Of a DNA stretch of 46,542 bases, positions 1-46,542 are shown piece by piece (positions within the stretch are counted from its first letter, which is position 1; every line of letters begins with the position of its first letter). The notes below the pieces were generated by a model. The model searched no databases, had not been told where the DNA came from, and saw only the letters and a list, made by a program, of their open reading frames with translations. Both the position numbers and the translations under genes were made by a program. Where the stretch lies: contig JAADHS010000019.1 of NCBI GenBank assembly GCA_013151745.1, forward strand, positions 1 through 46,542. The letters run 5' to 3'. The DNA comes from Gammaproteobacteria bacterium. Lineage in GTDB: Bacteria > Pseudomonadota > Gammaproteobacteria > JAADHS01.

Positions 1-152
1 GCGTTATAAATTTAGGGCGAATAACACGCCCTGTTTTTCCCATGGCAGCGTTAGAATTCCTCCAAATAGGCCTACTATTCGTCGTCATTCTACCTTGCCA
101 TGAAAAAAAATGACCTATTCTTCACACCTAAATTCATAACGCCATGGGTATA
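1..152. repeat. Palindromic element family A, copy 1 (cut by window edge)
   Basis: This is a foldback-type element whose left end is cut by the start of the window. Positions 1-16 (GCGTTATAAATTTAGG) pair with 127-142 (CCTAAATTCATAACGC) with one mismatch. The right end GCCATGGGTATA at 141-152 matches the end structure of the copy at 4765-4927. The interior resembles that copy (ACACGCCCT, CGTCATT, CCTTGCCA and a GACCTATTC segment). It contains no believable gene and ends four bases beyond the stop codon of the RRM gene, so it may act as that gene's 3' hairpin. Confidence 0.7.
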
Positions 153-155
153 TCG

Positions 156-410
156 TCATCCGTCGCTCCTTTTTTGTTCGGATTTTTTAACACGAATTTT
201 TCGACCGTCGATTTCTTTGCCATTACACTGCTTCATTGCCACTTTGGCCTCACCTACTTTAGGCATCTCAACAAAAGCAAACCCTTTAGACTCGCCTGTT
301 TTTTTATCCATCACCAAGTTACAGGACTGTACGGTACCATAGGTTCCAAACAGAGTGCGAAGCTCGGCCTCTGTCGTGGTACGAGCAAGATTACGTATCA
401 ATAGTTTCAT
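156..410 (-). CDS. RRM-domain RNA-binding protein
   Basis: An 84-residue protein made of a single RNA recognition motif. The RNP2 strand (KLLIRNLA, residues 2-9) and the RNP1 strand (KGFAFVEM, about residues 42-49) with its aromatic residue are clear. A short basic tail (KKSEQKR) follows. Stand-alone RRM proteins of this size occur in many Gammaproteobacteria and cyanobacteria and bind single-stranded RNA; the exact target is unknown. The start was chosen because the RRM begins at once after it; there is no strong ribosome binding site. It lies downstream of the PrsK kinase on the same strand, with 28 bases between, so it may be co-transcribed. Confidence 0.88.
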   Translation of the reverse strand: MKLLIRNLARTTTEAELRTLFGTYGTVQSCNLVMDKKTGESKGFAFVEMPKVGEAKVAMKQCNGKEIDGRKIRVKKSEQKRSDG

Positions 411-438
411 GAGAAAGCCATTATTTTGAATTCAAGAA

Positions 439-2499
439 TTATATCATCTCAGGTAAAGTCAGCGTGAATGTTGAACCTCTCCTGGGGGTACTGTGTACGA
501 CGATGTCACCACTCAGCTCTCGTATATACTCTCTGCTTTCGTAAGCACCAATCCCCATTCCGCCCTGACCCTTAGTCGAGTCAAAAGGACGAAACAAACG
601 GTCTCTTATGAAAATAGCGTCCATACCACAACCCGTATCAGTGATGGTGATAATGCAATTCTCATTATCATCATAAACCGCTTTAATCGTGACCTCACCA
701 TCAGCAGGAGTTGCATCTTGTGCGTTTTGAATCAGGTGCTCAAATGTAGCGTTAAGACGATCTCTATTTGCTGTGATATTCAATTTTTTGATGGCAGAAT
801 GAAAAATGGGCTTAGGCTCTTGGCATGATCTTTCATCAACAACCTGTCTCAGCAACGCAATGATGTCTAATTGATTGCTGACGGCAGGCTGGATTTGTCC
901 TTTGCGCAGTTGTGCCAACAAACGATTCATTTTCGAAACTGAATGATCAACGGTATGAATCGCATCTTCCATAAACTCCGGATTATGTTTATGTTTTTTA
1001 GCATTAGAAACAACCAGCGAAAGCTGTGCAACCAGGTTTTTCAAATCATGAATAACAAAGGCCGAAAGCTGACTAAATGCTTGAAATTCTCTGGCTTCAA
1101 CGAGTGCTTGTACCGCCAGTAGTTGCGCAATATGGGTCGTTGCCTGACGCCCTGCTGTTTTCAGCAAATCATGATCCTCCCAATTGATCGCATGTTTTAC
1201 TTCAGGGTGAGGTAACACAACAAACCCGAGCAACTCAACGTCTTGCATCAGGGGCACGACGAGCCAAATGCGTGTGTCGGCGGCAATCCAGTCAGGTAGC
1301 TGCAAATCATGATAAAGCTCTCTATCTTTTTCATATTCATCCAGGTCAATAATCCATTGCCAATTTTTAAGAAACTGAATGAGAGAAGAATCATTGGCTT
1401 CTCGTCTACAGTCAAGAGGATCAAAATCGCTATGAGTAACAAGATCATAATGACCCGTATTTGAACGTAACCAGAGTAAGCCACCCCGGCTCCCTACAAT
1501 TTGTGCCAAGGCCTCAATTACGGTTTCAAGTAAGTGCGCTCCAGGCCCACCTCGTGAGAGCGTACGAATAAATCGTAACCATTCTTCTCTGTATTCATAT
1601 TTGTAATTATAAAAATGTTTATTTAAAAAAACTTTAATGTGTGCCCATTTTTGCTCGGAGGTATAGAGCGTAACAAGAAAAAAACTGGCAATGATCAGTA
1701 TGAACATTAAGACCAGACCATTACTGTTGCCTTGGTTTTGTTCTACCCAATAAGCTATACCAGCCATAAACGAGAGATAACATAGACTTAAAATCAACAA
1801 CAGGGTATGGCGTGCAGCGCTATGCGAAACTGAAATACGCTTGCTCCAAATATCTGTTTTGAGGATAAATATAAACATAATTGAAACTATTCCCAAAACG
1901 ATACCGCGCACAACGAATAAGTGATATGCCCATGCAGTAAAAAAATAACTTATAACAAAGGAAAAAACATCATAAGAAAATATAAAAACCATCCCAAAAA
2001 ATAAAAAACGATGAGCGGTCAACACTTGCTCCGTAGTGACGCGACGGGGCATAATCAGGAGCATGATCAATCCACTTAAGGCCAGACAAAACAAACCTGT
2101 ATGATTAATTTCGAATGATGTTGATAATTCATGGTTCGTATTGACGGGTAAAATACCCGAGATTATCAGTAGGGTGAATCCTGCCAAACTAAGTACGATA
2201 GACAGTTTATAATGCGTCAATACACCGTTACCGACATTTATATTTTTTGTAACCGCAAAAAAATATAAAAATAAAAAAAAAGCGGCATAACGAAAGGTTT
2301 CAGAAAAATTGATGATTGCAGTGTTATGCATCACATCTATGCCGACAACCAAGGTCATGATTGACCACAGACTGCTAAAAAAAACACAGACAATAAATAA
2401 AAAAAGATCAAGCTGACCCTGCCAAACCAGAAAAGCTCTCGCCAGCAGGAAAAGAGAAGCACCCGCAGCGAAGGTATAACAGGCGAATTCAAGCGTCAT
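439..2499 (-). CDS. prsK: PrsK-type membrane histidine kinase
   Basis: A 686-residue sensor kinase. Roughly the first 290 residues form about nine membrane helices. A GAF-like sensory domain follows (about 310-450), then the phospho-acceptor helix with the H box HDLKN (His484), the N box (LIQNAQDA, about 590) and the ATP-binding glycine boxes (DTGCGM at about 622 and GGMGIGAYE). This order matches PrsK, the kinase found with the XrtA exosortase/PEP-CTERM system in many Proteobacteria. Its usual partner, the sigma-54-dependent activator PrsR, is not in the window, nor are exosortase genes. It could therefore belong to the wider PrsK-like group. The kinase assignment is sure; the link to exosortase is from family knowledge only. 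Confidence 0.85.
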   Translation of the reverse strand: MTLEFACYTFAAGASLFLLARAFLVWQGQLDLFLFIVCVFFSSLWSIMTLVVGIDVMHNTAIINFSETFRYAAFFLFLYFFAVTKNINVGNGVLTHYKLSIVLSLAGFTLLIISGILPVNTNHELSTSFEINHTGLFCLALSGLIMLLIMPRRVTTEQVLTAHRFLFFGMVFIFSYDVFSFVISYFFTAWAYHLFVVRGIVLGIVSIMFIFILKTDIWSKRISVSHSAARHTLLLILSLCYLSFMAGIAYWVEQNQGNSNGLVLMFILIIASFFLVTLYTSEQKWAHIKVFLNKHFYNYKYEYREEWLRFIRTLSRGGPGAHLLETVIEALAQIVGSRGGLLWLRSNTGHYDLVTHSDFDPLDCRREANDSSLIQFLKNWQWIIDLDEYEKDRELYHDLQLPDWIAADTRIWLVVPLMQDVELLGFVVLPHPEVKHAINWEDHDLLKTAGRQATTHIAQLLAVQALVEAREFQAFSQLSAFVIHDLKNLVAQLSLVVSNAKKHKHNPEFMEDAIHTVDHSVSKMNRLLAQLRKGQIQPAVSNQLDIIALLRQVVDERSCQEPKPIFHSAIKKLNITANRDRLNATFEHLIQNAQDATPADGEVTIKAVYDDNENCIITITDTGCGMDAIFIRDRLFRPFDSTKGQGGMGIGAYESREYIRELSGDIVVHSTPRRGSTFTLTLPEMI

Positions 2500-2556
2500 A
2501 GCGGTGACTTAACCAAAAGTTTTTTGTCTCTAAAATTAGAATACCTTTTAGCATTT

Positions 2557-2813
2557 CGTTCCTTTAGCCATTCAAACTTAAGTGTGACAGTACACCCTTT
2601 CATTCCTTGACTACGTTGCAAATGCCTCGTAATAATTCACTATATCTTGTCATTTCACCTTATCCTACAAGGGTGTAGGTAGGCGCGTAAGAACGGCTGC
2701 ATGAATGCAGGAGATAGGGCGACTCAGGAGAGACAAAGCCGAGAGAACACGGAAGCCTTGGGAAATGAATAGGACACACTTTCAACACCTAAACCTCAAA
2801 CGCTACAAATATA
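2557..2813. repeat. Palindromic element family A, copy 2 (with internal insertion)
   Basis: This copy aligns with the element at 4765-4927 over both outer parts: left AAGTGTGACAG with CTACGTTG and ATGCCTCG, right GAAATGAATAGG with CCTAAACCTC and CGCTACAAATATA. About 95 extra bases lie between CCTTATC and GGAAATGAATAGG. Its outer ends have decayed compared with copy 3. It fills most of the 449-base gap between the kinase gene and the membrane protein gene at 2949. The gap otherwise shows nothing I recognise. Confidence 0.65.
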
Positions 2814-2948
2814 GAAAACCCCTCTTCTGAAAATTGCCCTCAATTTTGATCAAACAAATACACCACATACAACTTTTCATCTATGTACTTTCCGCCCGAT
2901 TTTTGAAAAATTTATTCGCCGAGGTTTTTCTACAGACTGAACGGCCAC

Positions 2949-3443
2949 CTAACCTGCCATCCATTTTTGTAGTACATTCATTTCTGCACGTACGGGGAGT
3001 CGTTCGTGAGTGGCGATATTATCCAGATAAGAGGTAATTTCAACAGGGTATTCTCTAGAGCCAACAAGCTCTAAAAGCTCTTCTTGGGTTGTTGCTTGGA
3101 GCTCTGCAATCGCCGCATCTACCATTTTTTGAGGTTTTTCTATGTATTTAGTATGTAAATTATTACCCAAGACAAAAATCACAAAGGTCAAATAGGGTAA
3201 AAAATACGAACCGATCCCCCAGTCGGGGTCATTCAAATGCGGAATAATAAAGATCAGCATCGTAACAACATAAGTCACCAATATCGTTAAAAAGTAAATC
3301 AGAAAGCGAATATTTTTCCCTCGAAAGGTGGCTCTATCCTTCGCTGCACGTTCACGCTCAACCTTAATGGCATTTAAGGACGGAGGCGCACTGCTCATGC
3401 TGAATTCAAGAGCCATGTATTTTTCTGACTTTACTTCTACCAC
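2949..3443 (-). CDS. Small membrane protein of unknown function
   Basis: A protein of up to 164 residues. A basic stretch is followed by two hydrophobic segments separated by a short loop (FLIYFLTILVTYVVTMLIFI and YLTFVIFVLGN), then a soluble tail of about 60 residues. I do not recognise the family; a 2TM domain is the best description. The first codon in the frame is GTG; an ATG at about 3414 (MALEFSMSS) is an alternative, and neither has a strong ribosome binding site. It starts 19 bases after the HU gene on the same strand, so the two may share a transcript. The gene is probably real because the reading frame is long and the helices are well formed. Confidence 0.65.
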   Translation of the reverse strand: MVEVKSEKYMALEFSMSSAPPSLNAIKVERERAAKDRATFRGKNIRFLIYFLTILVTYVVTMLIFIIPHLNDPDWGIGSYFLPYLTFVIFVLGNNLHTKYIEKPQKMVDAAIAELQATTQEELLELVGSREYPVEITSYLDNIATHERLPVRAEMNVLQKWMAG

Positions 3444-3462
3444 TGGATTTGATGAAATAAAA

Positions 3463-3747
3463 CTAGCTGTTCGCCGCTTTTACTTGATCTTTTAGCCCTT
3501 TTCCGGCTTTAAACTTAGGGATAGTCGCCTCAGCAATCTCGATAGGATCACCCGTACTGGGGTTTCTTCCCGTTCGCGCAGCCCGTACACTGGTAGTAAA
3601 TGAACCAAACCCCGGCAATGTCACGGTATCCCCCTTACACAGCGCTTGAGTTACAACTTCCACAAAGGCATTCACTGCCTTTGTCGCATCAGCGTTATTC
3701 AGTTCACTCGCTTCAGCGACCGCTGTAAAAAGTTCAGTTTTGTTCAT
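3463..3747 (-). CDS. hupB: DNA-binding protein HU
   Basis: A 94-residue histone-like protein. The family signature is complete: the N-terminal helix pair (MNKTELFTAVAEASEL), the GFGSF turn, the DNA-binding arm with RTGRNPSTGDPI, and the closing FKAGKGLK segment. HU dimers bend and compact DNA and act as general nucleoid proteins. The arm sequence (GRNP) marks it as HU rather than IHF with high likelihood. The start has an AGGAG site 9 bases upstream. The gene is divergent from the PHP gene. A perfect 6-bp hairpin lies in its probable leader at 3782-3797. Confidence 0.95.
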   Translation of the reverse strand: MNKTELFTAVAEASELNNADATKAVNAFVEVVTQALCKGDTVTLPGFGSFTTSVRAARTGRNPSTGDPIEIAEATIPKFKAGKGLKDQVKAANS

Positions 3748-3781
3748 AAGTTCTAACTCCTAATTTCAATAATAAAGACCA

Positions 3782-3797
3782 GCCCGCCAGAGCGGGC
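3782..3797. other. Small hairpin in the HU leader
   Basis: GCCCGC at 3782-3787 pairs perfectly with GCGGGC at 3792-3797 around a CAGA loop. It lies 35 bases upstream of the HU start, in the 173-base gap between divergent genes. There is no T-run on either side, so a normal terminator is unlikely. It could be a leader structure of the HU mRNA. Confidence 0.35.
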
Positions 3798-3920
3798 AAT
3801 TTAACAAATATCCAACCGGGAACCTAAAAAAAGGCACCACCATCTTTTTTTTATGGGAATGGGGACTCTACACCACGAGATGATACCATTATTGGTTCTA
3901 AATTAAATAAGCGAATCATT

Positions 3921-4775
3921 ATGATTAAATATGATTTACATACGCACTCGACCGCATCTGATGGCACGCTAACCCCCACCGAATTGGTGCACCGCGCTAA
4001 AGAACAACGTGTCGATGTCCTCGCACTGACCGATCACGACACGGTAGCAGGCATTGAAGAAGCAATAACCGCAGCGAACGCACACTCTATATCTCTCATT
4101 CCGGGAGTGGAAATTTCATCTCAATGGCAAAACACCGGTATACACATCATCGGCCTCGATATTGATATCCAATCCAATGAACTGCTTGCTCAGTTACAAC
4201 AACTGCAAACCTTGCGCATCACGCGCGCTCAAGAAATGGGGCATCGCCTAGCCAAAGAAGGGATTCCTGGCGCTTATCAAGGCGCTTTACAATACACGAG
4301 AGAAGAAAACCTGACACGAACTCATTTCGCACGTTTTTTAGTTGCTCAAGGTCAAGCCCATTCTATTTCCAGCGTATTCAAACACTATCTTATCCAAGGC
4401 AAACCCGGTTATGTCAAAACGGAGTGGCCCATCCTTGAAGAAGTGGTGCAATGGATCAAAACTGCGGGTGGCATCGCTATTCTTGCGCATCCGGCACGGT
4501 ATAAATTCACCGCGAGCAAAATGCGCCGATTATTACAAGATTTTAAAGACCAGGGCGGTGTGGGGATTGAAGTCGCACACGGTAACGGCAACCGCGATGA
4601 GACAGCTAATAATATCAAATTAGCTGAACAGTTTGAATTGCGCGCCTCTATCGGCTCAGATTTCCATGATCCAGCAATCCCATGGTCAGAGCTAGGCCGA
4701 CTCCCCCGCCTTCCCGCTGATTTACCAACAGTGTGGGACAACGGGTTTCAGCGAAGCACAGCTATATACCCGTAG
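3921..4775 (+). CDS. rnm: PHP-domain phosphoesterase, RNase AM (YciV) family
   Basis: A 284-residue PHP-domain protein. Metal-binding motifs are visible: DLHTHSTASDG at residues 5-15, LTDHDT at about 36-41, PGVEIS, AHPARY, and SDFHDP near the C-terminus. This is the pattern of the E. coli YciV family, which hydrolyses 3',5'-nucleotide bisphosphates and trims 5' ends of structured RNAs. The start lacks a strong ribosome binding site but the first motif follows immediately. The last codons (IYP and the stop) lie inside the left inverted repeat of the palindromic element at 4765-4927. The protein length is normal for the family, so the element appears to have inserted at the very end without harm. 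Confidence 0.9.
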   Translation: MIKYDLHTHSTASDGTLTPTELVHRAKEQRVDVLALTDHDTVAGIEEAITAANAHSISLIPGVEISSQWQNTGIHIIGLDIDIQSNELLAQLQQLQTLRITRAQEMGHRLAKEGIPGAYQGALQYTREENLTRTHFARFLVAQGQAHSISSVFKHYLIQGKPGYVKTEWPILEEVVQWIKTAGGIAILAHPARYKFTASKMRRLLQDFKDQGGVGIEVAHGNGNRDETANNIKLAEQFELRASIGSDFHDPAIPWSELGRLPRLPADLPTVWDNGFQRSTAIYP

Positions 4776-4927
4776 CGATTAAAATTTAGGTGTGATTGCA
4801 CGCCCTCTTCATTCCCTGGCTACGTTGAAATTCCTCGCAATAGCCCGCTAACACCTCGTCATTTCGCCTTGTCAGGAAATGAATAGGTCACACACTCAGA
4901 ACCTAAATCTCAAACGCTACGGGTATA
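4765..4927. repeat. Palindromic element family A, copy 3 (complete, 13-bp perfect ends)
   Basis: This is the best-preserved copy. TATACCCGTAGCG at 4765-4777 is exactly inverted at 4915-4927. Further in, AATTTAGGT pairs with ACCTAAAT, and the central parts (CATTCCCTGG against AGGAAATGAA) also pair, so the whole 163-base unit can fold as one long imperfect hairpin. It carries no gene. It lies between the converging rnm and glnS genes and provides the stop codon of rnm. It is either a non-autonomous transposable (MITE-like) unit or a REP-like repeat. Confidence 0.8.
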
Positions 4928-5027
4928 GCAGGTACGGACTTTTAGCCGCGATTGTAAATTGGGTCGCGACAGAAATGCCGCGCCTATCCAAGAAAAACCG
5001 AGACAACGTTAAAAGTTGAGTAATTTT

Positions 5028-6695
5028 TTACCCTGTTTTTTCAATTTTCGCCCAAGAATCACGTAGTGTCACCGTCCGGTTAAAAACCAGCTGACCCTGG
5101 TGATGATCTGGGTCTACCGTGAAATAACCTTCCCGCTCAAACTGAAAATGGTCTTCTACCTGAGCTGAGGCAAGACTGGCTTCAACAAAACAATGTGTCA
5201 AGGTACGTAAAGAATCTGGATTTAAATAATCAAGAAAATTACCTTCAAGACTATTTGCATCGGGATGGGCTTGCGTGAACAGTCGATCGTACAGGCGAAT
5301 TTCTGCGGGTATGGCATCCGCCGCAGAGACCCAGTGAATCACACCTTTAACTTTACGACCTTCTGGTGTTTTACCCAAAGTATCCGGATCATAACTGCAA
5401 TGCAATTCGATGATTTCACCCTCCGCATCTTTGACCACCATATCACAACGAATCACATAAGCATTACGTAAACGAACCTCACCACCGATAACAAGTCGTT
5501 TAAATTTTTTGGGTGCCTCTTCACGAAAGTCTTCGCGATCAATGTAAAGCTCCCGAGAAAAAGGTACGGTTCGTTGACCCATTTCTTCCTTTTGCGGATG
5601 GTTTGCAGCAGAAATTTTTTCTGTCTTATCTTCATCATAATTTGTCAACACGACTTTCAGCGGATGTAACACCGCCATGCGACGAGGCGCATTGTCGTTC
5701 AAGTCTTCTCTGATACAACTTTCCAACACACTCATTTCAACATTATTTTCTGACTTCGTCACCCCAATACGCCGGCAAAAGTCACGCAGAGACGCCGGCG
5801 TAAAACCACGCCGCCTTAAACCCGCGATCGTTGGCATACGGGGATCATCCCAATTGGCAACAACACCTTCATCAACAAGCTGGCTTAATTTGCGTTTACT
5901 GGTAATCGTATATTGCAATTCCAATCGTGAAAATTCTATTTGCTGCGGATGACAAGGCACCGCCAAAGTATCAAGAAACCAATCGTAGAGGGGTCGATGG
6001 TCTTCAAATTCCAAGGTACAAAGCGAATAAGTTATCGCCTCAATAGCATCAGATAAGCAGTGCGTAAAATCGTACATGGGATACATGCACCACGCTTCAC
6101 CTGTTTGATGATGAATAACACCATGACGAATACGATAGATTGCCGGATCACGTAGATTGATATTAGGTGCGGCCATATCGATTTTGGCACGCAAAACACA
6201 TTGCCCGTCGGTAAACTTTCCTGCTCGCATTCGTGCAAAAAGATCCAAATTTTCATCGATACTACGATTTCTGTAAGGACTGTCTTTGCCTCGTTCGGTT
6301 AAAGTTCCACGATACACTCGCGTTTCTTCTGCACTTAAATCACAGACATAAGCTTTGTTTTTTTTAATCAGCTCAACGGCATATTGATACAGTTGTTCAA
6401 AATAATCGGAGGCAAAGCGAGGTTCACCACCCCAGGTATAACCTAACCAGGTGACATCACGTTTAATCGCCTCGATAAATTCGGCATTTTCTTTATGCGG
6501 GTTGGTATCATCAAAACGCAGGTGACAACGTCCATTGTAATCTTCTGCCAAACCAAAATTCAAACAAATTGATTTCGCATGACCAATGTGCAGGTAGCCG
6601 TTAGGCTCAGGAGGAAAACGCGTCGTTACCCCCCTCTTATTTTGATCTATGATATTGCGAATAAAATGGGTGGGCGTATTGATGCTGCTACTCAT
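5028..6695 (-). CDS. glnS: Glutaminyl-tRNA synthetase
   Basis: A 555-residue class I aminoacyl-tRNA synthetase that charges tRNA-Gln with glutamine in the cytoplasm. The Rossmann-fold HIGH motif is in [14 protein letters not shown] (about residues 27-40), and the KMSKS counterpart is [10 protein letters not shown] (about 267). The C-terminal beta-barrel anticodon-binding region is full length. RFDDTNP and the DYFEQLY region favour GlnRS rather than GltX. The start ATG follows GAGGAAATAATTAGGTTT. It lies 16 bases after the lipoprotein gene at 6712, probably in one transcript. Confidence 0.97.
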
Positions 6696-6711
6696 AAACC
6701 TAATTATTTCC

Positions 6712-7191
6712 TCACAAAAAGCCTAATTTTACCCCCCCCGAAATAGTCCAACGTCCTTCGTACCAACGAAAAATCACTATTTCCTGGGTTCGATAAAATT
6801 TTTCGCCATGATTGAAATTATATTCAATGTTATGCACAACCCGTGCGGTATTCATTTTCACATCGGGACGAATTTTTTGATAACTATAGCTGATGTTTTC
6901 ATAGCGCTCAAACACCATAGACATATACTCCATAACATCCTTACGTGATATTCCCGCATCCTGGTAATCTGCAAACAATATTGCATCAAACTGCTTCAGA
7001 TTCTGGTTATCTATCGCCTCTTTTCGCTGCTCCAGCACTTTATAAACATCAGCAATGTCATGCTCCAGCTCTCGTTTATCACAACCGAGCATCAACAACA
7101 CAGCGATAAAAAGTAGAATGCCACGTCCTGCTTTTCGAAAACATGGAATACGCCAAGTTAAAAATTGTGTATTTTTTAAGCTCTTAAACAT
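6712..7191 (-). CDS. Lipoprotein with NTF2-like fold, unknown function
   Basis: A 159-residue protein. A basic N-terminus is followed by a hydrophobic stretch ending in the lipobox LMLGC, so it should be exported and lipidated. The mature part begins with a helical section and then resembles small NTF2/SnoaL-like domains ([21 protein letters not shown]), which often sense or hold small ligands. The family call is a weak resemblance. It precedes glnS closely on the same strand. The lipoprotein at 9338 has a related layout (lipobox, helix, DDFF/DYQD segment), and the two could be distant paralogs. Confidence 0.7.
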
Positions 7192-7488
7192 TGATACTTC
7201 CTAGCATCCGTTTTAGTGTTTTCAGCCCTGTCGCGCCCATTTAATGGAAGTTTTAACCAAACCACCCTCCTCCTTAATACTATGGCGCTCAATATTCAGG
7301 GGCTAAGGAACATGCATCATCTTCATTAATTTGCTTTGCAGTGTATCACGTCAATATGACAACCCGCTCCCATATTTGCAACCCGTGTTTACCCACATTT
7401 GTGGCAGTAGGAGAAATTAAAGTGGCCATAAGTTGAACAATAGGGTTTAATAACAACCTGAATATAATAATAAAGCACGGCCATTATT

Positions 7489-8481
7489 ATGAAAATAAAC
7501 CCGTACAAGACACTGACACTCTGGGGGGCATGGGCTTTTATAAGTATTGTCGTCTATCTTACACTCTATATTGACGCCAAAGTCTGGACGTTTATGGAAA
7601 ACGACCCCAGCCGTATAACCTGGCTCATAGTCGGCCTATTTGTTATCGGTGTCATAGGGAGTGGAGCGTTGGTAGTGATGATTACCTTCGAAGGCCTCGT
7701 CATTGATAAAATACAAAAAGCGGCCGCTAAGAAAGGATTGTTTGGCATTACTCTCACCTCAATCAATCGCGCTAGCCTCCGTTTTTTTAGTGCACTTCAA
7801 GATACACTTAAAGCGGACGGCCAACCCGATGTTGAAGTGCTCGCCAATATTGAACTCGCAGCACTCCACCGTACCAGCCATGCCATTGAAGTTTTGGGCA
7901 ACCTTTTAATTACGTTGGGTCTGATTGGCACCGTGATGGGGCTAACATTAACATTAACCGGCCTCACCAGCTCACTAGAAGCATTAGGACATGACCAGGA
8001 ACTTCTTCTGGATGGTCTGCGTAAAGCTATGGGAGGCATGGGCACGGCTTTTTATACTACTTTGTTGGGTGCAGTTTTAGGCGGTATATTATTACGTGTT
8101 TTCGCACAAATTACTGAAAATGGGGTCAGCCAACTCTATGATAATTTAATGCGCATCTGCCTGATTTACTGCTCAGCGGACTACAAGCCAACCCTCGCCC
8201 GTGAAACACGCATGCTCAACTCTGAAATGAAATTGCTCGATCAAAATATAAATAAAATAAATCGCGGTTTCGCTGCATCTCAAGAAACCATGGCGGCATT
8301 TAAGGAAGAACTTAACCGCTTTCGCAAGAGCGCCAGTGAAGGTGATGATGACGAATCACTAGATGAAATGATTAAGCGTCATCGCGCCTACTGTGAAGTC
8401 TTACGAGATGAAATGCATTTAATCAACGCTGTAAATCGAAGCTGGTGGGCACGCTTGATGTGGCTTTTTGGTAAACGCTAA
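7489..8481 (+). CDS. MotA/TolQ/ExbB-family proton channel subunit
   Basis: A 330-residue inner-membrane protein. There are two N-terminal helices (about 13-30 and 47-70), a cytoplasmic loop, and then the conserved MotA_ExbB core. This core has the helices LGLIGTVMGLTLTLTGL (about 142-158) and GMGTAFYTTLLGAVLGG (about 183-199). The conserved Thr and Gly residues that line the proton path in ExbB and TolQ are visible. A cytoplasmic helical tail of about 100 residues follows. Proteins of this family form pentamers around a dimeric partner with one essential Asp. The next gene, one base away, encodes such a partner but with a vWA domain, so the pair probably forms one proton-driven complex. No Tol-Pal, TonB or flagellar genes are near. 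Confidence 0.85.
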   Translation: MKINPYKTLTLWGAWAFISIVVYLTLYIDAKVWTFMENDPSRITWLIVGLFVIGVIGSGALVVMITFEGLVIDKIQKAAAKKGLFGITLTSINRASLRFFSALQDTLKADGQPDVEVLANIELAALHRTSHAIEVLGNLLITLGLIGTVMGLTLTLTGLTSSLEALGHDQELLLDGLRKAMGGMGTAFYTTLLGAVLGGILLRVFAQITENGVSQLYDNLMRICLIYCSADYKPTLARETRMLNSEMKLLDQNINKINRGFAASQETMAAFKEELNRFRKSASEGDDDESLDEMIKRHRAYCEVLRDEMHLINAVNRSWWARLMWLFGKR

Positions 8482-8482
8482 T

Positions 8483-9256
8483 ATGCGTCATCGCGGTAAA
8501 TCATCAGCATCAAACAACATCTATGAAAGCTTTTCAGATGTTGCTTTGTTGATGTTAGCCACTTTTATATTTTTACTGGTCACTATTCTCATCACGCACC
8601 GCGTAGCCGAAACTTATCAAGTTCCTAAACTGAAAGAAGAGCTACAAGCGTCTAACGAGCAACTCGATAAAGCCCTCAAGGACAAAGAACGCCTCCTTGC
8701 CGAGTTGGGAGAGCTCCTTGGCATGGCTACCGAAACTCAAATAGAACAAGTGCTAAAATCAGTAGGGGTGGGTAAAAAAGATTTTGAGTTATTTATTGAT
8801 GGCCTTAAAAAAATCCCCGGAAAGGACATTCATCTGATCATTGATGCCACCGGCTCCATGCACGGCGTAGCAACATTTTTAGTGCCTGTATTGCGTGTTA
8901 TGGTCGTAAAATCAGGCAAAGAACTTAGCGCTATTACCTGGTTTTCTGATGGGGATACAGACACCTACCAAGGCACAATGGGCGCCATGTTCGATCAACT
9001 TCTCCAGGGGGCACCCTTTGTTGGCAATAATGAAACCATAGGCCAAGCCCTCACTAAAGCAGCCAAACTACCTCACCTTCCTGGCGCCTATGTGTTAATT
9101 GGTGACGAACCTTCAGATGACCGCATTCATTATTCAGATATACCTCGCCCTGTATTTACCCTGCCACTAGGACTCTCTGATCCAAATACAACCCGAGAAT
9201 ATTCACAGCTCGCGGAAAAAACCGGGGGGTTGATGCTCCATTTACAATTCAAATAA
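8483..9256 (+). CDS. vWA-domain protein with MotB/ExbD-like membrane anchor
   Basis: A 257-residue protein. A short basic N-terminus leads to one membrane helix (about 18-38) that begins with Asp19 in SFSDVALLML, the position of the proton-carrying Asp in MotB and ExbD. A charged coiled coil (about 48-80) connects to a von Willebrand factor A domain. Its metal site starts DATGSMHG (Asp121, Ser125), a DxTxS variant of DxSxS. The ATG at 8483 was chosen over an upstream TTG at 8468. The gene follows the channel gene by one base. Known partners of MotA-like subunits carry OmpA-like peptidoglycan domains or ExbD domains; a vWA in their place suggests that the complex moves or senses a protein partner. 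Function is unknown. Confidence 0.82.
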   Translation: MRHRGKSSASNNIYESFSDVALLMLATFIFLLVTILITHRVAETYQVPKLKEELQASNEQLDKALKDKERLLAELGELLGMATETQIEQVLKSVGVGKKDFELFIDGLKKIPGKDIHLIIDATGSMHGVATFLVPVLRVMVVKSGKELSAITWFSDGDTDTYQGTMGAMFDQLLQGAPFVGNNETIGQALTKAAKLPHLPGAYVLIGDEPSDDRIHYSDIPRPVFTLPLGLSDPNTTREYSQLAEKTGGLMLHLQFK

Positions 9257-9266
9257 AAAACCAACA

Positions 9267-9318
9267 ACGGCTCAGCTTACCTCTGAAATTCACCCTTTCT
9301 AAGGGTAAGCTGAGCCGT
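9267..9318. terminator. Long hairpin between converging genes
   Basis: ACGGCTCAGCTTACC at 9267-9281 is the exact inverse of 9304-9318, a 15-bp perfect stem with a 22-base loop that itself holds ACCCTT/AAGGGT. It lies between the vWA gene and the converging lipoprotein gene. There is no long T-run on either strand, so it may be a weak bidirectional terminator or a 3' stabiliser. Confidence 0.55.
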
Positions 9319-9337
9319 GACTGTTAACTTTGTAAAA

Positions 9338-9784
9338 CTAAAGACTTTTTTTACGCAAAGCTTCAGACTCAATTTTATGTACTTGAATCTTAATATCATC
9401 ACTGCGTACTTGCTGAAAGAATATTACGGTTTCTTTTGAACGCGCTTTTTCATATTGGTTAGTAAATATGAAAATAAAGCGCCGACCGCTCAAAACCGTA
9501 TTGGTCTGTTGGAGTTTCAATTTAACTTTTTGTAACCCCCCCAGCTTCTCTTGTATTTCTTGCAAATACGCACGCCAATCCTCTGGTGTCTGGAGATTAA
9601 AAAAATCATCACTATAAAAAGTCAACGCTTTATCGTAATTTTCATCCTGAATTGCAGCAAAAAATTCATTCGCCATAGGCAGAACCACCTCACCTTCAAC
9701 TTCTTTTGAACACCCCGCTAGAATAAAACTGAACATCAGCCCCATCAGGAGTAAATACAGCATTTTTTTTGATAATAATTTCAT
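9338..9784 (-). CDS. Small lipoprotein of unknown function
   Basis: A 148-residue protein with a clear signal peptide ending in the lipobox FILAGC (Cys at about residue 25). The mature part has a helix with FFAAIQDENYDKALTFY and a strand-rich remainder ending in KKSL. It resembles small NTF2-like or DUF4019-type domains, but I cannot assign a family. The start ATG has GAAGAAGTG just upstream. It converges on the vWA gene; the region upstream to 9983 is non-coding apart from the start region of the neighbouring microprotein. Confidence 0.72.
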   Translation of the reverse strand: MKLLSKKMLYLLLMGLMFSFILAGCSKEVEGEVVLPMANEFFAAIQDENYDKALTFYSDDFFNLQTPEDWRAYLQEIQEKLGGLQKVKLKLQQTNTVLSGRRFIFIFTNQYEKARSKETVIFFQQVRSDDIKIQVHKIESEALRKKSL

Positions 9785-9983
9785 TTCACTTCTTCTTTAA
9801 CATGCCAAAGCCATCAACAAGAGGGATCACTCAAATCGATTTTATCTGTGTCAAGAATAACATATTGAAGCAAACGAAAAAGATAGACAAGGAACAAACT
9901 TAAAGAGACATGCAGAAAACCAAGAACCCTAACTACAGTGATCAACACTCAGGATCCCCAGCTCATTTGGATATTTTGAAAAT

Positions 9984-10079
9984 TTAAAAACTCATCCCCA
10001 CAAAATAAAGTAACGCTATGATTACAGTCATCGCAATGACCACGAAATTATCATCCGCAGATGCTTCTCTGTTCGCCAT
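9984..10079 (-). CDS. 31-residue single-helix microprotein
   Basis: A short frame with a strong GAGGAGGAAG ribosome binding site seven bases before ATG. The product is MANREASADDNF followed by the hydrophobic helix VVIAMTVIIALLYFVGMSF and a stop. One membrane helix with a hydrophilic N-terminus is the layout of small respiratory-complex subunits such as CbtA-, CydX- or CcoQ-like peptides. No function is assigned. The strong ribosome binding site and clean helix are the reasons for calling it a gene. Confidence 0.62.
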   Translation of the reverse strand: MANREASADDNFVVIAMTVIIALLYFVGMSF

Positions 10080-10138
10080 GAGACTTCCTCCTCATTATTA
10101 TTTATTAAAATAATAATAGTTGATTGTTTTAGTCAATT

Positions 10139-10305
10139 ACCTCTTTTTAAAAGAGGTAACATTGACCCTAGCACGTCAGCTCGTTTTTCACAAGCTTAAC
10201 TTCAAGAACCCTCATCGTAACATCTCGATATTTGACACAGACCAAGCAAACAATGCTATGCTTGAATTAGATGTATACATTAAAACAAACTATAAATTGT
10301 TTTAA
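10139..10305. promoter_or_regulatory. Two inverted repeats between divergent microprotein genes
   Basis: The 352-base gap between the microproteins at 9984-10079 and 10432-10560 contains two symmetric sites. ACCTCTTTTTAAAAGAGGT (10139-10157) is a near-perfect palindrome. TTAAAACAA at 10280-10288 is exactly inverted at 10297-10305 with an 8-base spacer. Both are AT-rich and could be operators; no known consensus is matched. The rest of the gap shows nothing clear. Confidence 0.3.
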
Positions 10306-10431
10306 TGCTAGATTAACAATATGAGTTGGCTATTGTTATTTAGGAGAACATCCTATATATTTTGGTTTAGAGCAGCAAGCTAGAAGTAGCATGCTGATTG
10401 GGTATTTTACTTCGGTCGGTGGGAGAGGACG

Positions 10432-10560
10432 ATGGTTGAAGAGATTGGAATTAACGTTATAGTACCAATATTGGTATTTCTTGTCATTATTGTCGGCGCA
10501 TATATGATTTCTAATGAGGCGCTAGTTGACGTATTAGAGCGCCGCGCAGCGGACAAATAA
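10432..10560 (+). CDS. 42-residue single-helix microprotein
   Basis: A short frame with GGGAGAGGA just before ATG. The peptide has a short N-terminus (MVEEIGIN), one membrane helix (VIVPILVFLVIIVGAYMI) and a charged C-terminal tail (DVLERRAADK). A strong terminator follows 30 bases later, so it looks like a complete monocistronic gene. It resembles small subunits of terminal oxidases, like the 47-residue product at 17294-17437, only in layout, not in sequence. No function is assigned. Confidence 0.68.
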   Translation: MVEEIGINVIVPILVFLVIIVGAYMISNEALVDVLERRAADK

Positions 10561-10590
10561 AAATAGATACGAGCAAAACGCGTTAAAAAA

Positions 10591-10614
10591 ACCTGGCTCT
10601 GCCAGGTTTTTTTT
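10591..10614 (+). terminator. Rho-independent terminator
   Basis: ACCTGGC (10591-10597), loop TCT and GCCAGGT (10601-10607) are followed by a run of T. An A-run precedes the stem, so it may also work on the minus strand. It closes the 42-residue microprotein gene on the plus strand. The 220 bases from here to the stop of the next gene show nothing more. Confidence 0.9.
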
Positions 10615-10836
10615 CGCCTTAAAGTTAACGTAGCTCCTCAGGAACAAGCACGTAATACTGCCCTGTTTGGTGCTCAGGCTTAGCTCGTTCTTTTGCCTTT
10701 ACAGAAATGTAGATAAGAAGCGTGAGCATGCGTGCGAAAACTTTGAGAAAACCGCAGGAATAGTTGCTTTACTTCGAAGTTTCTCGATTGAAGAACGGGC
10801 GAAGACGAGAGGCAAAACAGAAAAGTTATTACGCGT

Positions 10837-13488
10837 CTATTCCTTAGCCAAGGGGCTAAGCTGCTTCAAACGTGCCCGGTACTTTACGGCCTGCTCATGA
10901 TCACCCGCACGCTCTGCTAACTGCCACAATTCCTTTATCGCCCCCTCATGGTCAGCTCGTATTTTTAATATCTGCTGCAATACAACATCACGTTGATATC
11001 CTGCTGCTACGGCTTGCGAAACGGAAGCGTACATACGATCAGCAAGATCGAAGCCAACCCAACGATCTTTTTCATTAGCCGAATAAGCAAAACGTACCAA
11101 ACGCTCTGCTGCTTGATTATCCCCTTGCACTGCCGCAATCCAACTTTTAGTCACCAAACCCACTGCCGCATAAGCACGTTCAAACTGTTCAAACTCTGCA
11201 TCACCGGAAATGCCCAGCTTAACGGCAGCAATCGCAACTGACGGACGATAGTCCAATAAAAACAATAGCAACGAAGCCAAGCTGTAATCTTCACTAAAAC
11301 GTATTTTGGGCAAACGATACTCAATATAAGGTGAGCGCTCCATTTGCATAGCACCTGAACCTAAATCAGGCAATGGCCCATAATATCGACCCAACCAAGT
11401 CCATAAACCTTCGCCACCCGTCATCGCCTGGCGTTTTTGAGCCTCATTCACACCTTCCAAGTAATGTAATAATTTAGCCGTAGCAGAACGCTGCCCAGCA
11501 TAACCCACCAAAGCTAACCTGAACCCATCAAGAAATAACTCTCCCTTTGGGAAAACATGACGAAAAGTTCGCAACACCACCTGCAATGACGCGACATCAA
11601 ACTGATTTAACGCCAACCACTGCACATAAAGCCCATTTTCAGGTGTTAATCGCGCCCGAACACGCTGAAACTGCTCTACTGAAAGTAACGCACTTCGACC
11701 CACCAAATCTGGATGAAACAGGTCACCAATAATCACATCATAGTTTTTTGCATCTCTCTGTAAAAATCGTCGCACATCATCACGAACCACCCTCATCTGC
11801 GAACTCACATCATCATTGACCTGCGTAAACCAATACTTTGCTGCATGAATCGCCCCTGCTGACAGCTCCACCCCAACACGCTCTAATCCAGGAAAGGGCA
11901 ACGAACCTGATGCCGATATACCCGTACCCACGCCCAAAAAAAGCACACTACGAGGATTCCCATGCAACAACAAAGGTAAACGTGCCTGATTTTGCTGCGC
12001 GACAACAGCCGAAGGCTCAGAAGAAGCATCCATACGTTGCAAATCACCTAATAATAATCGTTGACCATCTTGCCGCTCAACAACATGGCTTATCGAAACG
12101 GCATCTTCATAAAAATAGAGATCTCTGGAGGCACCCAAACTATGTGGCAAAAGAACATTGACTTGGGGTAGCATCGCAACGGGAAAAGCCAAGAGCAAGA
12201 GCAACAATAATAAACCAATCAACCTGATACGAGGTGCCGTAACCCAATACATCCCCGCAGTAAACAACAATACCGCAGCAACACAAATAGTCAAAGTCGT
12301 ACCTAAAAGCGGGATCATCACAAAACCCGCCAAACAAGCGCCTAATGCAGCACCTAGCGAATTAACGCCATACAATTTTGCTCCCGCCAACGGCATCGTG
12401 TTTTCCAGATGCCTGGATAATACGGGCAACCACATCCCTAACGCCAAAGTCACAGGCGCGGTCAGTAAAACAATAACTACCCCTTGTGATAATAACGCCG
12501 TAGTCAATGAAGCATATTGCGAAGACTCAACCCAATCGGCTAACCAAGGGATCGCCCACAAACTCAACACGGCAAAAAGACTCGCAAAAACAGGCAATAT
12601 GACCAAGGTATTGCGCAACAACAGCAGGCGCTTCGCCAAAAGGCTACCCACCCCTATACCCAACAAAAACATCGCCAAAATAACCGCCAGTACATATTCA
12701 GTACGCAAAAGTATCATGCCAAACAGACGAGTCCAGGCAATTTCCAGCATCAAAGCTGCAGCACCTACACCCGCATAAGCCAAATAACTCCCCCAATGAC
12801 TAACCTGTCGTACTCCTGTATTTTTTACTACGTCAGAACAATGCACATGGCACTCAACCCGCCGCGACAAAACCAGAAAGGAGACAGCCAAGAAAAAACC
12901 CAGAGCAGCAATACTATAGTTCGCAGCCAACCAACCAACACTAGGCAATAGCGCCAAAGGAATAAGCGCCCCCACCACACCCCCTAACGCATTCACGCCA
13001 TAGATGGTACCCAAACTAATACGACTATTCGATAAAGCACGTAAAATTAATGGAAACCCCATGCCAAGCAATGTCGCTGGCAGCATCAATAAAATCAGCG
13101 CAGCAATAAATTCGTACACATACCAAGTTTTTAACGAGAGGTCTCCGGCACGAAGTAAACCACCAGAAAGGTCAAACAGAAAGGGAATCGCAATTGCAAA
13201 AAGCGCAACACCGGCTTCTAACAAAGCAAGAAGAAAAAGAGGTTGCCAACTCAACCGCCATCGCGCACCGATTAAACTACCTGCGCCCAGCCCCAACATA
13301 AAGGCGGCAACCGTAGCCACGATACCGAAAATACTGACACCAAACTGCAATGCCAACATTCGAGCCCACAAAACCTGATAGGCAAGCGCAGTGACACCCG
13401 ACACGCAATAAAGAGCAACCACCACGCCTGACCAACGACGCATGACTTTATTCATAGATTGAGCACTTTTATGCCACCCAAGCGACAA
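10837..13488 (-). CDS. Membrane-anchored spermidine-synthase-fold protein
   Basis: A protein of up to 883 residues. About 440 residues form 12 or more membrane helices (MFS-like). A spermidine-synthase-like methyltransferase fold follows (about 480-690) with FLGVGTGISAS as the nucleotide-binding loop, an acidic strand end (VGVELSAG), and DVIIGDLFHP as the strand 4 motif. The last 150 residues are helical and TPR-like. This is the known fused MFS/spermidine synthase family, whose substrate is not settled. GVGTG in place of GGGDG means that ordinary aminopropyl transfer is not assured. The upstream codon is TTG; an ATG at about 13455 (MNKVMRRW) is an equally good start. The gene lies downstream of the respiratory genes on the same strand with a 101-base gap. 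Confidence 0.85.
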   Translation of the reverse strand: MSLGWHKSAQSMNKVMRRWSGVVVALYCVSGVTALAYQVLWARMLALQFGVSIFGIVATVAAFMLGLGAGSLIGARWRLSWQPLFLLALLEAGVALFAIAIPFLFDLSGGLLRAGDLSLKTWYVYEFIAALILLMLPATLLGMGFPLILRALSNSRISLGTIYGVNALGGVVGALIPLALLPSVGWLAANYSIAALGFFLAVSFLVLSRRVECHVHCSDVVKNTGVRQVSHWGSYLAYAGVGAAALMLEIAWTRLFGMILLRTEYVLAVILAMFLLGIGVGSLLAKRLLLLRNTLVILPVFASLFAVLSLWAIPWLADWVESSQYASLTTALLSQGVVIVLLTAPVTLALGMWLPVLSRHLENTMPLAGAKLYGVNSLGAALGACLAGFVMIPLLGTTLTICVAAVLLFTAGMYWVTAPRIRLIGLLLLLLLLAFPVAMLPQVNVLLPHSLGASRDLYFYEDAVSISHVVERQDGQRLLLGDLQRMDASSEPSAVVAQQNQARLPLLLHGNPRSVLFLGVGTGISASGSLPFPGLERVGVELSAGAIHAAKYWFTQVNDDVSSQMRVVRDDVRRFLQRDAKNYDVIIGDLFHPDLVGRSALLSVEQFQRVRARLTPENGLYVQWLALNQFDVASLQVVLRTFRHVFPKGELFLDGFRLALVGYAGQRSATAKLLHYLEGVNEAQKRQAMTGGEGLWTWLGRYYGPLPDLGSGAMQMERSPYIEYRLPKIRFSEDYSLASLLLFLLDYRPSVAIAAVKLGISGDAEFEQFERAYAAVGLVTKSWIAAVQGDNQAAERLVRFAYSANEKDRWVGFDLADRMYASVSQAVAAGYQRDVVLQQILKIRADHEGAIKELWQLAERAGDHEQAVKYRARLKQLSPLAKE

Positions 13489-13589
13489 TCAAAAACAGGG
13501 ATTATTGCGTTAGGTTTTTCGATGATCAGAAGCAAATAATAATAATAATAATTATATTGAGGCCTACGAACACACTATTTTTTGATTAT

Positions 13590-13955
13590 TTAAAACGGAT
13601 AAAACCAGACTATCGCCGTTACGGCATGAGCTAAAGACAAAAATACCGTCGCTCCAGCACAAATCATATGAGAAATGTAAAGCTGCTTACCAAATAACGC
13701 CATGCGAATACCGAGTGTGGCTGTGGCTAATATCAAAACAAGAAGCAGAACCCCCATAGTAAACAAAATCTGGCGCTTTTGTTTATCTTCTATTTTGACT
13801 GCTTCACCAGGCTCTTTCAGTACCTCAGTAAAAACCCCAACCACCGCATGATCACTCGAACCGCTATTGAATTCTTGAGCTGAAAGCATGGGCGATAGCG
13901 CAAAAATAGTTACGGTAATAAACAACAAAAAAATAGACTTGATACGGGCACTCAT
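13590..13955 (-). CDS. Small exported or membrane protein in the oxidase-related operon
   Basis: A 121-residue protein when started at ATG 13955 (MSARIKSIFL), which has AAGGAA upstream; the frame is open to a TTG at 13982. A signal peptide (cleavage likely after MLSAQ) is followed by a periplasmic stretch and two membrane helices (ILFTMGVLLLVLILATATLG and the C-terminal AGATVFLSLAHAVTAIVWF). I do not recognise the family. It follows the 14262 gene by about ten bases, so it is probably the last gene of this unit. The role is likely in the respiratory complex encoded here, by context only. Confidence 0.65.
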   Translation of the reverse strand: MSARIKSIFLLFITVTIFALSPMLSAQEFNSGSSDHAVVGVFTEVLKEPGEAVKIEDKQKRQILFTMGVLLLVLILATATLGIRMALFGKQLYISHMICAGATVFLSLAHAVTAIVWFYPF

Positions 13956-13992
13956 ATTTTTATTTTTATTCCTTCGAAACAACTCAACATCT

Positions 13993-14262
13993 TCATCTTT
14001 TACCCCATAACGGGGTTGTTCTATTACGCGCTTCTACCGGTTTTTTGTCTGCCTGCGCTTGTTTAGACTTACCTGCATAACGCCAATGCAAGATCGCCAT
14101 TAATACAATTGGAATCAACACCATCGGTAACAAAAATACAAAAATAGCCCATGGCGTCTCAGGACTCACTCGTAGCCAGCGATAACTATCTGCGGCAAAG
14201 ACCTCTAAAGGCAAAAAAACCAGCCCAACAAACAAATAAATTATTTTTTCCTTGATTTTCAT
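13993..14262 (-). CDS. Small signal-peptide and one-helix membrane protein
   Basis: An 89-residue protein from the ATG at 14262 (MKIKEKIIYLF). This start has GGAG eight bases upstream; an in-frame start at 14271 overlaps the end of the SUMF gene. There is a signal sequence ending near EVFA, a short periplasmic part with the Trp-rich DSYRWLRVSPETPW, one membrane helix (IFVFLLPMVLIPIVLMAIL) and a basic cytoplasmic tail. No family is recognised. Tight spacing with the genes on both sides argues for co-expression. Confidence 0.65.
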   Translation of the reverse strand: MKIKEKIIYLFVGLVFLPLEVFAADSYRWLRVSPETPWAIFVFLLPMVLIPIVLMAILHWRYAGKSKQAQADKKPVEARNRTTPLWGKR

Positions 14263-14267
14263 ATCCA

Positions 14268-15347
14268 TCACTCCACATCATCTGACACACATCTGAAACC
14301 AAAAAAATCCGATGCCATTTGCGGCCAGGCAAAGCCTCGATGATAAGCCGAAGTTGAAAAGGGATCCCCCTTCCAGGAACCACCCCGCATCACCTTGTAT
14401 TGCTCACTTTTCACGGACGCAAACTCCACCATCTTCTTGCCTCGATCACTCGCAGACTGAGGAATTTGCGCTACCTTAACATTAAAAACCTCAGAAGCAG
14501 CCTTACTACCTTGATAAGGCTCAAAATTATCGACCGTCCACTCACTGACATTGCCTGCCATATCCATGACCCCATAAGGACTCGCTCCTTGTGGGAACTG
14601 AGTCACATCTGTCGTCGAGCCTATATTATAATAAGTATTCAAGCGCGCTGGCTCCATCCTGTTGCCCCACGGCCATCGTCGAGCATCTGTTCCGCGAGCA
14701 GCCTTTTCCCACTCCATCTCTGTAGGTAAACGCTTCCCAGCCCACTTAGCATAAGCCGTCGCATTAGCCCAGGAAATCATAATCACAGGATGCAATACTT
14801 TGCCTGGCGGTATCCGCCCATTATCCCATTTTAAAGGGGGCCGATAACCTGTCTCAGCAACAAACAGGGCATATTGCGCATTAGTGATTGGGTATTTATC
14901 TATTTTATAAGCCTTAGTGGTCACCTCATGTTCAGGGCCGTTATAATCATCTGATTTGGGGTTATTTGTACCCATCGTAAAAGATCCGGCAGGAATTGAA
15001 ATCATGGAGTTCACTTCTGCCCATAATTCCGGCGTCAATAATGCGGTGGCACTTTCTACTGTATATGTTTTTATATCCTCTGGACCATATTCATGAATGG
15101 TCTGGCGAAACGTCTCTTCACCTGCAGCGCGATAGTAGGTTTCTTCTTTAGTTAAATCGATATTGGCTCGATTTCGCATATCTAACATACGATTAGAACC
15201 CAGCTCTAGAATATGTATCGTCCCTCCGACCAAGGAAAGCACAATACACGTCACTAAAGTCGCACCTAAATAACTACGACGGCGCGCCATCTGTTCTGCT
15301 GTCAAAGGAGCACGATGCTTAGAATGCATAGACGTTGTCATTACCAC
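14268..15347 (-). CDS. Membrane-anchored SUMF/FGE-fold protein, catalytic cysteines absent
   Basis: A 359-residue protein with one N-terminal membrane helix (about 27-48), a linker of about 70 residues, and a formylglycine-generating-enzyme (SUMF) domain in the periplasm. Typical family pieces are visible: IPAGSFTMGTNN, YPITNAQYALFV, RLPTEMEWEKAARG, DMAGNVSEW, VMRGGSWKG and the closing FFGFRCV. The two catalytic cysteines of true FGE, which lie in the segment just before the last motif, are replaced here (AYHRGFAWPQMASD). So sulfatase activation is unlikely. SUMF proteins such as NirV accompany copper nitrite reductases, and others have binding roles. Here the neighbours are oxidase-related. 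It overlaps the next gene by a few bases. Confidence 0.85.
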   Translation of the reverse strand: MVMTTSMHSKHRAPLTAEQMARRRSYLGATLVTCIVLSLVGGTIHILELGSNRMLDMRNRANIDLTKEETYYRAAGEETFRQTIHEYGPEDIKTYTVESATALLTPELWAEVNSMISIPAGSFTMGTNNPKSDDYNGPEHEVTTKAYKIDKYPITNAQYALFVAETGYRPPLKWDNGRIPPGKVLHPVIMISWANATAYAKWAGKRLPTEMEWEKAARGTDARRWPWGNRMEPARLNTYYNIGSTTDVTQFPQGASPYGVMDMAGNVSEWTVDNFEPYQGSKAASEVFNVKVAQIPQSASDRGKKMVEFASVKSEQYKVMRGGSWKGDPFSTSAYHRGFAWPQMASDFFGFRCVSDDVE

Positions 15348-15457
15348 ATTAACTCATGAAATTAACTTGCTATGTGCCATCAAAACGCCCCTATCAATAT
15401 AGGACAAGACACGAACGAAAAGCTTTTATTATTTTTATGCTTGAAACTTGAGCTCGC

Positions 15458-15925
15458 TTAAATACGAGACTGTTTCTGGTATTTTTTATGAAGCTTGCGT
15501 TTGTCTGAGCGGCCATATGTTTTTTTAACCATAACCTCACCAACAATGCCACCAATACCTGCCGCCTCAACAGCAACGATAACGATTAAAATCCAATAGC
15601 CCAGAGGCAACAAACTCACGCCTGCAGGGAGCAAAGCTGGATTGGCAGATAACTCTATATAGGCCATACCATGCACTATTAAAGCCGGAAGATAAGCCAA
15701 TAGTTTACCCCCCAAGCCATAAATCAGTGAAACCACAAAACCACCAACAAAAGGAACCAGAATCAAAGCAACAACCCAAGTCGGATTAAAAGTCGACACA
15801 CCGTAAAATACAGCTAAATTAACACCTAAAAATTGATCTCCAAAGTGGATAACTCCAGCTCCGGCAAAAACAGCAACCGTTGCAAAAAAAACCGCTGTCA
15901 TTTGATATTTTAATTTGTCATTCAC
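15458..15925 (-). CDS. Four-helix membrane protein in the oxidase-related operon
   Basis: A 155-residue protein with about four membrane helices (residues about 8-28, 48-70, 74-93 and 105-127) and a strongly basic C-terminal tail (RSDKRKLHKKYQKQSRI). I do not recognise a family. A start at 15925 gives a sensible N-terminus (MNDKLKYQMTAV). It lies 11 bases after the cytochrome c gene, with 110 bases to the SUMF gene. Context suggests a structural or assembly part of the respiratory complex. Confidence 0.68.
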   Translation of the reverse strand: MNDKLKYQMTAVFFATVAVFAGAGVIHFGDQFLGVNLAVFYGVSTFNPTWVVALILVPFVGGFVVSLIYGLGGKLLAYLPALIVHGMAYIELSANPALLPAGVSLLPLGYWILIVIVAVEAAGIGGIVGEVMVKKTYGRSDKRKLHKKYQKQSRI

Positions 15926-15936
15926 AATAATAACCC

Positions 15937-16434
15937 CTAGTTATCACTCGGTTTATATGTTTTTCCTGTTAGCTTTTCGTATTCCTTTTTTTTCACTTCT
16001 TCCAAATACCAATCTTCTACTTTTAGACTTGCCATATAACTGGCAAGTATTTTTATATCGACTTCATCCAAGTGCGAGTAAGATGGCATCCTGTATTTCA
16101 ATTTCAACCTGGATGGCAGAATTTCTTGTGGGTTTTCAGCAGAAAAATAGTCAAAAAACCAGTCCTCCGTACGCAGTGATCCCAGCCCATCCAATGGCGG
16201 AGAAGGTACGCTCGCCGTCATATCACGTGTTCCCCATAGCGTATGACACTCCCTACACTTCAGATCACGAATCAGCTGAGAAGCTTGTTTCTGCACAGAG
16301 AGATCTGCCGTTGTATAAAACGGAATTCCAGGATCTTCTTCCGTGTCACTCGCAACAATCCACCCCTTGTAGGCGACTAACACCACCGCGAGAGCTGCCA
16401 GAGACGCAAAAAATATTTTTTCACCTTTGCGCAT
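15937..16434 (-). CDS. Membrane-anchored monoheme cytochrome c
   Basis: A 165-residue protein with an uncleaved N-terminal helix (residues about 7-24) that anchors a class I cytochrome c domain facing the periplasm. The heme site is CRECH (residues 60-64). The likely distal ligand is Met116 in YRMPSYSHL, the normal arrangement for this class. It starts inside the last 14 bases of the CcoS-like gene, a tight overlap that implies co-translation. It is a plausible electron donor or subunit for the oxidase encoded at 17294-21192. The similarly built cytochrome at 23500-24090 is from a separate unit. Confidence 0.88.
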   Translation of the reverse strand: MRKGEKIFFASLAALAVVLVAYKGWIVASDTEEDPGIPFYTTADLSVQKQASQLIRDLKCRECHTLWGTRDMTASVPSPPLDGLGSLRTEDWFFDYFSAENPQEILPSRLKLKYRMPSYSHLDEVDIKILASYMASLKVEDWYLEEVKKKEYEKLTGKTYKPSDN

Positions 16435-16708
16435 GTTTAGCAGCTCGTGCTTCTGCTTTTTTCTTAAGCACCTTGCTTCTCAATGCTTCTTGTTCTTCTG
16501 TCACTTTTTTGGCCCGCTGGTAATCTTCATCCGACATTTTATCTTTATCAGTCTCATCAAACACTAAGTATTTTATATCTTCATCAAATTGAAAATTCTT
16601 CACGGCCCATCTCAAGAAAAAACCGGCACCAATCAATATGCCCGCTGCCGCTATGAGCCATACGTAAATCGTCCAGCCGTCAGGTAGACTGTTGAAATAA
16701 TCTGCCAT
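16421..16708 (-). CDS. CcoS-like cbb3 oxidase assembly protein
   Basis: A 95-residue protein. One membrane helix (about 16-36) is followed by RWAVKNFQFDEDIKYLVFDE, which follows the CcoS pattern (a tryptophan-containing end of the helix, then xGQFDD, then LxFDD). CcoS is needed to insert heme and copper cofactors into cbb3-type oxidases. Here the tail is longer than usual, about 40 extra, highly charged residues. The match is by motif only. A CcoS-like gene next to the CcoN-like operon supports a C-family oxidase. It follows the 117-residue protein gene by nine bases. Confidence 0.68.
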   Translation of the reverse strand: MADYFNSLPDGWTIYVWLIAAAGILIGAGFFLRWAVKNFQFDEDIKYLVFDETDKDKMSDEDYQRAKKVTEEQEALRSKVLKKKAEARAAKHAQR

Positions 16709-16717
16709 TATCCTCTC

Positions 16718-17071
16718 CTATAATAAATAACCATCAATCAGTTGCAAATATCCCATCCCTACTGCAATAAAAATACCTGCGATTAATGATCCAAACATAA
16801 TTTTCTCGCCTAATTTCAGACTTCCATTCTTTGGAATATACAGATAAATAATAAATGCAAAGAAAATTAGAGATAAAATTAAAAAAACAAATATACCCTG
16901 ACTATACTTTTGAGATCGTAAACCTTCGATACTCATATCAATACCAAAAAGCATATCTTTTTCCGCTGCAGCAACAATAACTGTATCGCGAATATTGCTA
17001 AGTGTCGCTGCAATCCAATCAGCGGTATATTCAGAATATCGGCCTAACATGGCTTCGCTCACTCTCCTCAC
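16718..17071 (-). CDS. Two-helix membrane protein, first gene of the second oxidase unit
   Basis: A protein of 110 to 117 residues. The frame opens with GTG at 17071; ATG at 17050 (MLGRYSEYTADW) is the more natural start but has its GAGGAG site rather far upstream. An amphipathic N-terminal part of about 55 residues precedes two membrane helices (GIFVFLILSLIFFAFIIYLYI and IMFGSLIAGIFIAVGMGYLQL). The family is not recognised. It begins the unit of small membrane proteins, CcoS-like protein and cytochrome c that follows the terminator at 17188. Confidence 0.65.
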   Translation of the reverse strand: MRRVSEAMLGRYSEYTADWIAATLSNIRDTVIVAAAEKDMLFGIDMSIEGLRSQKYSQGIFVFLILSLIFFAFIIYLYIPKNGSLKLGEKIMFGSLIAGIFIAVGMGYLQLIDGYLL

Positions 17072-17187
17072 TAGATCTATAATAATAGGACAGTCGACTT
17101 AAGGGACTGTTCCGCACCTGATCTGACTTTTCGCTGAGTTAATTAATAACCCATGCATTATACTCTACTTTGACTGGCATAAACTCC

Positions 17188-17217
17188 AAAAAAAAAGCCG
17201 CTCTCAAGAGAGCGGCT
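17188..17217 (-). terminator. Strong terminator closing the heme-copper oxidase operon
   Basis: AGCCGCTCTC (17196-17205) pairs perfectly with GAGAGCGGCT (17208-17217). Read on the minus strand, the stem is followed by a run of T. It stands between the 47-residue microprotein and the next transcription unit, so the two oxidase-related units are separate. Confidence 0.93.
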
Positions 17218-17293
17218 CATGTATTTGATTTTACGGCTTTTTATTATAAATACTTTAACTATACCGCTAATCATGCATCAGGTCTACAACAAC

Positions 17294-17437
17294 CTAGTTA
17301 AACGCATCGTCTGCTTCTTCTTTTTGGTGCTGCTCATAATAAGCATCTACGAAGAAGATACCATATAGAGCAGGTAGAATAACAACAAAAGCAATAATGG
17401 TTGCAAACACCCCAGGTGCATAATCAATATCGAACAT
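17294..17437 (-). CDS. 47-residue single-helix small subunit
   Basis: A short frame with CAGGAGAT six bases before ATG. The peptide MFDIDYAPG is followed by one membrane helix (VFATIIAFVVILPALYGIFF) and an acidic tail (EQHQKEEADDAFN). The layout is that of a CcoQ-type small subunit. It lies 29 bases after the heme-less subunit gene and just before the operon terminator, so it is very probably the last gene of the oxidase operon. Confidence 0.78.
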   Translation of the reverse strand: MFDIDYAPGVFATIIAFVVILPALYGIFFVDAYYEQHQKEEADDAFN

Positions 17438-17466
17438 AATTTATCTCCTGTTTATTTATTATAAAC

Positions 17467-18138
17467 TTACGATGTTTTTGACATGTCGGGCTTACGCGTA
17501 AAACTAGGCAACCGTTTAGTTATTAATATAAGCACAATAAAAAAGTAACTCACATAAAAAAGGTCAATAATCATGCCTTTATCAAACCAAGGTTGCACAC
17601 GTGCAGGTGCGTTTGTTGGCTCACCAAAAAAATCACCGTTCACAGTTCTATTGCCTTCAAAATTAGCCAAGGCAATTTTATCCCCTACGATATTATAAAA
17701 TGCCAAAGGGTACTTTTGTGAAGTTTGCGCTTCACGTATCCCTGGAGCAATATTTTGAAGATCATCCCATGTAATCGGATGACGCTCCAACAAACCAGGA
17801 CCTCGAGGATCCGAAGCTGTGGCCAGTTCTTTCATCGCAAAAGCAGTCAGATACTTCATTTTTTCTTCATCTGTTGCCAGGTTTTGAACCGCTGCGGAGT
17901 CCATCTCATTCACCATTGGGGCATAATGCTCCGCATTGGGTCGCTGCCCCCAAATTGGCATCGTGATCATAAACGCAGTCAAAACGATTAAAGCAATCAG
18001 ATAAGTAAAAGGCAGTGGAAGGCGGTTATTACCCTCCCATAGCCCACCATGTTTTTCTGACTCCCATTGACGAAGCATAGCGGTGGATTCTTCCTCGCTA
18101 GCCATTTCATGTAGTGGTTTATCAAATTTCCAACCCAT
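17467..18138 (-). CDS. Heme-less third subunit with CcoP-like N-terminus
   Basis: A 223-residue protein. Residues about 35-62 (GLWEGNNRLPLPFTYLIALI) follow the pattern of the CcoP N-terminal segment, in which a GxxEYxNPLP motif precedes a membrane helix. A periplasmic section of about 100 residues follows, and then a second helix at the C-terminus (FYVSYFFIVLILITK). There is no CxxCH, whereas CcoP carries two hemes c. It may keep the structural part of CcoP, with electrons entering by other cytochromes. The gene follows the CcoO-like gene by 15 bases. The CcoP link is a short motif match and should be checked with profile searches. Confidence 0.75.
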   Translation of the reverse strand: MGWKFDKPLHEMASEEESTAMLRQWESEKHGGLWEGNNRLPLPFTYLIALIVLTAFMITMPIWGQRPNAEHYAPMVNEMDSAAVQNLATDEEKMKYLTAFAMKELATASDPRGPGLLERHPITWDDLQNIAPGIREAQTSQKYPLAFYNIVGDKIALANFEGNRTVNGDFFGEPTNAPARVQPWFDKGMIIDLFYVSYFFIVLILITKRLPSFTRKPDMSKTS

Positions 18139-18153
18139 CTTTAATTCCCCCTT

Positions 18154-19116
18154 CTATCTTAAGCTCATCAAGACCCAGTCGATCAAAGCCCGCGCTTCCG
18201 ATTCTGGTGCATATTCAGGAACCTCTGGCGGATGAACCGTCTTTCCTGAGACATAATCGTTATACTCGGCACGCCATTTTGAAAAATCGATCGCCTTACC
18301 ATTCGCATCCGTTTTACCCCATAGATAATCGAACCGAGGCATGATCGAGTTTGGCTGAACTAAACGAGGATTAAAAAAGTGCATCGTCATCCATTCTTTA
18401 GATGAGTTACGCGCGGCCACATGCAAAAGATCAGGCGCTTTACGATCAGAACCAAATGCCGTTGGCATTTCACCATTAAAATCGCCCAAGAAAGGAGGCG
18501 TACCAAATACTTGCCAATCCTGAGTATGCTCAGGCAACAAGGTATGACACCACCAACAACCCTCAGTAATGTACACTGTTTTACCACGACCGATCAGATA
18601 TTGACTCTCTGCACCCGCAGTATTCAATACGGCCTCAGCAGTCCAACCATTGTTTACAGTGGCATTATTAACGTAATGCCACTCCTCCCCATCAACATCA
18701 GTTGCTTCGATAGTAAAAACAACCGGATCACTATCGTTAGCTTGATCAATCTTACCTTTTTCGATGCTTAACTTACCTACTGTAGGCCCCATGTTTGAGG
18801 GATGACGTACACCCGCTGACAAAGGCGCCTTAGCATCATAAACGTAAGCACGAATCGGTGGATCAATCGCTTCACCTGTTTTTGGATCTTTATTGAGCAC
18901 GACAGTAGTGGGTTTACCCTCACCGCGAACCAATGGGTCTTCATAACTAAAACCAATAACACGGCCATTCGATAACGTTTTATCTAAACCAACCCACGTT
19001 GATTCACCTGAACGAAAATCGAAGCTGGGGAAAAACAGTGTTATACACATTGATAAACCCAGCATCCCCCCGATGCCAGCCGCCCCTAATTTGTGTTTTT
19101 GAAATTGTCCTGCCAC
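18154..19116 (-). CDS. CcoO-like monoheme cytochrome c subunit II
   Basis: A 320-residue subunit. It has an N-terminal membrane helix (about 11-30), a long extra periplasmic section (about 40-175), and then a cytochrome c domain with CWWCH (residues 187-191) and Met259 in SIMPRF as the distal ligand. The segment from GRGKTVYITEGC to the Met follows CcoO of cbb3 oxidases (GRxxYIxEGCxxCH, GPDL, YNPRxVxPxSxMP). CcoO normally has its heme site soon after the helix, so about 130 residues are inserted. The start was taken as GTG 19116 because GGGAGGAGG lies eight bases before it; the frame is open to 19134. It would pass electrons to subunit I. Confidence 0.85.
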   Translation of the reverse strand: MAGQFQKHKLGAAGIGGMLGLSMCITLFFPSFDFRSGESTWVGLDKTLSNGRVIGFSYEDPLVRGEGKPTTVVLNKDPKTGEAIDPPIRAYVYDAKAPLSAGVRHPSNMGPTVGKLSIEKGKIDQANDSDPVVFTIEATDVDGEEWHYVNNATVNNGWTAEAVLNTAGAESQYLIGRGKTVYITEGCWWCHTLLPEHTQDWQVFGTPPFLGDFNGEMPTAFGSDRKAPDLLHVAARNSSKEWMTMHFFNPRLVQPNSIMPRFDYLWGKTDANGKAIDFSKWRAEYNDYVSGKTVHPPEVPEYAPESEARALIDWVLMSLR

Positions 19117-19266
19117 TTCAAAACCTCCTCCCAATTTCTTTAGCTCCCCCCCCCCGACACAGAGGTCGGAGGGTTTTGAGCCGTTTCCTCCTAATTAAGC
19201 TTCATATTATGTCGCTTAACAGTTGGCATAAGTCTTACTACAGATCAGTTGAATACACTCTTGTTA

Positions 19267-20676
19267 TTAACGTTCGTACGCTAACTCATGAGAATAACGT
19301 CCTTTTGGAAGAACAGTACCTTCACGAGCAGTCATCCACATGTTGTATAACCAGACCAAGTTACCAGTGAACACCATCGTGCCACCCACCCAGCGAGCTA
19401 TCATGTAGGGATGTTCCGCAACAACAACATCAATATAGGGTACTTCGTATACTTTACCTGCACCTTGAATCAACCCAGCAATCGTCATTGAAATCCAGTA
19501 AATACAGAACCCAACGATATAGAACCAGTAATGAAAATTAGCCAAGGCCAAAGAGTAAAGCTTACGACGTAACATTTGCTGAAGACCGAAGTAGACTGCT
19601 GCAATCTCTAGTGCGGTTGACATACCAAGCAGAGCTAAATGCGCATGAGCCACGATCCAACCTGTACCATGGACGTACCAATTAATTGCACGCGTTTGCT
19701 GGAAACCACCTTGCATGTTCAACGGAATAGCCAAAAGCACACCGGTCACAGAGAATTTAATTTCAATATTCTCAACGAACATACTCCATCTACCCTTCAT
19801 GGTAAGAAGAATGTTAGCAACAAACGCAACCGCTGGAATCAAGATTAATACCCCTTCAACAGAAGCAAACGACTTGAGCCATTCCGGCAAAGGAGCTGAC
19901 AGCAAGTGATGCGACGCTGGAGTTGAATAAAAAGCAATGATGGCCCAGAAATGCAAGTGACCTATACGATGAGAGTACAGCGGATTACCTGTCAACTTAG
20001 GTATGGTATAGTAAGCGATCGCAGCTGCAACCGGCGTAATCCATAACCCTAGTACATTGTGAGCAAACCAAAAAGTCAAATAGCCTTCAGTCAAACCAGT
20101 CAAGTTGAACAGTTCTGGCGCCTGACCCACTACAAAAGTGACCATAACCATAAAGGTACACGCACCAAAAAACCAGTTGGTAATATAAATACCTTGCGTG
20201 CGGCGATGAGCAATCGTCATCCATACATTAATACCCAAAGGTAATAACACAGCAACAAGAACAACCAGATCTATCGGCCAAATTAAATCAGAATATTCAC
20301 GACCTGAGGTGATGCCTATCCACAGTAGGAATAGACCTAAGCTCAAACCGATATTCCATAAAAAACAATTCCAAAGACCTAACTTCTCAGACCACAGCTT
20401 GGTATTACCCAAAGCTGGCGTCATGTACATCATGGTCATCGCGAATGCCATTGAAATCCAGCCCAAAATTACCGCTAGAACGTGCACTTGGCGCATATGG
20501 CCAAACGCAAACATTTCTGTACCCGTAACGAAGTCTGGAAACGCCAATTTGGCTGCATTGAAAGAGCCTAAACCCGTTCCAACCACAAACCAAAATATTG
20601 CCGAATATCCGAAGAATATCGTCGCCGAACCTGGCGGGATATCCTCTTCCTTTGCAAACAAAAGTTTCAGTAACAT
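19267..20676 (-). CDS. CcoN-like heme-copper oxidase subunit I
   Basis: A 469-residue subunit with about 12 membrane helices. CcoN features are aligned without large gaps. They are His65 (or His60) for the low-spin heme, GITSGREYSD in place of GITQGKEY, His206 for copper, Tyr250 six residues before the pair His256-His257 for copper, and His344 and His346 for the hemes. The crosslinking Tyr position favours oxygen reduction over NO reduction. Residue 322 is Gln where CcoN has a conserved Glu, and the adjacent NWYVHGTGWIVAHAHLALLG is closer to NorB. The ATG at 20676 has GGAGGAGAGG just upstream; the frame runs open to GTG 20694. Function is inferred: terminal oxidase or a divergent relative. 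Confidence 0.9.
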   Translation of the reverse strand: MLLKLLFAKEEDIPPGSATIFFGYSAIFWFVVGTGLGSFNAAKLAFPDFVTGTEMFAFGHMRQVHVLAVILGWISMAFAMTMMYMTPALGNTKLWSEKLGLWNCFLWNIGLSLGLFLLWIGITSGREYSDLIWPIDLVVLVAVLLPLGINVWMTIAHRRTQGIYITNWFFGACTFMVMVTFVVGQAPELFNLTGLTEGYLTFWFAHNVLGLWITPVAAAIAYYTIPKLTGNPLYSHRIGHLHFWAIIAFYSTPASHHLLSAPLPEWLKSFASVEGVLILIPAVAFVANILLTMKGRWSMFVENIEIKFSVTGVLLAIPLNMQGGFQQTRAINWYVHGTGWIVAHAHLALLGMSTALEIAAVYFGLQQMLRRKLYSLALANFHYWFYIVGFCIYWISMTIAGLIQGAGKVYEVPYIDVVVAEHPYMIARWVGGTMVFTGNLVWLYNMWMTAREGTVLPKGRYSHELAYER

Positions 20677-20753
20677 ATTTTTCCTCTCCTCCACATACTC
20701 GCGAAGCTTATTACTTTAAGACATAGCCCCTAAGCGAACCCCTAAATTATTTC

Positions 20754-20843
20754 TTACTCTTCCATCTTGTTTAGGAGATACCACGAGAACCACATGCTCG
20801 AGAAAGCGAGCGTAATACCACACGCACCAGCAAAAGTTGCCAT
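20754..20843 (-). CDS. 29-residue single-helix microprotein
   Basis: A very short frame with GGGAGGGG eight bases before ATG. The product is MATFAGACGITLAFSSMWFS followed by WYLLNKMEE, a single membrane helix with a short charged end. It sits between the 96-residue gene and the subunit I gene on the same strand, so it is probably translated from the oxidase mRNA and may be a minor subunit. The strong ribosome binding site and its position are the main evidence. Confidence 0.65.
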   Translation of the reverse strand: MATFAGACGITLAFSSMWFSWYLLNKMEE

Positions 20844-20901
20844 CTAGAACCCCTCCCTACTTTTAATTAAGTATAAAAAAATTACCGTACATGCAAAGAC
20901 T

Positions 20902-21192
20902 TTAAAATGCTTTGCTTTCTCCGCGTGCTTCTAATGCACCATGGCGTGACCATGCTAACCAACAAATAATTGTAAATGCTACACCAAAAACCAACATCAT
21001 AACGTCAATGAAGCCTGCAAAAGTGACTGGATTGTAAGCTTCTGCACCCCAACCCCCCCAACTTTCAAAAGGACCTCGCCCAACAGCGCACATTACTGCC
21101 GCCCCAAACACAGAGCCGTTACCCATTCCAGTCGTAAACGCTGGAATAATCCCGGCCATAAAGGTATTACCGATACTTAACTTATTTGTCAT
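20902..21192 (-). CDS. 96-residue two-helix membrane protein, first gene of the oxidase operon
   Basis: A 96-residue protein begun at ATG 21192 (MTNKLSIGNT), which has GGGGAGGG five bases upstream; the frame is open to 21207. A glycine-rich N-terminal helix (about 11-40, with GIIPAFTTGMGNGSVFGAAV) is followed by a loop with GRGPFESWGGWGAEAYNP and a second helix (GFIDVMMLVFGVAFTIICWL). No family is recognised. It heads the operon that contains the CcoN-like subunit and is a candidate accessory subunit. Confidence 0.72.
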   Translation of the reverse strand: MTNKLSIGNTFMAGIIPAFTTGMGNGSVFGAAVMCAVGRGPFESWGGWGAEAYNPVTFAGFIDVMMLVFGVAFTIICWLAWSRHGALEARGESKAF

Positions 21193-21223
21193 AGCATCCC
21201 TCCCCAATTGGTTGAAAGAACAA

Positions 21224-21237
21224 TCGCACTAGTGCGA
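21224..21237. promoter_or_regulatory. Perfect 14-bp palindrome upstream of the oxidase operon
   Basis: TCGCACTAGTGCGA is its own reverse complement. It lies 32 bases upstream of the first codon of the operon, where a promoter operator or leader site would be. I do not match it to a known regulator. The remaining part of the 527-base gap to the plus-strand gene at 21720 shows no other clear signal. Confidence 0.4.
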
Positions 21238-21719
21238 CACTAAACCAAAAAATGCTGCGAAGCTAGAACTTAAGCAGACTTAAGAACTAGACATTTATTC
21301 ACTATACATGGCAAGCAAACAAGCCGCAAACCATTACATAGCCAACTCCACCTTAAAACTAACCATTACCTACTTGCAAAGGCAGCCTTGATAGTCCCGT
21401 ATGCTGACACAGGCTGCATTGCAAGGTCAAGGTGTTATTAAGACAAAAGACCTAATATTTACCCTCGTATTGAAATAATTAAGGCAACAGCTCAAACAAG
21501 CCTGAATTGCTTCAGCTTTACAAAACCAACTTCAGCAATCACACATTCAACTTTAACAGGTATTTTTCAGGCCGTCACGCTTTTATCGGCGAACAATTTA
21601 TATATAATTCAGAAATAAAACCTCGAGGAAAATGAAGTGCTGAATAGCTTGTACTCGCGCAAAGAAACAGCAACAATAGACAGGGCTAATAACAGAAAAT
21701 AAAAAGCAGGAATGACTCA

Positions 21720-21959
21720 ATGAAAGAAGGTTTAAAAGAAATTTTACTCTACGGGCTGGTCTCAATAAGCTCTCTCTGTATACTCGCTTACACAGTCCAT
21801 ATGTTTGTTGGGGGTCTAGTCGAAAAAGAAACAGAGCAGCTCATCATGGGCGGCGTTGTACTAACGGCAGCAGCAGCTATGATTTTCATGGTCAGAGACG
21901 TGCTGAAAGTACGCCGCAACAAGCTAGACAATCACACAAACGAACAGCAGTTAAAATAA
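21720..21959 (+). CDS. Two-helix membrane protein, divergent from the oxidase operon
   Basis: A 79-residue protein. Two hydrophobic segments (LLYGLVSISSLCILAYTVHM and LIMGGVVLTAAAAMIFMV) are followed by a basic, then polar tail (KVRRNKLDNHTNEQQ). The start ATG has GCAGGA upstream. No family is recognised. It is the only plus-strand gene in the respiratory island and faces the converging gene at 21992. Confidence 0.6.
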   Translation: MKEGLKEILLYGLVSISSLCILAYTVHMFVGGLVEKETEQLIMGGVVLTAAAAMIFMVRDVLKVRRNKLDNHTNEQQLK

Positions 21960-21991
21960 AATCCGCCTACAGGCTTACAATCACCACAGCT

Positions 21992-22447
21992 TCACCCATA
22001 AACTCTTAAAAAGTCGCGCATATCTTTAAACTCCGCTTCACTTTCAAACTGCCCTTTATGAAATACGAACTGTTGCTTTTTACCCCTTAAGTCAAACCCC
22101 GTTAACGCAAAGCTTTTTCCGACCATATCCGGAAAATACCTTACCCCTTTAACCAGTTCAGAAGTCAAGCCACTGCGTAATTGCAGCGCAACACGCTGTT
22201 TATTAGCATCAATAGAGATGGCGGATGAAGGTAACATCATCATGCGCGTCTTAAGAATCCGGTTGGCTCCCGTCAAAAAAAAGAACGTGGCCATAAATAC
22301 GATAGGATATGCCCAGTTTCTATCTGACGTGTACCACATCTGAAAGCCAATCGACAATAAAAAAACGACAGTTGGCACATACAATGCCAAGTCCCACCAC
22401 ATCCCTTTTTTATCTTGTACCAAGACACTCTTTTTTTCTTTTGCCAT
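21992..22447 (-). CDS. Two-helix membrane protein with soluble C-terminal domain
   Basis: A 151-residue protein. A basic N-terminus (MAKEKKSVLVQDKKG) precedes two helices (LALYVPTVVFLLSIGFQMW and PIVFMATFFFLTGANRIL). A soluble domain of about 85 residues, mostly strands (SISIDANKQRVALQL, FALTGFDLRGKKQQFVF) and similar in feel to small PH-like domains, follows. I do not recognise the family. It is the last gene of the unit that includes the half oxidase subunit, 23 bases after the thioredoxin-fold gene. Confidence 0.65.
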   Translation of the reverse strand: MAKEKKSVLVQDKKGMWWDLALYVPTVVFLLSIGFQMWYTSDRNWAYPIVFMATFFFLTGANRILKTRMMMLPSSAISIDANKQRVALQLRSGLTSELVKGVRYFPDMVGKSFALTGFDLRGKKQQFVFHKGQFESEAEFKDMRDFLRVYG

Positions 22448-22470
22448 AAACCCTTACCACACCACTAACC

Positions 22471-22992
22471 TTAACCCTGCTCTATATCTGCAGCCAACGC
22501 ACTGTCTATAACCGTAGTCAACTCATTATAAAGCATGCGCCCCGCACGCTTAAACTGGACCACCCGATCCGCACCAATAACAAAAGTCCAAGGATCTCCG
22601 CGCACATCAAACGAAATAAATGCTTCTGGATTATAATATTGATCCATATGAATGAATAACACCTCATCTTCATACTTTGTCATCAATGCTTTCAACATCT
22701 GTAACTGTTTATCACATACGGTACAATGCCCCGGCGTTGCAAACTCAACTAAAATAGGCTTTCCCATCGCCAGCGCATCTTTAATAGAGTGCTGATACAT
22801 CCGCTCATCAGGATAGCGATAACTGGTAATCCGACTAAAATCGCCCCCCACATCAGCCAGGGTTTTTGTTTCAATTTCCGGTGCAATTGCACCCACTTTT
22901 AAAACGCCATCAGGCGGTAACAAACACCCAACAGTTAAAAACAGACAGCTAACAACCACCCACAACCGCACATCAACAGCATTTCTAGACAT
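22471..22992 (-). CDS. Thioredoxin-fold lipoprotein
   Basis: A 173-residue protein. The lipobox LTVGC places a lipidated Cys at residue 23. The mature part has a thioredoxin fold with the redox motif CTVC (residues 90-93) within FATPGHCTVCDKQ, and the cis-Pro region DPWTFVI. The motif is CxxC, not the CxxxC of SCO copper chaperones, so a thiol reductase role (heme c maturation or copper-site care) is more likely than copper delivery. It overlaps the half-oxidase gene by 8 bases, indicating coupled translation. Confidence 0.82.
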   Translation of the reverse strand: MSRNAVDVRLWVVVSCLFLTVGCLLPPDGVLKVGAIAPEIETKTLADVGGDFSRITSYRYPDERMYQHSIKDALAMGKPILVEFATPGHCTVCDKQLQMLKALMTKYEDEVLFIHMDQYYNPEAFISFDVRGDPWTFVIGADRVVQFKRAGRMLYNELTTVIDSALAADIEQG

Positions 22993-23500
22993 TACTCTTC
23001 TCCCAACCTTTACATGTGCGAAATATATTAAACGCCCATATAAAATTTGCTAACAAAACTAACGTACCAAATAGTCCCATAGTCGCCAATAAAGGCGCAA
23101 CCACGGCCTCAGCGGATTGCCCTTCAGCCACAGTACTGCCTGCCACACCCGCAATTGTAAAAAACACCACCATACCAATCAAACCAACATTATGCACCCA
23201 AAAGTGAACCTTCACCAAGGTCAAACTGAATATAGGACGCTGTACTATTCTTGGAATAATATAATAAACCGATGCAAAAATAGCCATTTCAACCCAGCCC
23301 AGCAAGTTAACGTGGGTATGCGCCCTGACGATCAAGCGGCCATGCGAAGTATGATCAACAAAGTGACGAAATTCCGCTATTCCCCCCATCATTGCTCCCC
23401 ATGAAAAGCCGATGATACTGTAAATAACACAGGCATAGACAAACCAAAGCATATAACGCCGATAAACGATTTCTTGAGGGTGCTCCCACGATTTACTCAT
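22985..23500 (-). CDS. Half-size heme-copper oxidase subunit I homologue
   Basis: A 171-residue membrane protein with four helices. Its segment RAHTHVNLLGWVEMAIFASV, with His61 and His63, and the later VHFWVHNVGL match helices X to XII of CcoN, in which HVHxGALGW carries the two heme histidines and a HFWLATxG helix follows. The copper-binding helices (VI and VII) are absent. It could bind one or two hemes between subunits, or regulate. The start overlaps the end of the cytochrome gene (ATGA). A complete subunit I lies in the other oxidase operon, so this is not simply a truncation of it. Confidence 0.8.
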   Translation of the reverse strand: MSKSWEHPQEIVYRRYMLWFVYACVIYSIIGFSWGAMMGGIAEFRHFVDHTSHGRLIVRAHTHVNLLGWVEMAIFASVYYIIPRIVQRPIFSLTLVKVHFWVHNVGLIGMVVFFTIAGVAGSTVAEGQSAEAVVAPLLATMGLFGTLVLLANFIWAFNIFRTCKGWEKSNV

Positions 23501-24090
23501 TATGGCGCAGCCTCACTATTACTTTCCTGATCCTTTTCGCGGATATCTTCAAACCTTTCTTTCCAGTCTGCAGGCGCCCATGATTTAACCATATTATCAA
23601 CAAATTCTGATCGCTCTGGCGGTGGCACCTTCGCTACCGATGACCCCGCGACGGCTTTTAAGTCGGACAAAAATACGGCCAACAAACGCCTCTCTTCCGC
23701 AGGGAGCCTTTCGACAAACTGAGCTTCTTTTCGCGGGCCATGATCAATCGTAACCGCGCCATAAACCGCTTCTGGATTAGTCAAAAATGCCTCTAACCGG
23801 GCAGCATCATATTTTGAGCCAATCCCGTCTAGAATCAAGCCCATGCTGGTACCCATGCGCATCGCTCGATGGCAAGCATTACAATTATATTTCTTATAGA
23901 GTGTGTGGCCTAACTTTCCATCTTCAGATAAGTTAAAAAATGTTGTTTGCACAAACATCGGCTTATCTGAGGTTAACCGTACTGCCTCAAGCACAACATA
24001 GCCAATCATAGCTAACACAAAAAATGCGCCAAAAACGGTCAATAAAATTTTTTCACCAGACTTTAAAGGTTGTTTTTTCATTGTCTTCAA
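23500..24090 (-). CDS. Membrane-anchored cytochrome c (NorC/FixP-like layout)
   Basis: A 196-residue protein. One N-terminal helix (about 15-36) is followed by a periplasmic domain. The heme site is CNACH (residues 70-74), and no obvious Met-Pro distal ligand motif follows, so the sixth ligand is unclear. The anchor plus single heme and the gene order (cytochrome, then oxidase-I-like) resemble norC-norB, but the second gene here is only half of an oxidase subunit. A charged tail (EDIREKDQESNSEAAP) is present. Confidence 0.85.
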   Translation of the reverse strand: MKTMKKQPLKSGEKILLTVFGAFFVLAMIGYVVLEAVRLTSDKPMFVQTTFFNLSEDGKLGHTLYKKYNCNACHRAMRMGTSMGLILDGIGSKYDAARLEAFLTNPEAVYGAVTIDHGPRKEAQFVERLPAEERRLLAVFLSDLKAVAGSSVAKVPPPERSEFVDNMVKSWAPADWKERFEDIREKDQESNSEAAP

Positions 24091-24152
24091 TGTCAGTTAT
24101 ATAAAGAAACAGATGCGTTAAGCAACACACAAAAGAATTTTTTATCCAGTAA

Positions 24153-24177
24153 GAAAAAAGCGAGCTTAAAGCCCGCT
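24153..24177 (-). terminator. Probable terminator after the cytochrome c4-like gene
   Basis: On the minus strand AGCGGGC, loop TTTAA and GCTCGCT form a 7-bp stem with one G-U pair, followed by a T-run (24153-24158). It separates the c4-like gene from the next gene at 24090. Confidence 0.75.
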
Positions 24178-24234
24178 TTTTCTTAGATCATATGTTATTT
24201 TTTTACACAGATACACGTAGCACTGTCAAACACC

Positions 24235-24963
24235 CTATTGATCATAAGGTGTATAAAAATTACCATCAGAGTACGGGCTTGCATTAGTCAGATAGGTAGC
24301 TGCATTTTTAATATCATCATCTGACATTTTTTGGGCAACTTTTTGCATTTGACTCATTGGATCATTTGTTCTCGTACCATCACGCCAGCTTTTCAGCTGA
24401 TTCACCAAATAAGTATAACGCTGCAGACCAATAATGGGATAAACCGGTGGCGCGCCCCGACCTGCATAGCCATGACAGGATTTACATGCAGATAGCTCAG
24501 GACTACCGAATTCCACAAGCCCTTTACCAAAATGCGACTTCCCAACTTCCGTACCGCCTTCAGCAACGGCCTTAAGATCTGACCCTTTAAAATCTATTTT
24601 CTTTTGCGCCAGATAGGTTGCAACGTCACGACGATCCTGCTTGCTTAAACCTTTCGCATTCGCATTCATAACAAACATCGTATTATCTGTACGCGCATCA
24701 GATGCATAGTCCTCAAGTTGCTTCAGTAAAAAACTAAACCACTGACCCGACAAACGAGGTGTAGCCAAATTGTCATCGCCACTCCCATCCGCACCATGAC
24801 ATGAGTTACATGCCGGTACATCTCCCTTACCGTTTTCAAAAATACTCTGCCCACTAGCAACGTTACCATCACCTTTTGGAAATTGTGCAGCCGCTATCGC
24901 GACAGTTGTAAACACACCTGTTACAAGCGCTACAACCGACACTGAAATCAAATACTTACGCAT
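24235..24963 (-). CDS. Diheme cytochrome c4-like protein
   Basis: A 242-residue periplasmic protein when started at ATG 24963, which has GGGAGGGGG seven bases upstream; the frame is open to 24996. A signal peptide (cleaved near AIAAA) is followed by two class I cytochrome domains with CNSCHG (52-57) and CKSCHG (160-165). GADGSG after the first site and GRGAPP after the second fit the c4 family, a periplasmic electron carrier to terminal oxidases. It has its own terminator, so it may be made in larger amounts than the unit downstream. Confidence 0.9.
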   Translation of the reverse strand: MRKYLISVSVVALVTGVFTTVAIAAAQFPKGDGNVASGQSIFENGKGDVPACNSCHGADGSGDDNLATPRLSGQWFSFLLKQLEDYASDARTDNTMFVMNANAKGLSKQDRRDVATYLAQKKIDFKGSDLKAVAEGGTEVGKSHFGKGLVEFGSPELSACKSCHGYAGRGAPPVYPIIGLQRYTYLVNQLKSWRDGTRTNDPMSQMQKVAQKMSDDDIKNAATYLTNASPYSDGNFYTPYDQ

Positions 24964-25170
24964 TTCAAGACCCCCTCCCGAATTAAAATTCCCCAAACTA
25001 CCAACTCAAACAAAACGGCTTTTTTACTAAACGAGCTTCAAAATGAAACCGTCTAAATTACCGATTGCTATGCACTAGCCTTTTTCTGGCAGCACAACGA
25101 TGTCAATAGATTTTCCTCCCATCCTCTCGAAAGAGATGATGTTTTTTTTCAACATTTCATTTTTAATAAA

Positions 25171-25263
25171 CTAAGAATTCATTTTTAACATTAAGGCTGC
25201 CAAACCAAACGCAAGAACAAACCACAAAAGATAAAGTATTGCCACTTCATTTGTATGTAACAT
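25171..25263 (-). CDS. 30-residue single-helix microprotein
   Basis: A short frame: MLHTNEV, one membrane helix (AILYLLWFVLAFGLAALML) and KMNS. AAGGAGC lies about eleven bases before ATG, longer than ideal. Its size and position beside the respiratory genes parallel the other microproteins in the window. The long gap around it (24997 to 26011) otherwise shows no clear gene. Confidence 0.5.
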   Translation of the reverse strand: MLHTNEVAILYLLWFVLAFGLAALMLKMNS

Positions 25264-26011
25264 ATTTTTTAAAGCTCCTTAGTTATGTAGCAGCTTTGGT
25301 TTTAAGCTCTATTTACCGATGCTTTAAACCAAATCTACCGACCCCAGCATATCAACCTCAAGCGATCATTTAATTAACGAACACCCATATCGATCATTTT
25401 TAACACGACACAACCTATAAGTTCAAGCACTATATTCAAAAAAACCAAGGAAACCTTAAAATTTTCAGCTTTTCCCCGAGCAATCCAAACCATATTTCAA
25501 AGCGCTTGAACCTATTTAATTATCTCTGTTTTACACACCAAACCAAGACCACTGCTTAGCCCTGCGCATAGGTATAATATAGTAATCCCGGTTTACAACA
25601 GAAAGCAAATTTTTTACAGTGCTTGTTTTTTCAGTCTACTAAACAACACATTATAAAAACCGTAAAGAAAATAAAATCGTTTGATCCCGCTTAGAAGAAC
25701 TTAGCACGAATAAATATGATACCTGTACCCACACCATTACAGTTATAACATTTTTCATAAATGAATAACCCTGCCTTAGGCCACTAAAAGCACGGACTCT
25801 ATAACCTCCTTGACAAAAAATCATATGCGACACCCAACACCGCCCATTAATATATCCCCGAAACACACCTAAAATTTATCGATAAGATCTGCCAAAATCA
25901 AACGTTTTCATATATCATACTGCAGAAACAAGCTTACGAATAAAACAACAATAATATACGGTCGCTGGCCAGTTTTTCTATAACTCACTGGAAAATTAAA
26001 GAATTAACCTC
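25264..26011. other. Long intergenic region without a recognised feature
   Basis: About 750 bases, rich in A and T, with no gene I can support. A minus-strand frame at about 25651-25866 ends in a hydrophobic stretch (MKNVITVMVWVQVSYLFVL) but has only a weak AAGG site, so it is not called. I see no terminator or clear repeat. It should hold the promoters of the microprotein on one side and the membrane protein on the other. Confidence 0.5.
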
Positions 26012-27481
26012 ATGATACCGCCTATTTCAAGACGCTATTACGCCCTTGCTGCACTTGTTGTGTGGGGTGCTGCCATACTTTCTTTTGGCCTGTTGCGCTT
26101 CAATACCATCGGTATAGAAGAAGGTGCAGCCAAAGATTTATTGATGCTATGGTCTGTTGTCGACAAAATAGCCAGCCCTGTAGGCACTTTTGGTACGCCT
26201 GATTTACGCACACTTTTACTGCTCCCGGTCACACTTTATTGGTCTGGGAGTATTATTGCTGCCAAAGTATTCACGATGATCGTTATGTTTGGCGCGGTTT
26301 TTTTATTATTCCAATGGCGCACCAAAAACAATAATGCAAACCAGGAGGCGGCGCTTCTGGCTTCAGCATTGCTGCTGATTTTACCGCTAACGATCACGCA
26401 AATCGACACAATGAGCACGGCGCCTTACCTATTGCTTATGTTTGCATTTGCGCACTGGTTACACGGCGCTTATTCGGAGAAAGGCCGCCACTTAGGGGGG
26501 TGGTACTTCACTCAACTTTTCACCGTAATGATTGCAGTCAGCCTGCACCCTGCCGCATTAGCCTACCCTCTTGCCCTGGCTTGGCACTGGCACAGAAATA
26601 AAAACGAAAATCAGATACACAAGACAAAGTCTGTGCTCATCGGTACATTGATGGTAACAACCTTAATCATTGCGTTCAGAATGGGATGGCAAGATGGTTT
26701 GGCATGGATGAGCAATCCGATACAAACGCTGTCTGATGCTTTTGCTAACGGTCTTACTGGTGTTGGAGAACCCGCTTCGATCACCATAGGCTTAATTGTT
26801 ATAACATTGATAGCCTGTATCCTTTATCGAGATCGACAACGCATCGCAACTGACTTTTTAACCACCCTTTTAGCTTTAGGGCTCATTATTGGCCTCGTTG
26901 CTGCAGATGGAACCTGGGCACTGCTTGCCTATACCCTGCTACTTTACCGAGGCATCCCCATTCTCATTGAACTCAACCAAAAAATAAAATCAGAATCTCT
27001 GGTCGGTCAACGTGGCCTTGTCATCGTGACAACGTTCCTTCTCGCCACAACATTTATGTTAATTAACAAAGCTTACGTGCATAATCATGCCATGGAACTT
27101 TATTCCGATAGAGACACACTGATCAACACCTTATGCATAGATCATTCTCCTGATCCTGACGACAAAGAAACACCCTTCGTCGTTGCCAGCCAATGGCCCG
27201 CGCAAACCATGCTCAACTGTCGTGGCGTGGTATTTCCTTTACCTAAGGCCGCGGCAGACGGCCCCACTTTGGCAAAAAATATCAAAGGAATCACTCATCT
27301 GGTTTTTGACCACAACAAAGAAAGCAACAAGGCCTTGGCAGTCAACATTGCCGAGCTAAGCGGCATAGCACAAACAGTAGTACTGCAAACGGGTGGAGTT
27401 GTTATCAGCATACGCCAACCTAAAATCAGCAGCACACCAGAAAAAATCTCGAAAAACTTAAGTACCCCTGCAGAAATTTAG
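26012..27481 (+). CDS. Polytopic membrane protein, GT-C glycosyltransferase-like
   Basis: A 489-residue protein with about ten membrane helices and a C-terminal periplasmic tail of about 110 residues. The acidic motif after the first helix (IGIEEGAAKDLL) and the overall layout resemble ArnT/PMT-type glycosyltransferases, which move lipid-linked sugars. The match is by layout only, and the family is not certain. The C-terminal part has a Cys pair (about residues 370 and 403) that could form a disulfide. The gene stands alone and is followed by the palindromic element at 27505. Confidence 0.68.
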   Translation: MIPPISRRYYALAALVVWGAAILSFGLLRFNTIGIEEGAAKDLLMLWSVVDKIASPVGTFGTPDLRTLLLLPVTLYWSGSIIAAKVFTMIVMFGAVFLLFQWRTKNNNANQEAALLASALLLILPLTITQIDTMSTAPYLLLMFAFAHWLHGAYSEKGRHLGGWYFTQLFTVMIAVSLHPAALAYPLALAWHWHRNKNENQIHKTKSVLIGTLMVTTLIIAFRMGWQDGLAWMSNPIQTLSDAFANGLTGVGEPASITIGLIVITLIACILYRDRQRIATDFLTTLLALGLIIGLVAADGTWALLAYTLLLYRGIPILIELNQKIKSESLVGQRGLVIVTTFLLATTFMLINKAYVHNHAMELYSDRDTLINTLCIDHSPDPDDKETPFVVASQWPAQTMLNCRGVVFPLPKAAADGPTLAKNIKGITHLVFDHNKESNKALAVNIAELSGIAQTVVLQTGGVVISIRQPKISSTPEKISKNLSTPAEI

Positions 27482-27504
27482 TTAAAATAATTATAGCGAA
27501 ACAC

Positions 27505-27697
27505 TTAAACCTAAAAAATTCAGTTGGACCCGAGCACAGAGTGTTTATGCCCGCTCTTTGGGTGCAAAATATTGATTTAGATAACGTAGCGAAAAAAACC
27601 GTGGTCACCTTGACGGCGATGAAATTTTTGTCGCATAGTTAGATGAATCGAAAGATTGTGCTATGTGCCGTGGATCAACTGATTTTTCTAGGTTAAA
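27505..27697. repeat. Inverted-repeat element family B, complete copy
   Basis: A unit of about 193 bases with imperfect ends. The left part (CCTAAAAAATTCAGTTG at 27510-27526) matches the reverse of the right part (CAACTGATTTTTCTAGG at 27676-27692), and pairing continues inward (GAGCACAG against GTGC). It ends two bases before the mutM stop codon, so it covers the gap between converging genes. A shorter relative is at 36453-36520. Confidence 0.6.
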
Positions 27698-27699
27698 CA

Positions 27700-28515
27700 T
27701 TAGCGCTGGCACTTTGTACAATAAAATGTAGCGCGACCACCTTGTCGACAAGATTTGATTGGATGCGCACACCTCAAGCAAGGCGCTCCCTCTCGCCCAT
27801 ACACCCTTAGCGCAAACTTGAAATAACCTGGCTTACCGTCACCGCCAACAAAATCACGTAATGTTGTGCCACCCGCTGAGATGGCTTCTTTAAGTACTTT
27901 TTTAACTTCATCAACCAAAATATGATAACGTTGCTTTGAGGTTCGACCAGCGGCACGAAGAGGATGAATGCCGGCTCGAAACAAAGATTCACTGGCATAA
28001 ATATTACCCACACCCAGCACCACTTGATTATTCATAATAAACGGCTTTATGGCTAATGTACGACGACGCGACCGAACATAAAGATAGTCTGCATCAAACT
28101 GCTCAGATAGCGGCTCCACGCCCATTCGAGAAAATAATTTGTGCTGCTCTACAGGTTCCTCTACCCACATAAACAAACCAAACCGACGAGGGTCACAATA
28201 GCGCAGACAACAACCATTCGTTAACAAAACATCGATATGGTCATGCAAACCAGGCTTTTCCTGCAACGAGGAGAGGCGCAGCGATCCCGACATACCAAGA
28301 TGAATGACTATCGCGCCACCTTGACACAACAAAATAATATATTTACCTTTGCGAAAAACTTCTCGTATCACCAATCCGGCTAAGATTTTTTTTAAATTTT
28401 GATCGACAATATAGCGCAATCTCGCATTTCTAACGATAACATCAGCAATAGTTTGACTAACTAAATATTTCTTTATACCACGACAAGTTGTCTCTACTTC
28501 GGGCAGCTCTGGCAT
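27700..28515 (-). CDS. mutM: Formamidopyrimidine-DNA glycosylase
   Basis: A 271-residue base-excision repair enzyme that removes oxidised purines (8-oxoguanine) and cuts the abasic site. The N-terminus MPELPEVET gives the catalytic Pro2 and Glu3. The lesion-binding region holds VGNIYASESLF. A helix-two-turn-helix follows, and the zinc finger has cysteines in CLRCAHPIKSC and YCTKCQR. All features are present at normal length. It is divergent from the hydantoinase gene. Confidence 0.97.
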   Translation of the reverse strand: MPELPEVETTCRGIKKYLVSQTIADVIVRNARLRYIVDQNLKKILAGLVIREVFRKGKYIILLCQGGAIVIHLGMSGSLRLSSLQEKPGLHDHIDVLLTNGCCLRYCDPRRFGLFMWVEEPVEQHKLFSRMGVEPLSEQFDADYLYVRSRRRTLAIKPFIMNNQVVLGVGNIYASESLFRAGIHPLRAAGRTSKQRYHILVDEVKKVLKEAISAGGTTLRDFVGGDGKPGYFKFALRVYGREGAPCLRCAHPIKSCRQGGRATFYCTKCQR

Positions 28516-28558
28516 TATTTTTCCCTATACGATCCGTCATACATGCTTTATTATAGTA

Positions 28559-28673
28559 ACCGCTCAGACCTCTACTAAAACCCGTCATTTCTGCGTTAAA
28601 AAATGATCATTTACACTTGTAAACTCATATTTTTCGCCTTGAACCGACGAATTTTAGGAGAGGTCTGAACGGT
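28559..28673. repeat. Long palindromic element C between mutM and hydantoinase gene
   Basis: The first 28 bases (28559-28586) match the reverse of the last 28 (28646-28673) with about four mismatches, and the inner arms (TTTACA CT TGTAAA at the centre) also pair. The whole 115-base unit can therefore form one hairpin of about 57-bp arms. It lies between divergent genes. Its right end carries AGGAGAGG and a GTG in the frame of the hydantoinase gene. No second copy was seen in the window. Confidence 0.6.
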
Positions 28674-28719
28674 GACATCTACTAGGGGCTCTCAACGGTT
28701 ACTATATTATATGCTTGTC

Positions 28720-30684
28720 ATGAATTCTATTTTTCTGGGTATTGATACAGGCGGCACCTTTACTGATTTTATGTTATACGATGGCTCATCCATTCGTATC
28801 CACAAATGTTTATCCACCCCCCAGGAACCGGAAAAGGCGATTCTTGCAGGTATTAAAGAACTCGGCATTTCACCTGAATATCTCACCATTATCCACGGAT
28901 CAACTGTCGCCACCAATACCGTATTAGAGAACAAAGGGGTTCGCACGGTATTTATTAGCAATCATGGCATGCGCGATATTTTAAGCATTGGCCGCCAACA
29001 ACGTAAAGCCTTGTACGATTTACAACCTAAAAAAATACCTCCCCCGGTTGCACGTGAACTCTGCCTGGAAACAGGAGGACGGCTAGACGCCCAAGGTAAT
29101 ATTATCGAACCCTTAAGTACAGAACAACTACAACATCTGAAAATGCAAATTGAGCAGCTGGCTCCGCAAGCGGTTGCCATCAATTTATTGTTTTCTTTTC
29201 TTGATGAACGATTTGAAAAAGCCATTGCATCCATTGTTCCTCAAGGTATTTTTATATCCCGGTCGTCACAAATTCTGCCCGAATACAAAGAGTATGAACG
29301 CGCCAGCACCACTTGGCTAAATGCCAGTGTTGGCCCTATCGTTGAACGTTACTTATCTAAACTCAGCACCGCTCTACCACGATCCAACCTGACCATCATG
29401 CAAAGTTCAGGCGGAACAATCTCGGCAAAACAGGCCGCTCAATATGCAGTACATATGCTACTCTCCGGCCCTGCCGGCGGCATTGCTGCGGCACAATTTA
29501 TAGCGAAACAAAGCCAGAGACACAAACTATTAAGCTTCGATATGGGCGGAACCTCAACCGATGTTTCCCTGATCGACGGCGAAATACAACTCACTTCGGA
29601 AAACCAGATCAACGGCTATCCCGTTGGCATCCAGATGGTTAATATTCATACGATTGGCGCGGGCGGTGGCTCTCTGGCTTATGTTGACGAAGGCGGCTTA
29701 CTCCATGTTGGCCCCCAATCCGCCGGAGCAGAACCTGGGCCAGCCTGTTACCAACAAGGCGGTCGTGTCGCCACCGTCACCGATGCCAATGTCGTACTCG
29801 GTCGCATCCCCGCTGAAACTCGCCTTGGCGGCCGCATACAAATAAATACTGAGGCCGCACGTAAAGCGATTAATCGCTGCGCACAACAACTAAAACTGTC
29901 TATAGAAGACACCGCTTCAGGCATTATACAAGTCGCTAACGAGCATATGGCGCGGGCGTTGCGCGTCATTTCCGTACAACGAGGTCTTAACCCCGATCAT
30001 TTTACTTTGGTCTCATTTGGCGGTGCCGGTGGATTGCATGTCTGCGCGCTGGCCGACGCTTTAGCGATGCATCAAGCACTGATTCCTTTACACAGCGGCG
30101 TACTTTCAGCGCTCGGCATGTTAGTCGCGCCACGAACACGTCACCTTTCGCGCACCGCACCCGGTTTAATTGATCAATACCCGAAAGCAGAAATAGAAAA
30201 AATATTTCATGATATGGAAACTGAGGGTCAATACGCACTGAATAATGAAGGCATACTAAACCAGGACATCACTTTAACTCGAACCGTTGATTTACGCTAC
30301 CTAGGTCAGTCATACACGCTTTCTGTGCCATGGAAAACCTTGACGAACACACGTTCAGACTTTCATCAAGCACATCAAACTTGTTATGGTCACCAACTGG
30401 CTCGATCTGTAGAAGTCGTCACATTCAGGGTCTCAGCAAAAGGACCCACGCCAGATATCACGATCACATCACCCGCCATGACTTTACCTTCCAACAAAAC
30501 AACCGTAGCAGTATATGGAATCAATGAAGCTGTGCCAGTATGGTTACGGGATACCATCCCTGTAAATACATCCTTAAGCGGCCCCTTACTCATCAGTGAA
30601 AGCACGTCAACCAGTTATATCGCACCAAGTTGGCAGGTTAAAAAAGATCAGACAGGAAATTTATTGCTCGATAAAAAAGTCTAG
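28720..30684 (+). CDS. Hydantoinase A / oxoprolinase-family protein, orphan
   Basis: A 654-residue protein when started at ATG 28720. The N-terminal domain carries the family motif IFLGIDTGGTFTDF, followed by HGSTVATNTVLENKG. The central actin-like ATPase part has LLSGPAGGIAAAQF, DMGGTSTDVSL and SFGGAGGLHVC. The C-terminal domain is complete. These enzymes hydrolyse hydantoins, 5-oxoproline or related rings with ATP, normally with a HyuB partner. No hyuB lies nearby. An upstream GTG (28672) has a good ribosome binding site but lies in a palindromic element and would add residues before the motif, so 28720 is preferred. The stop codon TAG belongs to the inverted repeat at 30681. Confidence 0.88.
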   Translation: MNSIFLGIDTGGTFTDFMLYDGSSIRIHKCLSTPQEPEKAILAGIKELGISPEYLTIIHGSTVATNTVLENKGVRTVFISNHGMRDILSIGRQQRKALYDLQPKKIPPPVARELCLETGGRLDAQGNIIEPLSTEQLQHLKMQIEQLAPQAVAINLLFSFLDERFEKAIASIVPQGIFISRSSQILPEYKEYERASTTWLNASVGPIVERYLSKLSTALPRSNLTIMQSSGGTISAKQAAQYAVHMLLSGPAGGIAAAQFIAKQSQRHKLLSFDMGGTSTDVSLIDGEIQLTSENQINGYPVGIQMVNIHTIGAGGGSLAYVDEGGLLHVGPQSAGAEPGPACYQQGGRVATVTDANVVLGRIPAETRLGGRIQINTEAARKAINRCAQQLKLSIEDTASGIIQVANEHMARALRVISVQRGLNPDHFTLVSFGGAGGLHVCALADALAMHQALIPLHSGVLSALGMLVAPRTRHLSRTAPGLIDQYPKAEIEKIFHDMETEGQYALNNEGILNQDITLTRTVDLRYLGQSYTLSVPWKTLTNTRSDFHQAHQTCYGHQLARSVEVVTFRVSAKGPTPDITITSPAMTLPSNKTTVAVYGINEAVPVWLRDTIPVNTSLSGPLLISESTSTSYIAPSWQVKKDQTGNLLLDKKV

Positions 30685-30848
30685 CCCGCATTTCTCACAG
30701 AGGCGAACGAAGATCGCGCAGGAGAATGTTATCACCATGAATATTCTGAACAAGTGGAATAACAGGGTCTATTTCCGAGTGAAGAAGATTTATTGTGGAA
30801 ACAATAAACTAGCGAGATCGTGTGGATTCTGTGAGAAATGCGGGCTAG
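30681..30848. repeat. Element D with perfect 20-bp terminal inverted repeats
   Basis: CTAGCCCGCATTTCTCACAG (30681-30700) is exactly inverted at 30829-30848. The 168-base unit has no long internal palindrome and no gene, the layout of a MITE derived from an insertion sequence. It follows the hydantoinase gene and its first bases provide that gene's TAG stop. No target duplication was recognised. It lies between converging genes. Confidence 0.8.
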
Positions 30849-30871
30849 TTCTGATAAAAATATCGCGCCTA

Positions 30872-32221
30872 CTAAACCAAATATAACGAAGCCAGCCCTA
30901 AGAAAACAAAAAAACCCACGGCATCGGTCACTGCGGTCAATAATACTGAGCCGCCTAATGCGGGATCGGCACCCAGTCGGCTCATGACCAAGGGAATCGT
31001 CGCTCCGGCAAAAGCACCGACAAGCAAATTAATAATAATCGCCAAAGCAATAACCAGACCCAGGTTGTGATCTTCAAACCAGAACACGGCGATGGCGGCG
31101 ATGACAATGGACCATAACAAGCCATTCATCAGACCAACGCACAATTCTTTTGACATCAGCTTGAGCGCATTGGATTGACCAATTTGGCCTAAGGCCATCC
31201 CCCGTACGACGATGGTTAATGTCTGGCTGCCCGCAATCCCCCCCATGCTCGCCACAATGGGCATCAATACCGCCAAAGCAACCAGCCGTTCAATGGTGGT
31301 TTCAAATAGGCCAATGACCCAGGACGCCACTAATACGGTCAGCAAATTAACCCCTAGCCAGATTCCGCGCCGTCGTGCCGTCACGGTAACGGGGCCAAAC
31401 ACATCGGCTTCTTCCTGCACACCCGATAAATTCATGAGTGATTGATCCGCTTCATCCCGAATCACATCGACGACATCATCAATGGTAATACGCCCGACTA
31501 ACTTCCCTGCTGCATCGACAACAGGCGCAGAAACTAAATCCCGGTGTTCAAACATAACCGCAACGTCAGTGTCTAAATCGGTCACTTGAATCACGGATGA
31601 CGTCGTCATCATCACATCGGCCACTTGTTGTTGTGGCAATTTAATCAATAAATCTGTAATTAGTAATAATCCAAAATAGCGATCATCCCGGTCAACAACA
31701 ATCAGACTATCGGTCATATCGGGCACACTGCCCCGTAAGCGCAAGTATCTTAAAACCACATCCAGAGACACATCAGGGCGAACCGTCACGGCATCAGTAT
31801 TCATTAGACCACCGGCGGTATCTTCCGGGTAAGACAACACCGATTCCAGGCGGCGTCGATCCTGAAAGTCCATGGATTGTAATAATTCCGTCGTAACAGA
31901 GTCAGGCAAATCGGGCAAAATATCTGCCAAATCATCTGTTTCTAGATGTCCTGTTGCGATAATGAGCTCTGCATGCTGCATCTCGCGAATAAAATCAGCC
32001 CGCAAGTCATCATTCACTTCGAGCAGGACATCCCCGCCCTGATCAGGTTCCACCATGCTCCACGCAATATTTCTTTCGTTTGCTGGCAAGGACTCCAGGA
32101 GCAAGGCAATTTCTGCTGAATGTAATTCTTTAAGCTGCACACGAGCTGAGTTATAGTCTTTCGTGTGCAGTTTTTTACGAAATATCTTTAGGCGTTTTTG
32201 ACTCTTTTCATTTTCAATCAT
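30872..32221 (-). CDS. mgtE: Magnesium transporter MgtE
   Basis: A 449-residue Mg2+ channel protein. An N-terminal superhelical domain (about 1-130, with LPDLPDSVTTELLQSMD) is followed by two CBS domains (about 130-255) that sense Mg2+, the connecting helix, and five C-terminal membrane helices with the pore region (VLMPIVASMGGIAGSQT, TIPLVMSRLGADPALGGSV). The start ATG lies inside the end of ptsI (overlap 8 bases), so the gene is at the end of the PTS operon. The same order with ptsI is known in other proteobacteria. Confidence 0.96.
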   Translation of the reverse strand: MIENEKSQKRLKIFRKKLHTKDYNSARVQLKELHSAEIALLLESLPANERNIAWSMVEPDQGGDVLLEVNDDLRADFIREMQHAELIIATGHLETDDLADILPDLPDSVTTELLQSMDFQDRRRLESVLSYPEDTAGGLMNTDAVTVRPDVSLDVVLRYLRLRGSVPDMTDSLIVVDRDDRYFGLLLITDLLIKLPQQQVADVMMTTSSVIQVTDLDTDVAVMFEHRDLVSAPVVDAAGKLVGRITIDDVVDVIRDEADQSLMNLSGVQEEADVFGPVTVTARRRGIWLGVNLLTVLVASWVIGLFETTIERLVALAVLMPIVASMGGIAGSQTLTIVVRGMALGQIGQSNALKLMSKELCVGLMNGLLWSIVIAAIAVFWFEDHNLGLVIALAIIINLLVGAFAGATIPLVMSRLGADPALGGSVLLTAVTDAVGFFVFLGLASLYLV

Positions 32222-33950
32222 GGTTTATACTAAGCATCAGCTCATGAATCGCACTATGCTCTCCATGCTCTAACACCTTGATAACCTGCTCTCTTAAATT
32301 CGCAACATGACTTTTTTGAATATACTGCTTCACCTCAAGTAAAAAAGCGGGATGCATACTAAATTCCCGCAAACCCAAGCCCAAAAGCAAACGGGTATAA
32401 CGCACATCGCCGGCCATTTCACCACACATGGACACCGGAATACCGGTTTCTTTACCCGCTTCAATCACCATATGAATTAAGCGCAACACCCCAATATGTA
32501 AAGGATCATATAAATAGTTAACGCTATCATCGATACGATCAGCAGCCACCGTATACTGAATCAAGTCATTCGTTCCAATCGACATAAAGTCGAGATGTCG
32601 CGCAAAAACATTGGCTGCCAGAGCCACTGCCGGCACTTCGACCATCCCCCCTATAGGCAAATTTTCTACAAAAGCATGACCTTCATTGGTTAATTCTTGT
32701 TTAATATCCACCAACAAAGCCTTAACCTGGGAGAGCTCATGCAGGGTGCTCAACATCGGCACCATCAAACGAACCTGGCCATAGATTGAGGCTCTGAGAA
32801 TGGCACGGAGCTGGCTACGAAAAATGGAAATTTCTTTTAAACATAGACGCAAGCCTCTCAAGCTCAGGGCTGGATTCATAATCACATCATTTTGCTGAAT
32901 ACTAGCAACAGATTTTTCCCCGCCAATATCCAAAGTTCGAATGACGACGGGCGCACCATCGGCGGCCTCGACAAGCTGACGGTAGATCACCAACTGCTGC
33001 TCTTCGCTTGGCAAGCCATCCCCATTCATATACAACATTTCAGTGCGATACAAACCAACGCCATCGGCTCTAACATCACGTATCGCAGCAAAATCTCCCG
33101 GTAATTCAACATTAGCGCGAAGGCTGATTTTTATATCATCTTGCGATATAGCGGGTTGTAATTTCAACTGTTTTAATTGACGAATCAAACCACTCTGCTT
33201 GCTGCAAAGAGCATGATAAAAAGTGATCAAATCTTGATCTGCACTGGCTAAAACAACCCCTTGCCGACCGTCTACAATTAGCTCTTCTCCCGAAATCAGG
33301 GTGGTTCGAGCATTATGCACCCCCACGATGGCGGGTATGCTCAGACTGCGCGCCAGAATGGCCGTATGCGATGTGGTGCCGCCATATTCTGTAATAAACG
33401 CTGCAATATTTTGATTTTTCATCCACACAATTTCTGCCGGAGACAAATCATCTGCCAAAATGATCATGCCACGTAAGGAGCCGGGTGATAAATTAACGGC
33501 GTTGTCTGTTCGTTTTAATAAAATCCTCAGGACTCGATTAACAACAAAATCCACATCATCACGCCGGGTACGCAAATAGTCATCACTCATCTGCTCAAAC
33601 ACCGCCACCAAAGCATCACGCTGCAGCTTCAACGCCCATTCCGCATTGCAAGCACGCTCACGAATAATATCAATTGGTATACGTGCTAAGGCATCATCTT
33701 CCAACATGAGTAAATGGGTGGTAATAAATGACTTGATATTCCCTTGGGTGCTTTCAGGGATTTGTTTAAGCACAACATGAAGTTGCTGCTCTGCTTGAGC
33801 AATGGCATTTTTGAATCGTTGGATCTCTTGTTCAAGTTTATTTTTGTCAATAGAATATTCAGTGACGTTAATTTCGTCGCGAGACAAAACATAAGCCTTG
33901 CCAATAGCAACGCCTCTGGAAACGCCCAAACCGTAGAGTGCTAGTGTCAT
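32214..33950 (-). CDS. ptsI: PTS phosphoenolpyruvate-protein phosphotransferase (enzyme I)
   Basis: A 578-residue enzyme I that takes phosphate from PEP and gives it to HPr. The phospho-His site is GGTTSHTAILARS (about 190). The PEP-binding domain has VRTLDIGGEK, GIGGMVEVPAV-like IGGMVEVPA, DFMSIGTNDLIQYT and the Cys site VSMCGEMAGD. There is no N-terminal GAF domain, so it is the normal PtsI, not PtsP. It lies ten bases after ptsH and overlaps mgtE. Confidence 0.97.
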   Translation of the reverse strand: MTLALYGLGVSRGVAIGKAYVLSRDEINVTEYSIDKNKLEQEIQRFKNAIAQAEQQLHVVLKQIPESTQGNIKSFITTHLLMLEDDALARIPIDIIRERACNAEWALKLQRDALVAVFEQMSDDYLRTRRDDVDFVVNRVLRILLKRTDNAVNLSPGSLRGMIILADDLSPAEIVWMKNQNIAAFITEYGGTTSHTAILARSLSIPAIVGVHNARTTLISGEELIVDGRQGVVLASADQDLITFYHALCSKQSGLIRQLKQLKLQPAISQDDIKISLRANVELPGDFAAIRDVRADGVGLYRTEMLYMNGDGLPSEEQQLVIYRQLVEAADGAPVVIRTLDIGGEKSVASIQQNDVIMNPALSLRGLRLCLKEISIFRSQLRAILRASIYGQVRLMVPMLSTLHELSQVKALLVDIKQELTNEGHAFVENLPIGGMVEVPAVALAANVFARHLDFMSIGTNDLIQYTVAADRIDDSVNYLYDPLHIGVLRLIHMVIEAGKETGIPVSMCGEMAGDVRYTRLLLGLGLREFSMHPAFLLEVKQYIQKSHVANLREQVIKVLEHGEHSAIHELMLSINHD

Positions 33951-33959
33951 AAAAAAGCT

Positions 33960-34229
33960 CTATTCATCTTCCTCGAAACGATTGTTTATCAACGCTACGA
34001 TACGGTCTATTGCCACCGCTTCATCCTCACCCTCTACCACCAACTCCAGGACACTGCCTTTAGCAGCAGCAAGCATCATAACGCCCATAATACTTTTACC
34101 ATTGACCACACGCTCGCCTTTCACCAGTTGTACATCACTTTTATAGGCCGACGCAGTGGTAACCAGCTTTGCTGCCGCTCGGGCATGCAAACCCAGTTTG
34201 TTTATTATTTTTATTTGCTGACGAATCAT
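33960..34229 (-). CDS. ptsH: Phosphocarrier protein HPr
   Basis: An 89-residue HPr. The active His15 lies in KLGLHARAAAKLV, and Ser46 in GKSIMGVMML is the site phosphorylated by HPr kinase. Both are present, consistent with hprK in the same operon. It begins four bases after the EIIA gene ends. Confidence 0.96.
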   Translation of the reverse strand: MIRQQIKIINKLGLHARAAAKLVTTASAYKSDVQLVKGERVVNGKSIMGVMMLAAAKGSVLELVVEGEDEAVAIDRIVALINNRFEEDE

Positions 34230-34232
34230 ATT

Positions 34233-34628
34233 TCAAACATCTCTCTGCCAAGACAAAACACCTTCTCGCCCGCCCTCGACAACCTTATTCAATAGTTCAT
34301 CCCGGGTTAAATGAGAATAGTTAAATAAACGAATCAACATAGGAAGATTCAGTCCAGCAATTGTTTTTACCCTCACATCATCTAATAATAAATTTGCAAT
34401 ATTACTCGGAGTCGAACCATACATGTCGGTCAATACCAAAACACCACTGCCACCATCTACTTCGTCGATCAAATTCCGTGCTATTTTCAGCACATCTTGC
34501 GGCTCATCTGACTGCTTGACTCCAATCGCTACGGCATTCAGTGGACACATGCCTAAAGTAGAGGTTACAGCCTCCAGCAATGCCATACCCACATCGTCGT
34601 GGGTAATCAATAATACAGCAACCGTCAT
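34233..34628 (-). CDS. PTS EIIA component, mannose family
   Basis: A 131-residue EIIA of the mannose/sorbose family. The phospho-His is His10 in LLITHDDVG, and VLTDMYGSTPSN is the family's second motif. No matching EIIB, EIIC or EIID gene is in the window. With PtsN, HPr, EI and HprK it forms a regulatory phosphorelay. It overlaps the end of rapZ by four bases. Confidence 0.93.
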   Translation of the reverse strand: MTVAVLLITHDDVGMALLEAVTSTLGMCPLNAVAIGVKQSDEPQDVLKIARNLIDEVDGGSGVLVLTDMYGSTPSNIANLLLDDVRVKTIAGLNLPMLIRLFNYSHLTRDELLNKVVEGGREGVLSWQRDV

Positions 34629-35482
34629 GACAATTCGCGATGCCTCACCACTAGATCACTGTGCTTTTTACGAAGAATTTTCGCCATTTTTTCAACACAA
34701 TAAACGGAGCGATGCTGGCCACCCGTACAGCCTATCGCGATCGTCATATAACTGCGATTTTGCGCTTGGTAATGCGGTAACCACTTGGTCAGGTAAGTAC
34801 CCAGATCATCTAACATATCCTGAACCAGAATCTGGGACTCCAGAAAATGAATTACATCCTGATCATGTCCCGTTTGATCTCTCAGTTGCGGATCCCAGTG
34901 CGGATTGGGCAAGCAACGAACATCAAAGATAATATCTGCATCCGCAGGCATCCCGTTTTTATAACCAAAAGACAAAAATAAAATCGACAACGCCTGAGAT
35001 TTTTGATGTCTAAGCCGCTCACTAATCAGCTCCCGCAGTTGGTGCACATTAGTCATACCCGTATCAATATGCCAATTTGCAGTACTTGATAAAGAGCTTA
35101 ATAAGACACGCTCTGCTTGAATCGCCTCAAATAAGGGAACATCGACTCCAGTCAAAGGATGACGCCGCCGTGTTTCACTGAATCGTTTAAGCAGTGTAGA
35201 CTCATCCGCATCAAGAAATATAATTTCATGCTCAATACCCATTTTTCTGATATCATCAAGCATCTCTTGTACTTGTGAGAAGTCGCCACCCAAGGTTCGG
35301 GCGTCGATCCCTACGGCAGCATAATCATAGACCTGCTGTGCTGGACTCACCATTTGGCGAGCAAATACGGGCAACATTGCAATAGGAAGGTTATCGATAC
35401 AATACAAGCCCAAATCTTCTAATGCTTGCAAAGCAATGGACTTGCCCGCACCCGACGTTCCACTGACTATGATCAGTTTCAT
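34625..35482 (-). CDS. rapZ: RNase adapter RapZ
   Basis: A 285-residue RapZ-family protein (YvcJ type). Walker A is GTSGAGKS (residues 8-15), followed by CIDNLP and DARTLGGDF motifs; the C-terminal RapZ signature RSYMTIAIGCTGGQHRSVY is present. In E. coli it directs RNase E to the glmZ small RNA and so controls amino-sugar synthesis. It overlaps hprK by four bases. Confidence 0.96.
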   Translation of the reverse strand: MKLIIVSGTSGAGKSIALQALEDLGLYCIDNLPIAMLPVFARQMVSPAQQVYDYAAVGIDARTLGGDFSQVQEMLDDIRKMGIEHEIIFLDADESTLLKRFSETRRRHPLTGVDVPLFEAIQAERVLLSSLSSTANWHIDTGMTNVHQLRELISERLRHQKSQALSILFLSFGYKNGMPADADIIFDVRCLPNPHWDPQLRDQTGHDQDVIHFLESQILVQDMLDDLGTYLTKWLPHYQAQNRSYMTIAIGCTGGQHRSVYCVEKMAKILRKKHSDLVVRHRELS

Positions 35483-36429
35483 CCTTTTCCTTGCACAATA
35501 AAACGGCGCTGTCGTTCAATGAATTTGTCGCTGCCATTATAGCCTCGCAACAGTAACAAATGATTACGCACCGCCCCTTCCACTAAAACCGCCATATTGC
35601 TACCCATGATGACGGGTACCGTAATTTCTGGTACATCAATATCGAAAACCATACGCAGTTGACGCTCTCCCTGGATGCGATCCAACTGAATCACTTCGCC
35701 ATCGCTCATTCTTTTCAAGCTAATCACAAGACGCAGAGTCTCTTCTGTTTTTATAGCATTATCACCAAACATGGCACGAACATCGAGTACACCCAAACCC
35801 CGCACTTCTAAAAAATCGCATAAAGGCTCTGGACAATGCCCAACAACAACGTCAGGCGACTGCTTATAGAATTCAGGCGCATCATCCGCAATTAAGCGGT
35901 GGCCTCGCGTAATCAACTCTAACGCAAGCTCACTTTTACCGACCCCACTGGGACCTGAAATCAACACACCAATCCCCATAACTTCCATGAACACACCGTG
36001 CAAAATGTCGCGTTTTGCACTACACACAGCTAAATAGTAGCGCAAATATTCGACCACAGACTCGGCACAAAGCTCGGAAACAAACAACGGAGTGGCACTG
36101 TGTTGCGCCTCATGCAACAACTCATCAGGCACCTTATTGTCATCACAAATGACAATACAGACTGGCGCATTGACAAAAAGATTTGAAATGGTATCCGTAC
36201 TCGAGTTTTTACCTAAACCAGATAAAAACTCAAGCTCTTCGAGGCCCAGCACTTGAATTTGGTTGTGCCTGATCAGATTAAGATAACCGACAAATGAACT
36301 CCCAGCAGCCTCTCCTTTCATGGAGGACATCAGGGTTCGGCCATGTCCCGCTTCTCCTGCACACCATTGTAATTTCAGCTTATCACGAAGCGCCTTATAT
36401 AAAGCACCCGCAGAGGGAGACACTAACAT
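35479..36429 (-). CDS. hprK: HPr kinase/phosphorylase
   Basis: A 316-residue HprK. An N-terminal domain of about 130 residues is followed by the kinase domain with Walker A GPSGVGKS (159-166) and the HprK signature LEVRGLGVLDVRAMFG. It adds and removes phosphate at Ser46 of HPr. In proteobacteria with this operon it controls the regulatory PTS rather than sugar uptake. It lies 128 bases after ptsN; the gap holds the relic repeat at 36453-36520. Confidence 0.96.
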   Translation of the reverse strand: MLVSPSAGALYKALRDKLKLQWCAGEAGHGRTLMSSMKGEAAGSSFVGYLNLIRHNQIQVLGLEELEFLSGLGKNSSTDTISNLFVNAPVCIVICDDNKVPDELLHEAQHSATPLFVSELCAESVVEYLRYYLAVCSAKRDILHGVFMEVMGIGVLISGPSGVGKSELALELITRGHRLIADDAPEFYKQSPDVVVGHCPEPLCDFLEVRGLGVLDVRAMFGDNAIKTEETLRLVISLKRMSDGEVIQLDRIQGERQLRMVFDIDVPEITVPVIMGSNMAVLVEGAVRNHLLLLRGYNGSDKFIERQRRFIVQGKG

Positions 36430-36452
36430 AACCGCTCATAAGGAGAATTCAA

Positions 36453-36520
36453 CCTGAAAAACTCAGTTGAACGCAAAGATAGAGTGCAAAACATTGACTT
36501 AGATAACGTAACAGAAAAAA
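36453..36520. repeat. Relic of inverted-repeat element family B
   Basis: CCTGAAAAACTCAGTTGAAC followed by AGAGTGCAAAACATTGA and TTAGATAACGTAACAG matches the left half of the unit at 27505-27697 (AAAATTCAGTTGGAC, GTGCAAAATATTGA, TTAGATAACGTAGCG). The right inverted end is not found, so this copy appears to be partial. It lies between ptsN and hprK. Confidence 0.6.
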
Positions 36521-36557
36521 GGGTACATTCTTTGATAAAAAATCACCTGACCGCCGG

Positions 36558-37010
36558 TTAAATCGGCTTTTGTAGCAAGGCCTGCAATGCTTCATTTGAA
36601 GTCGCCTGTCGTAGATGCTCTCTTAACTCAATATCATTAAATTTTTCCGCTAAAGTCGCTAAGACTTGTAAATGCTCTTCCGTTGCGTCAACAGGAACCA
36701 GTAAGGCAAACAACAAGTCAACGGGTTGCTGATCAACTGCATCATAATCAATACCTTTGCGAAGTTGAACAAAAGCTGCTGTTGCCTGGCTCAGCCCGGC
36801 TATACGACCATGAGGAATAGCAACACCATGTCCCAAGCCCGTACTACCTAAACGTTCGCGACTCAACAAGCTGTCAAAAACTTTCCCCTGGGTTAAGCCC
36901 TCGAGAGAGTCAGCGAGTAACTGACTCAACAACTCCAGTACCTTTTTTTTACTTACGACGTCAGCACCCTGCACAACTCGCTGCACGGATAAAAGATCTT
37001 CTATTTTCAT
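36558..37010 (-). CDS. ptsN: Nitrogen regulatory PTS protein EIIA-Ntr
   Basis: A 150-residue EIIA-Ntr. The phospho-His is His67 in GHGVAIPHGRIAG. The rest follows the family in length and sequence (VDLLFALLVP). It signals nitrogen and potassium state through its phosphorylation. It stands next to hpf and rpoN, the usual place. Confidence 0.96.
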   Translation of the reverse strand: MKIEDLLSVQRVVQGADVVSKKKVLELLSQLLADSLEGLTQGKVFDSLLSRERLGSTGLGHGVAIPHGRIAGLSQATAAFVQLRKGIDYDAVDQQPVDLLFALLVPVDATEEHLQVLATLAEKFNDIELREHLRQATSNEALQALLQKPI

Positions 37011-37031
37011 GTTGTTACTGTTTCATCCCGA

Positions 37032-37349
37032 TTATTGCTCAGGCTGTGGAATAACATGGCTGCGATAATCTGTATTTTTTTCTTTGTGTTTGATCATCTG
37101 CCTATCCAGTTTATCAACCATAGCATCAATGGCGGCATACATATCTTCGTTCGCCGCATCCGCAAATACCGTGCCCTTGTTAATATGAATTGTAGCTTCA
37201 GCCTTTTGTGACAATTTTTCCACTGTCAAAACAACATGTGCATCATGTGCTCGCCCAAAATGTCTTTCAAGACGTTCAAACTTGCTCAAAACATATTGTC
37301 GTAGTGACTCTGTAATATCAATATGATGTCCTGTAAGTTGTATTTGCAT
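37032..37349 (-). CDS. hpf: Ribosome hibernation promoting factor, short form
   Basis: A 105-residue Hpf-type protein. It starts MQIQLTGHHIDITESL and has the conserved KFERLERHFGRAHDAHV and the INKGTVFADAANEDMYAAID stretch. It binds the 30S subunit in stationary phase. The short form lacks the dimerisation domain of long HPF. It is adjacent to rpoN as usual. Confidence 0.95.
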   Translation of the reverse strand: MQIQLTGHHIDITESLRQYVLSKFERLERHFGRAHDAHVVLTVEKLSQKAEATIHINKGTVFADAANEDMYAAIDAMVDKLDRQMIKHKEKNTDYRSHVIPQPEQ

Positions 37350-37385
37350 TTTTGCTCCCTCTTTATTTCCTATAGTTAAACTAGG

Positions 37386-38906
37386 CTAAGATAGCCGTTT
37401 CCGCTCATTTGAAGGCGGAACTGACATCGCTTCTCGGTATTTTGCCACTGTTCGCCGAGCAACGTTAATCCCCTGCTCCGCAAGTGCAGCTGCAATTTTG
37501 CTATCACTAAGCGGCTTTTGTGCGTTTTCAGCCGCGATCAATTTTTTAATCAATGCTCTGATTGCCGTTGCCGAACAAACACCACCTTCTGCTGTTGAAA
37601 CATGGCTGGAAAAAAAGTATTTTAACTCAAAAATACCCAACGGAGTATGCATGTACTTCTGTGTGGTCACACGAGATATGGTCGACTCATGCATACCTAC
37701 AGCTTCCGCAATATCATGCAAGACCAAAGGGTTCATCGCCTCGTCTCCGTAGTCCAAAAATTTTTTTTGTCTTTCAACAATACAAGTCGCGACCTTAAGC
37801 AGGGTTTCATTGCGACTTTGCAAACTTTTAATGAACCATTTTGCTTCCTGGAGATTATTTTTCAAATAGGTATTATCTGAGCTGTTATCCGCTCTTTTTA
37901 CCAGGTTGGCATAGCCAGCATTAATTCGTAGCCGTGGCATTACGTCTGGATTCAGTTCAACGCGCCAGGCCTCTTTCACTTTTTTCACCAGGACATCAGG
38001 AACCACATACTCAGCTTGAGAAGAAGCAATCAAGTTACCAGGGCGTGGATTAAGCGACTGAATAAGGTCAATGACTTCCTGAAGTCTGGACTTGTCTAAT
38101 TTCATTCGTCGTAACAACTGTGTAAAATCACGGTTGCCTAACAAAGTCAGGTGCTCACTGACCAGACGCTGAGCAAGCTGTAATTTTGAATCAACCCCTT
38201 CAAATTGAGCCAATTGCAGCAGCAAACATTCACGTAAGTCACGGGCACCGGCACCGATCGGGTCATATCCTTGTATACGATGTAGCACCATTTGAACTTC
38301 ATCTAATTCAATGCCACCTTCAACCTCATCTTTAATACCCTCCCAAATACTCTCTAAGGAAGTGGATAGATAACCATCTTCGTTAATGGCATCAATGATG
38401 GCTTCGCCTATCAGTTCGTCCGTATCACTAAAACGATTGAGGCGCATTTGCCAGAGAAGATGATCTTGTAACGATTCTGAAGAACCACTCCCCTGCACAT
38501 CCAAAGGAAAGTCATCCTGGTCATGGGATGAGGATGAGGCCGTCGGTGCAGCAGGCACTTCATAAACATCGTCCCAGTTGCTGTCAACGGGTAATTCATC
38601 AGGAATTTCTGATAGCGCAGCAACTTCGCTGTCTGCTGCTGATTCAGAGGGCAGCTCGGCTTCCGCTGTAAGGCCTGCATCCCCTTCCGTCTCATCTTTA
38701 GCGGAAGAAGACTCGATATGCTTCTCTTCCCCCTCTCCCTCTCCTTCATCTTTTTCTGCTATTTCAAGCATGGGGTTCCCTTCAACTAATTCCTGCACCT
38801 CGGCAGACAAATCAAGTGAAGAAAGTTGCAACAAACGTATTGCTTGTTGCAACTGAGGCGTCATGGTCAAATTCTGACCAATACGCAACTGTAAGGTCTG
38901 TTTCAT
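37386..38906 (-). CDS. rpoN: RNA polymerase sigma-54 factor
   Basis: A 506-residue sigma-54. Region I is [19 protein letters not shown] at the N-terminus, and a long acidic region II lies at about 50-150. The core-binding and HTH regions follow, and the RpoN box is [12 protein letters not shown] near the C-terminus. It needs enhancer-binding ATPases such as PrsR-type activators. The PrsK kinase at 439-2499 would fit this, but this link is inference. Confidence 0.97.
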
Positions 38907-39008
38907 AGTCTTTTATTCTATCCTAAAACTTGAAGTAATTCAGCGTCTTTGTCTCTATTTTAATCACTCTTTTCCATTAGGGCGGGATATCCGCGCCCTC
39001 TCTATAGT

Positions 39009-39740
39009 TTAAAGGCGAAAGTGCTCACCCAAGTAAACGGCTCTAACCTGAGAATGCTCGAGAATTTGCTCTGGATGACCCGCAGCAATAACTCGCCCTT
39101 CACTCATAATATAAGCACGCTCACAAATCCCCAATGTCTCCCTAACATTATGATCTGTAATAAGAACACCTATATTGCTAGCACAGAGCTGCTTAATGAT
39201 ATTCTGTATTTCCAATACCGAGATAGGATCCACGCCCGCAAACGGTTCATCTAATAATAAAAACCGGGGACGGGTGGCAACTGCTCTGGCAATTTCGACA
39301 CGTCGACGTTCACCACCAGACAAACTCATACCCAAACTGTTTCGTATATGTTCAATCGAAAATTCAGCAAGCAACGCATCCGTACGTCTCTTTCTTTCGG
39401 CACGACCCAAACCTGAAATACCTTCTAAAATAGCCAAAATATTTTCCGCTACGCTAAGCTTGCGAAACACCGAAGCTTCTTGGGGAAGATAACCCACACC
39501 GGCTCGTGCTCGCAAATGCATAGGATAGGTTTTAATATCTTTACCATCGAGCAAAATCTCCCCGTCACCACAAGAAATCAAACCCACAATCATATAAAAA
39601 CTAGTGGTCTTCCCCGCACCGTTCGGCCCGAGCAAACCGACCACTTCACCACTTTTAACCTGCAAACTAACATCGCTGACAACCGTTCTTGAACGATATC
39701 GCTTCACTAAATGCTTAACTTCAAGACAACTGTCCATCAC
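39009..39740 (-). CDS. lptB: LPS export ABC transporter ATP-binding protein
   Basis: A 243-residue ABC ATPase. Walker A is GPNGAGKT, the signature LSGGERRR, and Walker [12 protein letters not shown]. Together with LptF/LptG it drives LPS extraction from the inner membrane. It is encoded directly after lptA and before rpoN. 103 bases lie between it and rpoN. Confidence 0.97.
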
Positions 39741-39753
39741 ATAAGTAAGTCAA

Positions 39754-40338
39754 TTATTTTCGCTGAGTCGCAGAGGGAGAGGTCAATCGGGACATACACG
39801 TCGAAGAATTATTTTCGCCTTTTTTAGATTGAGGCAATAAAGTTACATTCACGCGTTCATTTCCTTGTTTTGACTGACTCGCTTTCACCAAAGCTTGGGG
39901 AGCAAAATATTCTATCCGATTCCCCGAAAATTCATCACCACATTTCCAAAAATAGGCGCGACCTTTGAGCACAACGTATTCCTCCGAAACTCGATAAATA
40001 ATTTCGAGAGCCTGACCCGTGACTTCTTCGCGCGTCTCATCCATAAGCTGACGAAATTTGGCTGGTTTCCCCATGGCTTCGACACGAATCAACTCACGTT
40101 GCGCATTGCTATACACCCGTATCACATCAGCATTCAACCTGGCCGAACCCTGAGTCAGCACAACGTTACCACGATAAACACCAAAACCCTTGGCATCATC
40201 CACATCCAAACGGTCTGCTTCAATGTTGATGGGTTGCTCCCGATCAGTAGACAAAGCCCAAGCCTGCCCCATAAACAGCAACAAAATCAATATCAGCAGG
40301 AAGCTGGAAAAAAAATTACTGGACTTCAGGAAATTCAT
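39754..40338 (-). CDS. lptA: LPS transport periplasmic protein LptA
   Basis: A 194-residue protein with an N-terminal signal peptide (LLFMGQAWA) and the OstA-type beta-jellyroll (INIEADRLDVDDAKGFGVYRG, about 38-150), the LPS bridge between membranes. It overlaps the end of lptC by 23 bases. Confidence 0.95.
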   Translation of the reverse strand: MNFLKSSNFFSSFLLILILLLFMGQAWALSTDREQPINIEADRLDVDDAKGFGVYRGNVVLTQGSARLNADVIRVYSNAQRELIRVEAMGKPAKFRQLMDETREEVTGQALEIIYRVSEEYVVLKGRAYFWKCGDEFSGNRIEYFAPQALVKASQSKQGNERVNVTLLPQSKKGENNSSTCMSRLTSPSATQRK

Positions 40339-40888
40339 ACCGGCCTCTGACGCTCGCTAATAGCGCAAACTGTGCTTTCCCCAAATCGGCTTGCATACCC
40401 ATTCCTCTTTTTTCATCCAGGACATGCTTGATCAAGACCGCAAATTCTGTTGCTGCGTATTGACTCTCAGGGCGTAACTCCATATTACTCGTAAACACTT
40501 CAACAAGCTGACCTTTTTTATCGCGATGATGCATGTAAACCTGACCTAACAAAAACACCTTATCCAGCTTGTTGTAAACCAAACCCTGTTCAGCCTCCAG
40601 ATACCAGGGAGCGGCATCGCGCTGAAACAGCGTAATTTTTGGAGCCTCCAATTCGGATCTGTCCTCCAAAGAATAGTGATTCAGAGACGTTGCTTGCAAA
40701 CGATATTTCGGAGTGCCATCGCTGCCCATCGTTGTTGCAACAAACTCCTTCATAAAAGCATCCGGATACGAGCTTTGCTCACGGGCGGGCAGCGGAGTCG
40801 CCACTTGACTGCGCTCCAAGAGCCACCACGACAACACAACAAGAAAAAGTAGAAAAAGTAGCTTGAAACTGAAGTGCAAACGGGTCAC
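40316..40888 (-). CDS. lptC: LPS export protein LptC
   Basis: A 190-residue protein with one N-terminal helix (about 8-24) and a periplasmic jellyroll (YRLQATSLNHYSLEDRSEL, about 61-79), the layout of LptC. It lies between kdsC and lptA. Confidence 0.92.
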   Translation of the reverse strand: MTRLHFSFKLLFLLFLVVLSWWLLERSQVATPLPAREQSSYPDAFMKEFVATTMGSDGTPKYRLQATSLNHYSLEDRSELEAPKITLFQRDAAPWYLEAEQGLVYNKLDKVFLLGQVYMHHRDKKGQLVEVFTSNMELRPESQYAATEFAVLIKHVLDEKRGMGMQADLGKAQFALLASVRGRYEFPEVQ

Positions 40889-40905
40889 GTGCAGCTCATG
40901 TTCAA

Positions 40906-41436
40906 TTAAGTAAGATAGTCAGCTAACAAAGCAGCAAAAGTTCCTTGCGCCTTCATAATAAATTCGCAGACCTCTCGTGCAGCGCCCGCTCCCCCTACTG
41001 CCGATGTCTGCCAGTGGGCTTTTTCCACGACAATATCGTGTGCATCAGCAGTAGCAACTGCAAGACCCACTCGGGTCATGACGGGTAAGTCAATCAGATC
41101 ATCACCCACATAAGCAACTTGATCCGCACACAGAACCAGCTCCTGGCATAAACTCTCAAAAGCGACTCGTTTATCAGTTTGCCCCTGATAGACATAATCA
41201 ATACCTAAATTAGCCATGCGATGCGTCACTGCCTGAGAACAACGAGCCGTAATGATAGCGATCATCACACCCGATTGTTGCAACATCTTCATACCCTGAC
41301 CATCGCGTGAATGAAACACCTTGCTCTCTTGTCCATCATGGCCGTAATGCAAACTTCCGTTGGTCAACACACCATCCACATCAAAAATGACCAATTTGAT
41401 TTTTAATGCTCTTGCATAAACATCATCATCTGTCAT
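40906..41436 (-). CDS. kdsC: 3-deoxy-manno-octulosonate-8-phosphatase
   Basis: A 176-residue HAD phosphatase. Motif I FDVDGVLTNGSLHYG at about 18-32 gives both catalytic Asp residues, motif II is ITAR, and the metal site is YVGDDLIDLPVM. It removes phosphate from Kdo-8-phosphate in LPS core synthesis. It lies 14 bases after kdsD. Confidence 0.96.
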   Translation of the reverse strand: MTDDDVYARALKIKLVIFDVDGVLTNGSLHYGHDGQESKVFHSRDGQGMKMLQQSGVMIAIITARCSQAVTHRMANLGIDYVYQGQTDKRVAFESLCQELVLCADQVAYVGDDLIDLPVMTRVGLAVATADAHDIVVEKAHWQTSAVGGAGAAREVCEFIMKAQGTFAALLADYLT

Positions 41437-41450
41437 AATTTTATACCCAA

Positions 41451-42422
41451 CTAAACTACCCCGGCTTTCAATAAATGGTGCATATTCACCGCACCTTCAA
41501 GCTCGCCCTGTGCATTAACGACCAACAAACCGTTAATTTTGTGCGATTCCATCACTTGCAAGGCTTCAGCTGCCAAGATAGCAGACTGAATTGTTTGAAA
41601 ATCCGGAGTCATCACCTCAGTCATCATCGCCTGATGCACATCAATGCCCTGATCGAGCTTGCGACGCAAATCACCATCGGTAAAAATACCGATGACGCGA
41701 CGATGTTCATCAAGCACCGCGGTCATACCTAGACCTTTTTTACTCATTTCCAATAACCCAGCAGAAAGCGTAGCGTCCCCCATCACAGCAGGAATCGCCT
41801 CGCCTGTCACCATAACATCACTGATCAGCAATAGCAGGCGTCGCCCCAAACGTCCGCCCGGATGTGAACGCGCGAAGTCGTCAGCGGTAAAGCCCCGTCC
41901 TTCCAGTAAGGCCACAGCCAAGGCATCGCCCATAACCAAACAAGCCGTGGTACTCGCCGTCGGCGCCAAACCCAAGGGGCAGGCCTCCTGTTCTACACTC
42001 ACATCAATGTGCACCGTCGCGCCTCGCGCTAAAGACGAGGTTGGCGAACCAGTCAATGAAATCAAAGGAATACCCAACCTCTTGATAATCGGTAAAATAA
42101 CTAATATTTCTTCCGTCTCTCCCGAGTTGGACAAAGCCAGCACCGTATCTTTTGCTGTAATCATACCCAAGTCACCATGGCTGGCTTCACCAGGATGAAC
42201 AAAGAAAGCAGGCGTACCCGTACTCGCCAAAGTTGCAGCCACTTTACTGCCAATATGACCTGATTTACCCATACCAGTTACGATAACTCGACCTGTGCAA
42301 GCTAACATGAGACGACAAGCCTCGACAAAGCTGTCGTCAATGCGCGCAGTCAAAGCAGCAATAGCAGACATTTCTGTCTGCACAACGGCTAAACCCAACG
42401 CTTTCAATTGATCCGCTTCCAC
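41451..42422 (-). CDS. kdsD: Arabinose-5-phosphate isomerase
   Basis: A 323-residue enzyme. It has a SIS domain (about 35-170, VTGMGKSGHIGSKVAAT and ALSNSGETEE) and two CBS domains (about 205-323). It makes arabinose-5-phosphate for Kdo. The first codon is GTG at 42422. Confidence 0.96.
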   Translation of the reverse strand: MEADQLKALGLAVVQTEMSAIAALTARIDDSFVEACRLMLACTGRVIVTGMGKSGHIGSKVAATLASTGTPAFFVHPGEASHGDLGMITAKDTVLALSNSGETEEILVILPIIKRLGIPLISLTGSPTSSLARGATVHIDVSVEQEACPLGLAPTASTTACLVMGDALAVALLEGRGFTADDFARSHPGGRLGRRLLLLISDVMVTGEAIPAVMGDATLSAGLLEMSKKGLGMTAVLDEHRRVIGIFTDGDLRRKLDQGIDVHQAMMTEVMTPDFQTIQSAILAAEALQVMESHKINGLLVVNAQGELEGAVNMHHLLKAGVV

Positions 42423-42442
42423 CTACAATCCTACAATCAAAT

Positions 42443-42643
42443 TTAGTTTACCGGATAACCGGATGCTTGCAATTTATCCGTTAATACAGCGGCACCCAGA
42501 CTCTCACCTTCAACCACGACGGAACCTGCCGGCACGTCAACCCCCACTTTGGTAACGCCAGGCAAGCTCATTAAAGCCTGTTTTATGGCCGTAGCACACC
42601 CACCGCATTTCACATTTTGCACGAAAAATTTCTGCTGCATCAC
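42443..42643 (-). CDS. Heavy-metal-associated (HMA) domain protein
   Basis: A 66-residue single HMA domain. The metal-binding motif is KCGGCA (CxxC, about 13-16). Such a protein acts as a copper chaperone or soluble metal binder. It lies between yrbG-type and kdsD genes on the same strand. A copper role would suit the copper-using oxidase region, but the two are far apart. Confidence 0.9.
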   Translation of the reverse strand: MMQQKFFVQNVKCGGCATAIKQALMSLPGVTKVGVDVPAGSVVVEGESLGAAVLTDKLQASGYPVN

Positions 42644-42659
42644 GCTCTCTTTAAATTAC

Positions 42660-43631
42660 CTACGTCGCTACTTCACCCACATACAGCCACCCAAGGTAAC
42701 CGAAATAGGCGCCTAACAACAGCCCGCCCTCTACACGGGTGACTTTGCCTTTGCCATGAAGGCCCCACGCCATCCATAACAAAGCAATAGTTAAAACAAA
42801 CATCACCAGATAATCTCGCGATAAAACCTCGGGGGCAAATATGCTGGGCGAGATGATACCCGGCATCGCCAACACTGCCAGCAGATTAAACATATTCGAA
42901 CCAATAATATTGCCGATGACCATATCATGTTCTTTTTTCAAGGCGGCTGTCACCGAAGCGGCCAGTTCAGGTAAGCTGGTACCAATAGCAACAATAGTCA
43001 AACCAATGACCAGATCACTCATCCCCAATTCTTTGGCTATATGAGTCGCCCCCCAAACCAGCGCTTGTGACCCCACTAATAGCACCACCAAACCCACAGC
43101 AAACAAAAGTACAGACTTTTTCACCGGAGTTTCTACCGGAATTTCCATATCGAGCTCAGCAAGCAAAGAATCATCAGAGTCCGATCGACGACTAATCCAG
43201 ATCAACATAAAAATAATAAGCGTAATACCAATCAACATCAAAATGCCATCCAGACGTCCCAAATGGTAATCTATCAACAAGAAAAATGCAGCCACCATCG
43301 CAACAACTAATATGGGAAATTCACGACGCAATACTTTTGACTTCACCAGAAGAGGGGTCACCAAGGCCGTGACCCCCACGACTAAAGCAACATTAGCAAT
43401 ATTAGAGCCCAATGCATTGCCGATGCCCAAACCGGGGTTGCCTTCAAAAGCGGCAACAGCGGCCACCAATATTTCCGGTGCAGACGTACCAAAACCCACC
43501 ACCGTCAACCCAATTACTAAAGTAGAAATACCCAGATTCCTAGCCAGCCCTGACGCACCATCAACAAACCGGTCAGCACCCCATACGAGAGCAACAATAC
43601 CCAGCAATATTGCGCCGCAAAATAACAGCAT
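42660..43631 (-). CDS. Sodium/calcium exchanger family protein (YrbG-type)
   Basis: A 323-residue protein with two halves of about five helices each. Each half has an alpha repeat: VVGFGTSAPEILVAAVAA (first) and VAIGTSLPELAASVTAA (second). These carry the ion-binding Glu and Asp-like residues. It exchanges Ca2+ or K+ for Na+ or H+. The gene is often near kdsD in this class of bacteria. Confidence 0.94.
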   Translation of the reverse strand: MLLFCGAILLGIVALVWGADRFVDGASGLARNLGISTLVIGLTVVGFGTSAPEILVAAVAAFEGNPGLGIGNALGSNIANVALVVGVTALVTPLLVKSKVLRREFPILVVAMVAAFFLLIDYHLGRLDGILMLIGITLIIFMLIWISRRSDSDDSLLAELDMEIPVETPVKKSVLLFAVGLVVLLVGSQALVWGATHIAKELGMSDLVIGLTIVAIGTSLPELAASVTAALKKEHDMVIGNIIGSNMFNLLAVLAMPGIISPSIFAPEVLSRDYLVMFVLTIALLWMAWGLHGKGKVTRVEGGLLLGAYFGYLGWLYVGEVAT

Positions 43632-43697
43632 GTACTACCCCTTTTCTGTAAAACTTAAACCTTGCAAGCGATCTAGGAAGCTACTCGAGATAGCCTC

Positions 43698-44558
43698 CTA
43701 AGCGTAACTCAACATGATGCCAACGAAAACAACTAGGCCAAACCAATTATTATTCAAAAACGCTTTAAAACAGCCCTTCGCTGCTCTTTCATAAATCAAA
43801 GTTTGTTGATAAATCATCAAACCTGAAGCAATAGATAAAGTAATAAAATATATTATATTCAAATCAAGTAATAAACCGACAACAATGAGCAAACTCAACA
43901 CCAGAACCTGTAAAACCCCGATAATCAAACGATCTGCACGACCAAACAAAATGGCTGTGGATTTCACTCCAATTTTTAAATCATCAGCCCGGTCGACCAT
44001 GGCATACATCGTATCGTATGTCACTGTCCATAACACGGTAATCAAAAATAATAACCAGGCGATAGCGGGAACCGTACCCAGCTCTGCAGCAAAGGCCATA
44101 GGAATCGCCCAGGCAAACGCCGCACCCAAAACAAACTGGGGCAAATAAGTGTACCGCTTCATAAAAGGATAGAGACTCGCTAACAGCACCGCCACAATCG
44201 ACAACAAAATAGTCAACGTATTCAAAAAAAACAAGACCATGATAAACGCGACAAAACAAAGCGCAACAAAGAGCATAATGGCTTCTTTCGGGCTCACCAG
44301 ACCTGCGGCTAAAGGTCTATTTTGCGTACGGGCGATATGTGGATCAATTTTTCGGTCAGCAAAATCATTAATCACACACCCTGCCGAACGCATCACTACC
44401 ACACCGATGATAAACGTAATCAATATAGAAAAACCGGGCATGCCTTCGCCTGCGATCCACAACGCCCATAAGGTAGGCCAAAGCAATAATAGAATACCAA
44501 TAGGCCGATCTAATCTCATCAGATGGGCATATTGTGTTATTTGTGCTCGTTGCAACAT
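43698..44558 (-). CDS. ubiA: 4-hydroxybenzoate octaprenyltransferase
   Basis: A 286-residue membrane prenyltransferase. The Asp-rich site [11 protein letters not shown] is at about 63-73 and the second site is [13 protein letters not shown] at about 180-192. It attaches the polyprenyl tail in ubiquinone synthesis. It overlaps nothing, being eight bases after ubiC. Confidence 0.96.
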
Positions 44559-44565
44559 ACTCCGT

Positions 44566-45150
44566 CTAATGCTCGTTATCCATTACATTCATACTCGGCA
44601 AAAAAAACTCACTCACTAACAAACATTTTTTCTTTAATCTAAACAAAGAGCACCGCCCCCAAAAACCACTTTCTTTTTGGTTTAGATCCATCCAGGACGG
44701 ATCAACACCTGTCATGGCCTCATCAAAAAGAGCCTGACCCGGCTTGATTTGAGAAAAGGCCATACGCTCACGACGCATGGCCGGATCAGCAAACAACACC
44801 TCGCCTAATGGACGGCAGCCCAAATGACCCAAGCCCCTATATTGTCCAGACAAGGTTGCTGCTGGAATCACGGTGCGAGCATAGACGACAGGAAGCTCAT
44901 CCACCAATAAATGTACTTTTCGCACCAGAGCAACACCCCGGTCAGGCATTGCTAATAGCTGCCGCTCATTCCATAGGGGCCGCACCCATTGCTGGCTATT
45001 TAAGCGTACCCGAAAATTGTGTTTGCTACGCGCCTTCAATCGTTTCGTCAAAGATTGTTGATCCGCTAACCAAAGTTTTATTGCCGGTTCAGGCTGAGAC
45101 CCTCGCCAACCCGCCAAACGCCCCCATTTTGATTCTGTCAAAAAACGCAC
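44566..45150 (-). CDS. ubiC: Chorismate lyase
   Basis: A protein of up to 194 residues that turns chorismate into 4-hydroxybenzoate. [12 protein letters not shown] and the closing [19 protein letters not shown] are typical. The first codon is GTG. It directly precedes ubiA, the next enzyme of the pathway. Confidence 0.92.
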
Positions 45151-45165
45151 TACAACAATCCAGAT

Positions 45166-46542
45166 TCAAACGTGTCCATATTGCTCTCCACCCCTTAACC
45201 AACGCTGTACCAGCAATGGAACACGCTCCGCATAGTCACCTAAAATGAGCTGCGCGCCCTGCTCTACCGCCGGAAAAAGCGCTTGGTCTCGCGTCAAGTC
45301 AGCTATTTTCAATTGCGCCAGGCCGCTTTGTCGCGCCCCCAAAACATCGCCAGGCCCACGCAAGTCTAAATCTCTTTGCGCAATTTCAAAACCATCATTG
45401 GATTTCCGCATAATATCCAAACGAGAGCGAGCCAAGCGAGACAACGGCCCATGATAGAGCATGACACAGGCACTTTTTACATCACCTCGCCCAACACGAC
45501 CACGCAGTTGGTGTAACTGCGCCAAACCAAATCGTTCGGCATTTTCAATCACCATTAAACTGGCATTGGGCACGTCCACTCCGACCTCAATAACAGTTGT
45601 CGCCACCAATAAATTAATCTCACCATGACGAAATGCCGTCATGATACTCTCTTTTTCTTGCCCTTTTTGTCGCCCATGCACCAAACCCACATTAACTTCA
45701 GGCATCATTTCAGCCAGACAAATTGCGGTTTCTTCTGCCGCCTGGCATTGCAATACTTCTGATTCCTCGACCAAACTACACACCCAATAAGCCTGGCGAC
45801 CCGCAGCACAAGCCTCACGAATTTTCGCCACAACTTCGGCACGCCGTGTATCGGCAATCACAACCGTATCAATGACCTGTCTGCCAGGGGGAAGTTCATC
45901 TATGGTTGACAGGTCCAGATCGGCATAAGCCGTCATAGCTAAAGTTCTAGGGATGGGGGTTGCCGTCATAATCAACTGATGTGGCACACAATTCCCGGCA
46001 ACCCCTTTTTCTCTCAATGCCAAACGTTGATGGACGCCAAAACGATGCTGCTCATCAACAACAATCAAACCTAAACGCTTAAAACAAACCTCATCTTGAA
46101 ATAAGGCATGAGTCCCAACAACAATATCCACCTCGCCCAGACTCATTTGGAGACGCACGGCTGTTTTGTCGGCGGCTTTCATGCTCGCGCCTAACATCAA
46201 GATGCGCACACCCAGGGCATCGAAGCCCATTTGTAAGTTTCGGAAATGTTGTTCTGCTAACAATTCCGTAGGTACCATGAACGCGGCCTGGTAGCCATTT
46301 TCAACCGCTTGTAATAACGCCATGGTTGCAACCAGCGTTTTTCCCGAGCCCACATCGCCCTGCAATAGACGCTGCATGGGCTGTTTTTTTTGCAAATCTG
46401 CTGTAATTTCTGTAATGACGCGTCGCTGAGCTGAAGTTGGGCTAAATGGCAGGCTGTTTTCTAACTGCGTACGCAAGCGCGGTTTGGCATTGAGCTCTGG
46501 AGCCTGATGACGCTCAGTACGCAGTCGCAATTCACGCAGACT
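45166..46542 (-). CDS. recG: ATP-dependent DNA helicase RecG, C-terminal part
   Basis: The window ends inside this gene, and the reading frame stays open to the last base, so the N-terminal wedge domain is missing. The remaining part of about 459 residues contains Walker A GDVGSGKT, DEQHRFG, TATPIPRTL, VIEVGVDVP and QLHQLRGRVGRG. RecG processes Holliday junctions and stalled forks. Confidence 0.97.
   Translation of the reverse strand, partial: SLRELRLRTERHQAPELNAKPRLRTQLENSLPFSPTSAQRRVITEITADLQKKQPMQRLLQGDVGSGKTLVATMALLQAVENGYQAAFMVPTELLAEQHFRNLQMGFDALGVRILMLGASMKAADKTAVRLQMSLGEVDIVVGTHALFQDEVCFKRLGLIVVDEQHRFGVHQRLALREKGVAGNCVPHQLIMTATPIPRTLAMTAYADLDLSTIDELPPGRQVIDTVVIADTRRAEVVAKIREACAAGRQAYWVCSLVEESEVLQCQAAEETAICLAEMMPEVNVGLVHGRQKGQEKESIMTAFRHGEINLLVATTVIEVGVDVPNASLMVIENAERFGLAQLHQLRGRVGRGDVKSACVMLYHGPLSRLARSRLDIMRKSNDGFEIAQRDLDLRGPGDVLGARQSGLAQLKIADLTRDQALFPAVEQGAQLILGDYAERVPLLVQRWLRGGEQYGHV

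Follow-up and report, generated by a model that had tools for sequence, protein, structure and literature searches.

What does an oxidase reduce when its subunit I resembles CcoN and the rest of its operon is not ccoNOQP? The question is raised by six genes on the minus strand, between positions 21192 and 17294 of a 46,542-nucleotide stretch of DNA (the window) from a Gammaproteobacteria bacterium (GenBank assembly GCA_013151745.1, contig JAADHS010000019.1). An earlier note on this DNA had read them as a divergent C-family heme-copper oxidase, which could be of a new class or act on another gas. Judging from homology, an invariant active site, gene order and the lack of any other full-length heme-copper oxidase in several genomes, we consider it highly probable that these genes specify the core of a C-family (cbb3) terminal O2 reductase belonging to a separate clade.

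The operon opens with a gene for a 96-aa membrane protein with the motif TGMGNGSVF (20902–21192), which lies immediately 5' of the second gene in 82 of 88 loci. This second gene, kept in 83 of the 88, encodes a 29-aa membrane peptide (20754–20843), possibly a small subunit. Subunit I (19267–20676, 469 aa), subunit II (18154–19134) and subunit III (17467–18138) come next, and a 47-aa single-TM protein (17294–17437), found 3' of subunit III in 80 loci, closes the unit. The 96-, 29- and 47-aa reading frames are the three small membrane proteins that had been listed beforehand. The strong terminator described with them is also there: on the same strand and 3' of the operon (17188–17218), it has a stem of 10 pairs at 17218–17195 and a T tract. 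All six genes occur in the same order in 73 of the 88 loci examined, a set in which contig ends truncate many loci; the operon is therefore more than a chance arrangement. hhalign gave no link between CcoQ and either the 47-aa or the 29-aa peptide, a comparison that is difficult with proteins this short.

Subunit I belongs to the COX1 family (Pfam PF00115, E 9e-74) and its best solved relatives are the CcoN chains of cbb3 oxidases, with about 30% identity (for example to P. stutzeri 3mk7); against ccoN it scores 222 bits, where the cut-off is 583. Its ATG at 20676 agrees with the starts of the orthologs and has a good Shine-Dalgarno sequence, in line with the ribosome binding sites claimed for the operon; the alternative start, GTG 20694, overlaps that sequence. 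Counted from the ATG, all six CcoN residues named in the earlier note (His206, Tyr250, His256, His257, His344 and His346) are present and were correctly numbered; in the reading frame that starts at the GTG they are H212, Y256, H262, H263, H350 and H352. These six and H71 are invariant in 97 members of the family, giving the six His ligands and the cross-linking Tyr at its C-family position. Because every catalytic residue, including this Tyr, is invariant, the active site is, as far as its residues tell, of the oxygen-reductase type.

The two larger partners of subunit I also derive from the cbb3 family. Subunit II, a CcoO-like protein with one TM helix, matches FixO (E 2.7e-16) and ccoO (hhalign, 98%), and carries one heme c site, a single CxxCH (CWWCH) at residue 193. 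The long insertion attributed to it is real: about 120 extra residues separate the TM helix from the heme domain, which begins at residue 183, compared with residue 55 in P. stutzeri CcoO. Its true start is probably a GTG near 19116. Subunit III has no CxxCH, as had been observed, but it is not new in kind. It consists of an N-terminal TM domain derived from CcoP/FixP, then a helical region in the periplasm that carries no heme, and another TM helix. The protein of the window has no Pfam match of its own, but 6 of 13 orthologs match FixP_N (best E 3.9e-4), and its hhalign score with CcoP is 43.4, when all reversed and non-cytochrome controls score 27 or less; in the profile alignment, GGxxExNNxLP of subunit III is paired with DGIEEYDNPLP of CcoP. 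Because of the FixP_N matches and of a CcoP score above the controls, we read subunit III as a CcoP remnant, comprising the FixP_N domain, from which the diheme part is gone. A fold search with the predicted models of subunits II and III (pLDDT 60 and 69) returned nothing (best E 0.37 and 5.2).

The family departs from cbb3 in the proton channel as well. In P. stutzeri numbering, Y223, N289 and T293 are retained, whereas S240 is Gly in 96 of the 97 members and Y317 is Ala in all of them; in 24 ccoN controls, S240 is kept in 23 and Y317 in every one. We take S240 and Y317 to line the K-type proton channel of the C family (cbb3) and to be needed for proton uptake. Two further positions, Y237 and I241, are His (H242 and H246) in 97/97 members. 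With both S240 and Y317 replaced, activity or pumping may differ from that of cbb3.

Beyond the terminator, a second conserved unit follows on the same strand. It opens with a 117-aa two-TM protein (16718–17071; 79/88 loci) and continues with a CcoS/FixS-like maturation protein (16421–16708), whose match to FixS (E 0.0021) is below the Pfam cut-off and which has a nearly invariant QFDEDI motif; a membrane-anchored monoheme cytochrome c (15937–16434; Cytochrom_C E 2.8e-5); a four-TM protein conserved in 75 loci (15458–15925); a TM-anchored protein of the FGE/SUMF1 fold (14268–15347; FGE-sulfatase E 1.1e-55); a TM protein with a conserved DSYR (13993–14271; 75 loci); and a 130-aa two-TM protein (13590–13982). 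In the latter, H105 and H119 are invariant (75/75) and stand 14 residues apart (H-x13-H) within a single TM helix; diheme b cytochromes show a similar spacing, and the two His are possible heme b ligands. The last gene of the cluster, 3' of the 130-aa gene in 70 loci, encodes a multi-TM protein with a spermidine-synthase-like domain (10837–13488; Spermine_synth E 2.3e-6). In the FGE-fold protein, none of the orthologs shown has a Cys in the segment where we presume the two FGE catalytic Cys to lie; a nearly invariant Cys34 is found in its TM helix. In one locus (L062) the two units are in swapped order, with the second unit 5' of the core, a hint that each unit can move independently of the other.

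On the other side of the core, a conserved two-TM protein is encoded on the plus strand (21720–21959), always opposite to the rest. The remaining upstream genes are again on the minus strand: a conserved membrane protein (21992–22447; 57 loci); a thioredoxin/TlpA-like protein (22471–22992; Thioredoxin E 1.3e-5) with a conserved HCxxC, Cys90 and Cys93 being kept in 62 of 64, which is a candidate copper or heme assembly factor; a half-length CcoN-like protein of 171 aa (22985–23500) that matches the C-terminal part of COX1 (E 9.6e-15) and has an HxH heme-ligand motif, H61 and H63, invariant in 60/60; a second membrane-anchored monoheme cytochrome c (23500–24090; Cytochrom_C E 3e-5); and a periplasmic diheme cytochrome c of the c4/Cyc1 type (24235–24996; two CxxCH; Cytochrom_C E 9e-15). 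This diheme cytochrome, which aligns with the diheme part of CcoP (hhalign, 99.9%), is the probable electron donor. Between the genes of the 96-aa and the 130-aa protein, both included, 13 genes are contiguous in 64 of the 88 loci, and the full set of 19 is so in 37, many loci being cut by contig ends.

The half-length CcoN has a second copy. In nearly every genome searched with COX1 we found the full subunit I and two short proteins, mostly of 170–220 aa, that match just the C-terminal part of COX1. One is in the cluster (22985–23500), and the other lies elsewhere or about 11–13 kb beyond subunit I; in the genome of the window it is on a different contig (C215, L003:1450–1998), and both copies of this genome retain the HxH ligands. 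Our guess is that these proteins handle heme during assembly. The FGE-fold and half-CcoN proteins occur practically nowhere else than in genomes with subunit I: the three genes are found together in 37 of the 49 genomes that have any of them, and the 12 exceptions are drafts with a completeness of at most 93%.

Could the whole cluster then encode one supercomplex? In this extension of the preferred reading, which does not exclude it, the oxidase would be joined to a second membrane module (17071 down to 13590) that, with its cytochrome c and possible heme-b protein, would take electrons from periplasmic cytochromes and couple forward and reverse flow. The contiguity of the 13 genes speaks for it, as do the invariant H-x13-H of the 130-aa protein, the restriction of the FGE-fold and half-CcoN genes to genomes with subunit I, incomplete drafts aside, and the nitrite oxidizers among the named carriers. 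However, a terminator lies between the two units, their order can be swapped and many of the genes may be assembly factors, and we hold the supercomplex to be possible but rather doubtful. The same tentative standing applies to its fullest version, in which the products of up to 19 genes would form a distinct respiratory supercomplex serving donors of high potential (nitrite, Fe(II)). It would combine a C-family oxidase whose proton path has been rebuilt (H242/H246 for S240/Y317), a CcoP devoid of hemes, the second membrane module, to which a cytochrome c and the possible heme-b protein belong, and two half-CcoN proteins carrying or delivering heme.

Distribution and phylogeny bear on the preferred reading, a C-family O2 reductase of a separate clade. 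We found 71 loci with 76–92% identity in gamma- and betaproteobacterial genomes, including several Candidatus Nitrotoga, Gallionellales, Nitrosomonadales and marine and groundwater MAGs. Within the phylum, 42 of 399 genomes carry the family, with 64–100% identity and a gap down to about 33%. Nearly all of these 42 carriers are outside the class Gammaproteobacteria (our groups f40, f60 and f73), and we infer that they are Zetaproteobacteria, on grounds that include the two ccoN forms present and the literature. No plasmid-borne or viral copies of the subunit I family were found. In two trees, where the NORs were cNOR and qNOR only and the ccoN came from this phylum, the 97 aligned sequences form their own clade, outside ordinary ccoN (ccoNOP) and separate also from the ccoN-ccoO-cytochrome c sequences, some of which come from named plasmids. 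The C family, including the subunit I family, is separated from the cNOR/qNOR outgroup with 100/100 support. Within the sampled C family the subunit I family is placed as the first branch (91/74 for the rest), with long branches; the data neither support nor reject its union with the ccoN-ccoO-cytochrome c sequences in one clade (p-AU 0.21). The tree and gene-order comparison proposed in the earlier note thus speaks for its view of a divergent C-family oxidase that is not ccoNOQP: subunit I clusters outside ordinary ccoN, and in its relatives no ccoQP genes lie next to it.

An alternative would be a cbb3 oxidase of the ordinary kind, with nothing more than a rearranged operon and differences due to neutral drift. 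The two share a great deal: the fold of subunit I, all the heme and CuB ligands and the cross-linked Tyr, the channel residues Y223, N289 and T293, a monoheme CcoO subunit with its FixO domain, FixP_N in subunit III and a FixS-like protein nearby. Against this stand several differences: (i) the family is a clade of its own, on a stem of 1.2–1.4 substitutions per site; (ii) S240G, Y317A, Y237H and I241H are fixed family-wide; (iii) the hemes of CcoP have been lost; and (iv) this cluster contains many extra genes, which are strictly conserved. Further departures from ccoNOQP are the insert of subunit II and the lack of a recognisable CcoQ. We consider drift from an ordinary ccoNOQP oxidase unlikely.

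The weightiest evidence on function comes from genomes that offer few or no other candidates for the work. In six Candidatus Nitrotoga genomes subunit I is the only full-length heme-copper oxidase; CydA was not found in five of them (N. fabula, HW29, LAW, M5 and BS), while one CydA is present in the sixth (SPKER). This oxidase is also the only one in another seven genomes whose completeness is 91% or more (G419, G418, G080, G084, G116, G156 and G164), although genome drafts can hide a second one. Nitrotoga, which oxidize nitrite aerobically and are available in culture, have been predicted to possess one cbb3-type complex IV (PMC6050957). By elimination, since it is the sole oxidase of aerobic Nitrotoga and of the seven further genomes, the enzyme would reduce O2, and in Nitrotoga it seems to serve as the terminal oxidase of aerobic nitrite oxidation. 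The genome of the window likewise has subunit I as its only full-length heme-copper oxidase, but it also encodes one CydA, so the enzyme is not its only possible oxidase. This genome encodes RuBisCO and an ActB-like protein and fits a chemolithoautotroph with reverse electron flow. Nitrite oxidation by an NXR was considered for it and rejected: its three molybdopterin matches (726–742 aa), which we take to be an assimilatory-type reductase, NuoG and the ActB-like protein, are not NXR-sized.

Subunit I has its heme-copper superfamily fold, its HxH and its CuB His in common with cNOR and qNOR. An NO reductase, or an enzyme for another gas, on a C-family fold would be favoured by the deep branch near the base of the sampled C family, by changes in the usual proton-channel residues of the kind expected where no cytoplasmic protons are taken up, and by the ability of cbb3 oxidases to reduce NO slowly. 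We reject this reading as very improbable, since the cross-linking Tyr is invariant in 97/97 members, when known NORs have Glu, Asn, Gln or Asp in its place (PMC8756737), the C-family clade contains neither cNOR nor qNOR, and aerobic Nitrotoga would be left with no heme-copper or bd oxidase. The suggestion of another gas is accordingly not supported, and the operon encodes a C-family O2 reductase that is real and well conserved, branches deeply and has unusual subunits.

How might this O2 reductase work? Electrons whose first source is a donor such as nitrite or Fe(II) would enter through the periplasmic cytochromes (the diheme protein at 24235–24996 and the anchored monoheme proteins at 23500–24090 and 15937–16434) and would pass through the single heme c of subunit II to heme b and on to heme b3/CuB in subunit I, the site at which O2 would be reduced to water. 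Subunit III, having lost its diheme part, would have kept its N-terminal TM domain as a structural piece. Cytoplasmic protons would arrive by a K-type path without S240 and Y317, in whose place H242 and H246 may serve, and the neighbouring genes would provide maturation factors or further subunits.

Has this enzyme been seen before? Papers on iron oxidizers distinguish, after Ducluzeau et al. 2008, proximal and distal cbb3 oxidases that differ in subunit composition, and use the term 'distal cbb3' for Zetaproteobacteria, Gallionellaceae and Sideroxydans ES-1 (PMC7029218, PMC10734462, PMC8788666). Our family occurs in the same kinds of organisms and its subunit make-up is also unlike the proximal form; its accessory gene set, in contrast, is not described for the distal enzyme in the literature accessible here. 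The family is very probably the 'distal cbb3' of iron oxidizers, a match made by taxa and by the separate clade rather than by sequence. In Ferrovum JA12 an oxidase with subunits I and II only has been described, subunit III being missing and two co-localised c cytochromes having been suggested in its place (PMC4725956), the same pattern as in this cluster; and complex IV-2 of Tenderia is among the most expressed genes of that organism. Some or all of the Ferrovum JA12 oxidase, Tenderia complex IV-2 and distal cbb3 are very probably the same enzyme as ours. In addition, the diheme cytochrome adjoining the core resembles Cyc1, which in iron oxidizers has been tied to their cbb3 cluster (PMC8788666, PMC5513912). 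The idea of a new oxidase class holds, then, as regards the separate clade and the subunits of its own, but not as regards discovery, the distal cbb3, very probably this enzyme, being already known. The ccoN-ccoO-cytochrome c oxidases (Paraburkholderia, Azoarcus plasmids) are also C-family enzymes with no ccoP adjoining ccoNO, but they belong to a separate clade, and four chromosomal representatives (L105–L108) are in the ccoN set that keeps S240 (23/24) and Y317 (24/24).

In the literature accessible here, outside of which are many subscription papers, we found no account of a heme-less CcoP, of the changed channel residues, of half-CcoN proteins or of the full cluster. New here are the heme-less CcoP, the fixed replacement of S240 and Y317 together with two invariant His, the conservation of a gene cluster with up to 19 members and the two half-CcoN proteins. 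By the distal cbb3 literature, the enzyme appears to be behind much neutrophilic iron oxidation too. Its O2 affinity has been assumed from cbb3 enzymes that have other subunits and another proton path, and the ecological view that these groups respire with 'high affinity' depends on it. A working oxidase in which S240 and Y317 are lost throughout the family is a natural test of how protons move in the C family. New candidate subunits or assembly factors of the oxidase are offered by the half-CcoN and FGE-fold genes, in a cluster most of whose accessory parts have never been studied. Further out, the flanks are ordinary: the window contains a glutamyl/glutaminyl-tRNA synthetase gene (5028–6695) on one side and, on the other, MgtE and PTS enzyme I-like genes (30872–33950) and a sigma-54 (RpoN) gene (37386–38906) with its neighbouring genes.
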